49,172 bases of DNA from Nitrospirota bacterium (GTDB taxonomy: Bacteria > Nitrospirota > Thermodesulfovibrionia > Thermodesulfovibrionales > UBA6898). Location: assembly GCA_016235245.1 (NCBI GenBank), contig JACRLO010000022.1, forward strand, positions 1 through 49,172, read 5' to 3'. Position 1 is the first letter of the stretch, and every line of letters begins with the position of its first letter. The notes beneath the pieces were generated by a model, which was given only the letters and a program-made list of their open reading frames with translations, did no database searches and was not told the DNA's origin. Shown here in pieces: positions 1-49,172 of the stretch. Position numbers and translations under genes: made by a program.

Positions 1-608
1 CCCAGAGGAGACCGTGCCATCCAGAGTATTGCATACCGTTTGTAGTCAGGGCTGATCGCGCCGGGGCGTGTCTGCAATACGAATTCCGGCGAGAGGGCAA
101 GGCCGGTAATGACAAGGGTCTTCCACCTGCCGTTGATGACCGCACCGATCCTGTCACCGGGCGAAAAACCGTGCGCCTCTGCAAAGGCCTCGCTCACGAT
201 CACCTCGTTGTCCCTCGAAGAATCGACCATCCGGCCTCTCCGGATATAGAGCCTGTTGAGGAGCGGCGTGCCGCTGTCCGGTATCGAGACGAGCCGGGCC
301 GTGACCGGCTCAGGGAAAACCTTGATATCGAGATTCACGTCAGCGACCACCCGCGTCTCAACACGGTCCACACCGGGTATCTCGCTGATACGCTGCTTCA
401 CGTTTTCCGGCGCCCGCTTCAGGGAAGCAAAGACCCTGGCAAAACCATAGTCCCGATAGAATATGTCCCGCGTGATGTTCAGCGAGTGCATGGTGCCGAT
501 CCGCCTCACAAAGGTGGCAACGCCGCTGCCGATAACCAGGGCAATGGCAAGGGCCTGGCCCTTCATCTTCCAGAGGTCACGCCAGAGCTTATGGTCGAGC
601 GCCTTCAC
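1..608 (-). CDS. ABC transporter permease, FtsX/MacB-like (partial, cut by left window edge)
   Basis: Reading leftward from a GTG at 608, the frame stays open to the window edge (about 202 codons). The start region reads VKALDHKLWRDLWKMKGQ followed by a hydrophobic helix (ALAIALVIGSGVATFV), the usual N-terminus of large FtsX-type permeases. It is followed by a hydrophilic MacB-like extracytoplasmic stretch with SEAFAEAHGFSPGDRI and INGRWKTLVITG. The GTG lies 4 bp after the stop of the upstream ATPase gene, so the two are co-transcribed and probably translationally coupled. The C-terminal membrane helices are outside the window. Substrate is unknown; lipid, lipoprotein or peptide export is typical of the family. 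Confidence 0.75.
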   Translation of the reverse strand, partial: MKALDHKLWRDLWKMKGQALAIALVIGSGVATFVRRIGTMHSLNITRDIFYRDYGFARVFASLKRAPENVKQRISEIPGVDRVETRVVADVNLDIKVFPEPVTARLVSIPDSGTPLLNRLYIRRGRMVDSSRDNEVIVSEAFAEAHGFSPGDRIGAVINGRWKTLVITGLALSPEFVLQTRPGAISPDYKRYAILWMARSPL

Positions 609-612
609 ACCG

Positions 613-1362
613 TTACCAGTGCAGCTCGCGAGGCGGTTTTTTCGTTGCATTCGTCTTGATATCGCTGATCAGACCGTTGCTGAGATGGATCACGCGGTCG
701 GCCATATCTGCGATGTCGACATTGTGCGTAATGATTACGGTTGTGGTACCGAGTTGACGGTTCACCTGTTCAAGAGCCTCGAGCACGACCACGCCGGTTT
801 CAGAATCCAGTGCGCCGGTCGGTTCGTCGCAGAGCAGCACCTCAGGGTTCTTCGATATGGCCCTCGCGATCGCAACGCGCTGCTGTTCACCCCCTGAAAG
901 CTGTGAGGGGAAATGGTCGAGCCTGTCGCTGAGATTGACCACGGCAAGCGCATCTTCTGGCTTCATCGGATCTTTTGCGATCTCGGTGACTACAGCCACA
1001 TTTTCCTGCGCTGTAAGGCTCGGGATAAGGTTATAGAACTGGAAGACAAAACCGACATGGAACCTGCGGTATTCGGTCAGCTCCTTCTCCGTTGCCCGCG
1101 TAAGGTCCCTGTCCCGGTAAGTAACCTTTCCTGCGGTTGCCGTGTCGAGTCCGCCTAATATGTTCAGAAGCGTGGACTTGCCGCTGCCTGAAGGCCCTAA
1201 AAGCACAACCAGTTCTCCGGCGAACAGGTCCAGATCAATGCCCCGCAGCGCATGGACCTTCACCGCCCCCATCTCATAGACCTTTGTGAGCGCCCTGGTC
1301 ATGAATACGGCGTCCTTCGGCTTGTCCGCAGTGCCCGGCATCTTTTGCTGCAGTGGATCCAT
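613..1362 (-). CDS. ABC transporter ATP-binding protein, LolD/MacB type
   Basis: This is the 249-residue ATPase of an FtsX-type exporter. Visible motifs are Walker A GPSGSGKS (56-63), the Q-loop in FVFQFYNL (Q108), the signature [14 protein letters not shown] (155-168), Walker [13 protein letters not shown] (from 175) and the H-loop ITHN (H213). The start at 1362 is preceded by GGAGA at good spacing. It carries about 20 extra N-terminal residues compared with a minimal LolD. The partner permease starts 4 bp downstream. The family is known to power export or extraction of envelope substrates rather than import; the actual substrate cannot be read from sequence. Confidence 0.9.
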
Positions 1363-1588
1363 AGTTGCTTTCTCCGCTACCAGTATACCGCAGAAGACCT
1401 GTCTTCAGCATGGGGGCAATGCTGATACTCAAGGTCCCGATGATCCTTTAATCTGCCATGTTGATCAGAAGGTTTTTACTCTGCAATCATAATTTTGTGA
1501 TATATTCATACCAGAAACGAGACAGACCGAAAGTTCGTAAAGTAATCGTTCGGCAGAATAACAAATCAAGCAGCAGGAGGAATACACG

Positions 1589-1960
1589 ATGATCCCGGAG
1601 AAACTGCTGGAAATCATGAAGAAGGATGGAGTTGTTGCTATCGCCACCCTGGGACCTGATGGACCCCACATGGTCAATACGTGGAATAGCTACCTTAGAA
1701 TATCTCCAGATGGACGGCTTTTTATCCCCGCAGGTTACATGAACAAAACAGAGGCCAACATTGCCCACAATCCGAATCTTTTGATTACCTTGGGAAGCAG
1801 TAAGGTTGAGGGCCTGCATGGAGCGGGTGCCGGTTTCCTGATCAAGGGAACGGGAATGTTCGTGACGACCGGCCCTGATTTTGATTTCATGAAAGAAAAG
1901 TTCAGTTGGCTGCGTGCCACCCTGGCAGTTACAATCGAATCAGCCACTCAAACCTGGTGA
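1589..1960 (+). CDS. pyridoxamine 5'-phosphate oxidase-like flavin split-barrel protein
   Basis: A 123-residue protein with the short split-barrel pattern: an N-terminal helix, then DGVVAIATLGPDGPHMVNTW, a middle strand pair around PDGRLFIPAG, NPNLLITLGSS and a closing FSWLRATLAVTIESATQTW. Members bind FMN or related flavins and act as small reductases or flavin-binding proteins; the substrate is not predictable. It begins with ATG after a strong AGGAGG. It stands alone between a divergent ABC operon and an orphan membrane protein. The true vitamin B6 enzyme PdxH is longer, so a pdxH assignment is not supported. Confidence 0.75.
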   Translation: MIPEKLLEIMKKDGVVAIATLGPDGPHMVNTWNSYLRISPDGRLFIPAGYMNKTEANIAHNPNLLITLGSSKVEGLHGAGAGFLIKGTGMFVTTGPDFDFMKEKFSWLRATLAVTIESATQTW

Positions 1961-2119
1961 AGCAGACTCTCGGGGAGAATGATTGAATGGTCGCTATAAA
2001 GACCGATAAATTTCATTTAATGTTGCGTGTGAAGCCCTGCCCAAATGATGCGCCTTTCTTTTGGTAATCGGTGATGCTTAAACTGAAAGTTCGTATCGCA
2101 ATATTGCTAAATACATAAA

Positions 2120-2512
2120 ATGATTAATAATCGCCTAATAAATTCAAACCTCGTAATTGCTATCCTGGCTGGTGTAGTCGCAATGGTGGGTATAAATAAT
2201 ATTTCAATATTCCTGCACTTGAGCCACGGCTTCTATCTTGCCTTCATTACCTTTATCATTATGGGTGTAATACTTGAACTTACGGCCCCCGAGAACACTA
2301 AATTAATTATGCTCGTATTCCTTGCATACGCTGCTATTTTCGTCGGTGTGGCGGTTGATGCATCTCTGGATTATTTCTTCAGAAACTTCGGTCGCAATCT
2401 CTGGGGTGCTGAGGTAGTCATGTGGTGGATCTTTGCCCCGATTCCGGTTAGTCTCGGTATCCTACTCATTAGAAAAACGGCTAAAAGAAAAAAGGGTGAT
2501 GAAAAAGTCTGA
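2120..2512 (+). CDS. small integral membrane protein of unknown function
   Basis: A 130-residue protein with about four hydrophobic segments (roughly 9-30, 36-53, 60-80 and 98-117) and a lysine-rich C-terminal tail (RKTAKRKKGDEKV) likely to be cytoplasmic. I do not recognise a family. No Shine-Dalgarno sequence is obvious before the ATG, and the gene and flanks are more AT-rich than the surroundings. It has no operon partner: 159 bp separate it from the upstream gene and the next gene is convergent. The hydrophobic pattern and continuous frame support a real protein, but it is the least certain CDS here. Confidence 0.55.
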   Translation: MINNRLINSNLVIAILAGVVAMVGINNISIFLHLSHGFYLAFITFIIMGVILELTAPENTKLIMLVFLAYAAIFVGVAVDASLDYFFRNFGRNLWGAEVVMWWIFAPIPVSLGILLIRKTAKRKKGDEKV

Positions 2513-2615
2513 GCTTTTCTCGTGATATTCAACACATTTGACAGCCGGCCAGTTTCGTTAACTTGTATTGTCAGTCACATCGTCAGGGCAGATAATTCTG
2601 CGTGAGAAAAAAGTA

Positions 2616-3185
2616 TCAAAGGCAGCGTATCTCCCGCCGGTCAGTAACGATAATGCTCACCTTCTTGTCATGGTCATCTGTAGGCACTGACTCGATCACC
2701 TGCTCTTCGTACGTCGGAGCGACTACAGGCACAGGTTTCTGGAGTTCGGCAAGCAGCCGGTCGTAAAAGCCGCCGCCATACCCGATACGATTACCGGTTT
2801 CGTCAAACGCAGCGCCTGGTATGATAATCGCGGCGACATCGTTGATGCCGCATTTTCGGTCATCAGTCAGAACAGAGGGTTCAGGGATCTTCATGTATCC
2901 GGGGACTAGCTCATCACGGTTTTTGATTTCATAGAGCCCAAGGTTCTGCCCTTCCACTCTCGGAAGCACAACCCTTTTGCCCTCATCAAGCGCACGTTGT
3001 ATCATGCCGAAGGTGTCGACCTCTGACCTGAAAGAGGCGAACAAGAAGATTGTCTTTGCCGTCTTGACCTCATCGAGGCTAAAAAGACGCTCCAGAATTG
3101 ATTTGTCCTTGATCTTTTTTACTACCGGAGGGATGCTGTCTCTTTTTGCAAGGATCTCTTTTCTGAGAGAGGCCTTCTCAGGCAT
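2616..3185 (-). CDS. 5-formyltetrahydrofolate cyclo-ligase
   Basis: Converts 5-formyl-THF to 5,10-methenyl-THF using ATP, returning folate to the C1 pool that feeds the methyl branch of the Wood-Ljungdahl pathway. The 189-residue length is normal. The family signature is clear: a basic N-terminus (SLRKEILAKRDSIP), IIIPGAAFDETGNRIGYGGG and YDRLL (GYGGGFYDR at 135-143). Its ATG lies inside the end of cooC (8-bp overlap, ATGCCTGA), so the two genes are translationally coupled. It is the cytosolic MTHFS family (ygfA/fau in E. coli). Confidence 0.92.
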   Translation of the reverse strand: MPEKASLRKEILAKRDSIPPVVKKIKDKSILERLFSLDEVKTAKTIFLFASFRSEVDTFGMIQRALDEGKRVVLPRVEGQNLGLYEIKNRDELVPGYMKIPEPSVLTDDRKCGINDVAAIIIPGAAFDETGNRIGYGGGFYDRLLAELQKPVPVVAPTYEEQVIESVPTDDHDKKVSIIVTDRREIRCL

Positions 3186-3954
3186 TCAATACTGTTTCGA
3201 TCGCAGCCTTGATCTGCTTCACCTCTTCAACCGTCTGAGGCGCGAATTTGAAGGGAGAGTCGCCCTTGATATCAGCCTCCATGATCGCATGGCTGAAGCT
3301 GATATGTCCGGCAAGCTCCATGGTGCCGATTCCTTTTTTTACAAAATCCAGATCATCCTGTCCGCGTATCTTGTTGGCAACAACAAAGACGTTCTTTACA
3401 CCCAGGCCCTTGGCCATATCACGGACAACACCAGCTGTCTGGATGCTGCGCTGTCCCGGCTCAATAACGACAATAAAGGCATCAACAGAATCAGCCGTGC
3501 CGCGCGTCAGATGCTCAATGCCTGCCTCCATATCAACAATCACCACTTCGTTCCTTTCAACTACCAGGTGGCGGAGAAGCCTGCGGAGAAGCACATTCTC
3601 AGGGCAGTAACAGCCTGATGAAGCAGCCTTGCCCTTGCCCATAATAAGGAGTGTTATGCCGTCGATCTTGTAACCAACTCCTTCGGGAAGATCGTCGACT
3701 TTCGGGTTGAGCTTGTAGATGCCCGGGCTGCCGGGCTTAGATCCGGTGCGTTCCTCGATCAATTCATTCATGTTGGCGATCGGCACAATCTTTTCCGCAT
3801 CCGACCGGGAGACGCCAAGAGCAGAAGCAAGATTTGCATCGGGGTCTGCATCAACAGCAATCACTTTATTGCCTTCTGCTGCAAAAAGATAACTCAGAAT
3901 AGAAGAAAGGGTTGTCTTGCCTACGCCGCCTTTTCCGGTAACTGCAATTTTCAT
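3178..3954 (-). CDS. cooC: CooC-type nickel-insertion ATPase for CO dehydrogenase
   Basis: A 258-residue SIMIBI-class ATPase with a deviant Walker A, GKGGVGKTT (7-15), and switch residues in VIAVDADPDANLASALG. The CYC pair (C115, C117) matches the CxC nickel/zinc-binding motif of CooC, and DMEAGIEHL is the Walker B region. In characterised systems CooC dimers deliver nickel to the C-cluster of CO dehydrogenase. The substrate gene acsA lies 24 kb away in this window. It is transcribed away from argD with an 83-bp gap and overlaps the folate cyclo-ligase gene downstream. Alternative: an AcsF-type maturation factor, which is the same family. Confidence 0.88.
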   Translation of the reverse strand: MKIAVTGKGGVGKTTLSSILSYLFAAEGNKVIAVDADPDANLASALGVSRSDAEKIVPIANMNELIEERTGSKPGSPGIYKLNPKVDDLPEGVGYKIDGITLLIMGKGKAASSGCYCPENVLLRRLLRHLVVERNEVVIVDMEAGIEHLTRGTADSVDAFIVVIEPGQRSIQTAGVVRDMAKGLGVKNVFVVANKIRGQDDLDFVKKGIGTMELAGHISFSHAIMEADIKGDSPFKFAPQTVEEVKQIKAAIETVLNA

Positions 3955-4037
3955 GACCTGATTCTACCATTACGTAAAATCTGCTGTCAAAGCCATTTTT
4001 GCTTGATTTTTCAAAGAGTTATGAAGTATTATTTCGG

Positions 4038-5237
4038 ATGGAAACAAAGAAACTTATCGAAGAGTCCGAGCTGTATCTCATGCATACGTACAACCGGTTT
4101 CCGATTGTTTTGAAAAAAGGCCGGGGACTGAAAGTATGGGACTGGGACGGCAAGGAGTATCTTGATTTTGTGGGAGGTATTGCCACAAACTGTCTTGGAC
4201 ATTGCCATCCCAAGGTCGTTGTCGCCATACAAAAACAGGCGCAGCGCCTTATTCACGTTTCGAATTTCTATCATATCGAACCACAAATACGGCTCGCAAA
4301 ACTGCTTGTTGAGCATTCCTTTGCCGATAAGGTCTTTTTCTGCAACTCGGGAGCCGAGGCCAATGAGGCTGCAATCAAGCTCAGCCGGAGATATTTCAAG
4401 GAACACCTTGGCCAGAACAAGTTTGAGATAATCGCGGCACATAACTCCTTTCATGGCAGAACCATGGCGACGCTGACGGCAACCGGGCAGGACAAGTTCA
4501 AGATCGGCTTTGATCCGCTGCTTCCCGGCATCAAACATGCAGCCTTCAATGATATCGAAGACCTCAGGAGTGCAATAACAAATGAGACCTGTGCTATTTT
4601 GCTGGAACCTGTCCAGGGAGAGAGCGGAGTCCGGATTCCTGATGCCGATTACTTTAAACAGGTGAGAAAGCTCTGCGACGATAACAACGTGCTTCTGATC
4701 CTTGATGAGGTCCAGACCGGTATCGGCAGGACAGGCAAGCTTTTTGGTTACGAACATTTCGGTATTACGCCCGATATCATAACCATTGCGAAGGGTCTGG
4801 GCGGGGGCTTTCCGATCGGAGCCATGCTGGCCACTGATGAGGTTGCGGCTGCTTTTCAGCCCGGGACACATGCCTCCACCTTTGGCGGCAATCCCCTGGC
4901 ATGCACTGCCGCGATCACAACCCTTGAGGTTCTGCTGGAAGACGGCTTCGTCCTGGACCAGTGCCGGAGAATGGGCAAGTATTTCAAAAAGAAACTTGAA
5001 GCACTGCAAAAAGACTTTCCTGAAACGATTTCAGAGGTGCGGGGTATGGGTCTGCTTATTGCCATGGAACTGTTTCGGGACTGCGCGCCTATTGTGAAAG
5101 CATGCATTGACCGGGGTGTGCTGATTAACTGCACTGCAGGCAATGTACTGCGGTTCATGCCACCGCTCATCGTCACGGAAAAAGATATCGACCACCTTGC
5201 CGACGTACTCGAGCAGGTGTTTGACTCATTGGCCTAA
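4038..5237 (+). CDS. argD: acetylornithine aminotransferase
   Basis: A PLP-dependent class III aminotransferase of arginine biosynthesis: N-acetylornithine + 2-oxoglutarate to N-acetylglutamate semialdehyde + glutamate. Motifs include FVGGIATNCLGHCHPKVV near the N-terminus, FCNSGAEANEAAIKLSRR for PLP phosphate binding, LILDEVQTGIGRTGKLF, and the Schiff-base lysine in TIAKGLGGGFPIGAML (K252 from this start). I chose the ATG at 4038 (399 aa). The frame extends upstream to a TTG at 3999, but those 13 residues do not look conserved and neither start has a strong Shine-Dalgarno. argF follows after 9 bp, supporting the arginine assignment over succinylornithine or GABA transamination. Confidence 0.92.
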   Translation: METKKLIEESELYLMHTYNRFPIVLKKGRGLKVWDWDGKEYLDFVGGIATNCLGHCHPKVVVAIQKQAQRLIHVSNFYHIEPQIRLAKLLVEHSFADKVFFCNSGAEANEAAIKLSRRYFKEHLGQNKFEIIAAHNSFHGRTMATLTATGQDKFKIGFDPLLPGIKHAAFNDIEDLRSAITNETCAILLEPVQGESGVRIPDADYFKQVRKLCDDNNVLLILDEVQTGIGRTGKLFGYEHFGITPDIITIAKGLGGGFPIGAMLATDEVAAAFQPGTHASTFGGNPLACTAAITTLEVLLEDGFVLDQCRRMGKYFKKKLEALQKDFPETISEVRGMGLLIAMELFRDCAPIVKACIDRGVLINCTAGNVLRFMPPLIVTEKDIDHLADVLEQVFDSLA

Positions 5238-5246
5238 GGGAGAATC

Positions 5247-6155
5247 ATGAATAAAGATATCCTGAAAATATCGGACCTGACAAAATCTGAAATAGAATCG
5301 GTAGTGAACCGCGCTGTTGCGCTCAAGGCCGGCAAAGATGCAGGTGCCTGCCCGCTGATCGGCAAGAATATCGGACTCTTCTTTGAGAAGCCCTCAACAC
5401 GAACCCGGCTCTCCTTTGAGGCAGGTATCTATCAGCTTGGCGGCAATGCCATCTGCATGAATCCTGAGGAACTCCAACTTGGCAGGGGTGAGACGATCGC
5501 GGATACAGCCAGGACGATATCGCGGTATCTGAATGCCTTCATGATGAGGACCTTGTCTCATGCCACCATCGAGACCCTTGCAGCAAACAGCACCATACCG
5601 GTGATCAACGGCCTAAGCGATTTGCATCATCCCTGCCAGGCGCTTGCTGATGTGATGACCCTGCTCGAAAAGAAAGGCAGGATCGAAGGGCTGAAGGTCG
5701 CCTATATCGGCGACGGCAACAATGTCTGCAACTCCCTGATCGAAGCGGCTGCGGTCCTGGGCTTTCATCTGACAATCGCCTGTCCTGAGGGTTTTGAACC
5801 CCACAGCGAGATACTGGAAACTTCGCGTGCACAGGCAAAAAGCGAGATTCTCGTGCTCAGGGATCCCCGGGAGGCTGCGGGTATGGCTGATGCCGTGTAC
5901 ACTGATGTCTGGGTAAGCATGGGACAGGAACAAGAGGCTACGCATAAAAAGATGAAGTTTAAGGGATATCAGATAAATACAACGCTCCTCTCCTGCGCAA
6001 AGAAAGATGCTCTCGTTCTTCACTGTCTGCCGGCCCATCGCGGAGAAGAGATAACGGACGAGGTGATAGACGGGCCCCAGAGTGTTGTCTTTGATCAGGC
6101 AGAAAACCGCCTGCATACGCAGAAGGCACTTCTTGAGATGCTGCTCGTACATTAA
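5247..6155 (+). CDS. argF: ornithine carbamoyltransferase
   Basis: Catalyses carbamoyl phosphate + ornithine to citrulline. The 302-residue length is typical. The carbamoyl-phosphate loop STRTR is at 50-54, the HPCQ motif at 128-131 (HHPCQALADVMTLLE), DVWVSMGQE near the ornithine-binding region and HCLPAHRGEE from 259. The ATG follows an AAGGGAG ribosome site and lies 9 bp after argD. The other arginine genes are not in the window, so the pathway is dispersed. Confidence 0.96.
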   Translation: MNKDILKISDLTKSEIESVVNRAVALKAGKDAGACPLIGKNIGLFFEKPSTRTRLSFEAGIYQLGGNAICMNPEELQLGRGETIADTARTISRYLNAFMMRTLSHATIETLAANSTIPVINGLSDLHHPCQALADVMTLLEKKGRIEGLKVAYIGDGNNVCNSLIEAAAVLGFHLTIACPEGFEPHSEILETSRAQAKSEILVLRDPREAAGMADAVYTDVWVSMGQEQEATHKKMKFKGYQINTTLLSCAKKDALVLHCLPAHRGEEITDEVIDGPQSVVFDQAENRLHTQKALLEMLLVH

Positions 6156-6160
6156 TCTTC

Positions 6161-7816
6161 ATGGATAACGTCCTCTCAGTCATCGCACTTGGCGGTCTCG
6201 AAGAGATCGGCCTTAATATGACGGTCATGGAATACGGTGAAGATATGATCGTCATCGACGCCGGTCTTATGTTCCCGACAGAGGACATGTTAGGCGTTGA
6301 TTTCGTCATCCCTGACTTCACCTATGTGCTCGAAAACAGAGACAAGGTAAGAGGGATATTTCTTACCCACGGGCATGAAGACCATGTCGGCGCTCTTCCT
6401 TTTCTGCTCAAGGAAATAAACGTTCCGGTATATGGCACACCGCTTACGATCGGTCTCGTCAGAGAAAAACTGAAAGAACACAAGATGGATGATATCCAGC
6501 TTATCACGGTTAACCCCCGGGACATCATTGAGGCCGGAGCGTTCACGCTCGAACCGATACGGGTGACCCACAGTATTGTTGACGGTGTTGCGTATGGGAT
6601 AAAGACACCTGCAGGTCTCATCGTGCATACCGGAGACTTCAAGCTCGATCCGACCCCTGTTGACGGCAAACTCATGGACTTTCACAAATTCGCAGAGTAT
6701 GGCGAAAACGGCACGCTGCTGCTCCTTTCAGACAGCACCAACGCGGAACGCGGCGGCTTCACCTTCTCTGAAAAAGAAGTGCGCAGGGCCTTTGAGGATA
6801 TCTTTTCCGATGCAAAGGGAAGGATCATCATTTCAACGTTTGCATCGAATATACACAGGATACAGCAGGTGATCGATGTTGCGGTCATGTTTGGCAGAAA
6901 GGTCATTCTTACCGGCAGAAGCATGGTGGCAAATGCCCAGATAGCGCTTGATCTGGGGTATCTCAGCATACCGTCTGAAACCTGGCTGAAACTGGAAGAC
7001 CTGAAGAACCTCAATGACAGCGAGGTCGTGATCATGACCACCGGGAGCCAGGGTGAGCCTATGAGTGTGCTCTCAAGGATCGCGACAGACGAACATAAGC
7101 AGATAAAGATCAAAGAAAACGACATCGTGATACTTTCCGCAAAGGTAATTCCCGGAAATGAGCGTGCGATTGGCCGGATCATCAACTACCTTTTCCGGCG
7201 GGGCGCAAATGTCATTTATGAAAAGGTATCGGAGATCCATGTCTCAGGCCATGCATCAAAAGAGGAGCTTAAGTTGATGCTGAACCTGGTAAGACCGAAA
7301 TATTTCATGCCGGTGCACGGTGAGTACCGGCACAAATTCTACCATGCCAGGCTTGCAGAGAAGATCGGCATCCCGAAGGAAAACATCTTCAACCTCGAAA
7401 ACGGCGATGTGCTCGAGGTCTCGGAGGACGAGACGCGCAAGGCAGGCAAGGTCGCCACAGGCCGCATCTTCGTGGACGGCAAGGGCGTGGGTGATGTCGA
7501 AGACATGGTGCTCCGGGACAGACGACGGCTGGCCCATGACGGCATCGTGATCGTTATCATCACGATCGAGAAATTGACCGGCAGCGTCGTATCCGGTCCT
7601 GATATCATTTCACGGGGATTTATCTTTGAAGATGCGTCACAGGATGTGCTCAATGATGTAAAGGAGCTTGTGTATCTGACCCTTTCCGGGATGACTCCTG
7701 AACTCATTGCAGACAAGGCCATTGTTGAGGCAAAGATCAGAAGCGTTCTTAAGAAATACCTCAGAAACACCATGGACCGCAAGCCCATGATCATGCCGCT
7801 TGTATTTGAAGTGTAG
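6161..7816 (+). CDS. rnj: ribonuclease J
   Basis: A metallo-beta-lactamase/beta-CASP ribonuclease with 5'-3' exonuclease and endonuclease activity in RNA turnover. The zinc motif HGHEDH (70-75) is intact, a second histidine lies in LIVHTGDFKLDPTPVDG, and ISTFASNIHRIQQ, TTGSQGEPMS and VSGHASKEELKLML mark the beta-CASP and RMMBL regions. The C-terminal domain continues to residue 551, the normal size. It starts 5 bp after argF with no ribosome site of note (ATG in CATTAATCTTCATGG), so coupling with argF is likely. Confidence 0.95.
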   Translation: MDNVLSVIALGGLEEIGLNMTVMEYGEDMIVIDAGLMFPTEDMLGVDFVIPDFTYVLENRDKVRGIFLTHGHEDHVGALPFLLKEINVPVYGTPLTIGLVREKLKEHKMDDIQLITVNPRDIIEAGAFTLEPIRVTHSIVDGVAYGIKTPAGLIVHTGDFKLDPTPVDGKLMDFHKFAEYGENGTLLLLSDSTNAERGGFTFSEKEVRRAFEDIFSDAKGRIIISTFASNIHRIQQVIDVAVMFGRKVILTGRSMVANAQIALDLGYLSIPSETWLKLEDLKNLNDSEVVIMTTGSQGEPMSVLSRIATDEHKQIKIKENDIVILSAKVIPGNERAIGRIINYLFRRGANVIYEKVSEIHVSGHASKEELKLMLNLVRPKYFMPVHGEYRHKFYHARLAEKIGIPKENIFNLENGDVLEVSEDETRKAGKVATGRIFVDGKGVGDVEDMVLRDRRRLAHDGIVIVIITIEKLTGSVVSGPDIISRGFIFEDASQDVLNDVKELVYLTLSGMTPELIADKAIVEAKIRSVLKKYLRNTMDRKPMIMPLVFEV

Positions 7817-7859
7817 TGGTTCAGGATAGCAACCCGCCAAATCTGGTATAATCAACATC

Positions 7860-8627
7860 ATGATAGAAGCCTTGATTTTAGGGATTGTGCAGGGTCTGAC
7901 CGAGTTTCTGCCCGTCAGCAGCACTGCCCATCTTATCCTTTTCCCCTGGTTCTTCCGCTGGAGCGGAGAACTCGATTCACTCACCTTTGACGTTGCACTT
8001 CATGCAGGGACGCTGCTTTCTCTTGTCCTGTGCTTCTGGAAAGACTGGATCGACCTGCTCCTCAGGAGACAGAAACTTTTCATGCTGATCGTAATAGCAT
8101 CAGTCCCGGCAGGCATTGCAGGCGTTCTGCTGGGAGATCTTGTCGAGCACGCCCTCAGGAGGCCTTCTCTTATTGCGGCATCGCTCGTCGTCTTTGGCGG
8201 CGTTATGCTGCTGGCAGAGAAAATGGGCAAGACACGGACCGTTGCCAGTATTGACTTTACCGATGCACTGATAATCGGTCTTGCACAGGCTGTCGCCCTC
8301 ATCCCCGGGGTCTCCCGCTCGGGCATAACCATATCAGCCGGGTTGTTTCGCGGACTTGAACGCGAGGCTTCAGCGCGCTTCTCATTTCTGCTTTCGACGC
8401 CTATCATTGCCGGTGCAACGCTGCTTCATGCACGCAAACTTCTTAAGACAGGTGCTGACCATAACATGTCTCTTTTTCTGATCGGTTTTATTGCCGCAGC
8501 AGTTTCCGGATTTGCAGCCATAACGTTCCTTCTTAACTTCCTGAAGAAACACCCGCTGAATCTCTTTGCCTATTACCGGTTCGGGCTTGCCGTTGTTATC
8601 ATTGCAGGGATATGGCTAAGAACCTAG
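7860..8627 (+). CDS. uppP: undecaprenyl-diphosphatase
   Basis: An integral membrane phosphatase recycling undecaprenyl pyrophosphate to the monophosphate carrier for peptidoglycan and other envelope polymers. The BacA/UppP signatures are present: QGLTEFLPVSSTAHLIL near residue 10 and IPGVSRSGITISAGL near 145, plus a hydrophobic multi-span profile. At 255 residues it is a little shorter than the E. coli enzyme (273). Its 3' end overlaps ftsK by 16 bp. Confidence 0.95.
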   Translation: MIEALILGIVQGLTEFLPVSSTAHLILFPWFFRWSGELDSLTFDVALHAGTLLSLVLCFWKDWIDLLLRRQKLFMLIVIASVPAGIAGVLLGDLVEHALRRPSLIAASLVVFGGVMLLAEKMGKTRTVASIDFTDALIIGLAQAVALIPGVSRSGITISAGLFRGLEREASARFSFLLSTPIIAGATLLHARKLLKTGADHNMSLFLIGFIAAAVSGFAAITFLLNFLKKHPLNLFAYYRFGLAVVIIAGIWLRT

Positions 8628-10708
8628 GCAGGATAAAAGAGGAGATCCTCGGGGTCATATCGATCCTGTCCAGCCTTTACATTGGCCTAAGCCTCTTCAG
8701 TTTCACCAGGTGGGACTCATCGCTCTTCACCTATACGAAAACAGCCACGAAAAATTACGGTGGAGTAATCGGAGCCTATATCTCTGACCTGCTTATCTCC
8801 TTCATCGGTTTTGCCGCTTATCTGGTACCAGCTGCGCTTGTAGTCTATGGCGTCAGAAGGCTGATGAGCAGAGCAAAAAGGAGGGTCTACCTGCTTGGGA
8901 CACTCCTTCTCATATTCTCCGTCTCTTTCCTTTCATCGCTTGTACTCAGGACCTTCCATGTTACGACAGAAAACAACCCCGGAGGCATTATAGGATCGTT
9001 GACCGCCGGCCTGCTTGAGCATTATCTATCGATGCTTGGCGCCTACCTGTTTGGACTCTCCTGCTTCTTCTCTTCACTTATCCTCTTGCTTCCGGTAGCC
9101 ATCAGCCCTTCACTTTTTGCCCGCAAAGTCGGGGAGGAGCAAAAGAAAAAACCGGAGAAGGGTATCCTGCAGGATGACATCCTGATAACAGAACCGGAAG
9201 ACGATATGCAGCCCGAAATCATTGAGCAGCTGCATTCAATAGAGCCCGATGAAGGATCCGAACCCGAGCCCAAGCAGAGGACACGGCCGCTCCAGAAGCC
9301 CATAAAAACAAAGGATGGCTATATCCTTCCGACCTTTGAGCTGCTTGCAGAATATGATACGTCAGCTGCACGGCCATCCAATGAGGAATTAAAGACAAAT
9401 AGGGAACTGATTAAGGCCAAGCTCGCTAACTTCGATGTCGAGGGAGAGATTACGCATGTTCAGCCCGGGCCGGTGATCACGCTCTACAAATTCGAGCCGG
9501 CTCCTGGCGTCAAGATCAACAAGGTCGTATCGCTTGCCGACGACCTGTCACTGGCGCTGAAGGCCCAGAGCATCAGAATATCACCATTGGCAGGGGAAAA
9601 CACGATCGGCATCGAAGTGCCGAACAAGAAGCGGGAGATCGTTTCTTTGCGGAGCATTATAGGATCTGACCGCTTTCAGAAGAGTCCATCCAAACTTACC
9701 CTTGCCCTGGGCAGGGATATTGCCGGGGAGACGGTCATCGCAGACCTCACCAAAATGCCGCATCTTCTTGTGGCGGGTCAGACCGGTGCAGGCAAGAGTG
9801 TTTCCGTAAACTCCATGATCATGAGCATCCTCTTCAAGGCTTCGCCGCGCGAGGTAAAGATGCTGATGATCGATCCAAAACTGATTGAGCTTTCGATGTA
9901 TGACGACATTCCTCATCTCATCTCGCCGGTCATCACAAACCCCAAGCAGGCGGCAGAGGCATTGAGAAAGATGGTCTTTGAGATGGAGCGGAGATACCGG
10001 CTGCTTGCAGAAAAAGGCGCACGGAATATAGATGGATACAACAAGGTTGCGACAGAGGATGAGCAGATGCCCTTTATCGTCATCTTTATCGATGAACTTG
10101 CCGACCTCATGTTCGCATCGTCCCGTGAAGTCGAAGATTCCATAACAAGGCTGGCGCAGATGGCAAGAGCGGCAGGCATACATCTGATCATCGGCACCCA
10201 GAGGCCCTCCGTTGACGTTATCACCGGCATTATCAAGGCAAACCTGCCGTCAAGGATATCGTTTAAGGTAACAACAAAGATCGATTCAAGGACGATTCTT
10301 GACACCATGGGCGCTGAGCAGCTCCTCGACAAGGGCGACATGCTCCTTATGCTCTCAGGCCAGGGTATCAAGCGTGTGCACGGTGCGCTGGTGACCGAAG
10401 ACGAGATCCATCAGGTCACCGCCTTTATAAAGCCGCAGGGCTCGCCTGACTACTCGATCTATGAGCAGATCCCTGTTGAGTCACCCGCTTCTTCTGAAGG
10501 GGATTCTGACGAACGGGATGAGATGTATTACAAGGCATGCGATTTCGCGGAGTCTGTCGGACAGGTATCGATCTCATCGATCCAGAGAAAGTTCAAGATC
10601 GGGTACAACAAGGCGGCACGTATCATGGAACTGATGGGGGACGACGGCCTTGTCGGCCCGCCAAAAGGCGCAGGCAAACCCCGCGATTTCCTCAGGAGGC
10701 CACTATGA
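8612..10708 (+). CDS. ftsK: DNA translocase FtsK/SpoIIIE
   Basis: A 698-residue septal DNA pump for chromosome segregation. About four transmembrane segments fill residues 15-165. A short acidic linker follows (about 175-235, much shorter than E. coli FtsK). The RecA-like motor has Walker A GQTGAGKSV near 389 and Walker B VIFIDELADLMF, with GTQRPSVDVITGIIKANLPS downstream. A C-terminal gamma winged helix (SSIQRKFKIGYNKAARIME), which reads KOPS polarity sites, closes the protein. It starts inside uppP and its stop overlaps the lolA start as ATGA. Confidence 0.96.
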   Translation: MAKNLGRIKEEILGVISILSSLYIGLSLFSFTRWDSSLFTYTKTATKNYGGVIGAYISDLLISFIGFAAYLVPAALVVYGVRRLMSRAKRRVYLLGTLLLIFSVSFLSSLVLRTFHVTTENNPGGIIGSLTAGLLEHYLSMLGAYLFGLSCFFSSLILLLPVAISPSLFARKVGEEQKKKPEKGILQDDILITEPEDDMQPEIIEQLHSIEPDEGSEPEPKQRTRPLQKPIKTKDGYILPTFELLAEYDTSAARPSNEELKTNRELIKAKLANFDVEGEITHVQPGPVITLYKFEPAPGVKINKVVSLADDLSLALKAQSIRISPLAGENTIGIEVPNKKREIVSLRSIIGSDRFQKSPSKLTLALGRDIAGETVIADLTKMPHLLVAGQTGAGKSVSVNSMIMSILFKASPREVKMLMIDPKLIELSMYDDIPHLISPVITNPKQAAEALRKMVFEMERRYRLLAEKGARNIDGYNKVATEDEQMPFIVIFIDELADLMFASSREVEDSITRLAQMARAAGIHLIIGTQRPSVDVITGIIKANLPSRISFKVTTKIDSRTILDTMGAEQLLDKGDMLLMLSGQGIKRVHGALVTEDEIHQVTAFIKPQGSPDYSIYEQIPVESPASSEGDSDERDEMYYKACDFAESVGQVSISSIQRKFKIGYNKAARIMELMGDDGLVGPPKGAGKPRDFLRRPL

Positions 10709-11364
10709 ATAAGAGTCAGTTGTTATATCGCTTTCCGACAATATGCCTAGTCCTAATCTTGGGTTCACTGGCAGCCCTTTCCCCTGCCGTCTCTCTGGGG
10801 GCTGGCACTGACGACGCAGTTGTCCGCATCCAGAGGGCGTATGAGGACATAAAGGACATGAAAGGCGTTTTCGTTCAGAAAAATGTGATCAAAGACCTGA
10901 ACAAGACAGACACATACACCGGAGACTTTTTCGTCAAGAGACCGCTCAGAATGAAATGGGCCTACAAGGGCAAGGCCAGCCAGGACCTGCTGATAAACAA
11001 TGATACGGTCCTTATCTATAAGAAAGGCGACAACCAGGCATACCGTTCAAAGTTCAACAAGGAAACCTACGGACAATCGCCGGTTGTGCTTCTTACCGGC
11101 ATGGGAAATATCAGGGAAGAGTTCGTGGTCACCGGCACAGAGAAAGTCCTTACGCTGAAGCCAAAGAAACCTATGGCCGGGATCATATCGATTACCCTGC
11201 ACCTCTCTGATACCGGTTTCCCGATCAGGTCCTTCACGATCAGGGATGGCCGTAACACAGTCGAGATCGAACTGAATGATGTCAGGATCAATACCGGAAT
11301 CAAAGATTCGCTCTTTGACCTGCATCTGCCTAAAGAGGTAAATGTCTTTGAACAGCCTTCTTGA
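10705..11364 (+). CDS. lolA: outer-membrane lipoprotein carrier protein LolA
   Basis: Periplasmic chaperone that carries lipoproteins from the LolCDE complex to the outer membrane. The ATG at 10705 overlaps the ftsK stop (ATGA) and follows CAGGAGG. The 219-residue product starts with a signal peptide (MNKSQLLYRFPTICLVLILG, cleavage near SLGA). The mature part shows the LolA pattern MKGVFVQKN, FFVKRPLRMKWAYKG and a strand-rich half-barrel ending in FDLHLPKEVNVF. An earlier in-frame start inside ftsK would remove the signal peptide from the N-terminus and is rejected. Together with lgt and lspA it shows a lipoprotein-sorting diderm envelope. Confidence 0.9.
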   Translation: MNKSQLLYRFPTICLVLILGSLAALSPAVSLGAGTDDAVVRIQRAYEDIKDMKGVFVQKNVIKDLNKTDTYTGDFFVKRPLRMKWAYKGKASQDLLINNDTVLIYKKGDNQAYRSKFNKETYGQSPVVLLTGMGNIREEFVVTGTEKVLTLKPKKPMAGIISITLHLSDTGFPIRSFTIRDGRNTVEIELNDVRINTGIKDSLFDLHLPKEVNVFEQPS

Positions 11365-11440
11365 AATTGAAACGATAACGCATATTCGCCGTAAGCCGAT
11401 TACGGCAATACTGCGCCCCATGCAGAAATAATTTCGGACC

Positions 11441-12451
11441 ATGCTGATCCTCGGCATAGATACCTCTTGTGATGACACTTCTGCAGCGGTTGTTCAGGAC
11501 GGCAGAAAGATCATTTCCAATATCGTTTCGAGCCAGTCCGATATTCATACCAAATATGGCGGCATTGTGCCTGAGCTCGCCTCACGGCGACATATCGAGA
11601 TGATCCTGCCGGTTGTTGAAGAGGCGCTGAATCAGGCAGGCTTTGCGCTTCCGGATCTTTCAGCATTGGCCGTCTGCCACGGCCCCGGCCTCATCGGTTC
11701 TCTCCTCGTGGGCTGCTCTTTCGCAAAAGCGATAAGCTACGGAAAAAATATTCCTCTCGTCGGTGTCAACCATCTCGAAGGCCATCTGCTGTCTCCGTTT
11801 CTTGAAGAGCAGGCCCCTGAATTTCCGTTTATTTCCCTTGTCGTTTCCGGCGGCCATACCAGCCTTTACCTTGCAGAAGACTATGGAAGATATACCGTAA
11901 TGGGAAAGACCCGCGATGACGCAGCAGGTGAGGCCTATGACAAGGTCTCAAAACTCCTCGGACTGGGCTATCCGGGCGGCCCGATTATCGACAGTCTGGC
12001 CAGGGAGGGAAATCCCAAGGCTGTCTCTTTTCCGAGGGCCTATCTCCCTGATACCCTTGATTTCAGTTTCAGCGGGTTAAAAACAGCAGTGCTCCAGCAT
12101 GTCAAAGGCTTGCCTTCTGATCCGGCCCTCAGCACAGCCCCATCGCGTCTCCCTGACATTGCGGCCTCTTTTCAGGCAGCGGTTCTGGATGTGCTCGTCA
12201 GAAAGACCGAATGGGCGGTCAGTAAGACAGGGATTCGAAGGGTTACCCTTTCAGGCGGTGTATCTGCAAACAGCGGCCTCAGACAGAAAATGACCGAGAT
12301 GGGGAAGAAAAATAATGTTGAAGTGTTTATACCATCGGTTGCGCTCTGCACAGACAATGCTGCCATGATCGCAGCTGCAGGCTATCACCGTTTTCTGAAA
12401 AACGAGTCAGCCGGCCTTGACCTCAATCCCAAGGCCTACCTGTCGCTGTAA
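11441..12451 (+). CDS. tsaD: tRNA N6-adenosine threonylcarbamoyltransferase TsaD
   Basis: Transfers the threonylcarbamoyl group to A37 of ANN-decoding tRNAs. The 336-residue ASKHA-fold protein begins MLILGIDTSCDDTSAAVV, has the metal-binding HLEGH (H111, H115), VSGGHTSLYL, the conserved SFSGLKTAVL and LSGGVSANSGLR, and ends in the usual FLKNESAGLDLNPKAYLSL. It starts 76 bp after lolA with no recognisable terminator between. It converges with lgt, with a single base between the stops. Confidence 0.96.
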   Translation: MLILGIDTSCDDTSAAVVQDGRKIISNIVSSQSDIHTKYGGIVPELASRRHIEMILPVVEEALNQAGFALPDLSALAVCHGPGLIGSLLVGCSFAKAISYGKNIPLVGVNHLEGHLLSPFLEEQAPEFPFISLVVSGGHTSLYLAEDYGRYTVMGKTRDDAAGEAYDKVSKLLGLGYPGGPIIDSLAREGNPKAVSFPRAYLPDTLDFSFSGLKTAVLQHVKGLPSDPALSTAPSRLPDIAASFQAAVLDVLVRKTEWAVSKTGIRRVTLSGGVSANSGLRQKMTEMGKKNNVEVFIPSVALCTDNAAMIAAAGYHRFLKNESAGLDLNPKAYLSL

Positions 12452-12452
12452 A

Positions 12453-13214
12453 TCAGATTTTGTTTCGCTTCAACCTGACGAGAAACGCCACAGCAGTGGT
12501 GAACATAACAATGCTGATGCCCTGTGAGGTCGAAATGCCTGGCATCACAAAACCTCTTTCGATATCTCCCCTGAAAAGTTCGATAAGCGCCCTGATGATA
12601 GAATAGTTCAGGACATACATCCAGAAGACCTGGCCATGGAATGTCTTCTTCTTTCTGATCAGGATAAGGATGGCAAAGTTCAGCAGTTCTGCAGCGGATT
12701 CATAGAGCTGGGTCGGATGAAGAGGCACACCAAGGATCGCAAGAGACTCGGGATTGCTGAAGGTGACTGCCCAGGGAAGGTCAGCAGGCTTTCCATAACA
12801 GCAACCGGCACAGAAACAGCCCAGCCTGCCTAATGCATGGCCGATTGCAATAGACGGAGCCCATACATCAATAGTCTGCCAGAGCTTGAGCCCCTGTCTC
12901 TTTACATAGATGATGACCGTAGGCAGGGCGAAGATGACTCCGCCGTAAAAGACAAGCCCGCCCTCCCATATCTTTATCATGTCAACAGGATGTTCGGCAA
13001 AATGGGGCCAGTTTGTTGCGATGAACAGGATCCGAGCACCGATAATGCCTGAAAAGAGCGCATAGAAACCAAGATCAGTGATCTTATCCTTTGGCAACCC
13101 TTCCCGCGCCGCCTGTCTGAGGGCAAGCAACAAGCCAAGCAGAAAGGCCGAAGCAATCATAAAGCCGTAGGTATGGATCGTAAGAGGGCCTATTTTGATA
13201 AGGACAGGAAACAT
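12453..13214 (-). CDS. lgt: prolipoprotein diacylglyceryl transferase
   Basis: Membrane enzyme that attaches diacylglycerol to the lipobox cysteine. It is 253 residues with about seven hydrophobic spans. The signature GHALGRLGCFCAGCCYGKP lies near residue 125; many bacteria have an Asn-containing version of this loop, and this cysteine-rich variant is known in other lineages. HPTQLYESAAELLNF and a late RGDIERGF are also typical. The ATG shares one base with the lspA stop (TAATG), so the two lipoprotein-processing steps are coupled. Confidence 0.95.
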   Translation of the reverse strand: MFPVLIKIGPLTIHTYGFMIASAFLLGLLLALRQAAREGLPKDKITDLGFYALFSGIIGARILFIATNWPHFAEHPVDMIKIWEGGLVFYGGVIFALPTVIIYVKRQGLKLWQTIDVWAPSIAIGHALGRLGCFCAGCCYGKPADLPWAVTFSNPESLAILGVPLHPTQLYESAAELLNFAILILIRKKKTFHGQVFWMYVLNYSIIRALIELFRGDIERGFVMPGISTSQGISIVMFTTAVAFLVRLKRNKI

Positions 13215-13663
13215 TATCTCTTTTTTCCGAGGATACTGATCGCCATAAAGACCATACCGACAGAAAGGGCGGAATCAGCCACATTGAAAGCAGGCCAGTG
13301 ATGCCCGGCAACGGCGATGTCAACAAAATCAACAACGTACCCGAGGGTAAGCCGGTCAATAAGGTTTCCCGCAGCACCCCCTGCAAGCAGAGCAAAGATG
13401 CGGTGGTCTTCCTTGTCCTTTATAATGACCCATGACATGAAGATAATCGCAGCAACAGAGATGCAGATGAAAAAGATGTTTCCGAAGCTCTTGAACATGC
13501 CAAAGGCAGCACCCCGGTTCTGCACATTGACCAGATTCAGCAGAGGCAGGAGCTCTATACTTTCGTATGCTCCGATATGAGTCCTGGCAAGATATTTTGT
13601 TATCTGGTCAAGGACGATAACAGCCAAGGCGATGATTAAGGAAAGCACAATTCTTTTTTTCAT
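13214..13663 (-). CDS. lspA: lipoprotein signal peptidase II
   Basis: Aspartic membrane protease that removes the signal peptide after Lgt has acted. It is 149 residues with four hydrophobic helices. Expected motifs are LDQITKYLA, NVQNRGAAFGMF and GAAGNLIDRLTLGYVVDF, then FNVADSALSVG; the likely catalytic pair is D112 and D130. It lies 12 bp downstream of the scpA-ileS fusion and overlaps lgt by one base. The ileS-lspA order is common in bacteria. Confidence 0.96.
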   Translation of the reverse strand: MKKRIVLSLIIALAVIVLDQITKYLARTHIGAYESIELLPLLNLVNVQNRGAAFGMFKSFGNIFFICISVAAIIFMSWVIIKDKEDHRIFALLAGGAAGNLIDRLTLGYVVDFVDIAVAGHHWPAFNVADSALSVGMVFMAISILGKKR

Positions 13664-13675
13664 TGCCTAACTCAC

Positions 13676-16600
13676 CTACTTCCGGTTGACCGCTTCGTAG
13701 CATCGATTGCAGACCTCAGGGATGTCGCTGAAGGTGCCGACACTTTCAGACCAGTTCCAGCACCTCTGACATTTGCTTCCGGATGACCGCTCCACCAGCA
13801 CCTGGAGCCCCTTGATCAACATGCCTTCATGCGACTCAGGCAAAGCGTCTTCACGCAGGGTGACTGCAGAGACGAGAAAGAACATCGGCAGGAATGCCGC
13901 ATATTGTCCGGCAAGCTGTTGGTATTCAGAGGGAAGACAGAGCGTTATTTTTGCCTCAAGAGAGTTACCGATAAACTTCTCAGCTCTCTTGATCTCAAGC
14001 GCCTTGTTCACCTCATCGCGAAGGGTGAGCAGTCTCTTCCACCGTTCATCGAGCTCCGCATCAATGAACCGTTCATCGGCTTCAGGGAATGACGCAAAAA
14101 ACACAGAAGCGTGGTCTTCTGCTGATTGCCCTTTGCCCTTCGCAGGTATATATCCCCAAACCTCCTCTGCCGTAAAGGTGAGCACCGGCGCCATGAGCCT
14201 TGTCAGCACGGAAAGGACCTCAGAAATTACCCACTGACTTGAGCGTCTCTCAGCAGCATCTGCTCTGGCAGTGTAGAGCCTGTCTTTGAGGATATCGAGA
14301 TAGATCGAACTCATATCAACAACGCAGAAGTTATGAATCGAATGAAAGACCTCGTGAAATTCAAAGTTCTCGTATGCCCTGGTCACTTTTGAGATCAGAC
14401 CCTGGAGTCTGCCCATGGCCCAGCGATCGATCTCCTGCAGCTGACCAGAATAGTCCTGATAATCAAAATCAAAGAGATTGCTCAGCAGGAACTTGCTGGT
14501 ATTTCTGATTTTTCTGTACGCCTCGGTAAGACGGTTCAGGATCTCCTTCGATATTCTGATGTCATCGCGATAGTCTTCAGCAGATACCCAGATACGCAGA
14601 ATCTCGGCGCCGAAGCTCTTGATGATCTCCTGGGGCGCGATCACATTGCCCTGCGATTTGGACATCTTCTTTCCAGCCCCGTCGACAACAAATCCATGGG
14701 TCAGCACCGTCCGGTAAGGAGCAGACCCGCGCGTGCCGACTGATGCAAGGAGCGAACTCTGGAACCAACCCCGGTGCTGGTCACTGCCTTCGAGATACAT
14801 ATCCGCCGGCCAGGTAAGCCTGGGATCATTTTCCATAACCGCCGCATGGCTCACGCCGGAATCGAACCAGACATCAAGTATGTCCATCTCTTTGCGAAAC
14901 TCGGAAGAGCCGCATTTTCTGCAGGCATATCCTTCGGGAAGAAACTCCTTTGCCTCTTTTATGAACCAGACGTCTGCGCCGTCTTTTTCGACATGACTCA
15001 CAATGCTGTCGAGCACGGCTTCATCTTTCACAAACTCACCGCAGTCATTGCACTTTATGATCGTGATCGGAACACCCCAACTGCGCTGGCGTGATACGCA
15101 CCAGTCAGGTCTGGACGAGACCATATTGTAAATTCTGTCCCTGCCCCAGGCAGGTACCCAGTTGACCCTGTCGATCTCTTCGAGACACTTTTTGCGCAGG
15201 CCCTCGTGCTCGACAGATATAAACCACTGCTCTGTCGCACGGAAGATGACCGGCTTTTTGCAACGCCAGCAATGGGGATAGGAATGCGTGATCTTCTCTT
15301 CTTTTATAAGCGCATTACGGGATTTCAGCGTATCGATAATAACACTGTTTGCCTTGAATACGAACTGCCCCTGAAGGTCTCCAGCCAGCTTCGTAAATTT
15401 GCCGCCATCATCCACCGGCGCAAAGATTTCAAGACCGTATTTCAGGCCGACCTCATAGTCGTCTTCACCATGGCCCGGAGCAATGTGGACGATACCGGTG
15501 CCCTCTTCCAAAGAGACAAAATCGCCAAGCACACACTTTGATCTTCTTTCAATAAAGGGATGCTGCGCCTCGATGCCTTCAAGGTCTTTGCCGACCTTCC
15601 TCGCAAGCACAGTACCGATAAGCCCTATCCTCTCCTGAAGCGCCTCAAGTCTGCCTTCAGCAACAATATAGACTTCATCATTCTGTTCGACCGCTGCATA
15701 TTGCAGTTCAGGATGGAAGGCAACGGCAAGATTTGCAGGAAGGGTCCAGGGCGTCGTGGTCCAGATAAGCACAAAGACCTTCTTGCCTCTGAGTTCAGGA
15801 GAAAACGCCGTGGCATTGTCGTCATCAAGCATAAACTTCACAAAGACCGATGGAGATTCCTTGTCAGTGTATTCGACTTCAGCTTCAGCCAGCGCAGTCA
15901 CACAGGATGGGCACCAGTGCACAGGCTTTTTTCGTTTGTGCACATAACCGTTTTTCACGAACCGGTTGAACTCCCTGACGATCGAGGCCTCATACTCATA
16001 TGTCAGCGTAAGATAGGGCTCTGACCAGTCTCCAAAGACACCTAAGCGCTTGAACTCATCCCTCTGCAGACAGACAAACTTCTCCGCATATTCCCTGCAG
16101 AGCTGCCTCTTTTCAATGAGACTGACGCTGTCCTTCTTATCGCCGAGGTTCTTGTCCACCTGCAGCTCGATCGGCAGCCCATGGCAGTCCCATCCAGGCA
16201 CATAAGGCGCTCTAAACCCCTTCATCGTCTTATATTTGACGATAATGTCCTTCAGGATCTTATTCAGCGCGTGGCCCATATGAATGTTGCCGTTTGCATA
16301 GGGTGGACCGTCATGAAGGATATAGGGTTTGCGACCCTTGCCCTGCTCCTGGATCTGTCTGTAAATATTCTTTTCGTCCCATGCCTTGAGCATCTCGGGT
16401 TCTCTCTGTGCAAGGTTCGCCTTCATAGGAAAATCCGTCTGCGGAAGATTAAGTGTGTCTTTAAAATCTCTTGTCATGGCCGGTTTCGTTACCACCTTTT
16501 CGTTATTAACAGGATCAGACTGACCCTGCGGTTCCTGCTCCACAGAAGTCTGAGCCACAGGCTGTTGCACAGGTTCAGTGGCTTGGGCTGCAGCGTGTTC

Positions 16601-17353
16601 CAAAGGAGCTTCTGCAGGAAGCGGTATCTGTTTCTGCGGATTAATTACCCAGATGCTGCCGAAGTCCTTTTCCTGATAGACCCTCGCCATGCCCAGCCTG
16701 AGGAGCTCAAGCAGGGCGAGAAAGGTCACGATCAGCTGCACCCTGCTGCTGCTGCCGGCAAAGAGGTCCTCAAATCTGATCGTGTCGATGCCCTCGAGCA
16801 GCTCGGCAATATGCATGATGCGGTCCTTTACCGTAAGCGTCTCCTTGGTAATTGTCCTCACCTCAGGGGGAGCATTATCCAGGATCTTTTTGAAGGCGCC
16901 AAGCAGATCAAAAAGGTTTATGTCAAAGAGATAGAGTTCCTGCTGCTCTTCCGACTTTTCCTCATCGAATTCAGTCCTCTCTCTCATAAAAAGCTTTAGG
17001 GCCTCATCTTCCTTTTCCTTCAGGATCGATGCAGCATCCTTATATCCCTGATATTCGAGAAGCCTCTGGACAAGTTCAAGCCGCGGGTCTTCCGTCTCTT
17101 CGAGAGGCGCCTCCTCATCTACAGGCAGCATCATCCTGGACTTGATCTGGATAAGGGTCGCTGCCATAACGATGAATTCGCCCGCGATATCGAGGTCCAG
17201 CTCCTTCATCATTTCTATGTAATGGAGGTACTGGCCGGTAATCAGGGATATGGGAATATCATAGATATCCACCTTGCTCTCCCGGATAAGATGCAGGAGA
17301 AGGTCCAGAGGTCCTTCAAACACTGGCAGTTTTACGCTATACAGGTCTTCCAT
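13676..17353 (-). CDS. ileS: ScpA-IleS fusion: segregation/condensation protein A joined to isoleucyl-tRNA synthetase
   Basis: One uninterrupted 1225-codon frame contains two complete proteins. Residues 1-about 250 are ScpA, the kleisin of the SMC complex (VKLPVFEGPLDLLLHLIRES, AATLIQIKSRMMLP, C-terminal winged helix). About 40 residues of Gln/Pro/Glu-rich linker follow. From M293 the sequence is a normal 933-residue class I IleRS: HMGH (358-361), an editing-domain region, DVWFDSGVSHAAV, KMSKS (896-900) and a C-terminal zinc site (CQRCWNWSE, CNRCYEAVNRK). An internal ATG at 16477 has an AAGGTGG about 14 nt upstream, so some separate IleRS could also be made. No scpB is adjacent. lspA and lgt follow. 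The fusion is seen directly; that a fused protein accumulates is inferred. Confidence 0.9.
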   Translation of the reverse strand: MEDLYSVKLPVFEGPLDLLLHLIRESKVDIYDIPISLITGQYLHYIEMMKELDLDIAGEFIVMAATLIQIKSRMMLPVDEEAPLEETEDPRLELVQRLLEYQGYKDAASILKEKEDEALKLFMRERTEFDEEKSEEQQELYLFDINLFDLLGAFKKILDNAPPEVRTITKETLTVKDRIMHIAELLEGIDTIRFEDLFAGSSSRVQLIVTFLALLELLRLGMARVYQEKDFGSIWVINPQKQIPLPAEAPLEHAAAQATEPVQQPVAQTSVEQEPQGQSDPVNNEKVVTKPAMTRDFKDTLNLPQTDFPMKANLAQREPEMLKAWDEKNIYRQIQEQGKGRKPYILHDGPPYANGNIHMGHALNKILKDIIVKYKTMKGFRAPYVPGWDCHGLPIELQVDKNLGDKKDSVSLIEKRQLCREYAEKFVCLQRDEFKRLGVFGDWSEPYLTLTYEYEASIVREFNRFVKNGYVHKRKKPVHWCPSCVTALAEAEVEYTDKESPSVFVKFMLDDDNATAFSPELRGKKVFVLIWTTTPWTLPANLAVAFHPELQYAAVEQNDEVYIVAEGRLEALQERIGLIGTVLARKVGKDLEGIEAQHPFIERRSKCVLGDFVSLEEGTGIVHIAPGHGEDDYEVGLKYGLEIFAPVDDGGKFTKLAGDLQGQFVFKANSVIIDTLKSRNALIKEEKITHSYPHCWRCKKPVIFRATEQWFISVEHEGLRKKCLEEIDRVNWVPAWGRDRIYNMVSSRPDWCVSRQRSWGVPITIIKCNDCGEFVKDEAVLDSIVSHVEKDGADVWFIKEAKEFLPEGYACRKCGSSEFRKEMDILDVWFDSGVSHAAVMENDPRLTWPADMYLEGSDQHRGWFQSSLLASVGTRGSAPYRTVLTHGFVVDGAGKKMSKSQGNVIAPQEIIKSFGAEILRIWVSAEDYRDDIRISKEILNRLTEAYRKIRNTSKFLLSNLFDFDYQDYSGQLQEIDRWAMGRLQGLISKVTRAYENFEFHEVFHSIHNFCVVDMSSIYLDILKDRLYTARADAAERRSSQWVISEVLSVLTRLMAPVLTFTAEEVWGYIPAKGKGQSAEDHASVFFASFPEADERFIDAELDERWKRLLTLRDEVNKALEIKRAEKFIGNSLEAKITLCLPSEYQQLAGQYAAFLPMFFLVSAVTLREDALPESHEGMLIKGLQVLVERSSGSKCQRCWNWSESVGTFSDIPEVCNRCYEAVNRK

Positions 17354-17463
17354 AATCAGCAGATCACCTTAATACGGGTCATTTTGAGTAGATATTGTAA
17401 CAAATTGAGCCGGAAATTAGCCTCAATTTGATTTCATACCGAAAGCGTAGTATTCTTAAGATT

Positions 17464-18231
17464 ATGAAAGTGAGCAGAATCGTTTCAGCCTTTCTCTTGC
17501 TCCTGGCCCCTGTCGCTTTGTCTGAAGCAGAGATATCGCAGCACTTTGACCGGTCCGGCAAGCTCGTCTCTGCAGGAAGAAGACCGTTGCCTCCCCAGGC
17601 GCAAAGGATGAGAAAATATTCCGTGCCAGAGGGCATAGAGCTTCGACCTGACGTCCATTATGAGTTTTATCCTGTCTTTGGCAAAACCTTTGCCGAGATC
17701 GTAAAATCTGCAGAAGAAAACGGTCCGCTCAATACGAAAACAAAAAAGCGTCAGCCTTCGACCTACAACTGGAGCCTGGGATGGGCCTATGATTTTTCCT
17801 ACAGTCTCGAACCGGATGAGGAAAATGAAAAGGTCCATTGCGACTTCACGATTTTTGAGCCGGCCCTGACATATGAAATTAGCGTTACGCTTCCTGCCCT
17901 CACCGATGATTCCGCACTGAACCCCATGGAAAAAGACCTCTGGAAAAACTATGTTGCGGCTCTCCTTGAACGTCTGCATGGCAGGATTAAGATCATCACG
18001 GACGATACCAGAGATGATATTGTCAGGCAGTTTAGCGAGATAGCCTATCTCTCTCTCAGTGATGAAGAAGCGGCAAACGCAGAAAAGATTGTTGAACGTT
18101 TTGTAAAGACGGAAACGGAGAAGATAGGCAGCAGGATTATAAGACAGATTCAGCAGAAACTCGATGCATATGATTCAGGCACCACGCGGGATATGGACCC
18201 AAAACCGGCAAAGACGCCCTCGAAAAAATAA
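17464..18231 (+). CDS. secreted DUF922-like protein (putative metalloprotease fold, active site apparently lost)
   Basis: The ATG at 17464 gives a clear signal peptide (MKVSRIVSAFLLLLAPVALS) and a 255-residue product; the upstream in-frame ATG at 17428 would bury it. The core resembles DUF922, predicted secreted Zn-dependent proteases: YEFYPVFGKTFAEIVKSAEE, TYNWSLGWAYDFSYSLEP, and WKNYVAALLERLHGRI. In DUF922 the last region normally carries an HExGH-like motif; here it reads RLHGR, so metal binding looks lost. The C-terminus is a charged helix with a PKPAKTPSKK tail. The gene is transcribed away from the scpA-ileS gene and converges with the TPR gene. Family call is from memory of the pattern, so moderate confidence. 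Confidence 0.65.
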   Translation: MKVSRIVSAFLLLLAPVALSEAEISQHFDRSGKLVSAGRRPLPPQAQRMRKYSVPEGIELRPDVHYEFYPVFGKTFAEIVKSAEENGPLNTKTKKRQPSTYNWSLGWAYDFSYSLEPDEENEKVHCDFTIFEPALTYEISVTLPALTDDSALNPMEKDLWKNYVAALLERLHGRIKIITDDTRDDIVRQFSEIAYLSLSDEEAANAEKIVERFVKTETEKIGSRIIRQIQQKLDAYDSGTTRDMDPKPAKTPSKK

Positions 18232-18323
18232 GGGCCCTCAGACATAAGGGAACTTCGCAGACTGATAGTCTGCCGGCAATCAGATTTCTCGATCAGACGT
18301 TTGACTGAACAGCCTGTGCTCTC

Positions 18324-19388
18324 TTACAGCATCACTTTTTTTGCAAGAAGGGCGTTACCCATTTTTTCGCCTACCTCACGCGATGCCTTGCCGATAGCAG
18401 CACGGATCGCTTCGATGCTGGTGTCATTAAACCATCTGCCTTCCGGAGACCGGTAAAAACGGACAACTTCCCCGAGTTCCTCATCAGTAAGGCTGCGATA
18501 CGTAAATGCAAGGGAAACCAGCAGTTCTCTGACAAGCTGTTCCCTTGGTACTCCCCTGACGCTACCCACAAGGGTATCGATCTCTTCCGAATTCATCCTG
18601 CCGCTGCCCTGCATCCCGACCTGCATACCCTTAAGCATCTCAAAAAGAGAACCTGCGATGATATCAACATTCAGTTCAGTCGCCCGCACTGCTTTTTCGA
18701 TATCGCTGATGCGCTGCTTGCGGCTCTTCTGCATTCTTTCATATTCCTCTTGATAGGCGGCCGACTTTTTCAGCATCTCCGGCATGTTGGCAGCAACTTC
18801 GAGATCGGCGATCTTCTTACCCAAAGGTGACTTGAGCCACTGCAGGACGGAAGAGATATATTGTTTATTGAAACGCACACTGAAGGTGTCTGCTACGGGA
18901 GGATAGATCTTATGGAGCCTGTATGAGTCCCTGAGGAAATGAAGGACGTCGCTATTGTGCCTCCCTTCGCTCATGCCAAGCCGGAACTGGGGAAGCGCAC
19001 TGCTCAGGATTTCCGCATAGTTTTCCATCTGCTTCTTTGCCCCAGAGCGTTCGAGAAGATCATGGATAAGGCCCTGATCCTCGGGGGAGAGTCCTGCGTG
19101 AACAGGCACCTTATCCGATGAAATTTCAGGATCGATGAGATAGGCCTGATCAAAATAATCCTTTGAACGTTCAAAATTTCTGAGTTCGTAATAGGCATAG
19201 CCAAGCAGATAATAGACTGCAGGGTCAGGCTTTAGGACAACATAGTTTTCGAGATAGGGGATGGCGCGTTTATACTCCCTTGCTTTGAAATGCTTCATCG
19301 CCTTTTCGTAGGTCTCATCGTAGGCAAATGCCGCTGATCCCGTAGCGAGAAACATCATGCAGCAGAAAATTATGATGCTCTTTTTCAA
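18324..19388 (-). CDS. exported TPR protein with DUF2059-like C-terminal half
   Basis: I place the start at the TTG at 19388 because a strong GGAGGAG lies 6-8 nt upstream and the product then begins with a proper signal peptide (LKKSIIIFCCMMFLATGSAA); an ATG 39 bp earlier has no ribosome site. The 354-residue protein has tetratricopeptide-type helices at about 25-90 (FKAREYKRAIPYLENYV, AVYYLLGYAYYELRNFERSK). Two later segments resemble DUF2059: FNKQYISSVLQWLKSPLGKK and LTDEELGEVVRFYRSPEGRW. The second half is helical and charged. Periplasmic location is likely; function unknown. Confidence 0.72.
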   Translation of the reverse strand: MKKSIIIFCCMMFLATGSAAFAYDETYEKAMKHFKAREYKRAIPYLENYVVLKPDPAVYYLLGYAYYELRNFERSKDYFDQAYLIDPEISSDKVPVHAGLSPEDQGLIHDLLERSGAKKQMENYAEILSSALPQFRLGMSEGRHNSDVLHFLRDSYRLHKIYPPVADTFSVRFNKQYISSVLQWLKSPLGKKIADLEVAANMPEMLKKSAAYQEEYERMQKSRKQRISDIEKAVRATELNVDIIAGSLFEMLKGMQVGMQGSGRMNSEEIDTLVGSVRGVPREQLVRELLVSLAFTYRSLTDEELGEVVRFYRSPEGRWFNDTSIEAIRAAIGKASREVGEKMGNALLAKKVML

Positions 19389-19506
19389 GGTCCGCTCCTC
19401 CAGCCCGATTTTGTTTTTGCTGAACATTTTACCCGAAATCGTGCAGAGAAGTCACAGAATGAGAGTTTTAAGGCCTGGGATCAATAACTCTGAACGGCCG
19501 GAACAG

Positions 19507-19535
19507 AAAAAAAAAGCGCATCCTTTCGGATGCGC
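19507..19535 (-). terminator. Rho-independent terminator of the nuoEFG-like operon
   Basis: On the minus strand the perfect stem GCGCATCC-GAAA-GGATGCGC is followed directly by an uninterrupted run of T residues. It lies 20 bp beyond the stop of the nuoG-like gene and so ends the operon that starts near 25042. The GAAA tetraloop adds stability. Confidence 0.92.
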
Positions 19536-19555
19536 CTTCAATGTTTGACAGGGGA

Positions 19556-21574
19556 TTAAGCGGTAACTGAGCAGGCGTCCAGTTCCTTGAGCCAGAGGAG
19601 TCTTGAGCCGTTAACAGTCATCTTGTTCGTATCCTGCATGAGCTGCTCTGCATCAACGTCATGGCCTGCGTCTTTCTTAAAGGCACTGAACGCAACCTTT
19701 GCCTTTGTCTTTGCCGCCTTCTTGACGTCCGCATCCTTCACCGGCTTAAGTGGTGTGCCCATTACCTCGGCAACGTTCATGAAGATCTCACCGTTCTGTT
19801 TAGCTGATCCGGATGAGACGCATGCCCTGTTGACCTGTTTGATCCTGCCGAGCCAGTCAATGATGGTTCCCTCTGATTCCAGTGCAGGAGTGGCCGGAAG
19901 GACAACATCAGCCTGCGTGGCGAGTTCGGTCAGATGAGAAGCCTGGACCACGAGGAAACCCGTATCAGGACGCTTGTTGACCGGGATCTCTCCAACCACG
20001 TACAGGGCTTTGGATGATGACGCAATGATATCACTGAACTTTTTGCCGCTTGAGGTCATGCCCATAGCAACCACACCTTTTGCGTTCGCTTCGAGAGGCA
20101 CTGCAACCGCTTCACCTTTGATCAGTGCAAGGTTTGCTGCGGCCTTGTACAGGGACGGAGCAGCCAGGAACACCGGCATCTTTGCAGCCAGGAACAGGTC
20201 AGCTGCATTCATGGCATTGTCCGAAGGATTGACCGGGGCCAGGGACTCGATCATCTCCTTTGGCGCCTTCGTGCCCTTTGATATGACAGCCTGGCCGAGT
20301 TCCATCAGCATCTTGACTTCATCGCCGTTGAGGAAAACCGAGGCCTTTGAAGCGATCTTCGGCTCGCCGGAGTTAATGACTATCAGTTTCGCACCGCTAT
20401 TGACCCTTTTCCTCACTGAAGCGTCAAGGGCAGGCAGCACCCGCTTCCACTGATCAGGAGCAATGCCTGCAAGCACGATCAGGTCTGTTTCTTCGAGGTC
20501 TGCACCGCCGCTCTTCATCGCGTCGTATCCGGAATAGAGGCTGACGGTTGAGTCGATATTCTTCGCCTTCAGACCATCAGCGAGTTTCTTCAGCATGGCA
20601 GCATCTTCATTCAGGATCGCGCCGGTTGAAATAAAGGCCGCATCTTCACCCGCAGCCTTCAACTGGTCAGCCACGATCTTTGTCGCATCCTCCCACGTTG
20701 TCTCCTGGAGTTCGCTGCCGACTCTTTTCATCGGCTTGGTGACGCGCATCTCGCTGTACAGGCTGTCAAAACCGAATCTTCCGGTCGCGCATATGGTGCG
20801 CTCAATGCTGCCGTCAGGAGAACCGCTATTGATCTTTATCACACTGCCGTCTTTCTTGCTGACCGTTATGCTGCAGCCGCTTCCACAGGAAACACAGACT
20901 GAAGCCGTCTTTTCGTATTCCCATTCCCGGCCCTTTCTCCAGCGGTCAGATTCCAGCAGAGCATTTACCGGGCAAACATCCACGCAGCTTCCGCAGAATG
21001 TGCAGGATGATTCCTGAAGCGGCTTGTCCTGGGCAGTAACGACCCGGGAGCCGACTCCCCTGCCATTGAAATCAAGGACCTCTGTACCCTGATGCTTGCA
21101 GATACGTACGCATCTGCCGCAGAGCACGCAGTAATCAGGGTCGCGTTTGATAAACGGGTTGGCCGAATCAACAGGGTACCCGAAATTCTTGCGGGTAAAC
21201 GTCGATTCCTTCAACTCGAAATCATAGGCATATTTCTGGAGATTGCAGACCCCTGCCTTCGTGCAGGTCATGCAGTCAAGCGGATGCATCGAAAGGATGA
21301 GATCAATAACGAACTTCCTCGTCTCCTGCACTGCCTCGGTATCGGTCCTGACGACCATGCCTTCCCGAGCTTTGGAGGTGCAGGCGATCAGCGGGGCCTT
21401 CATGCCCTCGACCTCGACCTGGCAGAGCCTGCATGCACCTATGCCCTTCATACCTTTCAGGTAGCAGAGATTCGGGATATGCACACCGGCCGCTGCTGCG
21501 GCATCGATGAGGTTCGTTCCTTCGGCGACCTGGATCGCCCGGTTATCTATCGTCAGATTAATTGTCTTAGCCAT
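19556..21574 (-). CDS. NuoG-like iron-sulfur / molybdopterin-oxidoreductase-fold subunit
   Basis: A 672-residue electron-transfer subunit. The N-terminal [2Fe-2S] ferredoxin domain has cysteines in NLCYLKGMKGIGACRLCQVE. Then come the His-Cys3 cluster site (HPLDCMTCTKAGVC), two [4Fe-4S] sites (CVLCGRCVRIC and CTFCGSCVDVCP) and a further cluster site (CVSCGSGC with a later C). The rest has the molybdopterin-oxidoreductase fold. I see no Cys or Sec at the expected metal-ligand position, so it is probably an electron conduit like NuoG rather than a formate dehydrogenase. It is shorter than E. coli NuoG (about 900 residues). It is the last gene of the operon, 33 bp after the ferredoxin-like subunit. 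Confidence 0.85.
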   Translation of the reverse strand: MAKTINLTIDNRAIQVAEGTNLIDAAAAAGVHIPNLCYLKGMKGIGACRLCQVEVEGMKAPLIACTSKAREGMVVRTDTEAVQETRKFVIDLILSMHPLDCMTCTKAGVCNLQKYAYDFELKESTFTRKNFGYPVDSANPFIKRDPDYCVLCGRCVRICKHQGTEVLDFNGRGVGSRVVTAQDKPLQESSCTFCGSCVDVCPVNALLESDRWRKGREWEYEKTASVCVSCGSGCSITVSKKDGSVIKINSGSPDGSIERTICATGRFGFDSLYSEMRVTKPMKRVGSELQETTWEDATKIVADQLKAAGEDAAFISTGAILNEDAAMLKKLADGLKAKNIDSTVSLYSGYDAMKSGGADLEETDLIVLAGIAPDQWKRVLPALDASVRKRVNSGAKLIVINSGEPKIASKASVFLNGDEVKMLMELGQAVISKGTKAPKEMIESLAPVNPSDNAMNAADLFLAAKMPVFLAAPSLYKAAANLALIKGEAVAVPLEANAKGVVAMGMTSSGKKFSDIIASSSKALYVVGEIPVNKRPDTGFLVVQASHLTELATQADVVLPATPALESEGTIIDWLGRIKQVNRACVSSGSAKQNGEIFMNVAEVMGTPLKPVKDADVKKAAKTKAKVAFSAFKKDAGHDVDAEQLMQDTNKMTVNGSRLLWLKELDACSVTA

Positions 21575-21607
21575 TGAGACCTCCGTAAAAAAATAAACTC
21601 ATAGTTT

Positions 21608-22198
21608 CTAAACACCAACAGGATCTTTTGCATTCGCAGCAACAAGAACGATCGCTTCTACGGGACAGACCTTGATACATGCACCGCACCGGGTGCAGCG
21701 CTTCAGCCTTATCTCTAAAGGGAAATAGCCCGACTTGTACGGCTGCTTCTTCTCACCGAATATTGCCAGGGCCTTGCAGACATCCTTGCATTCGCCGCAT
21801 ATGGTGCACTTCTCCGGAATGATCCGGTATTCGATGAGGCTGGCGCACTGCATGTCAGGGCACCTGCCTTCCACATGCTCCTGGTATACATCGGTTGCCA
21901 TCCAGTCAAGGATGAATTTACCGGTATCCTTTCCCTTCTTGCAGAAAGAGGCCTCGATCATGTCCACTGCAATTCTTTTCAGGGCACGAAGATCCGTTTC
22001 GACGCCTTTTCCGTCTACCAGGTTCTGGAGCCGTATCCTCGCTTCGTAACTGCCCATAGCACAGGGAAAGCATCTGCCGCACATCGGTCCTGCCAGAAAT
22101 TCGGTCACAAAATAGAGTGCCTTCTGGACAGGACAGGACTTCTCCTCTGCCGCAGTCTTTATATCTTCTACTTTTGGTTCTTTTATCGGTTCTGTCAT
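21608..22198 (-). CDS. stand-alone NuoF C-terminal-like protein with N3-type and ferredoxin clusters
   Basis: A 196-residue soluble protein. Residues about 25-110 resemble the C-terminal [4Fe-4S] domain of NuoF: CGRCFPCAMGSYEARI with a fourth cysteine about 40 residues on in ASFCKKGKDTGKFIL. The neighbouring NuoF homologue has its own version (CGKCPPCRVGTYQ ... GSLCGLGQ). Then come CPDMQCASL and two ferredoxin motifs, CTICGECKDVC and CTRCGACIKVCP. No FMN- or NADH-binding region is present. It lies between the nuoF-like and nuoG-like genes, so it is probably an extra electron-wiring subunit of the same complex. Partial domain duplication of nuoF is the likely origin. Confidence 0.8.
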   Translation of the reverse strand: MTEPIKEPKVEDIKTAAEEKSCPVQKALYFVTEFLAGPMCGRCFPCAMGSYEARIRLQNLVDGKGVETDLRALKRIAVDMIEASFCKKGKDTGKFILDWMATDVYQEHVEGRCPDMQCASLIEYRIIPEKCTICGECKDVCKALAIFGEKKQPYKSGYFPLEIRLKRCTRCGACIKVCPVEAIVLVAANAKDPVGV

Positions 22199-22210
22199 CG
22201 TGGTTACCCG

Positions 22211-24547
22211 TTACATATCCTCTGCCATGTAAATAACCTCAGGGAGCAGATACGAAACAAGGTCACGGTAGTTGATCATGCCGGCGATCTTCTCATCCTC
22301 GGTCACGGGGAGATGCCTGATCTTCCTGTCCGACATGAGTTGCACGGCGACCGCGATATCGACCGATGAATCGAGAGTTATCGGGTTTGCTGTCATGACA
22401 TTGCCCATGAGTTCATCGTTCATCGCGACTTTCTTGGCAAAGCAGTGCATGATGTCCCTCTCGGTGAATATACCGAGGAGGTTCTCCTTATCGTCGACAA
22501 CCAGCAGAGAACCGATGTTGTTGCCGTCCATGATCGTCACCGCATCTGCAAGCTTGCAGTCCTTCTTGCAGGTAAAGACCTTCATCGGCTTGGAACTTAA
22601 TACATCCTTCAGTGTCATCTTCGCCCTCCTTTCAAGGACCTCTAATTTATCCGTAGGAACCCTGAACTGCTCTTCCAGTTTTACCACGCTCTGCTTCTTG
22701 ATCTTGACCGCACCGACTGGGCAGACCGTATAACAGGCCTTGCACTTGGTGCAGTACTGGCGGTCGATCGTGTAAATGTCTTTCGTCTCCTTCACTGCAT
22801 CGAAGGCGCAGGCCTGTTTGCAGAGACCGCAGCGGATACAGTCAGGCTGATGGATCAGGAAGATACCCGTGTTGCTGCAGACATTTGACCTGCAGTAGTT
22901 GTCATAAATATGTTCTTCGTATTCGTGCCTGAAATATTTGATCGTGCTGAGTACTGGATTGGGAGCACTCTGACCAAGACCGCAGAGCGAACCCTTCTGG
23001 ATAAGCTTCCCAAGATCGATCAGGCGCTGAATGTCGCCGTGCTCACCATGGCCGGTCGTTATACGTTCCAGAATCTGCAGCATCTGGTAGGTGCCGACCC
23101 TGCAGGGAGGACACTTGCCGCATGATTCCGACTGGGTAAAGGACAGGAAGTATTTTGCAACATCCACCATGCAGGTCTCCTCATCGAGGACAACCATGCC
23201 GCCCGAGCCCATCATGGAGCCGACCCGGTACAACGAATCAAAATCAACCGGCAGGTCAAGCTGGGCAGCAGGCAGGCATCCGCCTGAAGGCCCGCCGGTC
23301 TGAATGGCCTTAAATTCCTTGTTGTCCAGAATACCGCCGCCGATATCATAAATGATCTCTCTCAATGTTGTGCCCATAGGTACTTCCACAAGCCCGGTAT
23401 TCTTCACTTTGCCGGTCACTGCAAAGACCTTTGTTCCCGGCGATGTCGTGGTGCCGATACCCAGGAACCAGTCAGCGCCCTTCTCGATGATCGGAGGCAT
23501 ACAGGCATAGGTCTCGATATTATTCAGATTGCTCGGATACCCCCAGAGTCCTCCTCCCACCTCGGAAAGTCTTGGAGGCCTCGGCCTGGGAAATCCCCTT
23601 TCGCCTTCAATCGATGCAACCAGGGCGGTAGACTCACCGCAGACAAACGCGCCCGCACCCTCTCTGATATCAACAATAAAATCAAACCCCGTTCCGAGGA
23701 TATTCTCGCCAAGCAGCCCCAGTTCCTCTGCCTGTTTGATCGCCAGTTTCAGGTTCTTCACCGCAAGGGGGTATTCGTGCCTGACATAGATAAAACCATA
23801 GTGGGCCTTCAGTGCATAAGCGCAGACGAGCATGCCTTCAAGAAGGCTGTGAGGATCGCCTTCCATGATAGCTCTGTCCATAAATGCGCCGGGGTCTCCT
23901 TCATCACCGTTGGCGATCACGAACCGTGTCTTTTCAGGAGATTTGTTCGTATGGGCCCACTTCTTGCCGGCAGGAAATCCTGCCCCGCCCCTGCCTCTTA
24001 GGTTCGCCCGATCAATCTCGTGCAGAACACTGTCAGAGGACATCGAGCCGAACATCTTTTCAGCGGCGCTGTACCCGCCGACTGCGAGATATTGGTGAAT
24101 ATTGTTCGGGTCTATCCTGCCATTGTTCCTCAGAGCTATTCTGAGCTGCTTCTTATAGAACGGAACATTCTGGACCTCTTCGACAGGACTGGTCATGATC
24201 GAATCCCTGTATAAAAGAGATCTGAGCGATGTCCCGGCAGAAAACGTGTGCGCGATAAGATTTTTCGCATCATCCGGTTTCACTTTCTGATAGAAAAAAC
24301 CGTGTGGTTCGACACTCATTACCGGGCCTTTCTGACAGAGGCCCTGGCATCCGGTCTTGACGACTTCGAGCTCTATGCCCTTTCCTGCTGACTCCGCCTC
24401 GAGTTCCTTCACCAGCTTTTTGGATCCGGAAGCAACACAGGCTGTGCCGCAGCATATTCTCACCCTGTTTTTGTCGGTGGTAAAGGTCTCATCCTTCAAT
24501 TGACTTCTCAGCTTTATCAGATCATCTATGCTGTTCAATCTGCTCAT
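22211..24547 (-). CDS. NuoF/HndC-like NADH-binding flavoprotein with ferredoxin and C-terminal CBS domains
   Basis: A 778-residue multi-domain subunit. Residues about 25-110 form a thioredoxin-like [2Fe-2S] domain (RICCGTACVASGSK, TGCQGLCQKGP). The FMN/NADH core includes GRGGAGFPAGKKW near 185-197 and GAGAFVCGESTALVASIEG. SLBB and N3-cluster regions follow (CGKCPPCRVGTYQ, GSLCGLGQSAP). Two [4Fe-4S] ferredoxin motifs (CIRCGLCKQACAFDA, CTKCKACYTVCPVGA) precede a CBS pair from about 644 to 775 (IGSLLVVDDKENLLGIFTERD, RKIRHLPVTEDEKIAGMINYRD). The order up to the ferredoxins matches bifurcating-hydrogenase HydB/HndC; the CBS pair is an unusual addition. It likely oxidises or reduces NAD(H), with CBS regulation by adenine nucleotides inferred only. 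It sits 3 bp after nuoE. Confidence 0.9.
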   Translation of the reverse strand: MSRLNSIDDLIKLRSQLKDETFTTDKNRVRICCGTACVASGSKKLVKELEAESAGKGIELEVVKTGCQGLCQKGPVMSVEPHGFFYQKVKPDDAKNLIAHTFSAGTSLRSLLYRDSIMTSPVEEVQNVPFYKKQLRIALRNNGRIDPNNIHQYLAVGGYSAAEKMFGSMSSDSVLHEIDRANLRGRGGAGFPAGKKWAHTNKSPEKTRFVIANGDEGDPGAFMDRAIMEGDPHSLLEGMLVCAYALKAHYGFIYVRHEYPLAVKNLKLAIKQAEELGLLGENILGTGFDFIVDIREGAGAFVCGESTALVASIEGERGFPRPRPPRLSEVGGGLWGYPSNLNNIETYACMPPIIEKGADWFLGIGTTTSPGTKVFAVTGKVKNTGLVEVPMGTTLREIIYDIGGGILDNKEFKAIQTGGPSGGCLPAAQLDLPVDFDSLYRVGSMMGSGGMVVLDEETCMVDVAKYFLSFTQSESCGKCPPCRVGTYQMLQILERITTGHGEHGDIQRLIDLGKLIQKGSLCGLGQSAPNPVLSTIKYFRHEYEEHIYDNYCRSNVCSNTGIFLIHQPDCIRCGLCKQACAFDAVKETKDIYTIDRQYCTKCKACYTVCPVGAVKIKKQSVVKLEEQFRVPTDKLEVLERRAKMTLKDVLSSKPMKVFTCKKDCKLADAVTIMDGNNIGSLLVVDDKENLLGIFTERDIMHCFAKKVAMNDELMGNVMTANPITLDSSVDIAVAVQLMSDRKIRHLPVTEDEKIAGMINYRDLVSYLLPEVIYMAEDM

Positions 24548-24550
24548 CGG

Positions 24551-25042
24551 TTAGTCCTCTTTAATTGACTTGATCATATCATTCAGTTTCTTCTTGCCGA
24601 TATCGCCAACGACATCCTCATTGATCGTCGCAACAGGAGCCAATCCGCAACAGCCGACGCAGCCGACCGTTTCGAGGGTCATCGCAAGGTCCGGTGTAGT
24701 CTCACCATCTTTGATGCCGAACTCCCCCTCAATGGCATCAAGGACCTTTTTTGCGCCCCTGACATGACAGGCCGTCCCCATGCAGACCCTGACGACCTTC
24801 CTGCCGCGTGGAGAAAAATGGAATTGCTTATAAAAACTTGCAACGCTGTAAATTTCTGCAAGGGGAAGCGACAGTTTTTTTGCAAGCTGCCTGAGAACAT
24901 CTTCAGGCAGATATCCATGCTCCTCCTGGATCTTCTGAAATGTATGGATGAGGACTCCCTTTTTCCTGTCATGCTCGCAGAGGATCGATCCCACCTTACC
25001 GATCACTTCATCGACATTGACATTGACCTCTTCTACGTTCAT
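24551..25042 (-). CDS. NuoE/HndA-like [2Fe-2S] subunit
   Basis: A 163-residue thioredoxin-fold subunit. After a helical N-terminus (LIHTFQKIQEEHGYLPEDVL) come VASFYKQFHFSPRGRKVVRV, the first cysteine pair CMGTACHVRGAK and the second CVGCCGLAPV, which together bind a [2Fe-2S] cluster. The start at 25042 is chosen because GAGGTG lies 5-6 nt upstream; an ATG seven codons earlier (25063) lacks a ribosome site. It is the first gene of the four-gene redox operon, and an 18-bp perfect palindrome lies about 60 bp upstream of it. Confidence 0.9.
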   Translation of the reverse strand: MNVEEVNVNVDEVIGKVGSILCEHDRKKGVLIHTFQKIQEEHGYLPEDVLRQLAKKLSLPLAEIYSVASFYKQFHFSPRGRKVVRVCMGTACHVRGAKKVLDAIEGEFGIKDGETTPDLAMTLETVGCVGCCGLAPVATINEDVVGDIGKKKLNDMIKSIKED

Positions 25043-25101
25043 GGCTTCACCTCTGCTGAGCATTCTTTAACTGCATCTTGCTTCCGATGCTATCTGCACT
25101 C

Positions 25102-25119
25102 ATCCGTATAATTACGGAT
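25102..25119. promoter_or_regulatory. 18-bp perfect palindrome, candidate operator
   Basis: The sequence ATCCGTATAATTACGGAT is a perfect inverted repeat of two 7-base arms around a TAAT spacer. It lies about 60 bp upstream of the chosen nuoE-like start. The 7-4-7 geometry suits a dimeric helix-turn-helix regulator, but the arms do not match the Rex (TTGTGAA) or FNR (TTGAT) half-sites, so the regulator is unknown. Confidence 0.45.
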
Positions 25120-25307
25120 TTTGACTTTAACACATAATTTCACCGATTTGTTATTGAATTATTTAATAAAATTATAAATGCAATAAGCAGCAGATATAGC
25201 TCCGGGGATGCTTATTCAGGTTGATGATTCAGGCAATAATAATTATTTTTAAAACAAGGGGTTTTCTCTCTTACCACGGGATGATTATGCTTTTTTTCGT
25301 TTCACTT

Positions 25308-25344
25308 TATCTTATAAATATATTAATATATCTTATAAATATAT
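25308..25344. repeat. 16-bp direct repeat with 21-bp period upstream of nfnA
   Basis: TATCTTATAAATATAT occurs exactly at 25308-25323 and again at 25329-25344. The 21-bp period puts both copies on the same face of the helix. The second copy ends 42 bp before the nfnA start. Each contains TATAAA. Tandem activator or repressor binding near the promoter is plausible; a bent AT-rich promoter is the alternative. Confidence 0.55.
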
Positions 25345-25386
25345 CAGGAGTGACGCTGACCCTGTTTTAACAATGAGGAGGTCTTC

Positions 25387-26250
25387 GTGTACAAGATACT
25401 CAGCAAAGAGGTATTGAGCGATGTAGTAAAACTTATGGATATTGAAGCTCCGCATGTTGCCCGAAAAGCGGCGGCTGGCCAGTTCGTAATCGTTCGCATT
25501 GACGAGTTCGGCGAACGGATTCCCCTGACCATTGCTGATTACAGCCGTGAAAAAGGAACGATCACCATCATCTTTCAGGAACTCGGCAAATCAACCATGC
25601 AGTTAGGCAAGCTCAACCCCGGAGATTCATTGGCATCCTTTGCAGGTCCTCTTGGACATCCCACCGAGATCGAGAATTTCGGCACCGTGGTCTGTATGGG
25701 AGGAGGCGTCGGTATTGCGCCGATCTATCCGATTGCGCGGGCACTCAAGGAGGCAGGCAACAAGGTCATATCCATCATCGGAGCGCGCACAAAAGAGCTG
25801 CTCTTCTGGGAAGAAAAGATGCGGGTTGTTTCTGATGAACTCATTATCTGCACGGATGACGGCTCAATAGGCAGAAAGTCGCTGGTAACAGAACCTCTGA
25901 AAGAAATCCTCGATAACAAAAATAATACGATCGCAAAGGTCTGGGCAATCGGTCCGGCCATTATGATGAAGTTTGTTACGCTGACCACCAAACCCTATAA
26001 TGTTCCGACTATTGTAAGCCTGAACACGATCATGATTGACGGCACCGGTATGTGCGGAGGCTGCAGAGTGCTCCTTGAGGACGGCGCGCAGTTTGTCTGC
26101 GTTGACGGCCCGGAGTTCAACGGTCATAAAGTCGACTGGGATAATCTTCTCTCCCGCCTTTCGTTCTATAAAAATGAAGAGAAGCAGGCTGTTGAACACT
26201 ATGAGCATACGTGCAGGATAGATGGCGCTATTGTAAAGGGGAGGGAATAA
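25387..26250 (+). CDS. nfnA: NfnA: NAD-binding FAD/[2Fe-2S] subunit of NADH-dependent ferredoxin:NADP+ oxidoreductase
   Basis: A 287-residue ferredoxin-NADP reductase-fold protein (also annotated sulfide dehydrogenase subunit beta). It begins at a GTG five bases after GAGGAGG. The FAD-binding barrel includes RIPLTIADYSREKGTITIIF, the nucleotide-binding domain has CMGGGVGIAPIYPIARAL, and the [2Fe-2S] site is MCGGCRV (C223, C226) with C238. In characterised Nfn complexes this small subunit carries the bifurcating reaction's NAD(H)-side FAD. The large subunit gene overlaps its stop (TAATG). Confidence 0.88.
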   Translation: MYKILSKEVLSDVVKLMDIEAPHVARKAAAGQFVIVRIDEFGERIPLTIADYSREKGTITIIFQELGKSTMQLGKLNPGDSLASFAGPLGHPTEIENFGTVVCMGGGVGIAPIYPIARALKEAGNKVISIIGARTKELLFWEEKMRVVSDELIICTDDGSIGRKSLVTEPLKEILDNKNNTIAKVWAIGPAIMMKFVTLTTKPYNVPTIVSLNTIMIDGTGMCGGCRVLLEDGAQFVCVDGPEFNGHKVDWDNLLSRLSFYKNEEKQAVEHYEHTCRIDGAIVKGRE

Positions 26251-27701
26251 TGGCTGAACTGAAACCTGCAGAACGCATGAAGATCAAGCGGCACGAAATG
26301 CCGAACCAGGATGAGCATGTCCGCAGCTGCAACTTTGATGAGGTTGCGCTTGGCTATACGCTGGAGACGGCAAAAGAAGAGGCAGAGCGCTGTCTGCAAT
26401 GCAAAGACCCCAAATGCGTGCAGGGCTGCCCTGTCGGCGTCCTGATACCGCAGTTTATCAAGGCAGTTCGCGAAGGCGACCTGGTAAAGGCAGTGGAATG
26501 GATGAAGGTGAAGAATAATCTGCCTGCCATCTGCGGCAGGGTCTGTCCCCAGGAAAACCAGTGCGAAGGCAACTGCATCCTCGGCAAGAAAGGTGAGCCT
26601 GTAGCGATCGGCAGGATCGAGCGTTTTGTCGGCGATTATGAACTCAGCCATCGCACCTGCCCTTTGGTAAAGGCGCCCAAAACCGGGAAAAAGATTGCAG
26701 TCGTAGGATCAGGTCCGGCCGGACTTACCTGTGCCGTGGATCTCGGCAGGGAAGGCCATGACGTAACAATCTTTGAGTCGCTGCACGGTCCAGGAGGTGT
26801 ACTCATCTACGGCATACCGGAGTTCAGACTGCCCAAGAGCGTCGTAAGCGGAGAGGTCAACTATGCCGTTGAATGCCTGGGCATCGACCTCAAGACCGAC
26901 CATGTCATCGGCAGGTCCTTCACTCTCGATGAATTGCTGAACGACTTCGACGCTGTTTTCCTCGGCACCGGCGCAGGGCTTCCATCCTTCATGCGCATTC
27001 CGGGCATCAACTTAAACGGTGTCATGTCTGCAAATGAGTTTCTGACACGGGTAAACCTGATGAAGGCATACCAGTTCCCTGACTATGATACACCGGTCAG
27101 ATTAGGAAAAAAAGTGGCCGTAATCGGTGCCGGCAATGTGGCTATGGATGCGGTGAGATGCAGCCGGAGGCTCCTGTCTCTTGAGGTTAAAAAGACCGGT
27201 GGGACACCGGGCGAGGCATATATCGTATATCGGCGATCCAAGGATGAGGTGCCGGCAAGAGCCGAGGAGGTGCACCATGCTGCAGAGGAAGGGGTGATCT
27301 TCAATTTCCTGACCAATCCGATCGAAATCCTGGGCGATGATAAAAGGACCGTGCGTGCGCTTCGCTGCGTGCGCATGGAACTTGGAGAGCCCGATGCTTC
27401 AGGCAGAAGAAAGCCTGTAGAGATCAGGGGATCAGAATTCGATATGGAGGTAGACACCGTAATCATGGCCCTTGGCACCAACCCCAATCCGATCGTTTTT
27501 GTGGATGCTGACGGGCTGGAGAGGACTAAATACGGGACTGCTGTTGCAGACAATGAAACAGGAAGGACAAAGAAAAAACATGTCTGGGCAGGCGGCGATG
27601 TCGTGACCGGCGCAGCGACTGTCATCAGCGCCATGGGCGCAGGCAAGCGGGCAGCCGCAGATATTAATAAGTTCCTTAAGGGCGAGGCTGGCTGGGAATA
27701 A
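26250..27701 (+). CDS. nfnB: NfnB: NADPH-binding large subunit of the Nfn transhydrogenase (glutamate-synthase small-subunit-like)
   Basis: The ATG at 26250 shares one base with the nfnA stop and is preceded by GGGAGGG; an upstream in-frame start inside nfnA is rejected. The 483-residue product has N-terminal [4Fe-4S] motifs (CLQCKDPKCVQGCPVG, CGRVCPQENQCEGNC), an FAD-binding VVGSGPAGLTCAVDL near 150, an NADPH-binding VIGAGNVAMDAVRC and a late GGDVVTGAATVI. In Nfn the two subunits couple NADPH oxidation to NAD+ and ferredoxin reduction, or the reverse. Because nfnA is directly coupled, Nfn (or the equivalent SudAB) is preferred over a glutamate synthase subunit; no gltB is nearby. Confidence 0.88.
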   Translation: MAELKPAERMKIKRHEMPNQDEHVRSCNFDEVALGYTLETAKEEAERCLQCKDPKCVQGCPVGVLIPQFIKAVREGDLVKAVEWMKVKNNLPAICGRVCPQENQCEGNCILGKKGEPVAIGRIERFVGDYELSHRTCPLVKAPKTGKKIAVVGSGPAGLTCAVDLGREGHDVTIFESLHGPGGVLIYGIPEFRLPKSVVSGEVNYAVECLGIDLKTDHVIGRSFTLDELLNDFDAVFLGTGAGLPSFMRIPGINLNGVMSANEFLTRVNLMKAYQFPDYDTPVRLGKKVAVIGAGNVAMDAVRCSRRLLSLEVKKTGGTPGEAYIVYRRSKDEVPARAEEVHHAAEEGVIFNFLTNPIEILGDDKRTVRALRCVRMELGEPDASGRRKPVEIRGSEFDMEVDTVIMALGTNPNPIVFVDADGLERTKYGTAVADNETGRTKKKHVWAGGDVVTGAATVISAMGAGKRAAADINKFLKGEAGWE

Positions 27702-27728
27702 ATCCTGTTTTGCGTCATCCATACCAAC

Positions 27729-27766
27729 AAAAAAGGCCCCTGTTCATCTGAACAGGGGCCTTTTTT
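27729..27766. terminator. bidirectional Rho-independent terminator between nfnB and acsA
   Basis: A long perfect stem, GGCCCCTGTTCA / TGAACAGGGGCC with a TC loop, is flanked by an A tract on one side and TTTTTT on the other. It can therefore terminate transcription from both convergent operons. It lies 28 bp after nfnB and 26 bp after the acsA stop. Confidence 0.95.
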
Positions 27767-27791
27767 GTTACAACATTAAGGGGTAATCGCT

Positions 27792-29765
27792 TTACAGACC
27801 TGTATGTGCCTTAATCTCACGCCGTGCAGCCATGTCCATAAGGACCTTTTCAGTGCCGAACTTGCCTGGCTCATACTTCTTCAGCTTCAGGTTCTCACGG
27901 GCCTTATCGATATAGTCAAGTGCCATGGCGAGCATCTTCTCAGGGTCAGGCTCAAAAACCAAAGCGCCCTTGAACCGCTCCATCCAAACCTCGGTCATGA
28001 TCCGGGTAACTTCCTTTGACGCCTTGAAAGGAGACTCACCGCCAAAGATACAGGGAACGCCTGAGGCTGCAAAATAGACACCGATAGAAATGGCCTTCTC
28101 GGTAATAAACTCAGGAGCTATACCCACTGCAGGCATACCGCCGATCTCATCGGACAAGCCGCCCTCTGCAGCCATTGCGCTAGCGATCGTAAGTATGCGT
28201 GAGTTGTCGACACATGCTCCAAGGTGCAGGATCGGTGGAATGCCGATCGCCTCGCAGACCTCTCTGAGACCGGGACCTGCATGCTCAAGCGCCATTTCAG
28301 GAGTCAGATAGCCGGACCCTCCGCAGGCCGCAGAACTACAGCCGGTCGATACGATCAGAACATCATTTTTTATCAGTTCTGTTGCCAGGAATTTGTGAAC
28401 GCTTGTCGAAGGCCACCTGGGGTTGTCACAACCGGCAAGACCGACAACACCGCGAACACGGCCGGCCATGATGGCATCATTGAGCGGCCTGAAGGAGCCT
28501 CTCCATTTTCCGCCCTGCATATACTCAATATACTCGTGAGAGAAACCTCCGATCAGAGGGAACTTCTCGGTAACATGACTGCCCTGCTTCGTCCTGTTGG
28601 GGTAATTGTCAATCGCCATCCTGACGATCTGACGGGCCTGGTCCTTTGCAATATGCTCATCAAAGGAAATATGGGTAGCGCCAGGGATCTTTACCTTATC
28701 GGATGAGGTAACGACAATAGTATGGAACTTCTTTGCCACATCGACAATGGCAGGAATAATACACTGGACATCAACGGTGAAGAGATCGATCAGGCCGGTC
28801 ATAATGGCAGGCTCCTGGTTTGTAAAGCCTCCGGCAGTAGCAATGCCATGTCTCATCAGGACTTCATTTGCCGTACAGCACATGCCGCCCAGGTTGATAC
28901 CCTTTGCACCCTTTGTCTGCGCATAGGCGATAAGTTCAGGTTCACTGACCGCCTCGACGATCATCTCGGCCAGAGAAGGTTCATGACCATGAACAACAAT
29001 ATTCACTTCATCTTCCTTGAATATACCAAGACTCGCCTCTGCCTTGATCGGCATCGGCGTGCCGAAAAGGATATCAGTCACGTCTGTCGAGATCATGCTT
29101 CCGCCCCATCCGTTTGCAAGGGCGCACCTGACAGCAGCGTTTAATATCGAATCCGCATCAGCATCCATACCCATGGTCGTTCTATCAACAACTTCGACGG
29201 TATCACGGTCCATGCCACGCGGCATAACACCGTATTTCTTCCAGCGCTCCTGGGTCTTCTTGGGGGCACGCTTAACAAAATTCATCTCCCCCCTCTGCCT
29301 GCTGAAATCCTCGAGGAGCTTGTTGGCAACATCCTTTGCCACATCATGGACCTCTCTGCCCTCGAATTCAATTTCGAGGATATCGGCAGTCCGGTACAGC
29401 TTTTTCACATCCTTGACCTTGAAGTCTTTGGCATGCCCCTCGGCAACAGCAAGGAGCGTAAAGACCATATCGCGACCATGGTCGCCATGAGCTGCCGTGC
29501 CGCCGGCAACCATGCGTGCCATGTACCGGGCTGCCACGACCGGGAGTGTGGCTCCGCAGACACCGCGTGCCTCTTCCTCGGCATTCTTGCCCACAAGTCG
29601 GCAGGGACCCATATAGCAGTTCTTGCAGCAGGCACCCTCGTGGCCTATGGGGCAGGGTTTCATTTTATCGGCCCTGTCAAAACAGGTTTCAATACCAATC
29701 ATATTTTCTATGACCTGTGCAGTACCGGCTTGCGCTGTTCTTATTCTCTTATCTGTCTTGCTCAT
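27792..29765 (-). CDS. acsA: anaerobic carbon monoxide dehydrogenase catalytic subunit
   Basis: The Ni-Fe-S CODH (CooS/AcsA family) interconverts CO2 and CO with low-potential electrons. The 657-residue length is typical. The N-terminal D- and B-cluster cysteines are in order: C38 and C46, then C47, C50, C55 and C70 (CPIGHEGACCKNCYMGPCRL). Further cysteine- and histidine-rich segments (GGMCCTANEVL, VVGLAGCDNPR, STGCSSAACGGSGYL, HLGACVDNSR) supply C-cluster ligands. It lies 19 bp after acsB, as the last gene of the acs run, so it is the ACS partner rather than a free CooS. Nickel loading would need CooC. Confidence 0.96.
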   Translation of the reverse strand: MSKTDKRIRTAQAGTAQVIENMIGIETCFDRADKMKPCPIGHEGACCKNCYMGPCRLVGKNAEEEARGVCGATLPVVAARYMARMVAGGTAAHGDHGRDMVFTLLAVAEGHAKDFKVKDVKKLYRTADILEIEFEGREVHDVAKDVANKLLEDFSRQRGEMNFVKRAPKKTQERWKKYGVMPRGMDRDTVEVVDRTTMGMDADADSILNAAVRCALANGWGGSMISTDVTDILFGTPMPIKAEASLGIFKEDEVNIVVHGHEPSLAEMIVEAVSEPELIAYAQTKGAKGINLGGMCCTANEVLMRHGIATAGGFTNQEPAIMTGLIDLFTVDVQCIIPAIVDVAKKFHTIVVTSSDKVKIPGATHISFDEHIAKDQARQIVRMAIDNYPNRTKQGSHVTEKFPLIGGFSHEYIEYMQGGKWRGSFRPLNDAIMAGRVRGVVGLAGCDNPRWPSTSVHKFLATELIKNDVLIVSTGCSSAACGGSGYLTPEMALEHAGPGLREVCEAIGIPPILHLGACVDNSRILTIASAMAAEGGLSDEIGGMPAVGIAPEFITEKAISIGVYFAASGVPCIFGGESPFKASKEVTRIMTEVWMERFKGALVFEPDPEKMLAMALDYIDKARENLKLKKYEPGKFGTEKVLMDMAARREIKAHTGL

Positions 29766-29784
29766 CGATTTCCTCCGTTTAATA

Positions 29785-31989
29785 CTAAATTATTGAATCC
29801 ATCTCAAGCGCAGGATGTCCTACTGCCGTAAGATGTTCCAATAATTTTTCAGAGTCCTCGCAGATCGTCTCATCTGCTATTTTTTCAAGAAGGTCCGGCA
29901 CACCAGCCTCCTCAGCCCTTTTCTTGAATTCCTCGCCTATTCTCTCCTTCAGATTCTTCGGCATCCAGACAATTCTCCGGATTCCGCCGTCACCGAAAAG
30001 GAACTTCTTACTGGTCGTAAAGTTCACACCAACACCCATAAATCCAGGGGTCTGGGCTCCGCCGCCTACCGTTCCGGCAAGGGTAGAGAATTTCATCCCA
30101 ACCGGCGTCATCCCGGTAAAGCCGCGGTTTACGATCATGACTCCGTTTGCCTCAGGTACGATTGCGAGGATACATTCGAAGCATCCGCACGAGGTCATCG
30201 GATTTTCCATGATCGTATAAAGGTTCAGGGTCTCAACAGCCCCGCCTGTTGCCTTCTTGAGGTAATCATCAGCTCCGGTATACCGTCCATACCGGGCGTC
30301 CACGCATTCACCTTTTTCAATAGGCTGGTTGCCGCCAGTAGGATCAATCTCATACGCTGCTTTTCCGTCAAGCCAGTTGTATGCGCCGCAGAGGCCAAGG
30401 CGCTCAGGGGTAATAACGCATACATGGGCCGGGGCAAAGGACTGGCAGAGCAGACAGGAATAAAAGACGTCAACCGCCTCATCGGTCAGATTGCCGAGCC
30501 TGTGGTCACGCTCCTTATACGCTGCACGCGCTTCCTCGAGTTTCTGCTTCACATCACCTTCATCGATAAAGAGCGTCACCTGAACCTTATCGACAATCGA
30601 TTTAAAGCGATGATGGGTCATGGCAGCATTCACCACACCCAGATGTTCCAGGGTAAAGCCTTCCTTCTTCGCATTGTTGCTTATTCTTATCCAGTTAATA
30701 TCTCTCTGGCCCATATGCCATACACCCTGGGCCTCATTGATATTGGCATGGATCTTTCTCTCTAAAACAGATTCAAAATCCTTCTGCATCTTGCGGCCGG
30801 CAACTTCGATGAGAAGTCCAAGCGGCAACTGACCGCCTTTTTCGAACCTCTCCTGCCAGTTGTCGCCGACTACAATGATCTTATTGTCCTCGATCTCATC
30901 CAGTTTACGCATCCTGACGAACTCAAAGGCAGGCGTCCGCTGACCGCCGAACTCGATAAACGTATCTTCCTTTCTGATTCGCTCACCTTCAAAAGCAGGA
31001 CCGAATGCAACAGGGATCGGCGGCTTCTCGACCGTGATCTTGAGACCGCGGAGCTCGATGGCCCTGCGGACGATCTTGGCATGATCGAATTCCTTGTCAA
31101 CTTCTTCATATGTGCAGACGCCGGTTGGATGAATAACCGGCACATCGGTGTCCGCAATGGCAGGGAAGCCCATATTGATGGCTCCGGCACCCGTGCTCCA
31201 CTTGATATCATCCAATGGCCCCAGAGCAATGGCGAAGGCGAAAACCCTGTCCTTCTGATATTTCAAATGCCCCTTGAAATCGCTGGGCTTCTTGCCGCCG
31301 AAGATCAGCGATGCACGGATCGCCCAATCAAGGGCATAGAGTGTATGCTCAGTGCCGGGACCAAGCGGAACAATTCTGGCGTCCCAGCCGAGCTCCACGC
31401 CTTTTCTGAGTAGCTGTTTGGTGACGCTGTCTCCATTGGACTCACCGGACAGGAAGGTAAGAATGTTCTTCTCCTGCAGTTCACGGACTATCGTTACCGC
31501 AATGTCTTCAGTCGGCGCTGCTCCGATAATTGCTGCAAAGCCAGGCATGGAACCATCGACCAGCTGCACGCCAAGGTTTCTCTGGATCGTATCCGTGATA
31601 AAACCATTATAGACGAATTCTTTTCCGTCTATTGTCTCCTTGCAGGGCTCAAGCCCGTATATGTATCTGACCGCAAGCAGGATCTCTTCAGCAAAGAGCG
31701 TAGCCATGCCCGAGTCAAGAGCTTCGCCGAGATACGGTTTCCAGATATGCTCCTCCGGCTCATCATGAAGCAGTTCCTTGGCAAATCCGAGGGCAACATT
31801 CATGTCGCCCAGTGTCTTCACCGCGAACCCTGTCATCGCGTAGATCATGGGCAGATAAAACGCCGTATCAGGGAACTCGAAGACAAAATCCTTTCCTTTT
31901 TCTGCAATCGCTTTCTGGAGCATTTCATCCGCCTGTTTAACGAGCGTCTGAGCACCCCGTATGGCTGCAGATGCGATAAGTTTGGACAT
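29785..31989 (-). CDS. acsB: acetyl-CoA synthase (CODH/ACS complex subunit)
   Basis: Condenses CO, a methyl group from the corrinoid protein and CoA to acetyl-CoA. The 734-residue protein has the full A-cluster ligand set at spacing identical to the Moorella enzyme: C512, C515, C524 and C534 (CLLCQSFAPAHVC, GLCGAYNW), and the proximal-nickel C601-G602-C603 (SCGCFECI). The N-terminal CODH-contact domain is present, so it is a bacterial AcsB and not the shorter archaeal CdhC. A promoter-like sequence and a terminator-like hairpin lie between it and acsC. Confidence 0.97.
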   Translation of the reverse strand: MSKLIASAAIRGAQTLVKQADEMLQKAIAEKGKDFVFEFPDTAFYLPMIYAMTGFAVKTLGDMNVALGFAKELLHDEPEEHIWKPYLGEALDSGMATLFAEEILLAVRYIYGLEPCKETIDGKEFVYNGFITDTIQRNLGVQLVDGSMPGFAAIIGAAPTEDIAVTIVRELQEKNILTFLSGESNGDSVTKQLLRKGVELGWDARIVPLGPGTEHTLYALDWAIRASLIFGGKKPSDFKGHLKYQKDRVFAFAIALGPLDDIKWSTGAGAINMGFPAIADTDVPVIHPTGVCTYEEVDKEFDHAKIVRRAIELRGLKITVEKPPIPVAFGPAFEGERIRKEDTFIEFGGQRTPAFEFVRMRKLDEIEDNKIIVVGDNWQERFEKGGQLPLGLLIEVAGRKMQKDFESVLERKIHANINEAQGVWHMGQRDINWIRISNNAKKEGFTLEHLGVVNAAMTHHRFKSIVDKVQVTLFIDEGDVKQKLEEARAAYKERDHRLGNLTDEAVDVFYSCLLCQSFAPAHVCVITPERLGLCGAYNWLDGKAAYEIDPTGGNQPIEKGECVDARYGRYTGADDYLKKATGGAVETLNLYTIMENPMTSCGCFECILAIVPEANGVMIVNRGFTGMTPVGMKFSTLAGTVGGGAQTPGFMGVGVNFTTSKKFLFGDGGIRRIVWMPKNLKERIGEEFKKRAEEAGVPDLLEKIADETICEDSEKLLEHLTAVGHPALEMDSII

Positions 31990-32010
31990 CGTGGCCTCCT
32001 CTTGGTTGGT

Positions 32011-32043
32011 AAAAAGGGACGGTTAAAGATACACCGTCCCTTT
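32011..32043 (-). terminator. terminator-like hairpin between acsC and acsB
   Basis: On the minus strand AAAGGGACGGT and ACCGTCCCTTT form a perfect 11-bp stem around a 9-nt loop, followed by TTTTT. It lies 22 bp upstream of the acsB start and 68 bp after the acsC stop. It could end acsEDC transcripts partially, or act as an attenuator or mRNA-stability element in the acsB leader. Confidence 0.7.
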
Positions 32044-32062
32044 ATTCGTTTTATTAATACCT

Positions 32063-32092
32063 ATATTAGATTGACTAATACAAAATAATCAA
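32063..32092 (-). promoter_or_regulatory. candidate promoter with overlapping palindrome upstream of acsB
   Basis: On the minus strand TTGATT and TAATAT are separated by 18 bp, a plausible housekeeping sigma promoter. A perfect inverted repeat, TATTAG-ATTGA-CTAATA (32064-32080), covers the -10 region and could be an operator. Transcription from here would run into the hairpin at 32011-32043 before reaching acsB. Confidence 0.4.
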
Positions 32093-32110
32093 CTGTTTTT
32101 TGCTCTTTCT

Positions 32111-33448
32111 TTACCGTGACTTCAGAAATGTCGGTATCGCATTGGCCTCACGGGGACCAACCGTTATTTTCCATCCCGGCAGCTTCTCCTCGACCGCACC
32201 GCTCAGGATCGCCACATAACCGGGGAGAATGAGTTCCTTGCCCGGAACATCCTTCTCCACGCCGCTGTCCTGAATAAACTGCGCTATCTTCGAGGCAGTA
32301 AACTTGCCGGCAGCCCATGCCGTAAGAACAGAAAGACCCTCACAATCCATGACCGCAAGCCTGCTTGCGACCTTGCTGTTTTCGATCTCGCCGGAAACAA
32401 TGAAGTAGGTAAGCGAGAAGTTCGTGGTGATGAAAAGAGGAGAAGTCGCAGTGGGCTCACCGATATTATAGATCTTCTGCTCGACCTGCATCGGGACCTG
32501 CGGATCAGTATAGATGTTCTGCCTGAGTGTAAAGAGTGCAAGATTTTTCCACTTCTCGATGCTGCTCAGGACAATGATCGATGCATACTTTGCAATGCCG
32601 ACGCTCGCCAGCAGTCCCTCAACAAGACTGTCTCCGTGCTGCATGAAATTGATGACTGGATAGCCCACCGACTTGACGCCTTTCTTGATGGCAGCCCTTC
32701 TGATAAGCGTATTGTGCTCGATAATATCTTTTGCCCTGCGCGCGCCGGAATCCATGATCATATCTTCAACGCCGAGGCCCTTGACCTTTTCAGTAAGATC
32801 GGTCAGCTCATCAAGTCCGTTTGCCGCGATACCAAGCGTTGCCTTATTGGCCTTGGCTACCGCCGCCATTGCCTCTACATTAGATGCGTTTGCACCGTAT
32901 ATGACCGGCTTCTTGTCGCTAAAGGGCTTTACGGCCGCTTCCGCTGCCTGTGGGTTCGTGGTGCTGATGATCACCGGCACCCCTGCCGCTTTTGCTGCAA
33001 CGATCTTTGCAGCGGCCTCAAGCTTGCCTGCATCACCGGACACATTAGAGATCATGATAGCGTTGATCCTGAGCTTCTGACCAACCCTGTCGATCTCGGA
33101 ATCAACCACCTGCTGACAGAGTTTCGCTGTCTCGTCCTCTGAAAGCGTGTCTTTGATCTCGATGGCAAAGGCGCAGGGATTGACGAATTTTTTATCGTGA
33201 CGGAAAAGGACGGTCTCCTCTCCCATCTTGACAGCCTTGTCGCCGGCACCAAGGGTGATCGGGCGGATAGGCGGGGCCGAGGCCTCACCCAGTTTCTGTT
33301 TCGCCTCTTCGGATACATCAGGACAGGAGTCAATACTCGCCTGTCTCTGCGCAAGTTTCATGGCAAAGGCAAGACAGGTCGGTGACCCGCATTTTTTGCA
33401 GTTTGTTTTCGGTAAGAGTTTAAATATTTCAACGCCGGATAAAGCCAT
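32111..33448 (-). CDS. acsC: corrinoid/iron-sulfur protein large subunit
   Basis: The gamma subunit of CFeSP carries the [4Fe-4S] cluster that reactivates cobalt and, with AcsD, the corrinoid that shuttles the methyl group to ACS. The N-terminal cluster motif C17-x2-C20-x4-C25-x16-C42 (LPKTNCKKCGSPTCLAFAM) matches the family exactly. A TIM-barrel middle and a C-terminal corrinoid-binding region (LSVLTAWAAGKFTASKIAQF) complete the normal 445-residue length. The start is preceded by GGAGG; acsD lies 15 bp upstream. Confidence 0.96.
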   Translation of the reverse strand: MALSGVEIFKLLPKTNCKKCGSPTCLAFAMKLAQRQASIDSCPDVSEEAKQKLGEASAPPIRPITLGAGDKAVKMGEETVLFRHDKKFVNPCAFAIEIKDTLSEDETAKLCQQVVDSEIDRVGQKLRINAIMISNVSGDAGKLEAAAKIVAAKAAGVPVIISTTNPQAAEAAVKPFSDKKPVIYGANASNVEAMAAVAKANKATLGIAANGLDELTDLTEKVKGLGVEDMIMDSGARRAKDIIEHNTLIRRAAIKKGVKSVGYPVINFMQHGDSLVEGLLASVGIAKYASIIVLSSIEKWKNLALFTLRQNIYTDPQVPMQVEQKIYNIGEPTATSPLFITTNFSLTYFIVSGEIENSKVASRLAVMDCEGLSVLTAWAAGKFTASKIAQFIQDSGVEKDVPGKELILPGYVAILSGAVEEKLPGWKITVGPREANAIPTFLKSR

Positions 33449-33463
33449 GGTTATTCCTCCTTC

Positions 33464-34405
33464 TTAGACCAGTTCGTCAATTAACGTTTCAACAGCCTTG
33501 ATAGCCTTGGGATGCCTCATGATCAGGAGTTCAGCTCCGGCGATCAGGAGCGCTCCGGCCGTCTCGGCCTCCCAGGCAATACCACGTTCTTCGGCTGCAC
33601 CCCACTGCGGCAGATCAGCCTCGGATGCACTTGCTTCCTTGATCTTCCAGACGTACATGCCTACATCCCCCAGAAGGGGCTGCTGCATGGTCACGTCATT
33701 CTGCGTCAGTGCGGCAAGTCGTATCCTTTCCATGACCGAGTAGGTATATTCAAGGCCGTATCCCAGCGCCGAGCACATCGGGTCTGTTATGACCTTTTCC
33801 TTGTCAAACCCCATCTGCGAAATCAGGATGTTCAGCTGTTTTGAAAGGTTGATATCAAGCTCTGACATGGCGATCAGCTTGTGGTTGTTCGCCATGGCAG
33901 CAGCAGCGATCGTCTTATAGTTTGCTTCCTGCGCCTTGCCGATAATGCAGTTTTTGTCCTTGGCAGCTTCCGCAGCAGCAACAAGCACAGCGGTATCCTT
34001 TTCTGCATGGTTGCTGCCGAGAATAATCAGAGGAATCTGGACCGCAGCAAGGACGTCCTTCACTGTCTTGGCTGCGTCTTCCGGAGAACGGTTCTCCCTG
34101 TCAGGGTGGGTGCCGACCAGTCTCAGGGCAATCGCCTTTGCCTTGAGTTCATCCTGACAATATTTTGCCCAGGCAACTGGGTCATTGCTTACCGCCTCAT
34201 AAGGCTTTCTCACATTCTCCGGCCAGTCTGACGGAGGAACATCCTGTATCTCCATTGCGATGACAGGCCTGTTCGGTGTCGCTCCCTCAAAAGAATGAAA
34301 GGGAAGCACATTCTCGCCGCCAAAGGTCACTGCCTTTTCACCCGTGCCGATGGTTACTGGATAGACCTTGCCGGAGTACGTCTCTTTCGGTGCTGTAAAT
34401 GCCAT
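33464..34405 (-). CDS. acsD: corrinoid/iron-sulfur protein small subunit
   Basis: The 313-residue TIM-barrel delta subunit of CFeSP pairs with AcsC to enclose the corrinoid. Recognisable stretches are VTIGTGEKAVTFGGENVLPF, PVIAMEIQDVPPSDWPENV, ALRLVGTHPDRENRSPED and DPMCSALGYGLEYTYSVMER. The start has a strong AGGAGG. It lies 15 bp before acsC, and 114 bp after acsE across an imperfect inverted repeat. Confidence 0.95.
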   Translation of the reverse strand: MAFTAPKETYSGKVYPVTIGTGEKAVTFGGENVLPFHSFEGATPNRPVIAMEIQDVPPSDWPENVRKPYEAVSNDPVAWAKYCQDELKAKAIALRLVGTHPDRENRSPEDAAKTVKDVLAAVQIPLIILGSNHAEKDTAVLVAAAEAAKDKNCIIGKAQEANYKTIAAAAMANNHKLIAMSELDINLSKQLNILISQMGFDKEKVITDPMCSALGYGLEYTYSVMERIRLAALTQNDVTMQQPLLGDVGMYVWKIKEASASEADLPQWGAAEERGIAWEAETAGALLIAGAELLIMRHPKAIKAVETLIDELV

Positions 34406-34431
34406 GGTATAACCTCCTGTTTGTCGTAATC

Positions 34432-34514
34432 AGTAATGTGTGATGCGTAATGAGTAAAAGAACTTATGCAATTCCTGTTCTGCGCCCGTTACGCATTACC
34501 CATCACTCATAACG
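34432..34514. repeat. imperfect inverted repeat (TGATGCGTAATG family) between acsE and acsD
   Basis: Arms at 34432-34459 and 34487-34514 pair at about 22 of 28 positions around a 27-base loop. Each arm is itself built of short near-repeats such as GTAATG, GTGATG and GTAATGAG. Repeats of this GTGATGxGTAATG style occur dispersed between genes in several anaerobes. Inside the acs message it could fold into a stable stem that influences acsE/acsDC stoichiometry, or simply be a mobile intergenic repeat. Confidence 0.7.
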
Positions 34515-34519
34515 GTCTA

Positions 34520-35377
34520 TTACATTTCAAGATATGAGTGAGCGTACAGTGTTCTTCCCATGATGACGTCAAGCGTTTTGCTGATCTCGGCCATCTTCTG
34601 TTTGTCCGCTATCTCCTTGCCTGCCATCACATCCAGGATCAGACCCCGTTCCTCATTCACCTCTGCCATCTCCTTGGCGTCGGCTATTGCGGCGGTCAAA
34701 CCTGCCTCCTGAAGCAACACAAACATATGTTTGTTTAAGATCGGCCTGAGAGCTTTCGGACAACCGTTTGAAATATTGCTCAACCCGACAACGGTCTTCA
34801 TGGCCGGCTCATTGATATGCTGGAATAACTGAACCGCTTCGATAACATGACGGGCCTGGTCCTGGGTTGTCGCTATCTGCAGGACAAGAGGGTCGAGATA
34901 GAGGTTCTCAAGAGGAAGCCCGTATTCCATGGCGCGTCCCATGATCTCTGCTGCGATGCCGGCTCTTTCTTCTGCATCAGCAGGAAGACCACCCTTGCCG
35001 ACCGTGAGGCCGATAACATCACAATTATATTTTGCACCGAGTGCCAGGATCGGGAACCGTTCAGGATCGTTCGAGGTCGAATTGATCAGCGGCTTGCCCC
35101 ATTGATTATTGTGGATCTTGAGACCTGCCTCGATCGCCTTGAAATTCGTGGTGTCAAGACATACGGGAAGAGGAACAACCTCCTGTATCGTGGTCACCAT
35201 CCACTGCATGAGGTCCTCGCCTCCATCCTCAGCAGGGCCGATGTTCGCATCGATGATGCCCGACCCTTCCTTCCACTGCCTGGTCGCGATCTCCTGGATC
35301 GGCCCTTTGTCCTTCTTCATCATAGCTTCCCGAACCCGTTTGGCTATGATACTCAACTTCTCTCCAATGATCAGCAT
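34520..35377 (-). CDS. acsE: methyltetrahydrofolate:corrinoid/iron-sulfur protein methyltransferase
   Basis: Moves the methyl group from CH3-THF to cobalt of CFeSP, joining the methyl and carbonyl branches. It is a 285-residue pterin-binding (DHPS-like) TIM barrel. GEKLSIIAKRVREAM, GSGIIDANIGPAEDGGEDL, CLDTTNFKAIEAGL, INSTSNDPERFP and VVGLSNISNGCPKAL line the folate site. It has a GGAGTCC-type ribosome site (AAAGGAG) and is the first gene of the acsE-D-C-B-A run. Confidence 0.94.
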   Translation of the reverse strand: MLIIGEKLSIIAKRVREAMMKKDKGPIQEIATRQWKEGSGIIDANIGPAEDGGEDLMQWMVTTIQEVVPLPVCLDTTNFKAIEAGLKIHNNQWGKPLINSTSNDPERFPILALGAKYNCDVIGLTVGKGGLPADAEERAGIAAEIMGRAMEYGLPLENLYLDPLVLQIATTQDQARHVIEAVQLFQHINEPAMKTVVGLSNISNGCPKALRPILNKHMFVLLQEAGLTAAIADAKEMAEVNEERGLILDVMAGKEIADKQKMAEISKTLDVIMGRTLYAHSYLEM

Positions 35378-35463
35378 GTAGGGACTCCTTTCTTAATAGA
35401 GAATTTTTCCTGCACAATCACAACCGGGAATTGATCCTTACTGCTCCTGGAAATAATGCAGTA

Positions 35464-35492
35464 ACTATAACGTAATCTAATAAGCGTATAAA
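35464..35492 (-). promoter_or_regulatory. candidate promoter upstream of acsE
   Basis: On the minus strand TTTATA and TATAGT lie 17 bp apart, about 87 bp before the acsE start, in an AT-rich gap (35378-35648) that has no gene. It is a fair but not strong match to a housekeeping sigma promoter and would drive the acs cluster. Confidence 0.35.
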
Positions 35493-35648
35493 ACTTAAAA
35501 ATATTAATAAGATTCATAATAATTTTTTATGATTAAAAAAATACCACATCCTCCGCGCAAAATAAAAGACAGGGACGATTGTTTTATTTAATAGATATAT
35601 AAGGATGGTCAGGGTGTTCTGTTTTGCAGTCAATACGTACGGCGAGAT

Positions 35649-36116
35649 TTAATTGATAGTGTCCAGGAGATGGACTTTCTCCCCGAATTCCTTTTGGCTT
35701 AAAATTCCGTTCTTATGCAGGACCGTGAGCATATCGAGGAGCATCAGTCGCTTCTTTTCGGGAGGGACAGCATCGGCGTCTCGCAGACCGGAAGCGCCGA
35801 ACATATCCTTCTCTTTGGCTTCAAGAATACGTTTTATCCAGTAATCGGTCTCCGGGACATTGAAGAGGTATTCTTTGCGCCCGGTCTTAAGGATCAGATA
35901 ATTAAAGAAAAGCCTTGTCGTCAGCTTTGCGTCAAGAATATCAGGAAAAAAGAAGGCATTGCTCAGGTAGCTGCCCATGCCATCAAAGCGGAAAATGACG
36001 CGTTTGTTCGTGAGGAACACAGAGTAGGCTGACTTTATCACATCATGGCTTCTTTGGGTTGAATCCTCAATGATCTCTTCACCCGGCAGCAACTCAAATG
36101 AAAAACTCCAGGACAT
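35649..36116 (-). CDS. PH-like domain protein with short C-terminal SHOCT-like segment
   Basis: A 155-residue soluble protein. The first two thirds resemble bacterial PH/GRAM-like domains: [38 protein letters not shown] and a strand-rich [17 protein letters not shown]. The last third ([20 protein letters not shown]) has the short helical pattern of SHOCT-like tails, which are linked to oligomerisation. No signal peptide or membrane span. It is monocistronic and has a GGAGG ribosome site. Function unknown. Confidence 0.62.
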
Positions 36117-36140
36117 ACAACCTCCTTACTATTTTTTATA

Positions 36141-36169
36141 CTTTGTCAAAGCCGTCGCAACTTTGTCAA
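36141..36169 (-). repeat. direct repeat TTGACAAAG, 20-bp period, upstream of the PH-like gene
   Basis: Read on the minus strand, TTGACAAAG occurs at 36169-36161 and again at 36149-36141. The downstream copy runs straight into TATAAA, with GGAGG and the ATG soon after. The -35-like TTGACA is thus duplicated two helical turns apart, which suggests operator copies or alternative promoters. Confidence 0.5.
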
Positions 36170-36242
36170 TAATGGCTCTGCTTGCAAACTTCTGACTGCG
36201 GGTGATAAACTTTCGTCACTTTATTACGCTGCGGAGGATTGC

Positions 36243-37697
36243 TTGGAGCTATACAGCAAGGGCATTGCTGAACTTTCAGAAATGCTCAAAAAACATGAAA
36301 CATCGGCAAAAGAGATTGCCGTCGCTGTTTTCGACAGGATCGAACAGGTCGAAGACAGGATCAGGGCCTATCTGACCCTGACAAAAAACGAAGCCCTGAA
36401 CAGGGCAGAAAACATAGATAGAGAAATAGCCGCAGGAAACAATAAAACCCTTTCCGGCATTCCGATCGCAATCAAGGACAATATGTGTACAAAGGGCATT
36501 GCCACAACCTGCTCTTCGAAAATATTGCAGAACTTTATTCCTCCCTATGAAAGCACGGCAACGACAAAACTCCTCGATCAGGGGTACGTGCTGACCGGCA
36601 AGACGAACCTTGACGAATTCGCCATGGGTTCTTCAACCGAAAATTCCGGCTTTCATACGACCTCCAACCCCTGGGACACGGAGAGGATACCCGGCGGCTC
36701 CAGCGGCGGTTCTGCAGCAGCTGTCGCAGCTGACGAATGCATCGCAGCGCTGGGCTCTGATACAGGCGGATCGATCAGACAGCCTGCTGCACTCTGCGGC
36801 GTTGTTGGTCTCAAGCCAACCTACGGCAGGGTTTCACGATATGGACTTGTAGCCTTTGCTTCATCCCTTGACCAGATCGGCCCGATCACCAAGAATGTAA
36901 GAGATGCAGCAATACTTATGAACGTCATCGCCGGTAATGACCCCATGGACTCCACTTCTGCATCGGTACCCGTCCCTGATTTCACGGCATCTATCGGCAA
37001 AGATATCAAGGGGCTCAGGCTTGGTATTCCAAAGGAATACTTCATCGAAGGCATAGACCCTGAAGTCAATGAAGCAGTGCAGGCCGCCATAAAACAGTAT
37101 GAAGCGCTCGGCGCGGTTCCTGTTCCTGTCTCCCTGCCCCACTCAGGCTATGCGATCGCAACCTATTACGTCCTTGCCACCTCAGAGGCGAGCTCGAACC
37201 TGGCCCGATACGACGGCGTTAAATACGGGTTCCGGGCTGAGGGAAAAGACCTTATTGATATGTATATGCAGACACGGGCCAGGGGATTCGGCGCTGAAGT
37301 AAAGCGGCGGATCATGTTAGGCACGTACACGCTTTCTTCAGGGTATTATGATGCGTACTACAAAAAGGCCCAGCAGGTCAGGACCCTTCTCAAACGGGAT
37401 TTCGAGGAGGCGTTCAAAACCGTTGACCTGATCCTTACGCCGACAACACCGACGGCTGCATTTAAGAAGGGCGAGAAGACCGATGATCCGCTCCAGATGT
37501 ATCTTGCGGACATCTTCACTATTTCCGTGAACCTGGCCGGAGTTCCCGGCATCTCGATACCCTGCGGTTTCACCTCAAATAACCTTCCTGTCGGGCTGCA
37601 GCTGATCGGAAAACATTTTGACGAAGAAAGGCTGCTTCAGGCTGCCTATGCCTATGAACAGGCAACCGTGTGGCATAAGAGGAAACCGAGTCTATGA
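36243..37697 (+). CDS. gatA: Asp-tRNA(Asn)/Glu-tRNA(Gln) amidotransferase subunit A
   Basis: The amidase subunit of the indirect Gln/Asn-tRNA pathway; it releases ammonia from glutamine. The Ser-cisSer-Lys triad is intact: K78 (GIPIAIKDN), S153 ([10 protein letters not shown]) and S177 ([16 protein letters not shown]). The start is a TTG at 36243 with GGAGG five bases upstream, giving 484 residues, the normal size. The stop overlaps the gatB ATG as ATGA. gatC is not in the window. Confidence 0.96.
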
Positions 37698-39124
37698 AAT
37701 GGGAAGCAGTTATAGGCCTTGAAGTCCATGCCCAGATGCTCACCGCTACGAAGATCTTCTGCGGCTGCCCGACCACCTTCGGCAATGAGCCGAACTCCCA
37801 GACCTGCCAGATCTGTATCGGCATGCCGGGCGTGCTGCCGGTCCTCAACAGAAAAGCGCTCGAGTTTGCGATTAGAACCGGACTGGCCACGGGCTGCACC
37901 ATATCAAAATACAGCCGTTTTGCGCGGAAGAACTATTTCTACCCTGACCTTCCCAAAGGCTACCAGATCAGTCAATACGAGCACCCGATCTGCGAGCATG
38001 GCCACCTGGAGATCGTGGTGGATGGAGAGGTAAAGCGGATCGGTATCACCCGCATCCATATGGAAGAAGATGCCGGCAAGAACATCCATGAGGGTGCAGG
38101 CGGTTACAGTTTTGTCGATCTGAACCGCACCGGTGTGCCGCTTATGGAGATCGTCTCGGAACCGGACATCAGGAGCCCGAAAGAGGCTGCTGAATATATG
38201 AGGAAACTGAGGAGCATTGTCCGGTATCTTGGCGCATGCGACGGCAATCTCGAGCAGGGTTCGCTCAGGTGCGATGCGAATGTCTCGGTAAGGCCGCTTG
38301 GTCAGAAAGAGTTCGGAACCCGCGCTGAGGTAAAGAACATTAATTCTTTTCGCTACGTTGAAAAGGCAATAGAATACGAGATCAAGCGCCAGATCAGGCT
38401 TATTGAGGACGGCGGCAAGGTCGTGCAGGAAACCAGGCTTTGGGATGCGAACAAGGGCATTACTGAGTCCATGCGCTCAAAAGAAGAGGCGCACGATTAC
38501 CGTTATTTCCCTGACCCGGATCTTGTCCCGATCACGGTAGATCAGAAATGGATCGATAAGATCAGAGAGTCTCTGCCGGAATTGCCTGATGCCAAACGAC
38601 GCAGATTTGTCGAGGCCTGCGGTCTTCCGGATACGGATGCAGATCAACTGACCGCGGAACGCTCAACCGCAGAGTGGTTTGAGAGCGCGGTCATGGCAGG
38701 CGGTCAGCCTAAGGCGGTGTCGAACTGGATAATGGGCGACCTGATGAAGCTCCTGAATGAAGATGGCAGGTCCATCGAAGATTGTTTGATCAAGCCGCCT
38801 CAGCTCGCAGGAATGCTGAAACTCATCGAGAGCGGGACCATCAGCGGCAAGATCGCAAAAACCGTATTTGACGAGATGTACAGGACAGGGAATGATGCCG
38901 AAGAGATCGTAAGAGAAAAGGGACTTCTCCAGATCAGCGACTCATCTGAAATAGAAAAAATCGTTGACGATATCATTGCAAAGAGCCCCAAAGAGGTGGA
39001 GCGTTTCAAGGCAGGTGATGAAAAGCTCATCGGCTTCTTTGTCGGCCAGGCCATGAAGGCGACCAAAGGCAAGGCAAACCCGCAGATGCTGAACGACTTA
39101 TTGAAGAAAAAGCTTTCCTGCTAA
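37694..39124 (+). CDS. gatB: Asp-tRNA(Asn)/Glu-tRNA(Gln) amidotransferase subunit B
   Basis: The tRNA-binding, ATP-using subunit that activates misacylated Glu-tRNA or Asp-tRNA. It opens with [20 protein letters not shown], has zinc-site cysteines [19 protein letters not shown], the [14 protein letters not shown] segment and [21 protein letters not shown]-terminal YqeY-like helical domain ends at [16 protein letters not shown]. 476 residues is normal. It overlaps gatA by 4 bp, giving balanced subunit synthesis. Confidence 0.97.
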
Positions 39125-39143
39125 CCGCTTCATATCAAACCCT

Positions 39144-39797
39144 TCATTGTATTTTCCCGTCTTTGATCGTGATCACCCTGTCTGCACGTTTTGCGAGATC
39201 GTTATTATGGGTGACCATGACAACCGTGTACCCCTTAGCATGGAGCGATTTCAGAAGACCAAAAATTTTTTCGCTGTTGTCTGAGTCCAGATTACCGGTG
39301 GGCTCGTCAGCGAGAACGATTTCAGGATCATTTACAAGCGCACGTGCAATGGCAGCGCGCTGCATCTCTCCGCCGCTCAGTTGATTCGGGAAATGCTCCG
39401 ACCGGTTGCCAAGCCCGACCATTTCTATCAGCATCCTGACCTTCTGAGGGTCTATCTTCTCTTTGCTGAAGACCCTTGGGAGCGTCACATTTTCAAAAAC
39501 AGAAAGGCCGGGCATAAGATAGAACTGCTGGAACACAAAACCTATCTTTCTCCTGCGTATCGCATCGAGCTCAGCCTCAGACATATGCTCCACATTCACC
39601 TTGTCGAACTCCATGCGTCCTTTCGTAGGCCTGTCAAGGCAGCCCAGAATATGCAGCAAAGACGACTTGCCTGCGCCGGACTGCCCCACGATGGCAATGA
39701 ACTCACCTCTTCCGATCTCCATATCGATACTCTTGAGCGCATGAAGCTCCTCAGCCCCCCGGCGATAGACCTTCTCTATGTCTCTGAGCTCTATCAT
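39144..39797 (-). CDS. ABC transporter ATP-binding protein, LolD/MacB type
   Basis: A compact 217-residue ATPase. Walker A GQSGAGKSS (38-46), Q-loop FVFQQFYLMPGL, signature LSGGEMQRAAIARALV and Walker B VLADEPTGNLD are intact. It overlaps the upstream permease gene by 4 bp; the order lipoprotein-permease-ATPase defines one operon. The set lacks a MacA-like adaptor. It may be a lipoprotein- or envelope-stress exporter; the substrate is unknown. Confidence 0.92.
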   Translation of the reverse strand: MIELRDIEKVYRRGAEELHALKSIDMEIGRGEFIAIVGQSGAGKSSLLHILGCLDRPTKGRMEFDKVNVEHMSEAELDAIRRRKIGFVFQQFYLMPGLSVFENVTLPRVFSKEKIDPQKVRMLIEMVGLGNRSEHFPNQLSGGEMQRAAIARALVNDPEIVLADEPTGNLDSDNSEKIFGLLKSLHAKGYTVVMVTHNNDLAKRADRVITIKDGKIQ

Positions 39798-40957
39798 CCC
39801 CTTATTGCCTCAATAGGATGAATTCGCGAGGCCTTCCATGCCGGATAGAGGCCGGAAATAACTCCGACAAACATCGCAAAGGAAAGGCTCGCAAACGCAA
39901 TATTGGCATCGAAGCCGACCATATTGCCGGCCGGTACATAGGGCATCGTCCTGCGCACAAAGGCCTCAATAAGGTCGCTGCCCGCAACCGATGCAATGAC
40001 CCCGGCAACGCCGCCTGCGATACTCAAAAGCATCCCTTCCTTGAGAATGATCCGGAAGACATCTGCCCGCGATGCGCCTATCGCCCGCATCATGCCGATC
40101 TCCTGGGTCCGCTCAAAAACAGCCATCAGCATGGCATTCATCACACCCACGGCTGACACGATAACCGCAATGACCGCAATCGACAGACTGAGGACCTTTG
40201 CAGATGCTGCAAGGGTAGAGATGCTGCTCATCACCTGGTTCATGGTCACAATCTGTATGCCCGGGACTTTTTCGGAAAGTTCGTCCGTTATCCTTGTGAG
40301 TGGTGCAGGGTCCTTTACCTTAACGCCGACGGCTGTTGCCCCCGAAGGTTTCTTAAAGACAACCTGTGCTGTTGCAACCGGCATATAGATAAAGGCGTCG
40401 TCCTGACTGCCGGTCTTTTTCAGTATGCCGGACACCTTGAACGTTGCATTGACATTCGGATATTCCATGCTGTCGCCGACCTTCAGCCCCTGATGCACTG
40501 CAATCTCCGAACCGAGGATAATCTCCTGCCCGTCTTTCGGGATAGTGCCCTCGATCTGCCAGTGGGGCTTCAGCTGGGAGACCCTCGCCATCTCTATACC
40601 ATAGACCAGATCCACCCTGCCCTTCTTCGGATTCGGAAGCTGGGCAACAAGGATCGGGGAGGCAAATTCAATTGCTGAGAGATTCGTGATCTTCTCCATC
40701 ACAGACAGATCAAGGAACTTCGGGATGATCGATCCATGAAGCACAAGCGACGCCACCTCATGCGGACAGCCCGACGGCACAATCATGAAATGAATACCCG
40801 TATGCTCAAGCTCCTTTGCAAGCCCCTGTTCAAAGCCCCTGTTAAACGACAGGATCGAAAAGAGCACGGCGACCGAGGTGGCGATGCCAAAGAGCGCAAG
40901 CAGACTCCGCGTCCTGTGCCGTTTAAGATTCTTAAGCGCAATCTTCAGAAAAATCAT
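39794..40957 (-). CDS. ABC transporter permease, MacB/FtsX type
   Basis: A 387-residue permease. An N-terminal helix follows a basic start (LKNLKRHRTRSLLALFGIA). A large extracytoplasmic MacB-like domain spans about 40-260 (GQEIILGSEIAVHQGLKVGD). Three C-terminal helices follow, with ERTQEIGMMRAIGASRADVF between the first two and AWKASRIHPIEAIRG at the end. It shares one base with the lipoprotein gene upstream and overlaps the ATPase by 4 bp. Confidence 0.9.
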   Translation of the reverse strand: MIFLKIALKNLKRHRTRSLLALFGIATSVAVLFSILSFNRGFEQGLAKELEHTGIHFMIVPSGCPHEVASLVLHGSIIPKFLDLSVMEKITNLSAIEFASPILVAQLPNPKKGRVDLVYGIEMARVSQLKPHWQIEGTIPKDGQEIILGSEIAVHQGLKVGDSMEYPNVNATFKVSGILKKTGSQDDAFIYMPVATAQVVFKKPSGATAVGVKVKDPAPLTRITDELSEKVPGIQIVTMNQVMSSISTLAASAKVLSLSIAVIAVIVSAVGVMNAMLMAVFERTQEIGMMRAIGASRADVFRIILKEGMLLSIAGGVAGVIASVAGSDLIEAFVRRTMPYVPAGNMVGFDANIAFASLSFAMFVGVISGLYPAWKASRIHPIEAIRG

Positions 40958-41322
40958 TACCGGACGTCAACTCCCTCTGCCACAATCTGAAGTTCACCCT
41001 GAACCGGATACACAATTCCCGTCACAGTTGCCTTTTTGTTCATGCGCGGAGGAATTGTCATGTTATTGGGGGAAAGGTTGATAAAGACCTGCCCGGTATC
41101 GTCCTGAAGCACAAACCAGCATCCGTTCGATCCGCACTGAGAGGAAATGCTGCCGGACAGTGTTACCTTCTTTCCGATGATGCCCTTGTCAAGAAAGATA
41201 TCCTTCACCTTCGAGACCGGAAGGCTGCCGTCAACTCCTGCCCCATACTTTTCGGCAGAACAGCCAAGGAGCACCATCGTCAATACTATCAGCGTCCCCA
41301 TACTGACAACCCTTTTCATCAT
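40957..41322 (-). CDS. OB-fold lipoprotein (DUF4920/tRNA_anti-like)
   Basis: Start chosen at the ATG at 41322, seven bases after GAGGTGA; a GTG at 41331 is also in frame. The 121-residue product has a lipoprotein signal ending in the lipobox LLGC. The mature part is a single small beta-barrel: KVTLSGSISSQCGSNGCWFV, DDTGQVFINLSPNN and KATVTGIVYPVQGELQIVAE. The C-x3-GCW motif recalls DUF4920, a lipoprotein OB-fold family. It is the first gene of the operon with the permease and ATPase, so it may be the extracytoplasmic partner of that exporter. Its function is unproven. Confidence 0.7.
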   Translation of the reverse strand: MMKRVVSMGTLIVLTMVLLGCSAEKYGAGVDGSLPVSKVKDIFLDKGIIGKKVTLSGSISSQCGSNGCWFVLQDDTGQVFINLSPNNMTIPPRMNKKATVTGIVYPVQGELQIVAEGVDVR

Positions 41323-41496
41323 CCAAGTCACCTCGCCAGTTCTTCTTTTTTCTATTTAAGCAATAATCCTATGAAGAAATTATGAAGGCGGAACCGTTGA
41401 ATCATCAGGGTTGACGCAGAAAAATAAATTTGCATTCTTCCGGCATTATGTAATTTAATAGTAAGCTCATCATAACGATAAAGGAGTTCAAAAGAA

Positions 41497-42840
41497 ATGG
41501 ATGCTGTACTTAAGAAGGTGCAGGAACTTGCCCTGCTTCATGACAAACTTGACCCGAAGACTATCAAGGAAAAGAGCATAAAACTGGGCCTCAGAAACGA
41601 GGATGGCACAGGCGTCTTCGTCGGCATTACCAGCAAGGGTCAGGTTATCGGTTATGAAAAAGTGGACCAGGGAGACGGCATCGAAAAGGTCAATCCCGTT
41701 GCCGGCAAGCTCTATTATTGCGGGTACGACGTCGCTGATCTGGTTCGTGAGAAAGAAAAAGAAGGCAGATTCGGCTTTGAAGAGACAATATATCTGCTCC
41801 TGACAGGAATACTCCCTGACAAGCGGGACATGAAGGCCTTCTCTCTGCTGCTTGATAAGAAGCGGTCCCTGCCCGACGAGGTGAAGCAGATGATCCTCAA
41901 CAGGCCTCCCCACGATGATCAGATGGGGTCCCTGCATACCATTGTGTCTGCCATGCATCTCTTCGACAAACATCCGAATTCGATAGACATGAACGATGTC
42001 ACACGGCAATGCATCGATCTCATTGCGAAATTTCCGACCATCATTGCATACAACTACATTGCGGCTACCCTGGAGAAAAAATCTCTTTCGAAGCTGAAAG
42101 ACCCGGCCCCCAATGTAAGTACCGCAGAGAATTTTCTCTATCTTCTGTCGGGCAAAATGCCTGACAGGGCAACAGCGGAACTCTTTGACACCATGCTCAT
42201 CTTCCATGCAGAACACGGTGGCGGCAACAATTCTACATTTTCAACGCGGTGCGTTTCATCATCAGGCGCAAATACGTACATGGCTGTCTGTGCCGGTATA
42301 GGATCTCTTTCAGGACATCTGCACGGCGGAGCCAATGAAGCGGTCATACGCATGATGAAAGACATCAAGAGCAGGGTAAAAGACTGGGAAGATGATGACG
42401 AACTGGCATCATATCTTGAACTCATTCTCGACAAAAAAACCGGGGACAAGTCGGGCAAGATATATGGTCTGGGTCATGCAGTGTACACGGTCTCAGATCC
42501 CCGCGCGGTATTCCTCGAAACAAGGGCCGCAGAACTGGCGCGTGCTGCGAACCGCGAAAAAGAGTTCGAACTCTATAAGAGGATTGCACGGCTCGCTCCC
42601 GCTATCGTAAAGAACAAGAAGGGAAAGGTCGTCTGCACCAATGTCGACTTCTATTCAGGATTCGTGTATCGGTGCATGGGCATACCCAAAGAACTTTTTA
42701 CACCGATTTTTGCAATGGCCAGAGTGGCGGGCTGGGCAGCTCACCGTATCGAGGAGATCGTGCAGGGACGTATCATCAGGCCTTCGTACGTTACGTCGTT
42801 AAAAGGCAAAAAGAACTACGTAGCGCTTGCAAAGCGTTGA
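41497..42840 (+). CDS. gltA: citrate synthase (citrate/2-methylcitrate synthase family)
   Basis: Condenses oxaloacetate and acetyl-CoA to citrate. Catalytic elements are visible: FHAEHGGGNNSTFSTR (H237, H240), GHLHGGANEAV, the active-site GLGHAVYTVSDPRA and the aspartate in TNVDFYSGFVYRCMG. The 447-residue length with an N-terminal extension (about 1-60) is typical of the longer class found in many anaerobes. It has an AAAGGAG ribosome site and no operon partner. In an acetyl-CoA-pathway organism it may feed glutamate synthesis; reversible citrate cleavage is possible but cannot be read from sequence. 2-methylcitrate synthase is less likely since no prp genes are nearby. Confidence 0.93.
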   Translation: MDAVLKKVQELALLHDKLDPKTIKEKSIKLGLRNEDGTGVFVGITSKGQVIGYEKVDQGDGIEKVNPVAGKLYYCGYDVADLVREKEKEGRFGFEETIYLLLTGILPDKRDMKAFSLLLDKKRSLPDEVKQMILNRPPHDDQMGSLHTIVSAMHLFDKHPNSIDMNDVTRQCIDLIAKFPTIIAYNYIAATLEKKSLSKLKDPAPNVSTAENFLYLLSGKMPDRATAELFDTMLIFHAEHGGGNNSTFSTRCVSSSGANTYMAVCAGIGSLSGHLHGGANEAVIRMMKDIKSRVKDWEDDDELASYLELILDKKTGDKSGKIYGLGHAVYTVSDPRAVFLETRAAELARAANREKEFELYKRIARLAPAIVKNKKGKVVCTNVDFYSGFVYRCMGIPKELFTPIFAMARVAGWAAHRIEEIVQGRIIRPSYVTSLKGKKNYVALAKR

Positions 42841-42887
42841 TTTAACGAACCCTCATCAGTTAAGATTTTTCCTGCAATTCCAGCAAC

Positions 42888-42978
42888 GGAGAGGTGGCCG
42901 AGCGGCTTAAGGCGCACGCCTGGAAAGCGTGTGTGCGCTAATCACGCACCCAGGGTTCAAATCCCTGCCTCTCCGCCA
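42888..42978 (+). tRNA. tRNA-Ser (anticodon GGA)
   Basis: A 91-nt type II tRNA. The acceptor GGAGAGG pairs with CCTCTCC, then discriminator G and an encoded CCA. The D-arm reads GGCCGAGCGGCTTAAGGC, the anticodon stem CACGC/GCGTG holds loop CTGGAAA, the variable arm is long (TGTGCGCTAATCACGCA) and the T-loop is GGTTCAAATCC. The long variable arm and GGA anticodon specify serine (UCC/UCU). Confidence 0.97.
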
Positions 42979-43001
42979 TTTTTTCAATACCATGGTGAAC
43001 T

Positions 43002-44219
43002 ATGGCAAACCCGGAAGACCTAATAAGACTTACCGTAGATAAGCCGGCAGCGAAGGCCGGCAGAACAGGGAGAAGCCCGCTTCTCCCTGCGGGAATCGTC
43101 CTGGGACTTATCATAGCGGCCATAATAGGATTCAGGCTCCTTGTGGCGCCCACGGTTCGTGTTGAATCCGCAACCGTCTCCATGGTTTATCCATCCCAGT
43201 CCTTCACCCTCCTCAATGCGAGCGGTTATGTCGTTGCCCAGCGTAAAGCGGCCGTAGCGTCCAAGGTGACCGGCAGACTTGTTGCCATCTATGTCGAGGA
43301 GGGCAACAGGATTAAAAAGGGCGATATCATCGCACTTCTCGAAAATGATGACGTTCTTGCTGCAAAAGAGCGTGCTGCCGCAAATCTCAGGGTAGCCGCG
43401 GCCAACCTCGATCAGGCTGAGGCAGAGCTTGCCGATGCTGCGTCAAACCTTGACCGGAGCAGGGAACTCCTCAGGAAGGGTTTCATATCAAAGCTCGAAT
43501 ATGACACGTCAGAGGCGCGCCACAAGAAGGCAGCGGCTGCGGTCGCTTCTGCGGAGGCATCCATAACGTCGCAGGCTGCAGCCCTTCGGGAGGCAGAGGT
43601 ATCGATCGAATATACACGCGTCCGTGCACCCTTTGACGGAGTTGTCCTTACCAAAAACGCTGACATCGGGGATATTGTTACGCCCCTTGGTGCTGCTGCC
43701 AATGCAAAGGCGGCTGTCGTGACCATAGCGGACATGCAATCCCTTCAGGCAGAGGTTGACGTTTCGGAATCGAACATCGGGCAGGTAACACTGAAGCAGC
43801 CTTGCGAGATACAGCTCGATGGGTTGCCTGAGTCGCGCTTCCGCGGAGAGGTGCATATGATCGTACCGACTGCTGACCGTACCAAGGCAACGGTGATGGT
43901 CAAGGTAAGATTTCTTGATAACGACCCGAGAATACTTCCTGAAATGAGCGCAAAGGTGGCATTTCTCCAAAAAACAATGGCTGATCATGAACGCAAGCCG
44001 CGGACCGCTGTTGCTTCAGAATCCCTTGTTTCCGGAAACGGCAAAACATCCGTTTTTCTCATTAAGGACAACCGCGCCCTTGAAACGCCTGTTGTTGCCG
44101 GGGAAAAGATCGGCGATATGGTCGAGATCATCTCGGGCGTAAAGGCCGGGGAGCGCATCGTCCGCAAGGCCACCGACAAGATCAGAAATAACATCAAAGT
44201 TACTGTTTCAGAGAAGTAG
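43002..44219 (+). CDS. periplasmic adaptor (HlyD/MacA-like membrane fusion protein)
   Basis: A 405-residue adaptor anchored by one N-terminal helix (about 27-47). The lipoyl half GYVVAQRKAAVASKVTGRLV is followed by YVEEGNRIKKGDIIALLEND. An alanine-rich coiled-coil hairpin (about 120-205) comes next, then the second lipoyl half TRVRAPFDGVVLTKNADIGD and beta-barrel/membrane-proximal domains. It links the inner-membrane ABC unit encoded next to an outer-membrane exit duct. The ATPase gene begins immediately after its stop (TAGATG). Confidence 0.92.
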   Translation: MANPEDLIRLTVDKPAAKAGRTGRSPLLPAGIVLGLIIAAIIGFRLLVAPTVRVESATVSMVYPSQSFTLLNASGYVVAQRKAAVASKVTGRLVAIYVEEGNRIKKGDIIALLENDDVLAAKERAAANLRVAAANLDQAEAELADAASNLDRSRELLRKGFISKLEYDTSEARHKKAAAAVASAEASITSQAAALREAEVSIEYTRVRAPFDGVVLTKNADIGDIVTPLGAAANAKAAVVTIADMQSLQAEVDVSESNIGQVTLKQPCEIQLDGLPESRFRGEVHMIVPTADRTKATVMVKVRFLDNDPRILPEMSAKVAFLQKTMADHERKPRTAVASESLVSGNGKTSVFLIKDNRALETPVVAGEKIGDMVEIISGVKAGERIVRKATDKIRNNIKVTVSEK

Positions 44220-44924
44220 ATGCAGGTCCCCGCACCCTTAGCGCATATCAGCGGAGTCTCCAAAGCCTATCAGCGCGGAAGCCAGCTCATTCCGGTGCTC
44301 CAGGATATCACCCTTGACATCGCTGAGGGTGAGTTCATTGCCCTCATGGGGCCGTCAGGCTCCGGCAAATCAACGCTGCTGAATCTGATCGCCGGCATTG
44401 ATAAGGCGGACACAGGATCGATCACCATCGCAGGCACTGACATCACAACCCTTTCGGAGACCGAACTTGCCGCCTGGCGCAGCAGCAACATCGGATTTAT
44501 TTTCCAGTTCTATAACCTAATCCCTGTGCTGAGCGCCCTGGAAAATGTGGAACTTCCGCTGCTGCTGACAGGCCTTTCCCGAAAACAGCGAAGAGAGCAT
44601 GCGGAACTTGCGCTGCAGGTCGTAAACCTGGGCGACCGCATGGACCACAAGCCGTCGCAGCTCTCAGGAGGACAGCAGCAGAGGGTCGCCATAGCCAGGG
44701 CGGTCGTTACCGACCCTCTCATGCTCGTTGCCGACGAGCCTACCGGAGACCTCGATCGCGTCTCGGCAAAAGAGATCCTCGACCTTATCTGCAGACTGAA
44801 TAGTGAACTGGGGAAGACGATCATCATGGTAACGCACGACCCGCGGGCGGCCGAGCGTGCACATGTGATAAAACATCTCGACAAGGGTGTCCTGAACAAT
44901 GTTTCTGATCAAACTCCTCTTTAG
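44220..44924 (+). CDS. ABC transporter ATP-binding protein, MacB/LolD type
   Basis: A 234-residue ATPase with Walker A GPSGSGKS (44-51), [14 protein letters not shown], signature [16 protein letters not shown], Walker B LVADEPTGDLD and H-loop MVTHD. It directly follows the adaptor stop and its last 26 bp overlap the first permease. It closely resembles the ATPase at the left end of the window, with the same FQFYNLIP Q-loop, suggesting related exporters. Confidence 0.94.
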   Translation: MQVPAPLAHISGVSKAYQRGSQLIPVLQDITLDIAEGEFIALMGPSGSGKSTLLNLIAGIDKADTGSITIAGTDITTLSETELAAWRSSNIGFIFQFYNLIPVLSALENVELPLLLTGLSRKQRREHAELALQVVNLGDRMDHKPSQLSGGQQQRVAIARAVVTDPLMLVADEPTGDLDRVSAKEILDLICRLNSELGKTIIMVTHDPRAAERAHVIKHLDKGVLNNVSDQTPL

Positions 44925-46056
44925 AAACGCCTTCCGCCATAAGCTCCGCACAGTCCTCACCATTGCCGGCATCACGATCGCCATCCTTTCCTTCGGACTG
45001 CTCCGGACAGTCGTAAGTGCCTGGTACGCCGGCGTCGAGGCCTCCTCCGCCAGTCGTTTGGTCACGAGGAATGCCATCTCACTGGTCTTTATGGTCCCTG
45101 CCTCCTATAAGGAGAAAATACGCCAGATCGAAGGGGTAAAGACCGTCTCTTGGGGCAACTGGTTTGGCGGCATCTATATCAGTGAAAAAAACTTTTTCCC
45201 CAATTTTGCGATTGATCCTCAATCCTATTTTGAACTCTATCCGGAGTTCATACTGAGCCCGGCGGAGCAGAAGGCATTTCTTCATGAACGCAAGGCCTGC
45301 GTCGCAGGAAGGCTGACCGCAAGGAAATACGGATGGAAAATCGGCGACACAATTACCCTGAAGGGTACCATCTTTCCGGGCAACTGGGACTTTGTCCTCA
45401 GAGGGATTTATCGCGGGCGGGACAAGAGCAGTGACGAGTCCCAGTTTTTCTTCAACTGGGACTATCTGAATGAATCCATGAGAAAGACAAACCCCGCTCT
45501 CGCAAACCAGATCGGTTTTTTCATGATCGGCATTAAAGATCCCGACCTGGCAGCAGAAACGGCAGCAGCCATAGACCGGTCTTTTAAGAACTCCATGACC
45601 GAGACGATAACGGAGACAGAAAAGGCCTTTCAGATGGGCTTCGTCTCGATGAGCGAAGCCATCGTAGTTGCTATTCAACTTGTCTCTTTTGTGGTTATCG
45701 CCATCATCATGGCGGTCGTTGCCAATACGATAGCAATGTCAGCACGGGAGCGCACAGGGGAATATGTCGTGTTCAAAGCCCTCGGGTTCGGTTCATGGCA
45801 TCTTGCAGGCCTGATATTCGGCGAGTCTTTTGTCATAACCATGACAGGCTGCCTTCTGGGTATTGCCGCCACCTTCCCTGCAGCCAGGGCCTTTGGTGAC
45901 GCCATGAGCACGTTCCTGCCGGTCTTTAATGTTTCTGCAACAACGCTCTATTTTGATCTTCTGGTATCGCTCATCGTTTCCCTTATCGCGGCGGTAATTC
46001 CGACCATTCGAATAGCACGAATCGGCATTGCTGAAGGCCTGAGAAAGATTGCCTGA
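44899..46056 (+). CDS. ABC transporter permease 1, FtsX/MacB type
   Basis: A 385-residue permease: N-terminal helix (FRHKLRTVLTIAGITIAILS), extracytoplasmic domain (GRLTARKYGWKIGDTITLKG, NWDFVLRGIYRGRD) and three C-terminal helices (about 255-280, 305-335, 345-370) with SARERTGEYVVFKALGFGSW between the first two. It overlaps the ATPase by 26 bp and shares one base with the second permease. It probably forms a heterodimer with permease 2. Confidence 0.9.
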   Translation: MFLIKLLFRNAFRHKLRTVLTIAGITIAILSFGLLRTVVSAWYAGVEASSASRLVTRNAISLVFMVPASYKEKIRQIEGVKTVSWGNWFGGIYISEKNFFPNFAIDPQSYFELYPEFILSPAEQKAFLHERKACVAGRLTARKYGWKIGDTITLKGTIFPGNWDFVLRGIYRGRDKSSDESQFFFNWDYLNESMRKTNPALANQIGFFMIGIKDPDLAAETAAAIDRSFKNSMTETITETEKAFQMGFVSMSEAIVVAIQLVSFVVIAIIMAVVANTIAMSARERTGEYVVFKALGFGSWHLAGLIFGESFVITMTGCLLGIAATFPAARAFGDAMSTFLPVFNVSATTLYFDLLVSLIVSLIAAVIPTIRIARIGIAEGLRKIA

Positions 46057-47222
46057 TGAGTATTCCGGTTTCATACAGCTTCAGGAACCTCTGGACCCGG
46101 CGTCTCACCACGGCGTTTACGGCTGCCGGTATGGCTCTGGTCGTCTTTGTTTTTGCATCGATCCTGATGCTGGCAGAGGGACTCAAAAAAACGCTGGTGG
46201 ATACCGGTTCTTATGACAATGTCATCGTCACAAGAAAGGCGTCAGGCAGTGAAGTGCAGAGCGGCATCGACCGGCTTGCAGCCTCTGTGGTGGAAACCCA
46301 GCCCGAGATCGCCACAGGACAAAACGGACAGAAGATCGTGGTAAAGGAGATCGTCGCGCTGATTAATCTCAAAAAAAGGGGCAGTGCCAAACCAGGCCAG
46401 GTGGTAACAAGAGGGATTATCGAAAACTCCCTCATCCTCAGACCTCAGGTGAAGATTATCGAAGGCAGACTGCCGAGACCGGGATCTTACGAACTTCTTG
46501 CCGGGGCAAGCATTGCCAGACGCTTTCAGGGCTGAGGCCTCGGGGAGACGGTCCGCTTCAACAGTCGAGACTGGACAATCGCGGGCGTATTTGACGCGGG
46601 CAATACGGGATTCAATTCGGAGCTATGGGGAGATGTTGACCAGCTGATGCAGGCATTCCGGAGGCCGGTCTATTCATCTGTATTGTTCAGGCTGAGAAAT
46701 CCGTCCGAGCTTGAAACGGTGAAGAGGCGTATTGAGGACGATCCGAGACTTGCGCTTGAGGCAAAAAGAGAGACGACCTATTACACCGATCAGTCTGAGA
46801 TGATGGCAAAGTTTCTTCGCATCCTCGGCATTTCACTGACCTTCATTTTCTCTTTTGGCGCAATCATCGGTGCCATGATCACCATGTATGCAGCGGTATC
46901 CAGCAGGACCGCAGAGATCGGCACACTCCGCGCCCTCGGGTTTCGAAGGAGGAGCATCCTCTACGCCTTTATGATGGAGGCGGTCCTGCTGGGGCTGATT
47001 GGAGGATTAGCAGGCCTTTTTCTTGCTTCATTCATGCAGCTCTTCACCATTTCAACCATGAACTTCCAGACCTTTTCCGAACTCGCATTCTCCTTCAGCC
47101 TTACGGCGGATATAGCCGTTAAGTCCCTGTTTTTCTCTCTCATCATGGGAATTACGGGAGGTCTGCTTCCGGCGGTACGCGCTTCCCGCATGAACATTAT
47201 CGACGCTCTGCGGTCAGACTAA
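46056..47222 (+). pseudogene. ABC transporter permease 2, FtsX/MacB type, interrupted by an in-frame TGA
   Basis: The frame starting at 46056 encodes 159 residues (SIPVSYSFRNLWTRRLTTAF to GASIARRFQG), meets TGA at 46533-46535 and continues open in the same frame to TAA at 47220-47222. Read through, it gives a 388-codon permease matching permease 1 in size and layout: GLGETVRFNSRDWTIAGVFD after the TGA, then a helix, SSRTAEIGTLRALGFRRRSI and a final VRASRMNIIDALRSD. The second part has no ribosome site. One nonsense substitution, a base-call error or recoding are all possible; I see no convincing SECIS-like hairpin after the TGA. Its stop overlaps the convergent cca stop. Confidence 0.8.
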
Positions 47223-48727
47223 TCTGATGTGTCTTTTGCCCCTCGTCTTTCGGCCTGTCCGGCAATCATGTCGCCTGCCAACTTGAGAGCTTCCCGGCGC
47301 GACGTGATCTTGCCAAGGTCCTGGGCAAATCTGAGACGGCAAAGAAGACTTCCGAGAGCAATGCCCGGTTTCATTCCCAGAGAGATCAGATCGTCTCCGT
47401 TTATCAGGAGAGGCGCCTCCAACTGAGGCTTAATAAAAGTAAAATATTCACGGATACTTTCTTCTGCCCAGGCAATGAAATGAAGCCGGTACTGCTCTGA
47501 GGCTTCAGGCCCCAGACTGCTCATGACATCTGCCATGGAAAGGATAAGCGCCGGAACCACATCATCCCTCATCTTCCTGAACCACCGCAAACGGGCAGCA
47601 GGCTTCGCCTCTGGCGACGAAAGCGAAAGCGGCTTGAGATGCTCTGCAACCATTTTTACAAGAAAGTCTCTTAAACGGCATGAGAGCTTCAGCCTGCCGG
47701 CCATCTCCTTCATCCTCTCTGCACCGGCCTTGTCATGACCGTAAAAGATGATCCTGCTGCTCCCAGGCTTTATCCCCCTGGTAAAGGGCTTTCCCATATC
47801 GTGCAGCAGGCCTGCAAGTTTCAGAAAACCTGTTTTTTCCCTGTCGATCATAGCTGCAATTCCGGCACTCGCTTCCCCAAAACGTGAGAGGTCAGAAAGG
47901 ATTTCCTCGACTTTCTCCATAACAAGCAGGGAGTGTTCCCAGACGTCCTTGTGATGATACCAGTTCTGCTCACAGCCCTTCATCGGCAGGATTTCAGGGA
48001 GTATCACTGCAAGGATTCCCAGATCATCCATCTTTCTGAACCAAACGGCACTCTTTGAACTCAGGAGGATGCACTGCAACTCTGCCATTACGCGTTCGAC
48101 CGATACCCGTTTCAGCAGCACTGCATTGCTCTGCATACTGTTCAGCGTCTGCTCTTCGATCGTAAAGGAAAGCGAGGCAGCAAAGCGAAATGCCCGAAGT
48201 ATCCTCAACGGATCAGAGACAAAGGCCTCCCGGCTGACCATTCTGATAATTTTTTTCTGTATGTCTCCGGCCCCGTCAAAAGGGTCGAGAAGCTCACCGT
48301 CGAGCCCCTCATCGTTTAGCCTGATCGCCATGGCATTGATCGTGAAATCTCTTCTGCCCAGGTCCTCTTCAATAGCATCTCCGCGCATCTCGGCGATATC
48401 GAGGAAAGCCTCAGGCCTCTCCCTGTCCACAACCCGGTAACAGGGGCTACACTCTCCACCGCAAATGGGGATAAACCCCGGGGAGTGCTCATCGGTCTTT
48501 TTTCCCATCGTAACGAGTGCGGCATTTTTCCGCGCCGCAAGGTTGAGAGCAAGGCTCTTTGCATTCCTGCAGACGAGGTCCATATCTTTCGGCGCAACAT
48601 TCTTTGCCACCCTCTTCGGCCTCAAAAGCAGGTCCCTCACGGTCCCGCCGACCAGATACAGACCCAGGCCTTCAGGCAGTCCGTCTTCAAACCAGCTTCT
48701 AAGTAAAACAGGTATTATTATCTTCAT
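47219..48727 (-). CDS. cca: CCA-adding-type tRNA nucleotidyltransferase / poly(A) polymerase family with HD domain
   Basis: A 502-residue class II nucleotidyltransferase. LVGGTVRDLLL (25-35) is the nucleotide loop, KDMDLVC supplies the catalytic carboxylates, and RRDFTINAMAIRL and DPLRILRAFRFAASL are family hallmarks. An HD domain follows (YHHKDVWEHSLLVMEKV, LAGLLHDMGKPF) near 255-345. A short insertion in the palm carries C89-x3-C93-x2-C96, which I do not recognise from the family. Since the tRNA in this window already encodes CCA, the role is repair or poly(A) addition. CCA and poly(A) enzymes cannot be separated by eye. Confidence 0.88.
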   Translation of the reverse strand: MKIIIPVLLRSWFEDGLPEGLGLYLVGGTVRDLLLRPKRVAKNVAPKDMDLVCRNAKSLALNLAARKNAALVTMGKKTDEHSPGFIPICGGECSPCYRVVDRERPEAFLDIAEMRGDAIEEDLGRRDFTINAMAIRLNDEGLDGELLDPFDGAGDIQKKIIRMVSREAFVSDPLRILRAFRFAASLSFTIEEQTLNSMQSNAVLLKRVSVERVMAELQCILLSSKSAVWFRKMDDLGILAVILPEILPMKGCEQNWYHHKDVWEHSLLVMEKVEEILSDLSRFGEASAGIAAMIDREKTGFLKLAGLLHDMGKPFTRGIKPGSSRIIFYGHDKAGAERMKEMAGRLKLSCRLRDFLVKMVAEHLKPLSLSSPEAKPAARLRWFRKMRDDVVPALILSMADVMSSLGPEASEQYRLHFIAWAEESIREYFTFIKPQLEAPLLINGDDLISLGMKPGIALGSLLCRLRFAQDLGKITSRREALKLAGDMIAGQAERRGAKDTSD

Positions 48728-48836
48728 TGCGTTATTGCTAACAATATATCATATGCCTCCATGAATACGCGGGGCTATGCTTAAAAGCAGACATCTATGC
48801 TAAAATAAAAAACATTTTCTGATACCGTGTATATTT

Positions 48837-48962
48837 TCCTGCTGCATCCCGTGTGCGGCCCTGCGCAACAGTCAGGTGTGAACCTCGTCAGGTCCGGAAG
48901 GAAGCAGCGATAAGCATTTTGCCTGTGTGCCGCAGCAAGCCGTTCACGGGATGGAGCAGGAA
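48837..48962 (+). ncRNA. ffs: signal recognition particle RNA (4.5S, small bacterial type)
   Basis: The hallmark core GTCAGGTCCGGAAGGAAGCA lies at 48887-48906, matching the Ffh-binding domain and GGAA tetraloop. The ends pair as CCTGCTGCATCCCGTG with CACGGGATGGAGCAGG, giving the long closing helix of a hairpin RNA. Exact ends are set from that helix. Position just before dnaX is a known arrangement. Confidence 0.92.
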
Positions 48963-49056
48963 AAGACGGCAGTGATTGGGAATCAGGTGTTCGTCATTGG
49001 CATGAAGTCAGTTTCTGTATACCGTATCCTAAACCCTAACAACAAAAGACAAAAAA

Positions 49057-49172
49057 ATGAGCTATCTTGTTTTAGCACGGAAATGGCGGCCCAAAACCTT
49101 CGATGACCTCGTAGGTCAGGAGCCTATCGCCCGCATGCTGAAAAATGCATTGGCGCAGGGGAAGATCTCCCA
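49057..49172 (+). CDS. dnaX: DNA polymerase III subunit gamma/tau (partial, cut by right window edge)
   Basis: The first 38 codons read SYLVLARKWRPKTFDDLVGQ and then EPIARMLKNALAQGKIS, the near-invariant N-terminus of DnaX, the clamp-loader ATPase. The Walker A motif would lie just beyond the window. The ATG follows an A-rich stretch with no clear Shine-Dalgarno. The ffs gene lies about 95 bp upstream. Confidence 0.93.
   Translation, partial: MSYLVLARKWRPKTFDDLVGQEPIARMLKNALAQGKIS

Follow-up and report, generated by a model that had tools for sequence, protein, structure and literature searches.

A flavin-free copy of the HydB C-terminal module as a probable fourth subunit of CODH-linked Bfu complexes in Nitrospirota

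Nitrospirota with the Wood-Ljungdahl pathway need a source or a sink for the very low-potential electrons of CODH, and how they come by it is a question on which a gene cluster of a Nitrospirota bacterium bears (GenBank assembly GCA_016235245.1, contig JACRLO010000022.1). Positions 1 to 49,172 of the contig were analysed and are referred to here as the window. Beside CODH and acetyl-CoA synthase (ACS) genes, the window carries a tight four-gene unit in the order bfuC-bfuB-SMALL-bfuA, all on the minus strand (Table 1). SMALL is the name used here for the third gene and its product. The NuoE-like bfuC sits 3 bases upstream of the NuoF-like bfuB; SMALL starts with ATG 12 bases past the stop of bfuB and ends 33 bases before bfuA. 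Elsewhere in the window, a single 1225-aa ORF (13676-17353) appears to unite an ScpA-like with an isoleucyl-tRNA synthetase-like segment; in some relatives the match is confined to a separate ORF that covers about 250 aa of it.

Table 1. Coordinates of the acs/bfu genes in the window and of the parts of SMALL.
Feature	Coordinates	Strand	Source
SMALL, flavin-free HydB/BfuB C-terminal module, 196 aa	21608..22198	-	
SMALL helical bundle with N3/B1-type ligands C40, C43, C46, C86 (residues 23-100)	21899..22132	-	Pfam, model
SMALL Cys/His/Cys/Cys site C22, H108, C113, C118; counterpart of the HydB hinge site for Zn (or B2)	21845..22135	-	
SMALL dicluster ferredoxin domain (B3/B4-like), 8 Cys, residues 122-187	21638..21835	-	Pfam, model
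BfuA/NuoG-type subunit: five cluster sites and MopB domain without the pterin-binding C-terminal domain	19556..21574	-	
BfuB/HydB-type subunit: N-terminal 2Fe-2S, FMN/NADH, N3, ferredoxin pair, C-terminal CBS pair	22211..24547	-	Pfam
BfuC/NuoE-type subunit, 2Fe-2S, thioredoxin-like	24551..25063	-	
NfnA/NfnB-like pair in the interval from BfuC to CODH; recurs beside this cluster	25387..27701	+	
CODH catalytic subunit (AcsA/CooS type)	27792..29765	-	TIGR01702
Acetyl-CoA synthase (AcsB)	29785..31989	-	NF040764
AcsC, AcsD, AcsE (corrinoid protein subunits and methyltransferase)	32111..35377	-	

The NADH_4Fe-4S domain (PF10589) matched SMALL at residues 27-100 (E 2.4e-12), followed by two Fer4 motifs (residues 125-183) with the ligands C131/134/137/141 and C168/171/174/178. 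Neither the Complex1_51K FMN domain (PF01512) nor SLBB was found by Pfam in SMALL or in any of 56 homologues, and both are present in the neighbouring BfuB. SMALL is predicted to carry three [4Fe-4S] clusters. These Pfam domains bear out an earlier note on this DNA, which had described an N3-type domain shared with the neighbour and no flavin or NADH site. The same note had counted two N3-like clusters and two ferredoxin pairs in the complex. The first count stands; the second has to be raised, since BfuA bears a further ferredoxin-type pair and the four proteins hold three of them. Two features had been overlooked: the conserved residues C22, H108, C113 and C118 of SMALL, and the CBS pair that ends BfuB.

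The earlier note had also placed the relatives of SMALL at the C-terminus of NuoF. This could be refined: the relatives are bifurcating HydB/BfuB subunits and not respiratory NuoF. The top solved sequence relatives were the C-termini of bifurcating HydB (8a6t_B, residues 466-627, 87 bits, E 1.1e-23). An AlphaFold2 model built with 56 sequences (mean pLDDT 83, pTM 0.73) consisted of a helical bundle and then a dicluster ferredoxin domain, and every one of the first eleven Foldseek matches to it was the B subunit of a bifurcating enzyme (HydABC, NfnABC, StnABC, Wor-type); 159 residues aligned with 9bp5_B at 2.0 A. The [FeFe] hydrogenase CbA5H was also among the fold matches (9f46_A, Z 12.9, 157 residues). 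Domain order and fold of SMALL are those of the C-terminal part of HydB/BfuB in HydABC, NiFe-HydABCSL, StnABC and NfnABC, whereas SMALL is a protein of its own without the FMN, NADH or N-terminal 2Fe-2S parts, and CKKGKDT stands where HydB/BfuB have the CGLGxxAPxP loop after the fourth N3 cysteine. In Thermotoga maritima HydB, a Zn hinge held by three Cys and one His lies beside a four-helix bundle, and the chain continues into a mobile bridge domain that carries clusters B3 and B4 (PMC9499530). The same site in HydB of Acetomicrobium mobile has been modelled as a [2Fe-2S] cluster, B2, with Cys/Thr as fifth ligand (PMC9304861).

Conservation of the ligands was assessed in 127 SMALL and 128 BfuB sequences, collapsed to 108 each by identity of the last 150 residues, with the window sequence added to give 109. 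Twelve of the 16 SMALL ligands were kept in 109/109 distinct sequences; the remaining four were nearly so (C22 in 105, C40 and C43 in 108 each, C46 in 107), the exceptions being gaps and one Tyr at C46. The ligands, whose loss in homologues had been named beforehand as evidence against a cluster-bearing subunit, are therefore essentially invariant. The position of the fifth B2 ligand, as assigned from our alignment, is occupied in BfuB by Thr in 105 and Cys in 2 of 109 sequences, with the B2-site His in 108/109. In SMALL this ligand is mostly lost (Val 35, Ala 18, Ile 17, Thr 11, Gln 10, Ser 9, and others; n = 109), so the hinge site is probably occupied by Zn and not by a redox-active cluster. 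Loss of the fifth ligand would also suit a SMALL that is integral to the complex but mainly structural, its bundle and Zn site dimerising or holding the complex with the clusters off the electron path. In CbA5H, Zn is held by C113, H199, C205 and C210 in a domain that makes the homodimer (PMC13397568), and the order of these ligands and their first spacing (86) are those of C22-H108 in SMALL. We nevertheless regard a mainly structural role as unlikely: the 12 Cys of three potential clusters are near-invariant throughout the phylum, and scaffolding needs no such conservation.

In a tree of 68 sampled rows, in which the rows of families f23 and f14 carry a long-branch warning, SMALL and the copies fused to BfuB (see below) were split from all BfuB tails by a branch with 100/100 support and a length of 2.04, and the six fused copies nested inside the SMALL clade. 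This topology indicates a single deep origin of SMALL, with fusion coming later. SMALL would have arisen from the C-terminal part of BfuB, comprising the N3 bundle, the metal hinge and the mobile ferredoxin pair, with loss of the flavin part. The mobile arm of HydB is thereby shown to be duplicable and reusable as a module.

The partners of SMALL point to the Bfu family. The window BfuB has the complete domain set of the family and the His and Cys of the B2 site, and BfuC is encoded alongside. BfuB scored 713 bits against 8a6t_B and 709 bits against 7t2r_B vs. 364 bits against Nqo1 of complex I. Membership in a respiratory complex I could be ruled out, BfuB being much nearer to bifurcating HydB than to NuoF; moreover, no membrane subunit occurs among the identified genes of the window acs/bfu cluster. 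All five sets of cluster ligands were present in 126/126 BfuA sequences. A catalytic formate dehydrogenase in BfuA is unlikely: the pterin-binding domain PF01568 was found in 0/39 BfuA members, and complex I NuoG was on top of the fold matches, which included the catalytically inert HydA of NiFe-HydABCSL, an enzyme with its active site in the partner HydSL. Formate dehydrogenase alpha subunits score well against BfuA because they have the MopB fold in common. As BfuA has every cluster but no catalytic site, the third substrate would have to fall to a different protein, by analogy with NiFe-HydABCSL. The CBS pair of the window BfuB (22211-22700) is missing from many relatives, in which BfuB has about 630 aa vs. 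about 780 aa, and at two loci (L063, L067) the CBS-matching stretch forms an ORF of its own in the vicinity, a hint of nucleotide control.

A comparison of gene neighbourhoods, which the earlier note had called for, placed SMALL between bfuB and bfuA at nearly every locus. It covered 80 named loci out of 164 relatives, and a set of 40 loci that partly overlaps the named set. The named loci were of Nitrospirota type or unassigned, except L155 (Deferribacteres). BfuB was immediately upstream of SMALL in 76/78 named loci with a visible flank, as well as in L133 according to its gene table, and BfuA was immediately downstream in 77/80. The order differed in L101 (CODH next), L123 (a second BfuB between), L126 (an insertion) and L145 (other genes upstream). 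An apparent SMALL::BfuA fusion in L147 and L177 turned out to be an ORF-calling artefact, BfuA having been extended out of frame over SMALL; the apparent absence of SMALL from L057, L084, L122, L147 and L177 had the same cause, and L053 and L054 proved to be genuinely different Bfu operons.

The common operon was acsE-acsD-acsC-acsB-acsA(CODH)-bfuC-bfuB-SMALL-bfuA; in others the bfu genes lie between acsC and acsB (e.g., L068, L140, L143, L148, L151). Upstream sequence of 6 kb or more was available for 64 named loci, and 49 of these had a CODH gene on the same strand within 9 kb. The 15 others include L081, with CODH just beyond 9 kb, and L140, a locus truncated by a contig end. Genomes chosen mostly for a non-adjacent CODH all contained CODH (18/18) and, in a slightly larger set, ACS (20/20). 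In family f23, from another Nitrospirota class, 11 genomes have SMALL, and the order bfuB-SMALL-bfuA-CODH was seen in 9/9 inspected loci; in G107 and G064 the CODH of this operon was the sole CODH match at E<=1e-80. In the four f23 genomes checked, ACS lies elsewhere, beside another Bfu operon without SMALL (L178-L181). At L178, two adjacent Bfu sets follow the ACS operon. The class of f23 may be 9FT-COMBO-42-15, which is our guess, prompted by a passage of PMC11033732.

NfnB was encoded at 22 of the 80 named loci, which suggests that NADPH is tied to the same CODH/Bfu node.

Of the 295 Nitrospirota genomes sampled, 116 gave matches to SMALL and 106 were counted as having it at E<=3.9e-44, the others holding HydB-type tails only; SMALL is thus not a chance ORF. 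BfuB of the window type (E<=1e-240) was present in 100/295 genomes, and all 100 had SMALL, with 36 expected by chance. In the six genomes counted with SMALL only (G073, G119, G131, G243, G282, G289), BfuB adjoins SMALL in each; contig ends truncate or divide it in five, and in G243 it falls below the threshold. Six near relatives without SMALL had, at E<=1e-60, no BfuB more than 52% identical to that of the window.

In six genomes of family f11, the BfuB reading frame runs on into SMALL, giving fusion proteins of about 900 aa with SMALL at the C-terminus. The fused SMALL follows an extra pair of ferredoxin motifs in L051, the tail of which was dissected, and likewise in the full sequence of L052. 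No other observation speaks as strongly as this fusion for assigning SMALL to the Bfu complex and not to CODH. All six fused genes lie in operons of the order BfuB::SMALL-bfuA-porC-porD-porA-porB, encoding a four-subunit pyruvate:ferredoxin oxidoreductase (POR; subunits of L051 named by NCBIfam). SMALL therefore does not go with CODH alone, and any low-potential enzyme of the ferredoxin type might be its partner. With 196 aa, three predicted clusters and a gene of its own in most genomes, SMALL might instead be an independent ferredoxin-like carrier whose contacts with BfuB or CODH are transient and whose link to them is no more than co-transcription. We find this rather improbable in view of the in-frame fusion to BfuB and the 100/100 co-occurrence with one BfuB type; in addition, SMALL keeps the bundle that packs within the complex in HydB. 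SMALL is probably the conserved fourth component of an electron-bifurcating complex of the HydABC (Bfu) family, usually linked to CODH or CODH/ACS, and would form a second cluster arm there. The position between bfuB and bfuA, the co-occurrence, the natural fusion and the ligand conservation all speak for subunit status, in agreement with the extra subunit of a NuoEFG-like complex that had been proposed from the window alone.

Several loci complicate the link with CODH. Two second-copy CODH-BfuB operons (L195, L197) have neither SMALL nor BfuA. The full BfuB sequence of L197 has two extra [4Fe-4S] motifs, as do the BfuB proteins of L172 and L196, and in L172 SMALL is retained beside a decayed BfuA. 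The L195 and L197 operons and the four-cluster BfuB tails mean that clusters can be added to BfuB in other ways and that linkage to CODH has no strict need of SMALL. The shared operon could also reflect co-regulation only.

The second CODH loci L172, L145, L195, L196 and L197 follow genes for the nickel-pincer cofactor and for two further proteins (CODH itself is not visible in L145). The genes larC2, larE and larB were identified in L172, and genes of equal sizes occur in the other four; a hydrogenase upstream of SMALL in L172, guessed from gene sizes, was wrong, the genes being LarC2/LarE/LarB. The two further proteins, of 590 and about 233 aa, had no Pfam or NCBIfam match in L172. Five loci (L058, L067, L111, L123, L200) have two or three BfuB copies and one SMALL, and in L058 and L200 the BfuB adjacent to SMALL has a four-cluster tail as in the fused proteins. 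The genome of the window contains a second ACS-CODH pair (L186, 7878-12062; 81% and 71% identical) without Bfu genes, in the neighbourhood of MarR, SCP2, thioesterase, radical SAM/B12 and DUF1638 genes.

In a working scheme, the BfuBC core would trade electrons with NADH and ferredoxin in the manner of HydABC, and SMALL, a further arm with a metal hinge of its own, would carry electrons between the core and CODH or POR. SMALL would thus sit in the complex, where it may contact the core via BfuA or BfuC. The branch point for electrons to a second acceptor, suggested in the earlier note, is plausible. The conserved candidates for handling the third substrate are SMALL and CODH or POR, and we infer that SMALL is the best candidate for passing electrons between the core and CODH, or POR where fused. 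In CO oxidation the reaction would be that proposed by Schut et al. for Codh-Bfu, CO with NAD+ and ferredoxin (PMC9304861); in autotrophic growth the same reaction could run in reverse, presumably aided by low CO levels. More tentatively, the enzyme may be double-armed, with the swinging HydB arm serving ferredoxin and SMALL docking directly to CODH, or to POR in the fused form. If so, CO/CO2 or pyruvate, NAD(H) and ferredoxin would be balanced within one complex, and free ferredoxin would no longer be the sole go-between. In HydABC of T. maritima, the bridge domains of HydB reciprocate on the Zn hinge and both cannot close (PMC9499530). SMALL copies this unit and might, as decoy or regulator, be a rival of the mobile BfuB arm for the closed position and so gate bifurcation; this is very improbable, there being no sign of gating in the sequence, and the ligand conservation favours redox activity. 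With SMALL as a conducting subunit, the linkage of CODH/ACS, in one operon found across the phylum, with a bifurcating NADH/ferredoxin complex that has a dedicated extra cluster subunit offers a concrete and testable answer to the question of the CODH electrons.

In the open-access papers searched, we found no description of such a subunit; SMALL is probably a previously overlooked fourth Bfu subunit. The nuoEF genes reported close to CODH/ACS in a different phylum may be related (PMC6305446). CbA5H has accessory (SLBB) and ferredoxin domains that share with SMALL the fold, the lack of flavin, a Zn site of the Cys/His/Cys/Cys type and a pair of [4Fe-4S] clusters, but there the module is part of a one-chain hydrogenase, whereas SMALL is a separate protein; the iron count given for CbA5H seems to leave no room for an N3 cluster. 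In the classification of Schut et al. (2022; PMC9304861), as its text has it, Codh-Bfu is placed solely in Firmicutes (clade 49, with the CODH gene between bfuB and bfuA), Por-Bfu is found mainly in Chloroflexi and syntrophic Proteobacteria, and 17 clades have no function assigned. As in the Nitrospirota operons, BfuABC genes of these two types are clustered with CODH or four-subunit POR, and in the window CODH is clustered with bfuABC. Codh-Bfu and Por-Bfu differ in that their BfuA is without two cluster sites; the Nitrospirota BfuA, with its five ligand sets in 126/126 sequences, is therefore not the Type 2 BfuA of Codh-Bfu, which lacks A3 and A5. Nor does the text of PMC9304861 mention for them an extra BfuB-tail subunit like SMALL. 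A full set of clusters in a BfuA that lacks a catalytic domain is typical of Type 3 Bfu, and a Type-3-like Bfu is our best reading of the complex; for the extra subunit with a third-substrate site found in Type 3, only CODH or POR neighbours were observed. A close parallel is NiFe-HydABCSL of A. mobile, a Type 3 Bfu whose BfuA of about 670 aa likewise has all cluster sites and no active site, and in which the electrons of the third substrate are supplied by the separate HydSL (PMC8880783). There the extra subunits are the NiFe hydrogenase HydSL; in Nitrospirota they would be SMALL and, probably, CODH or POR.
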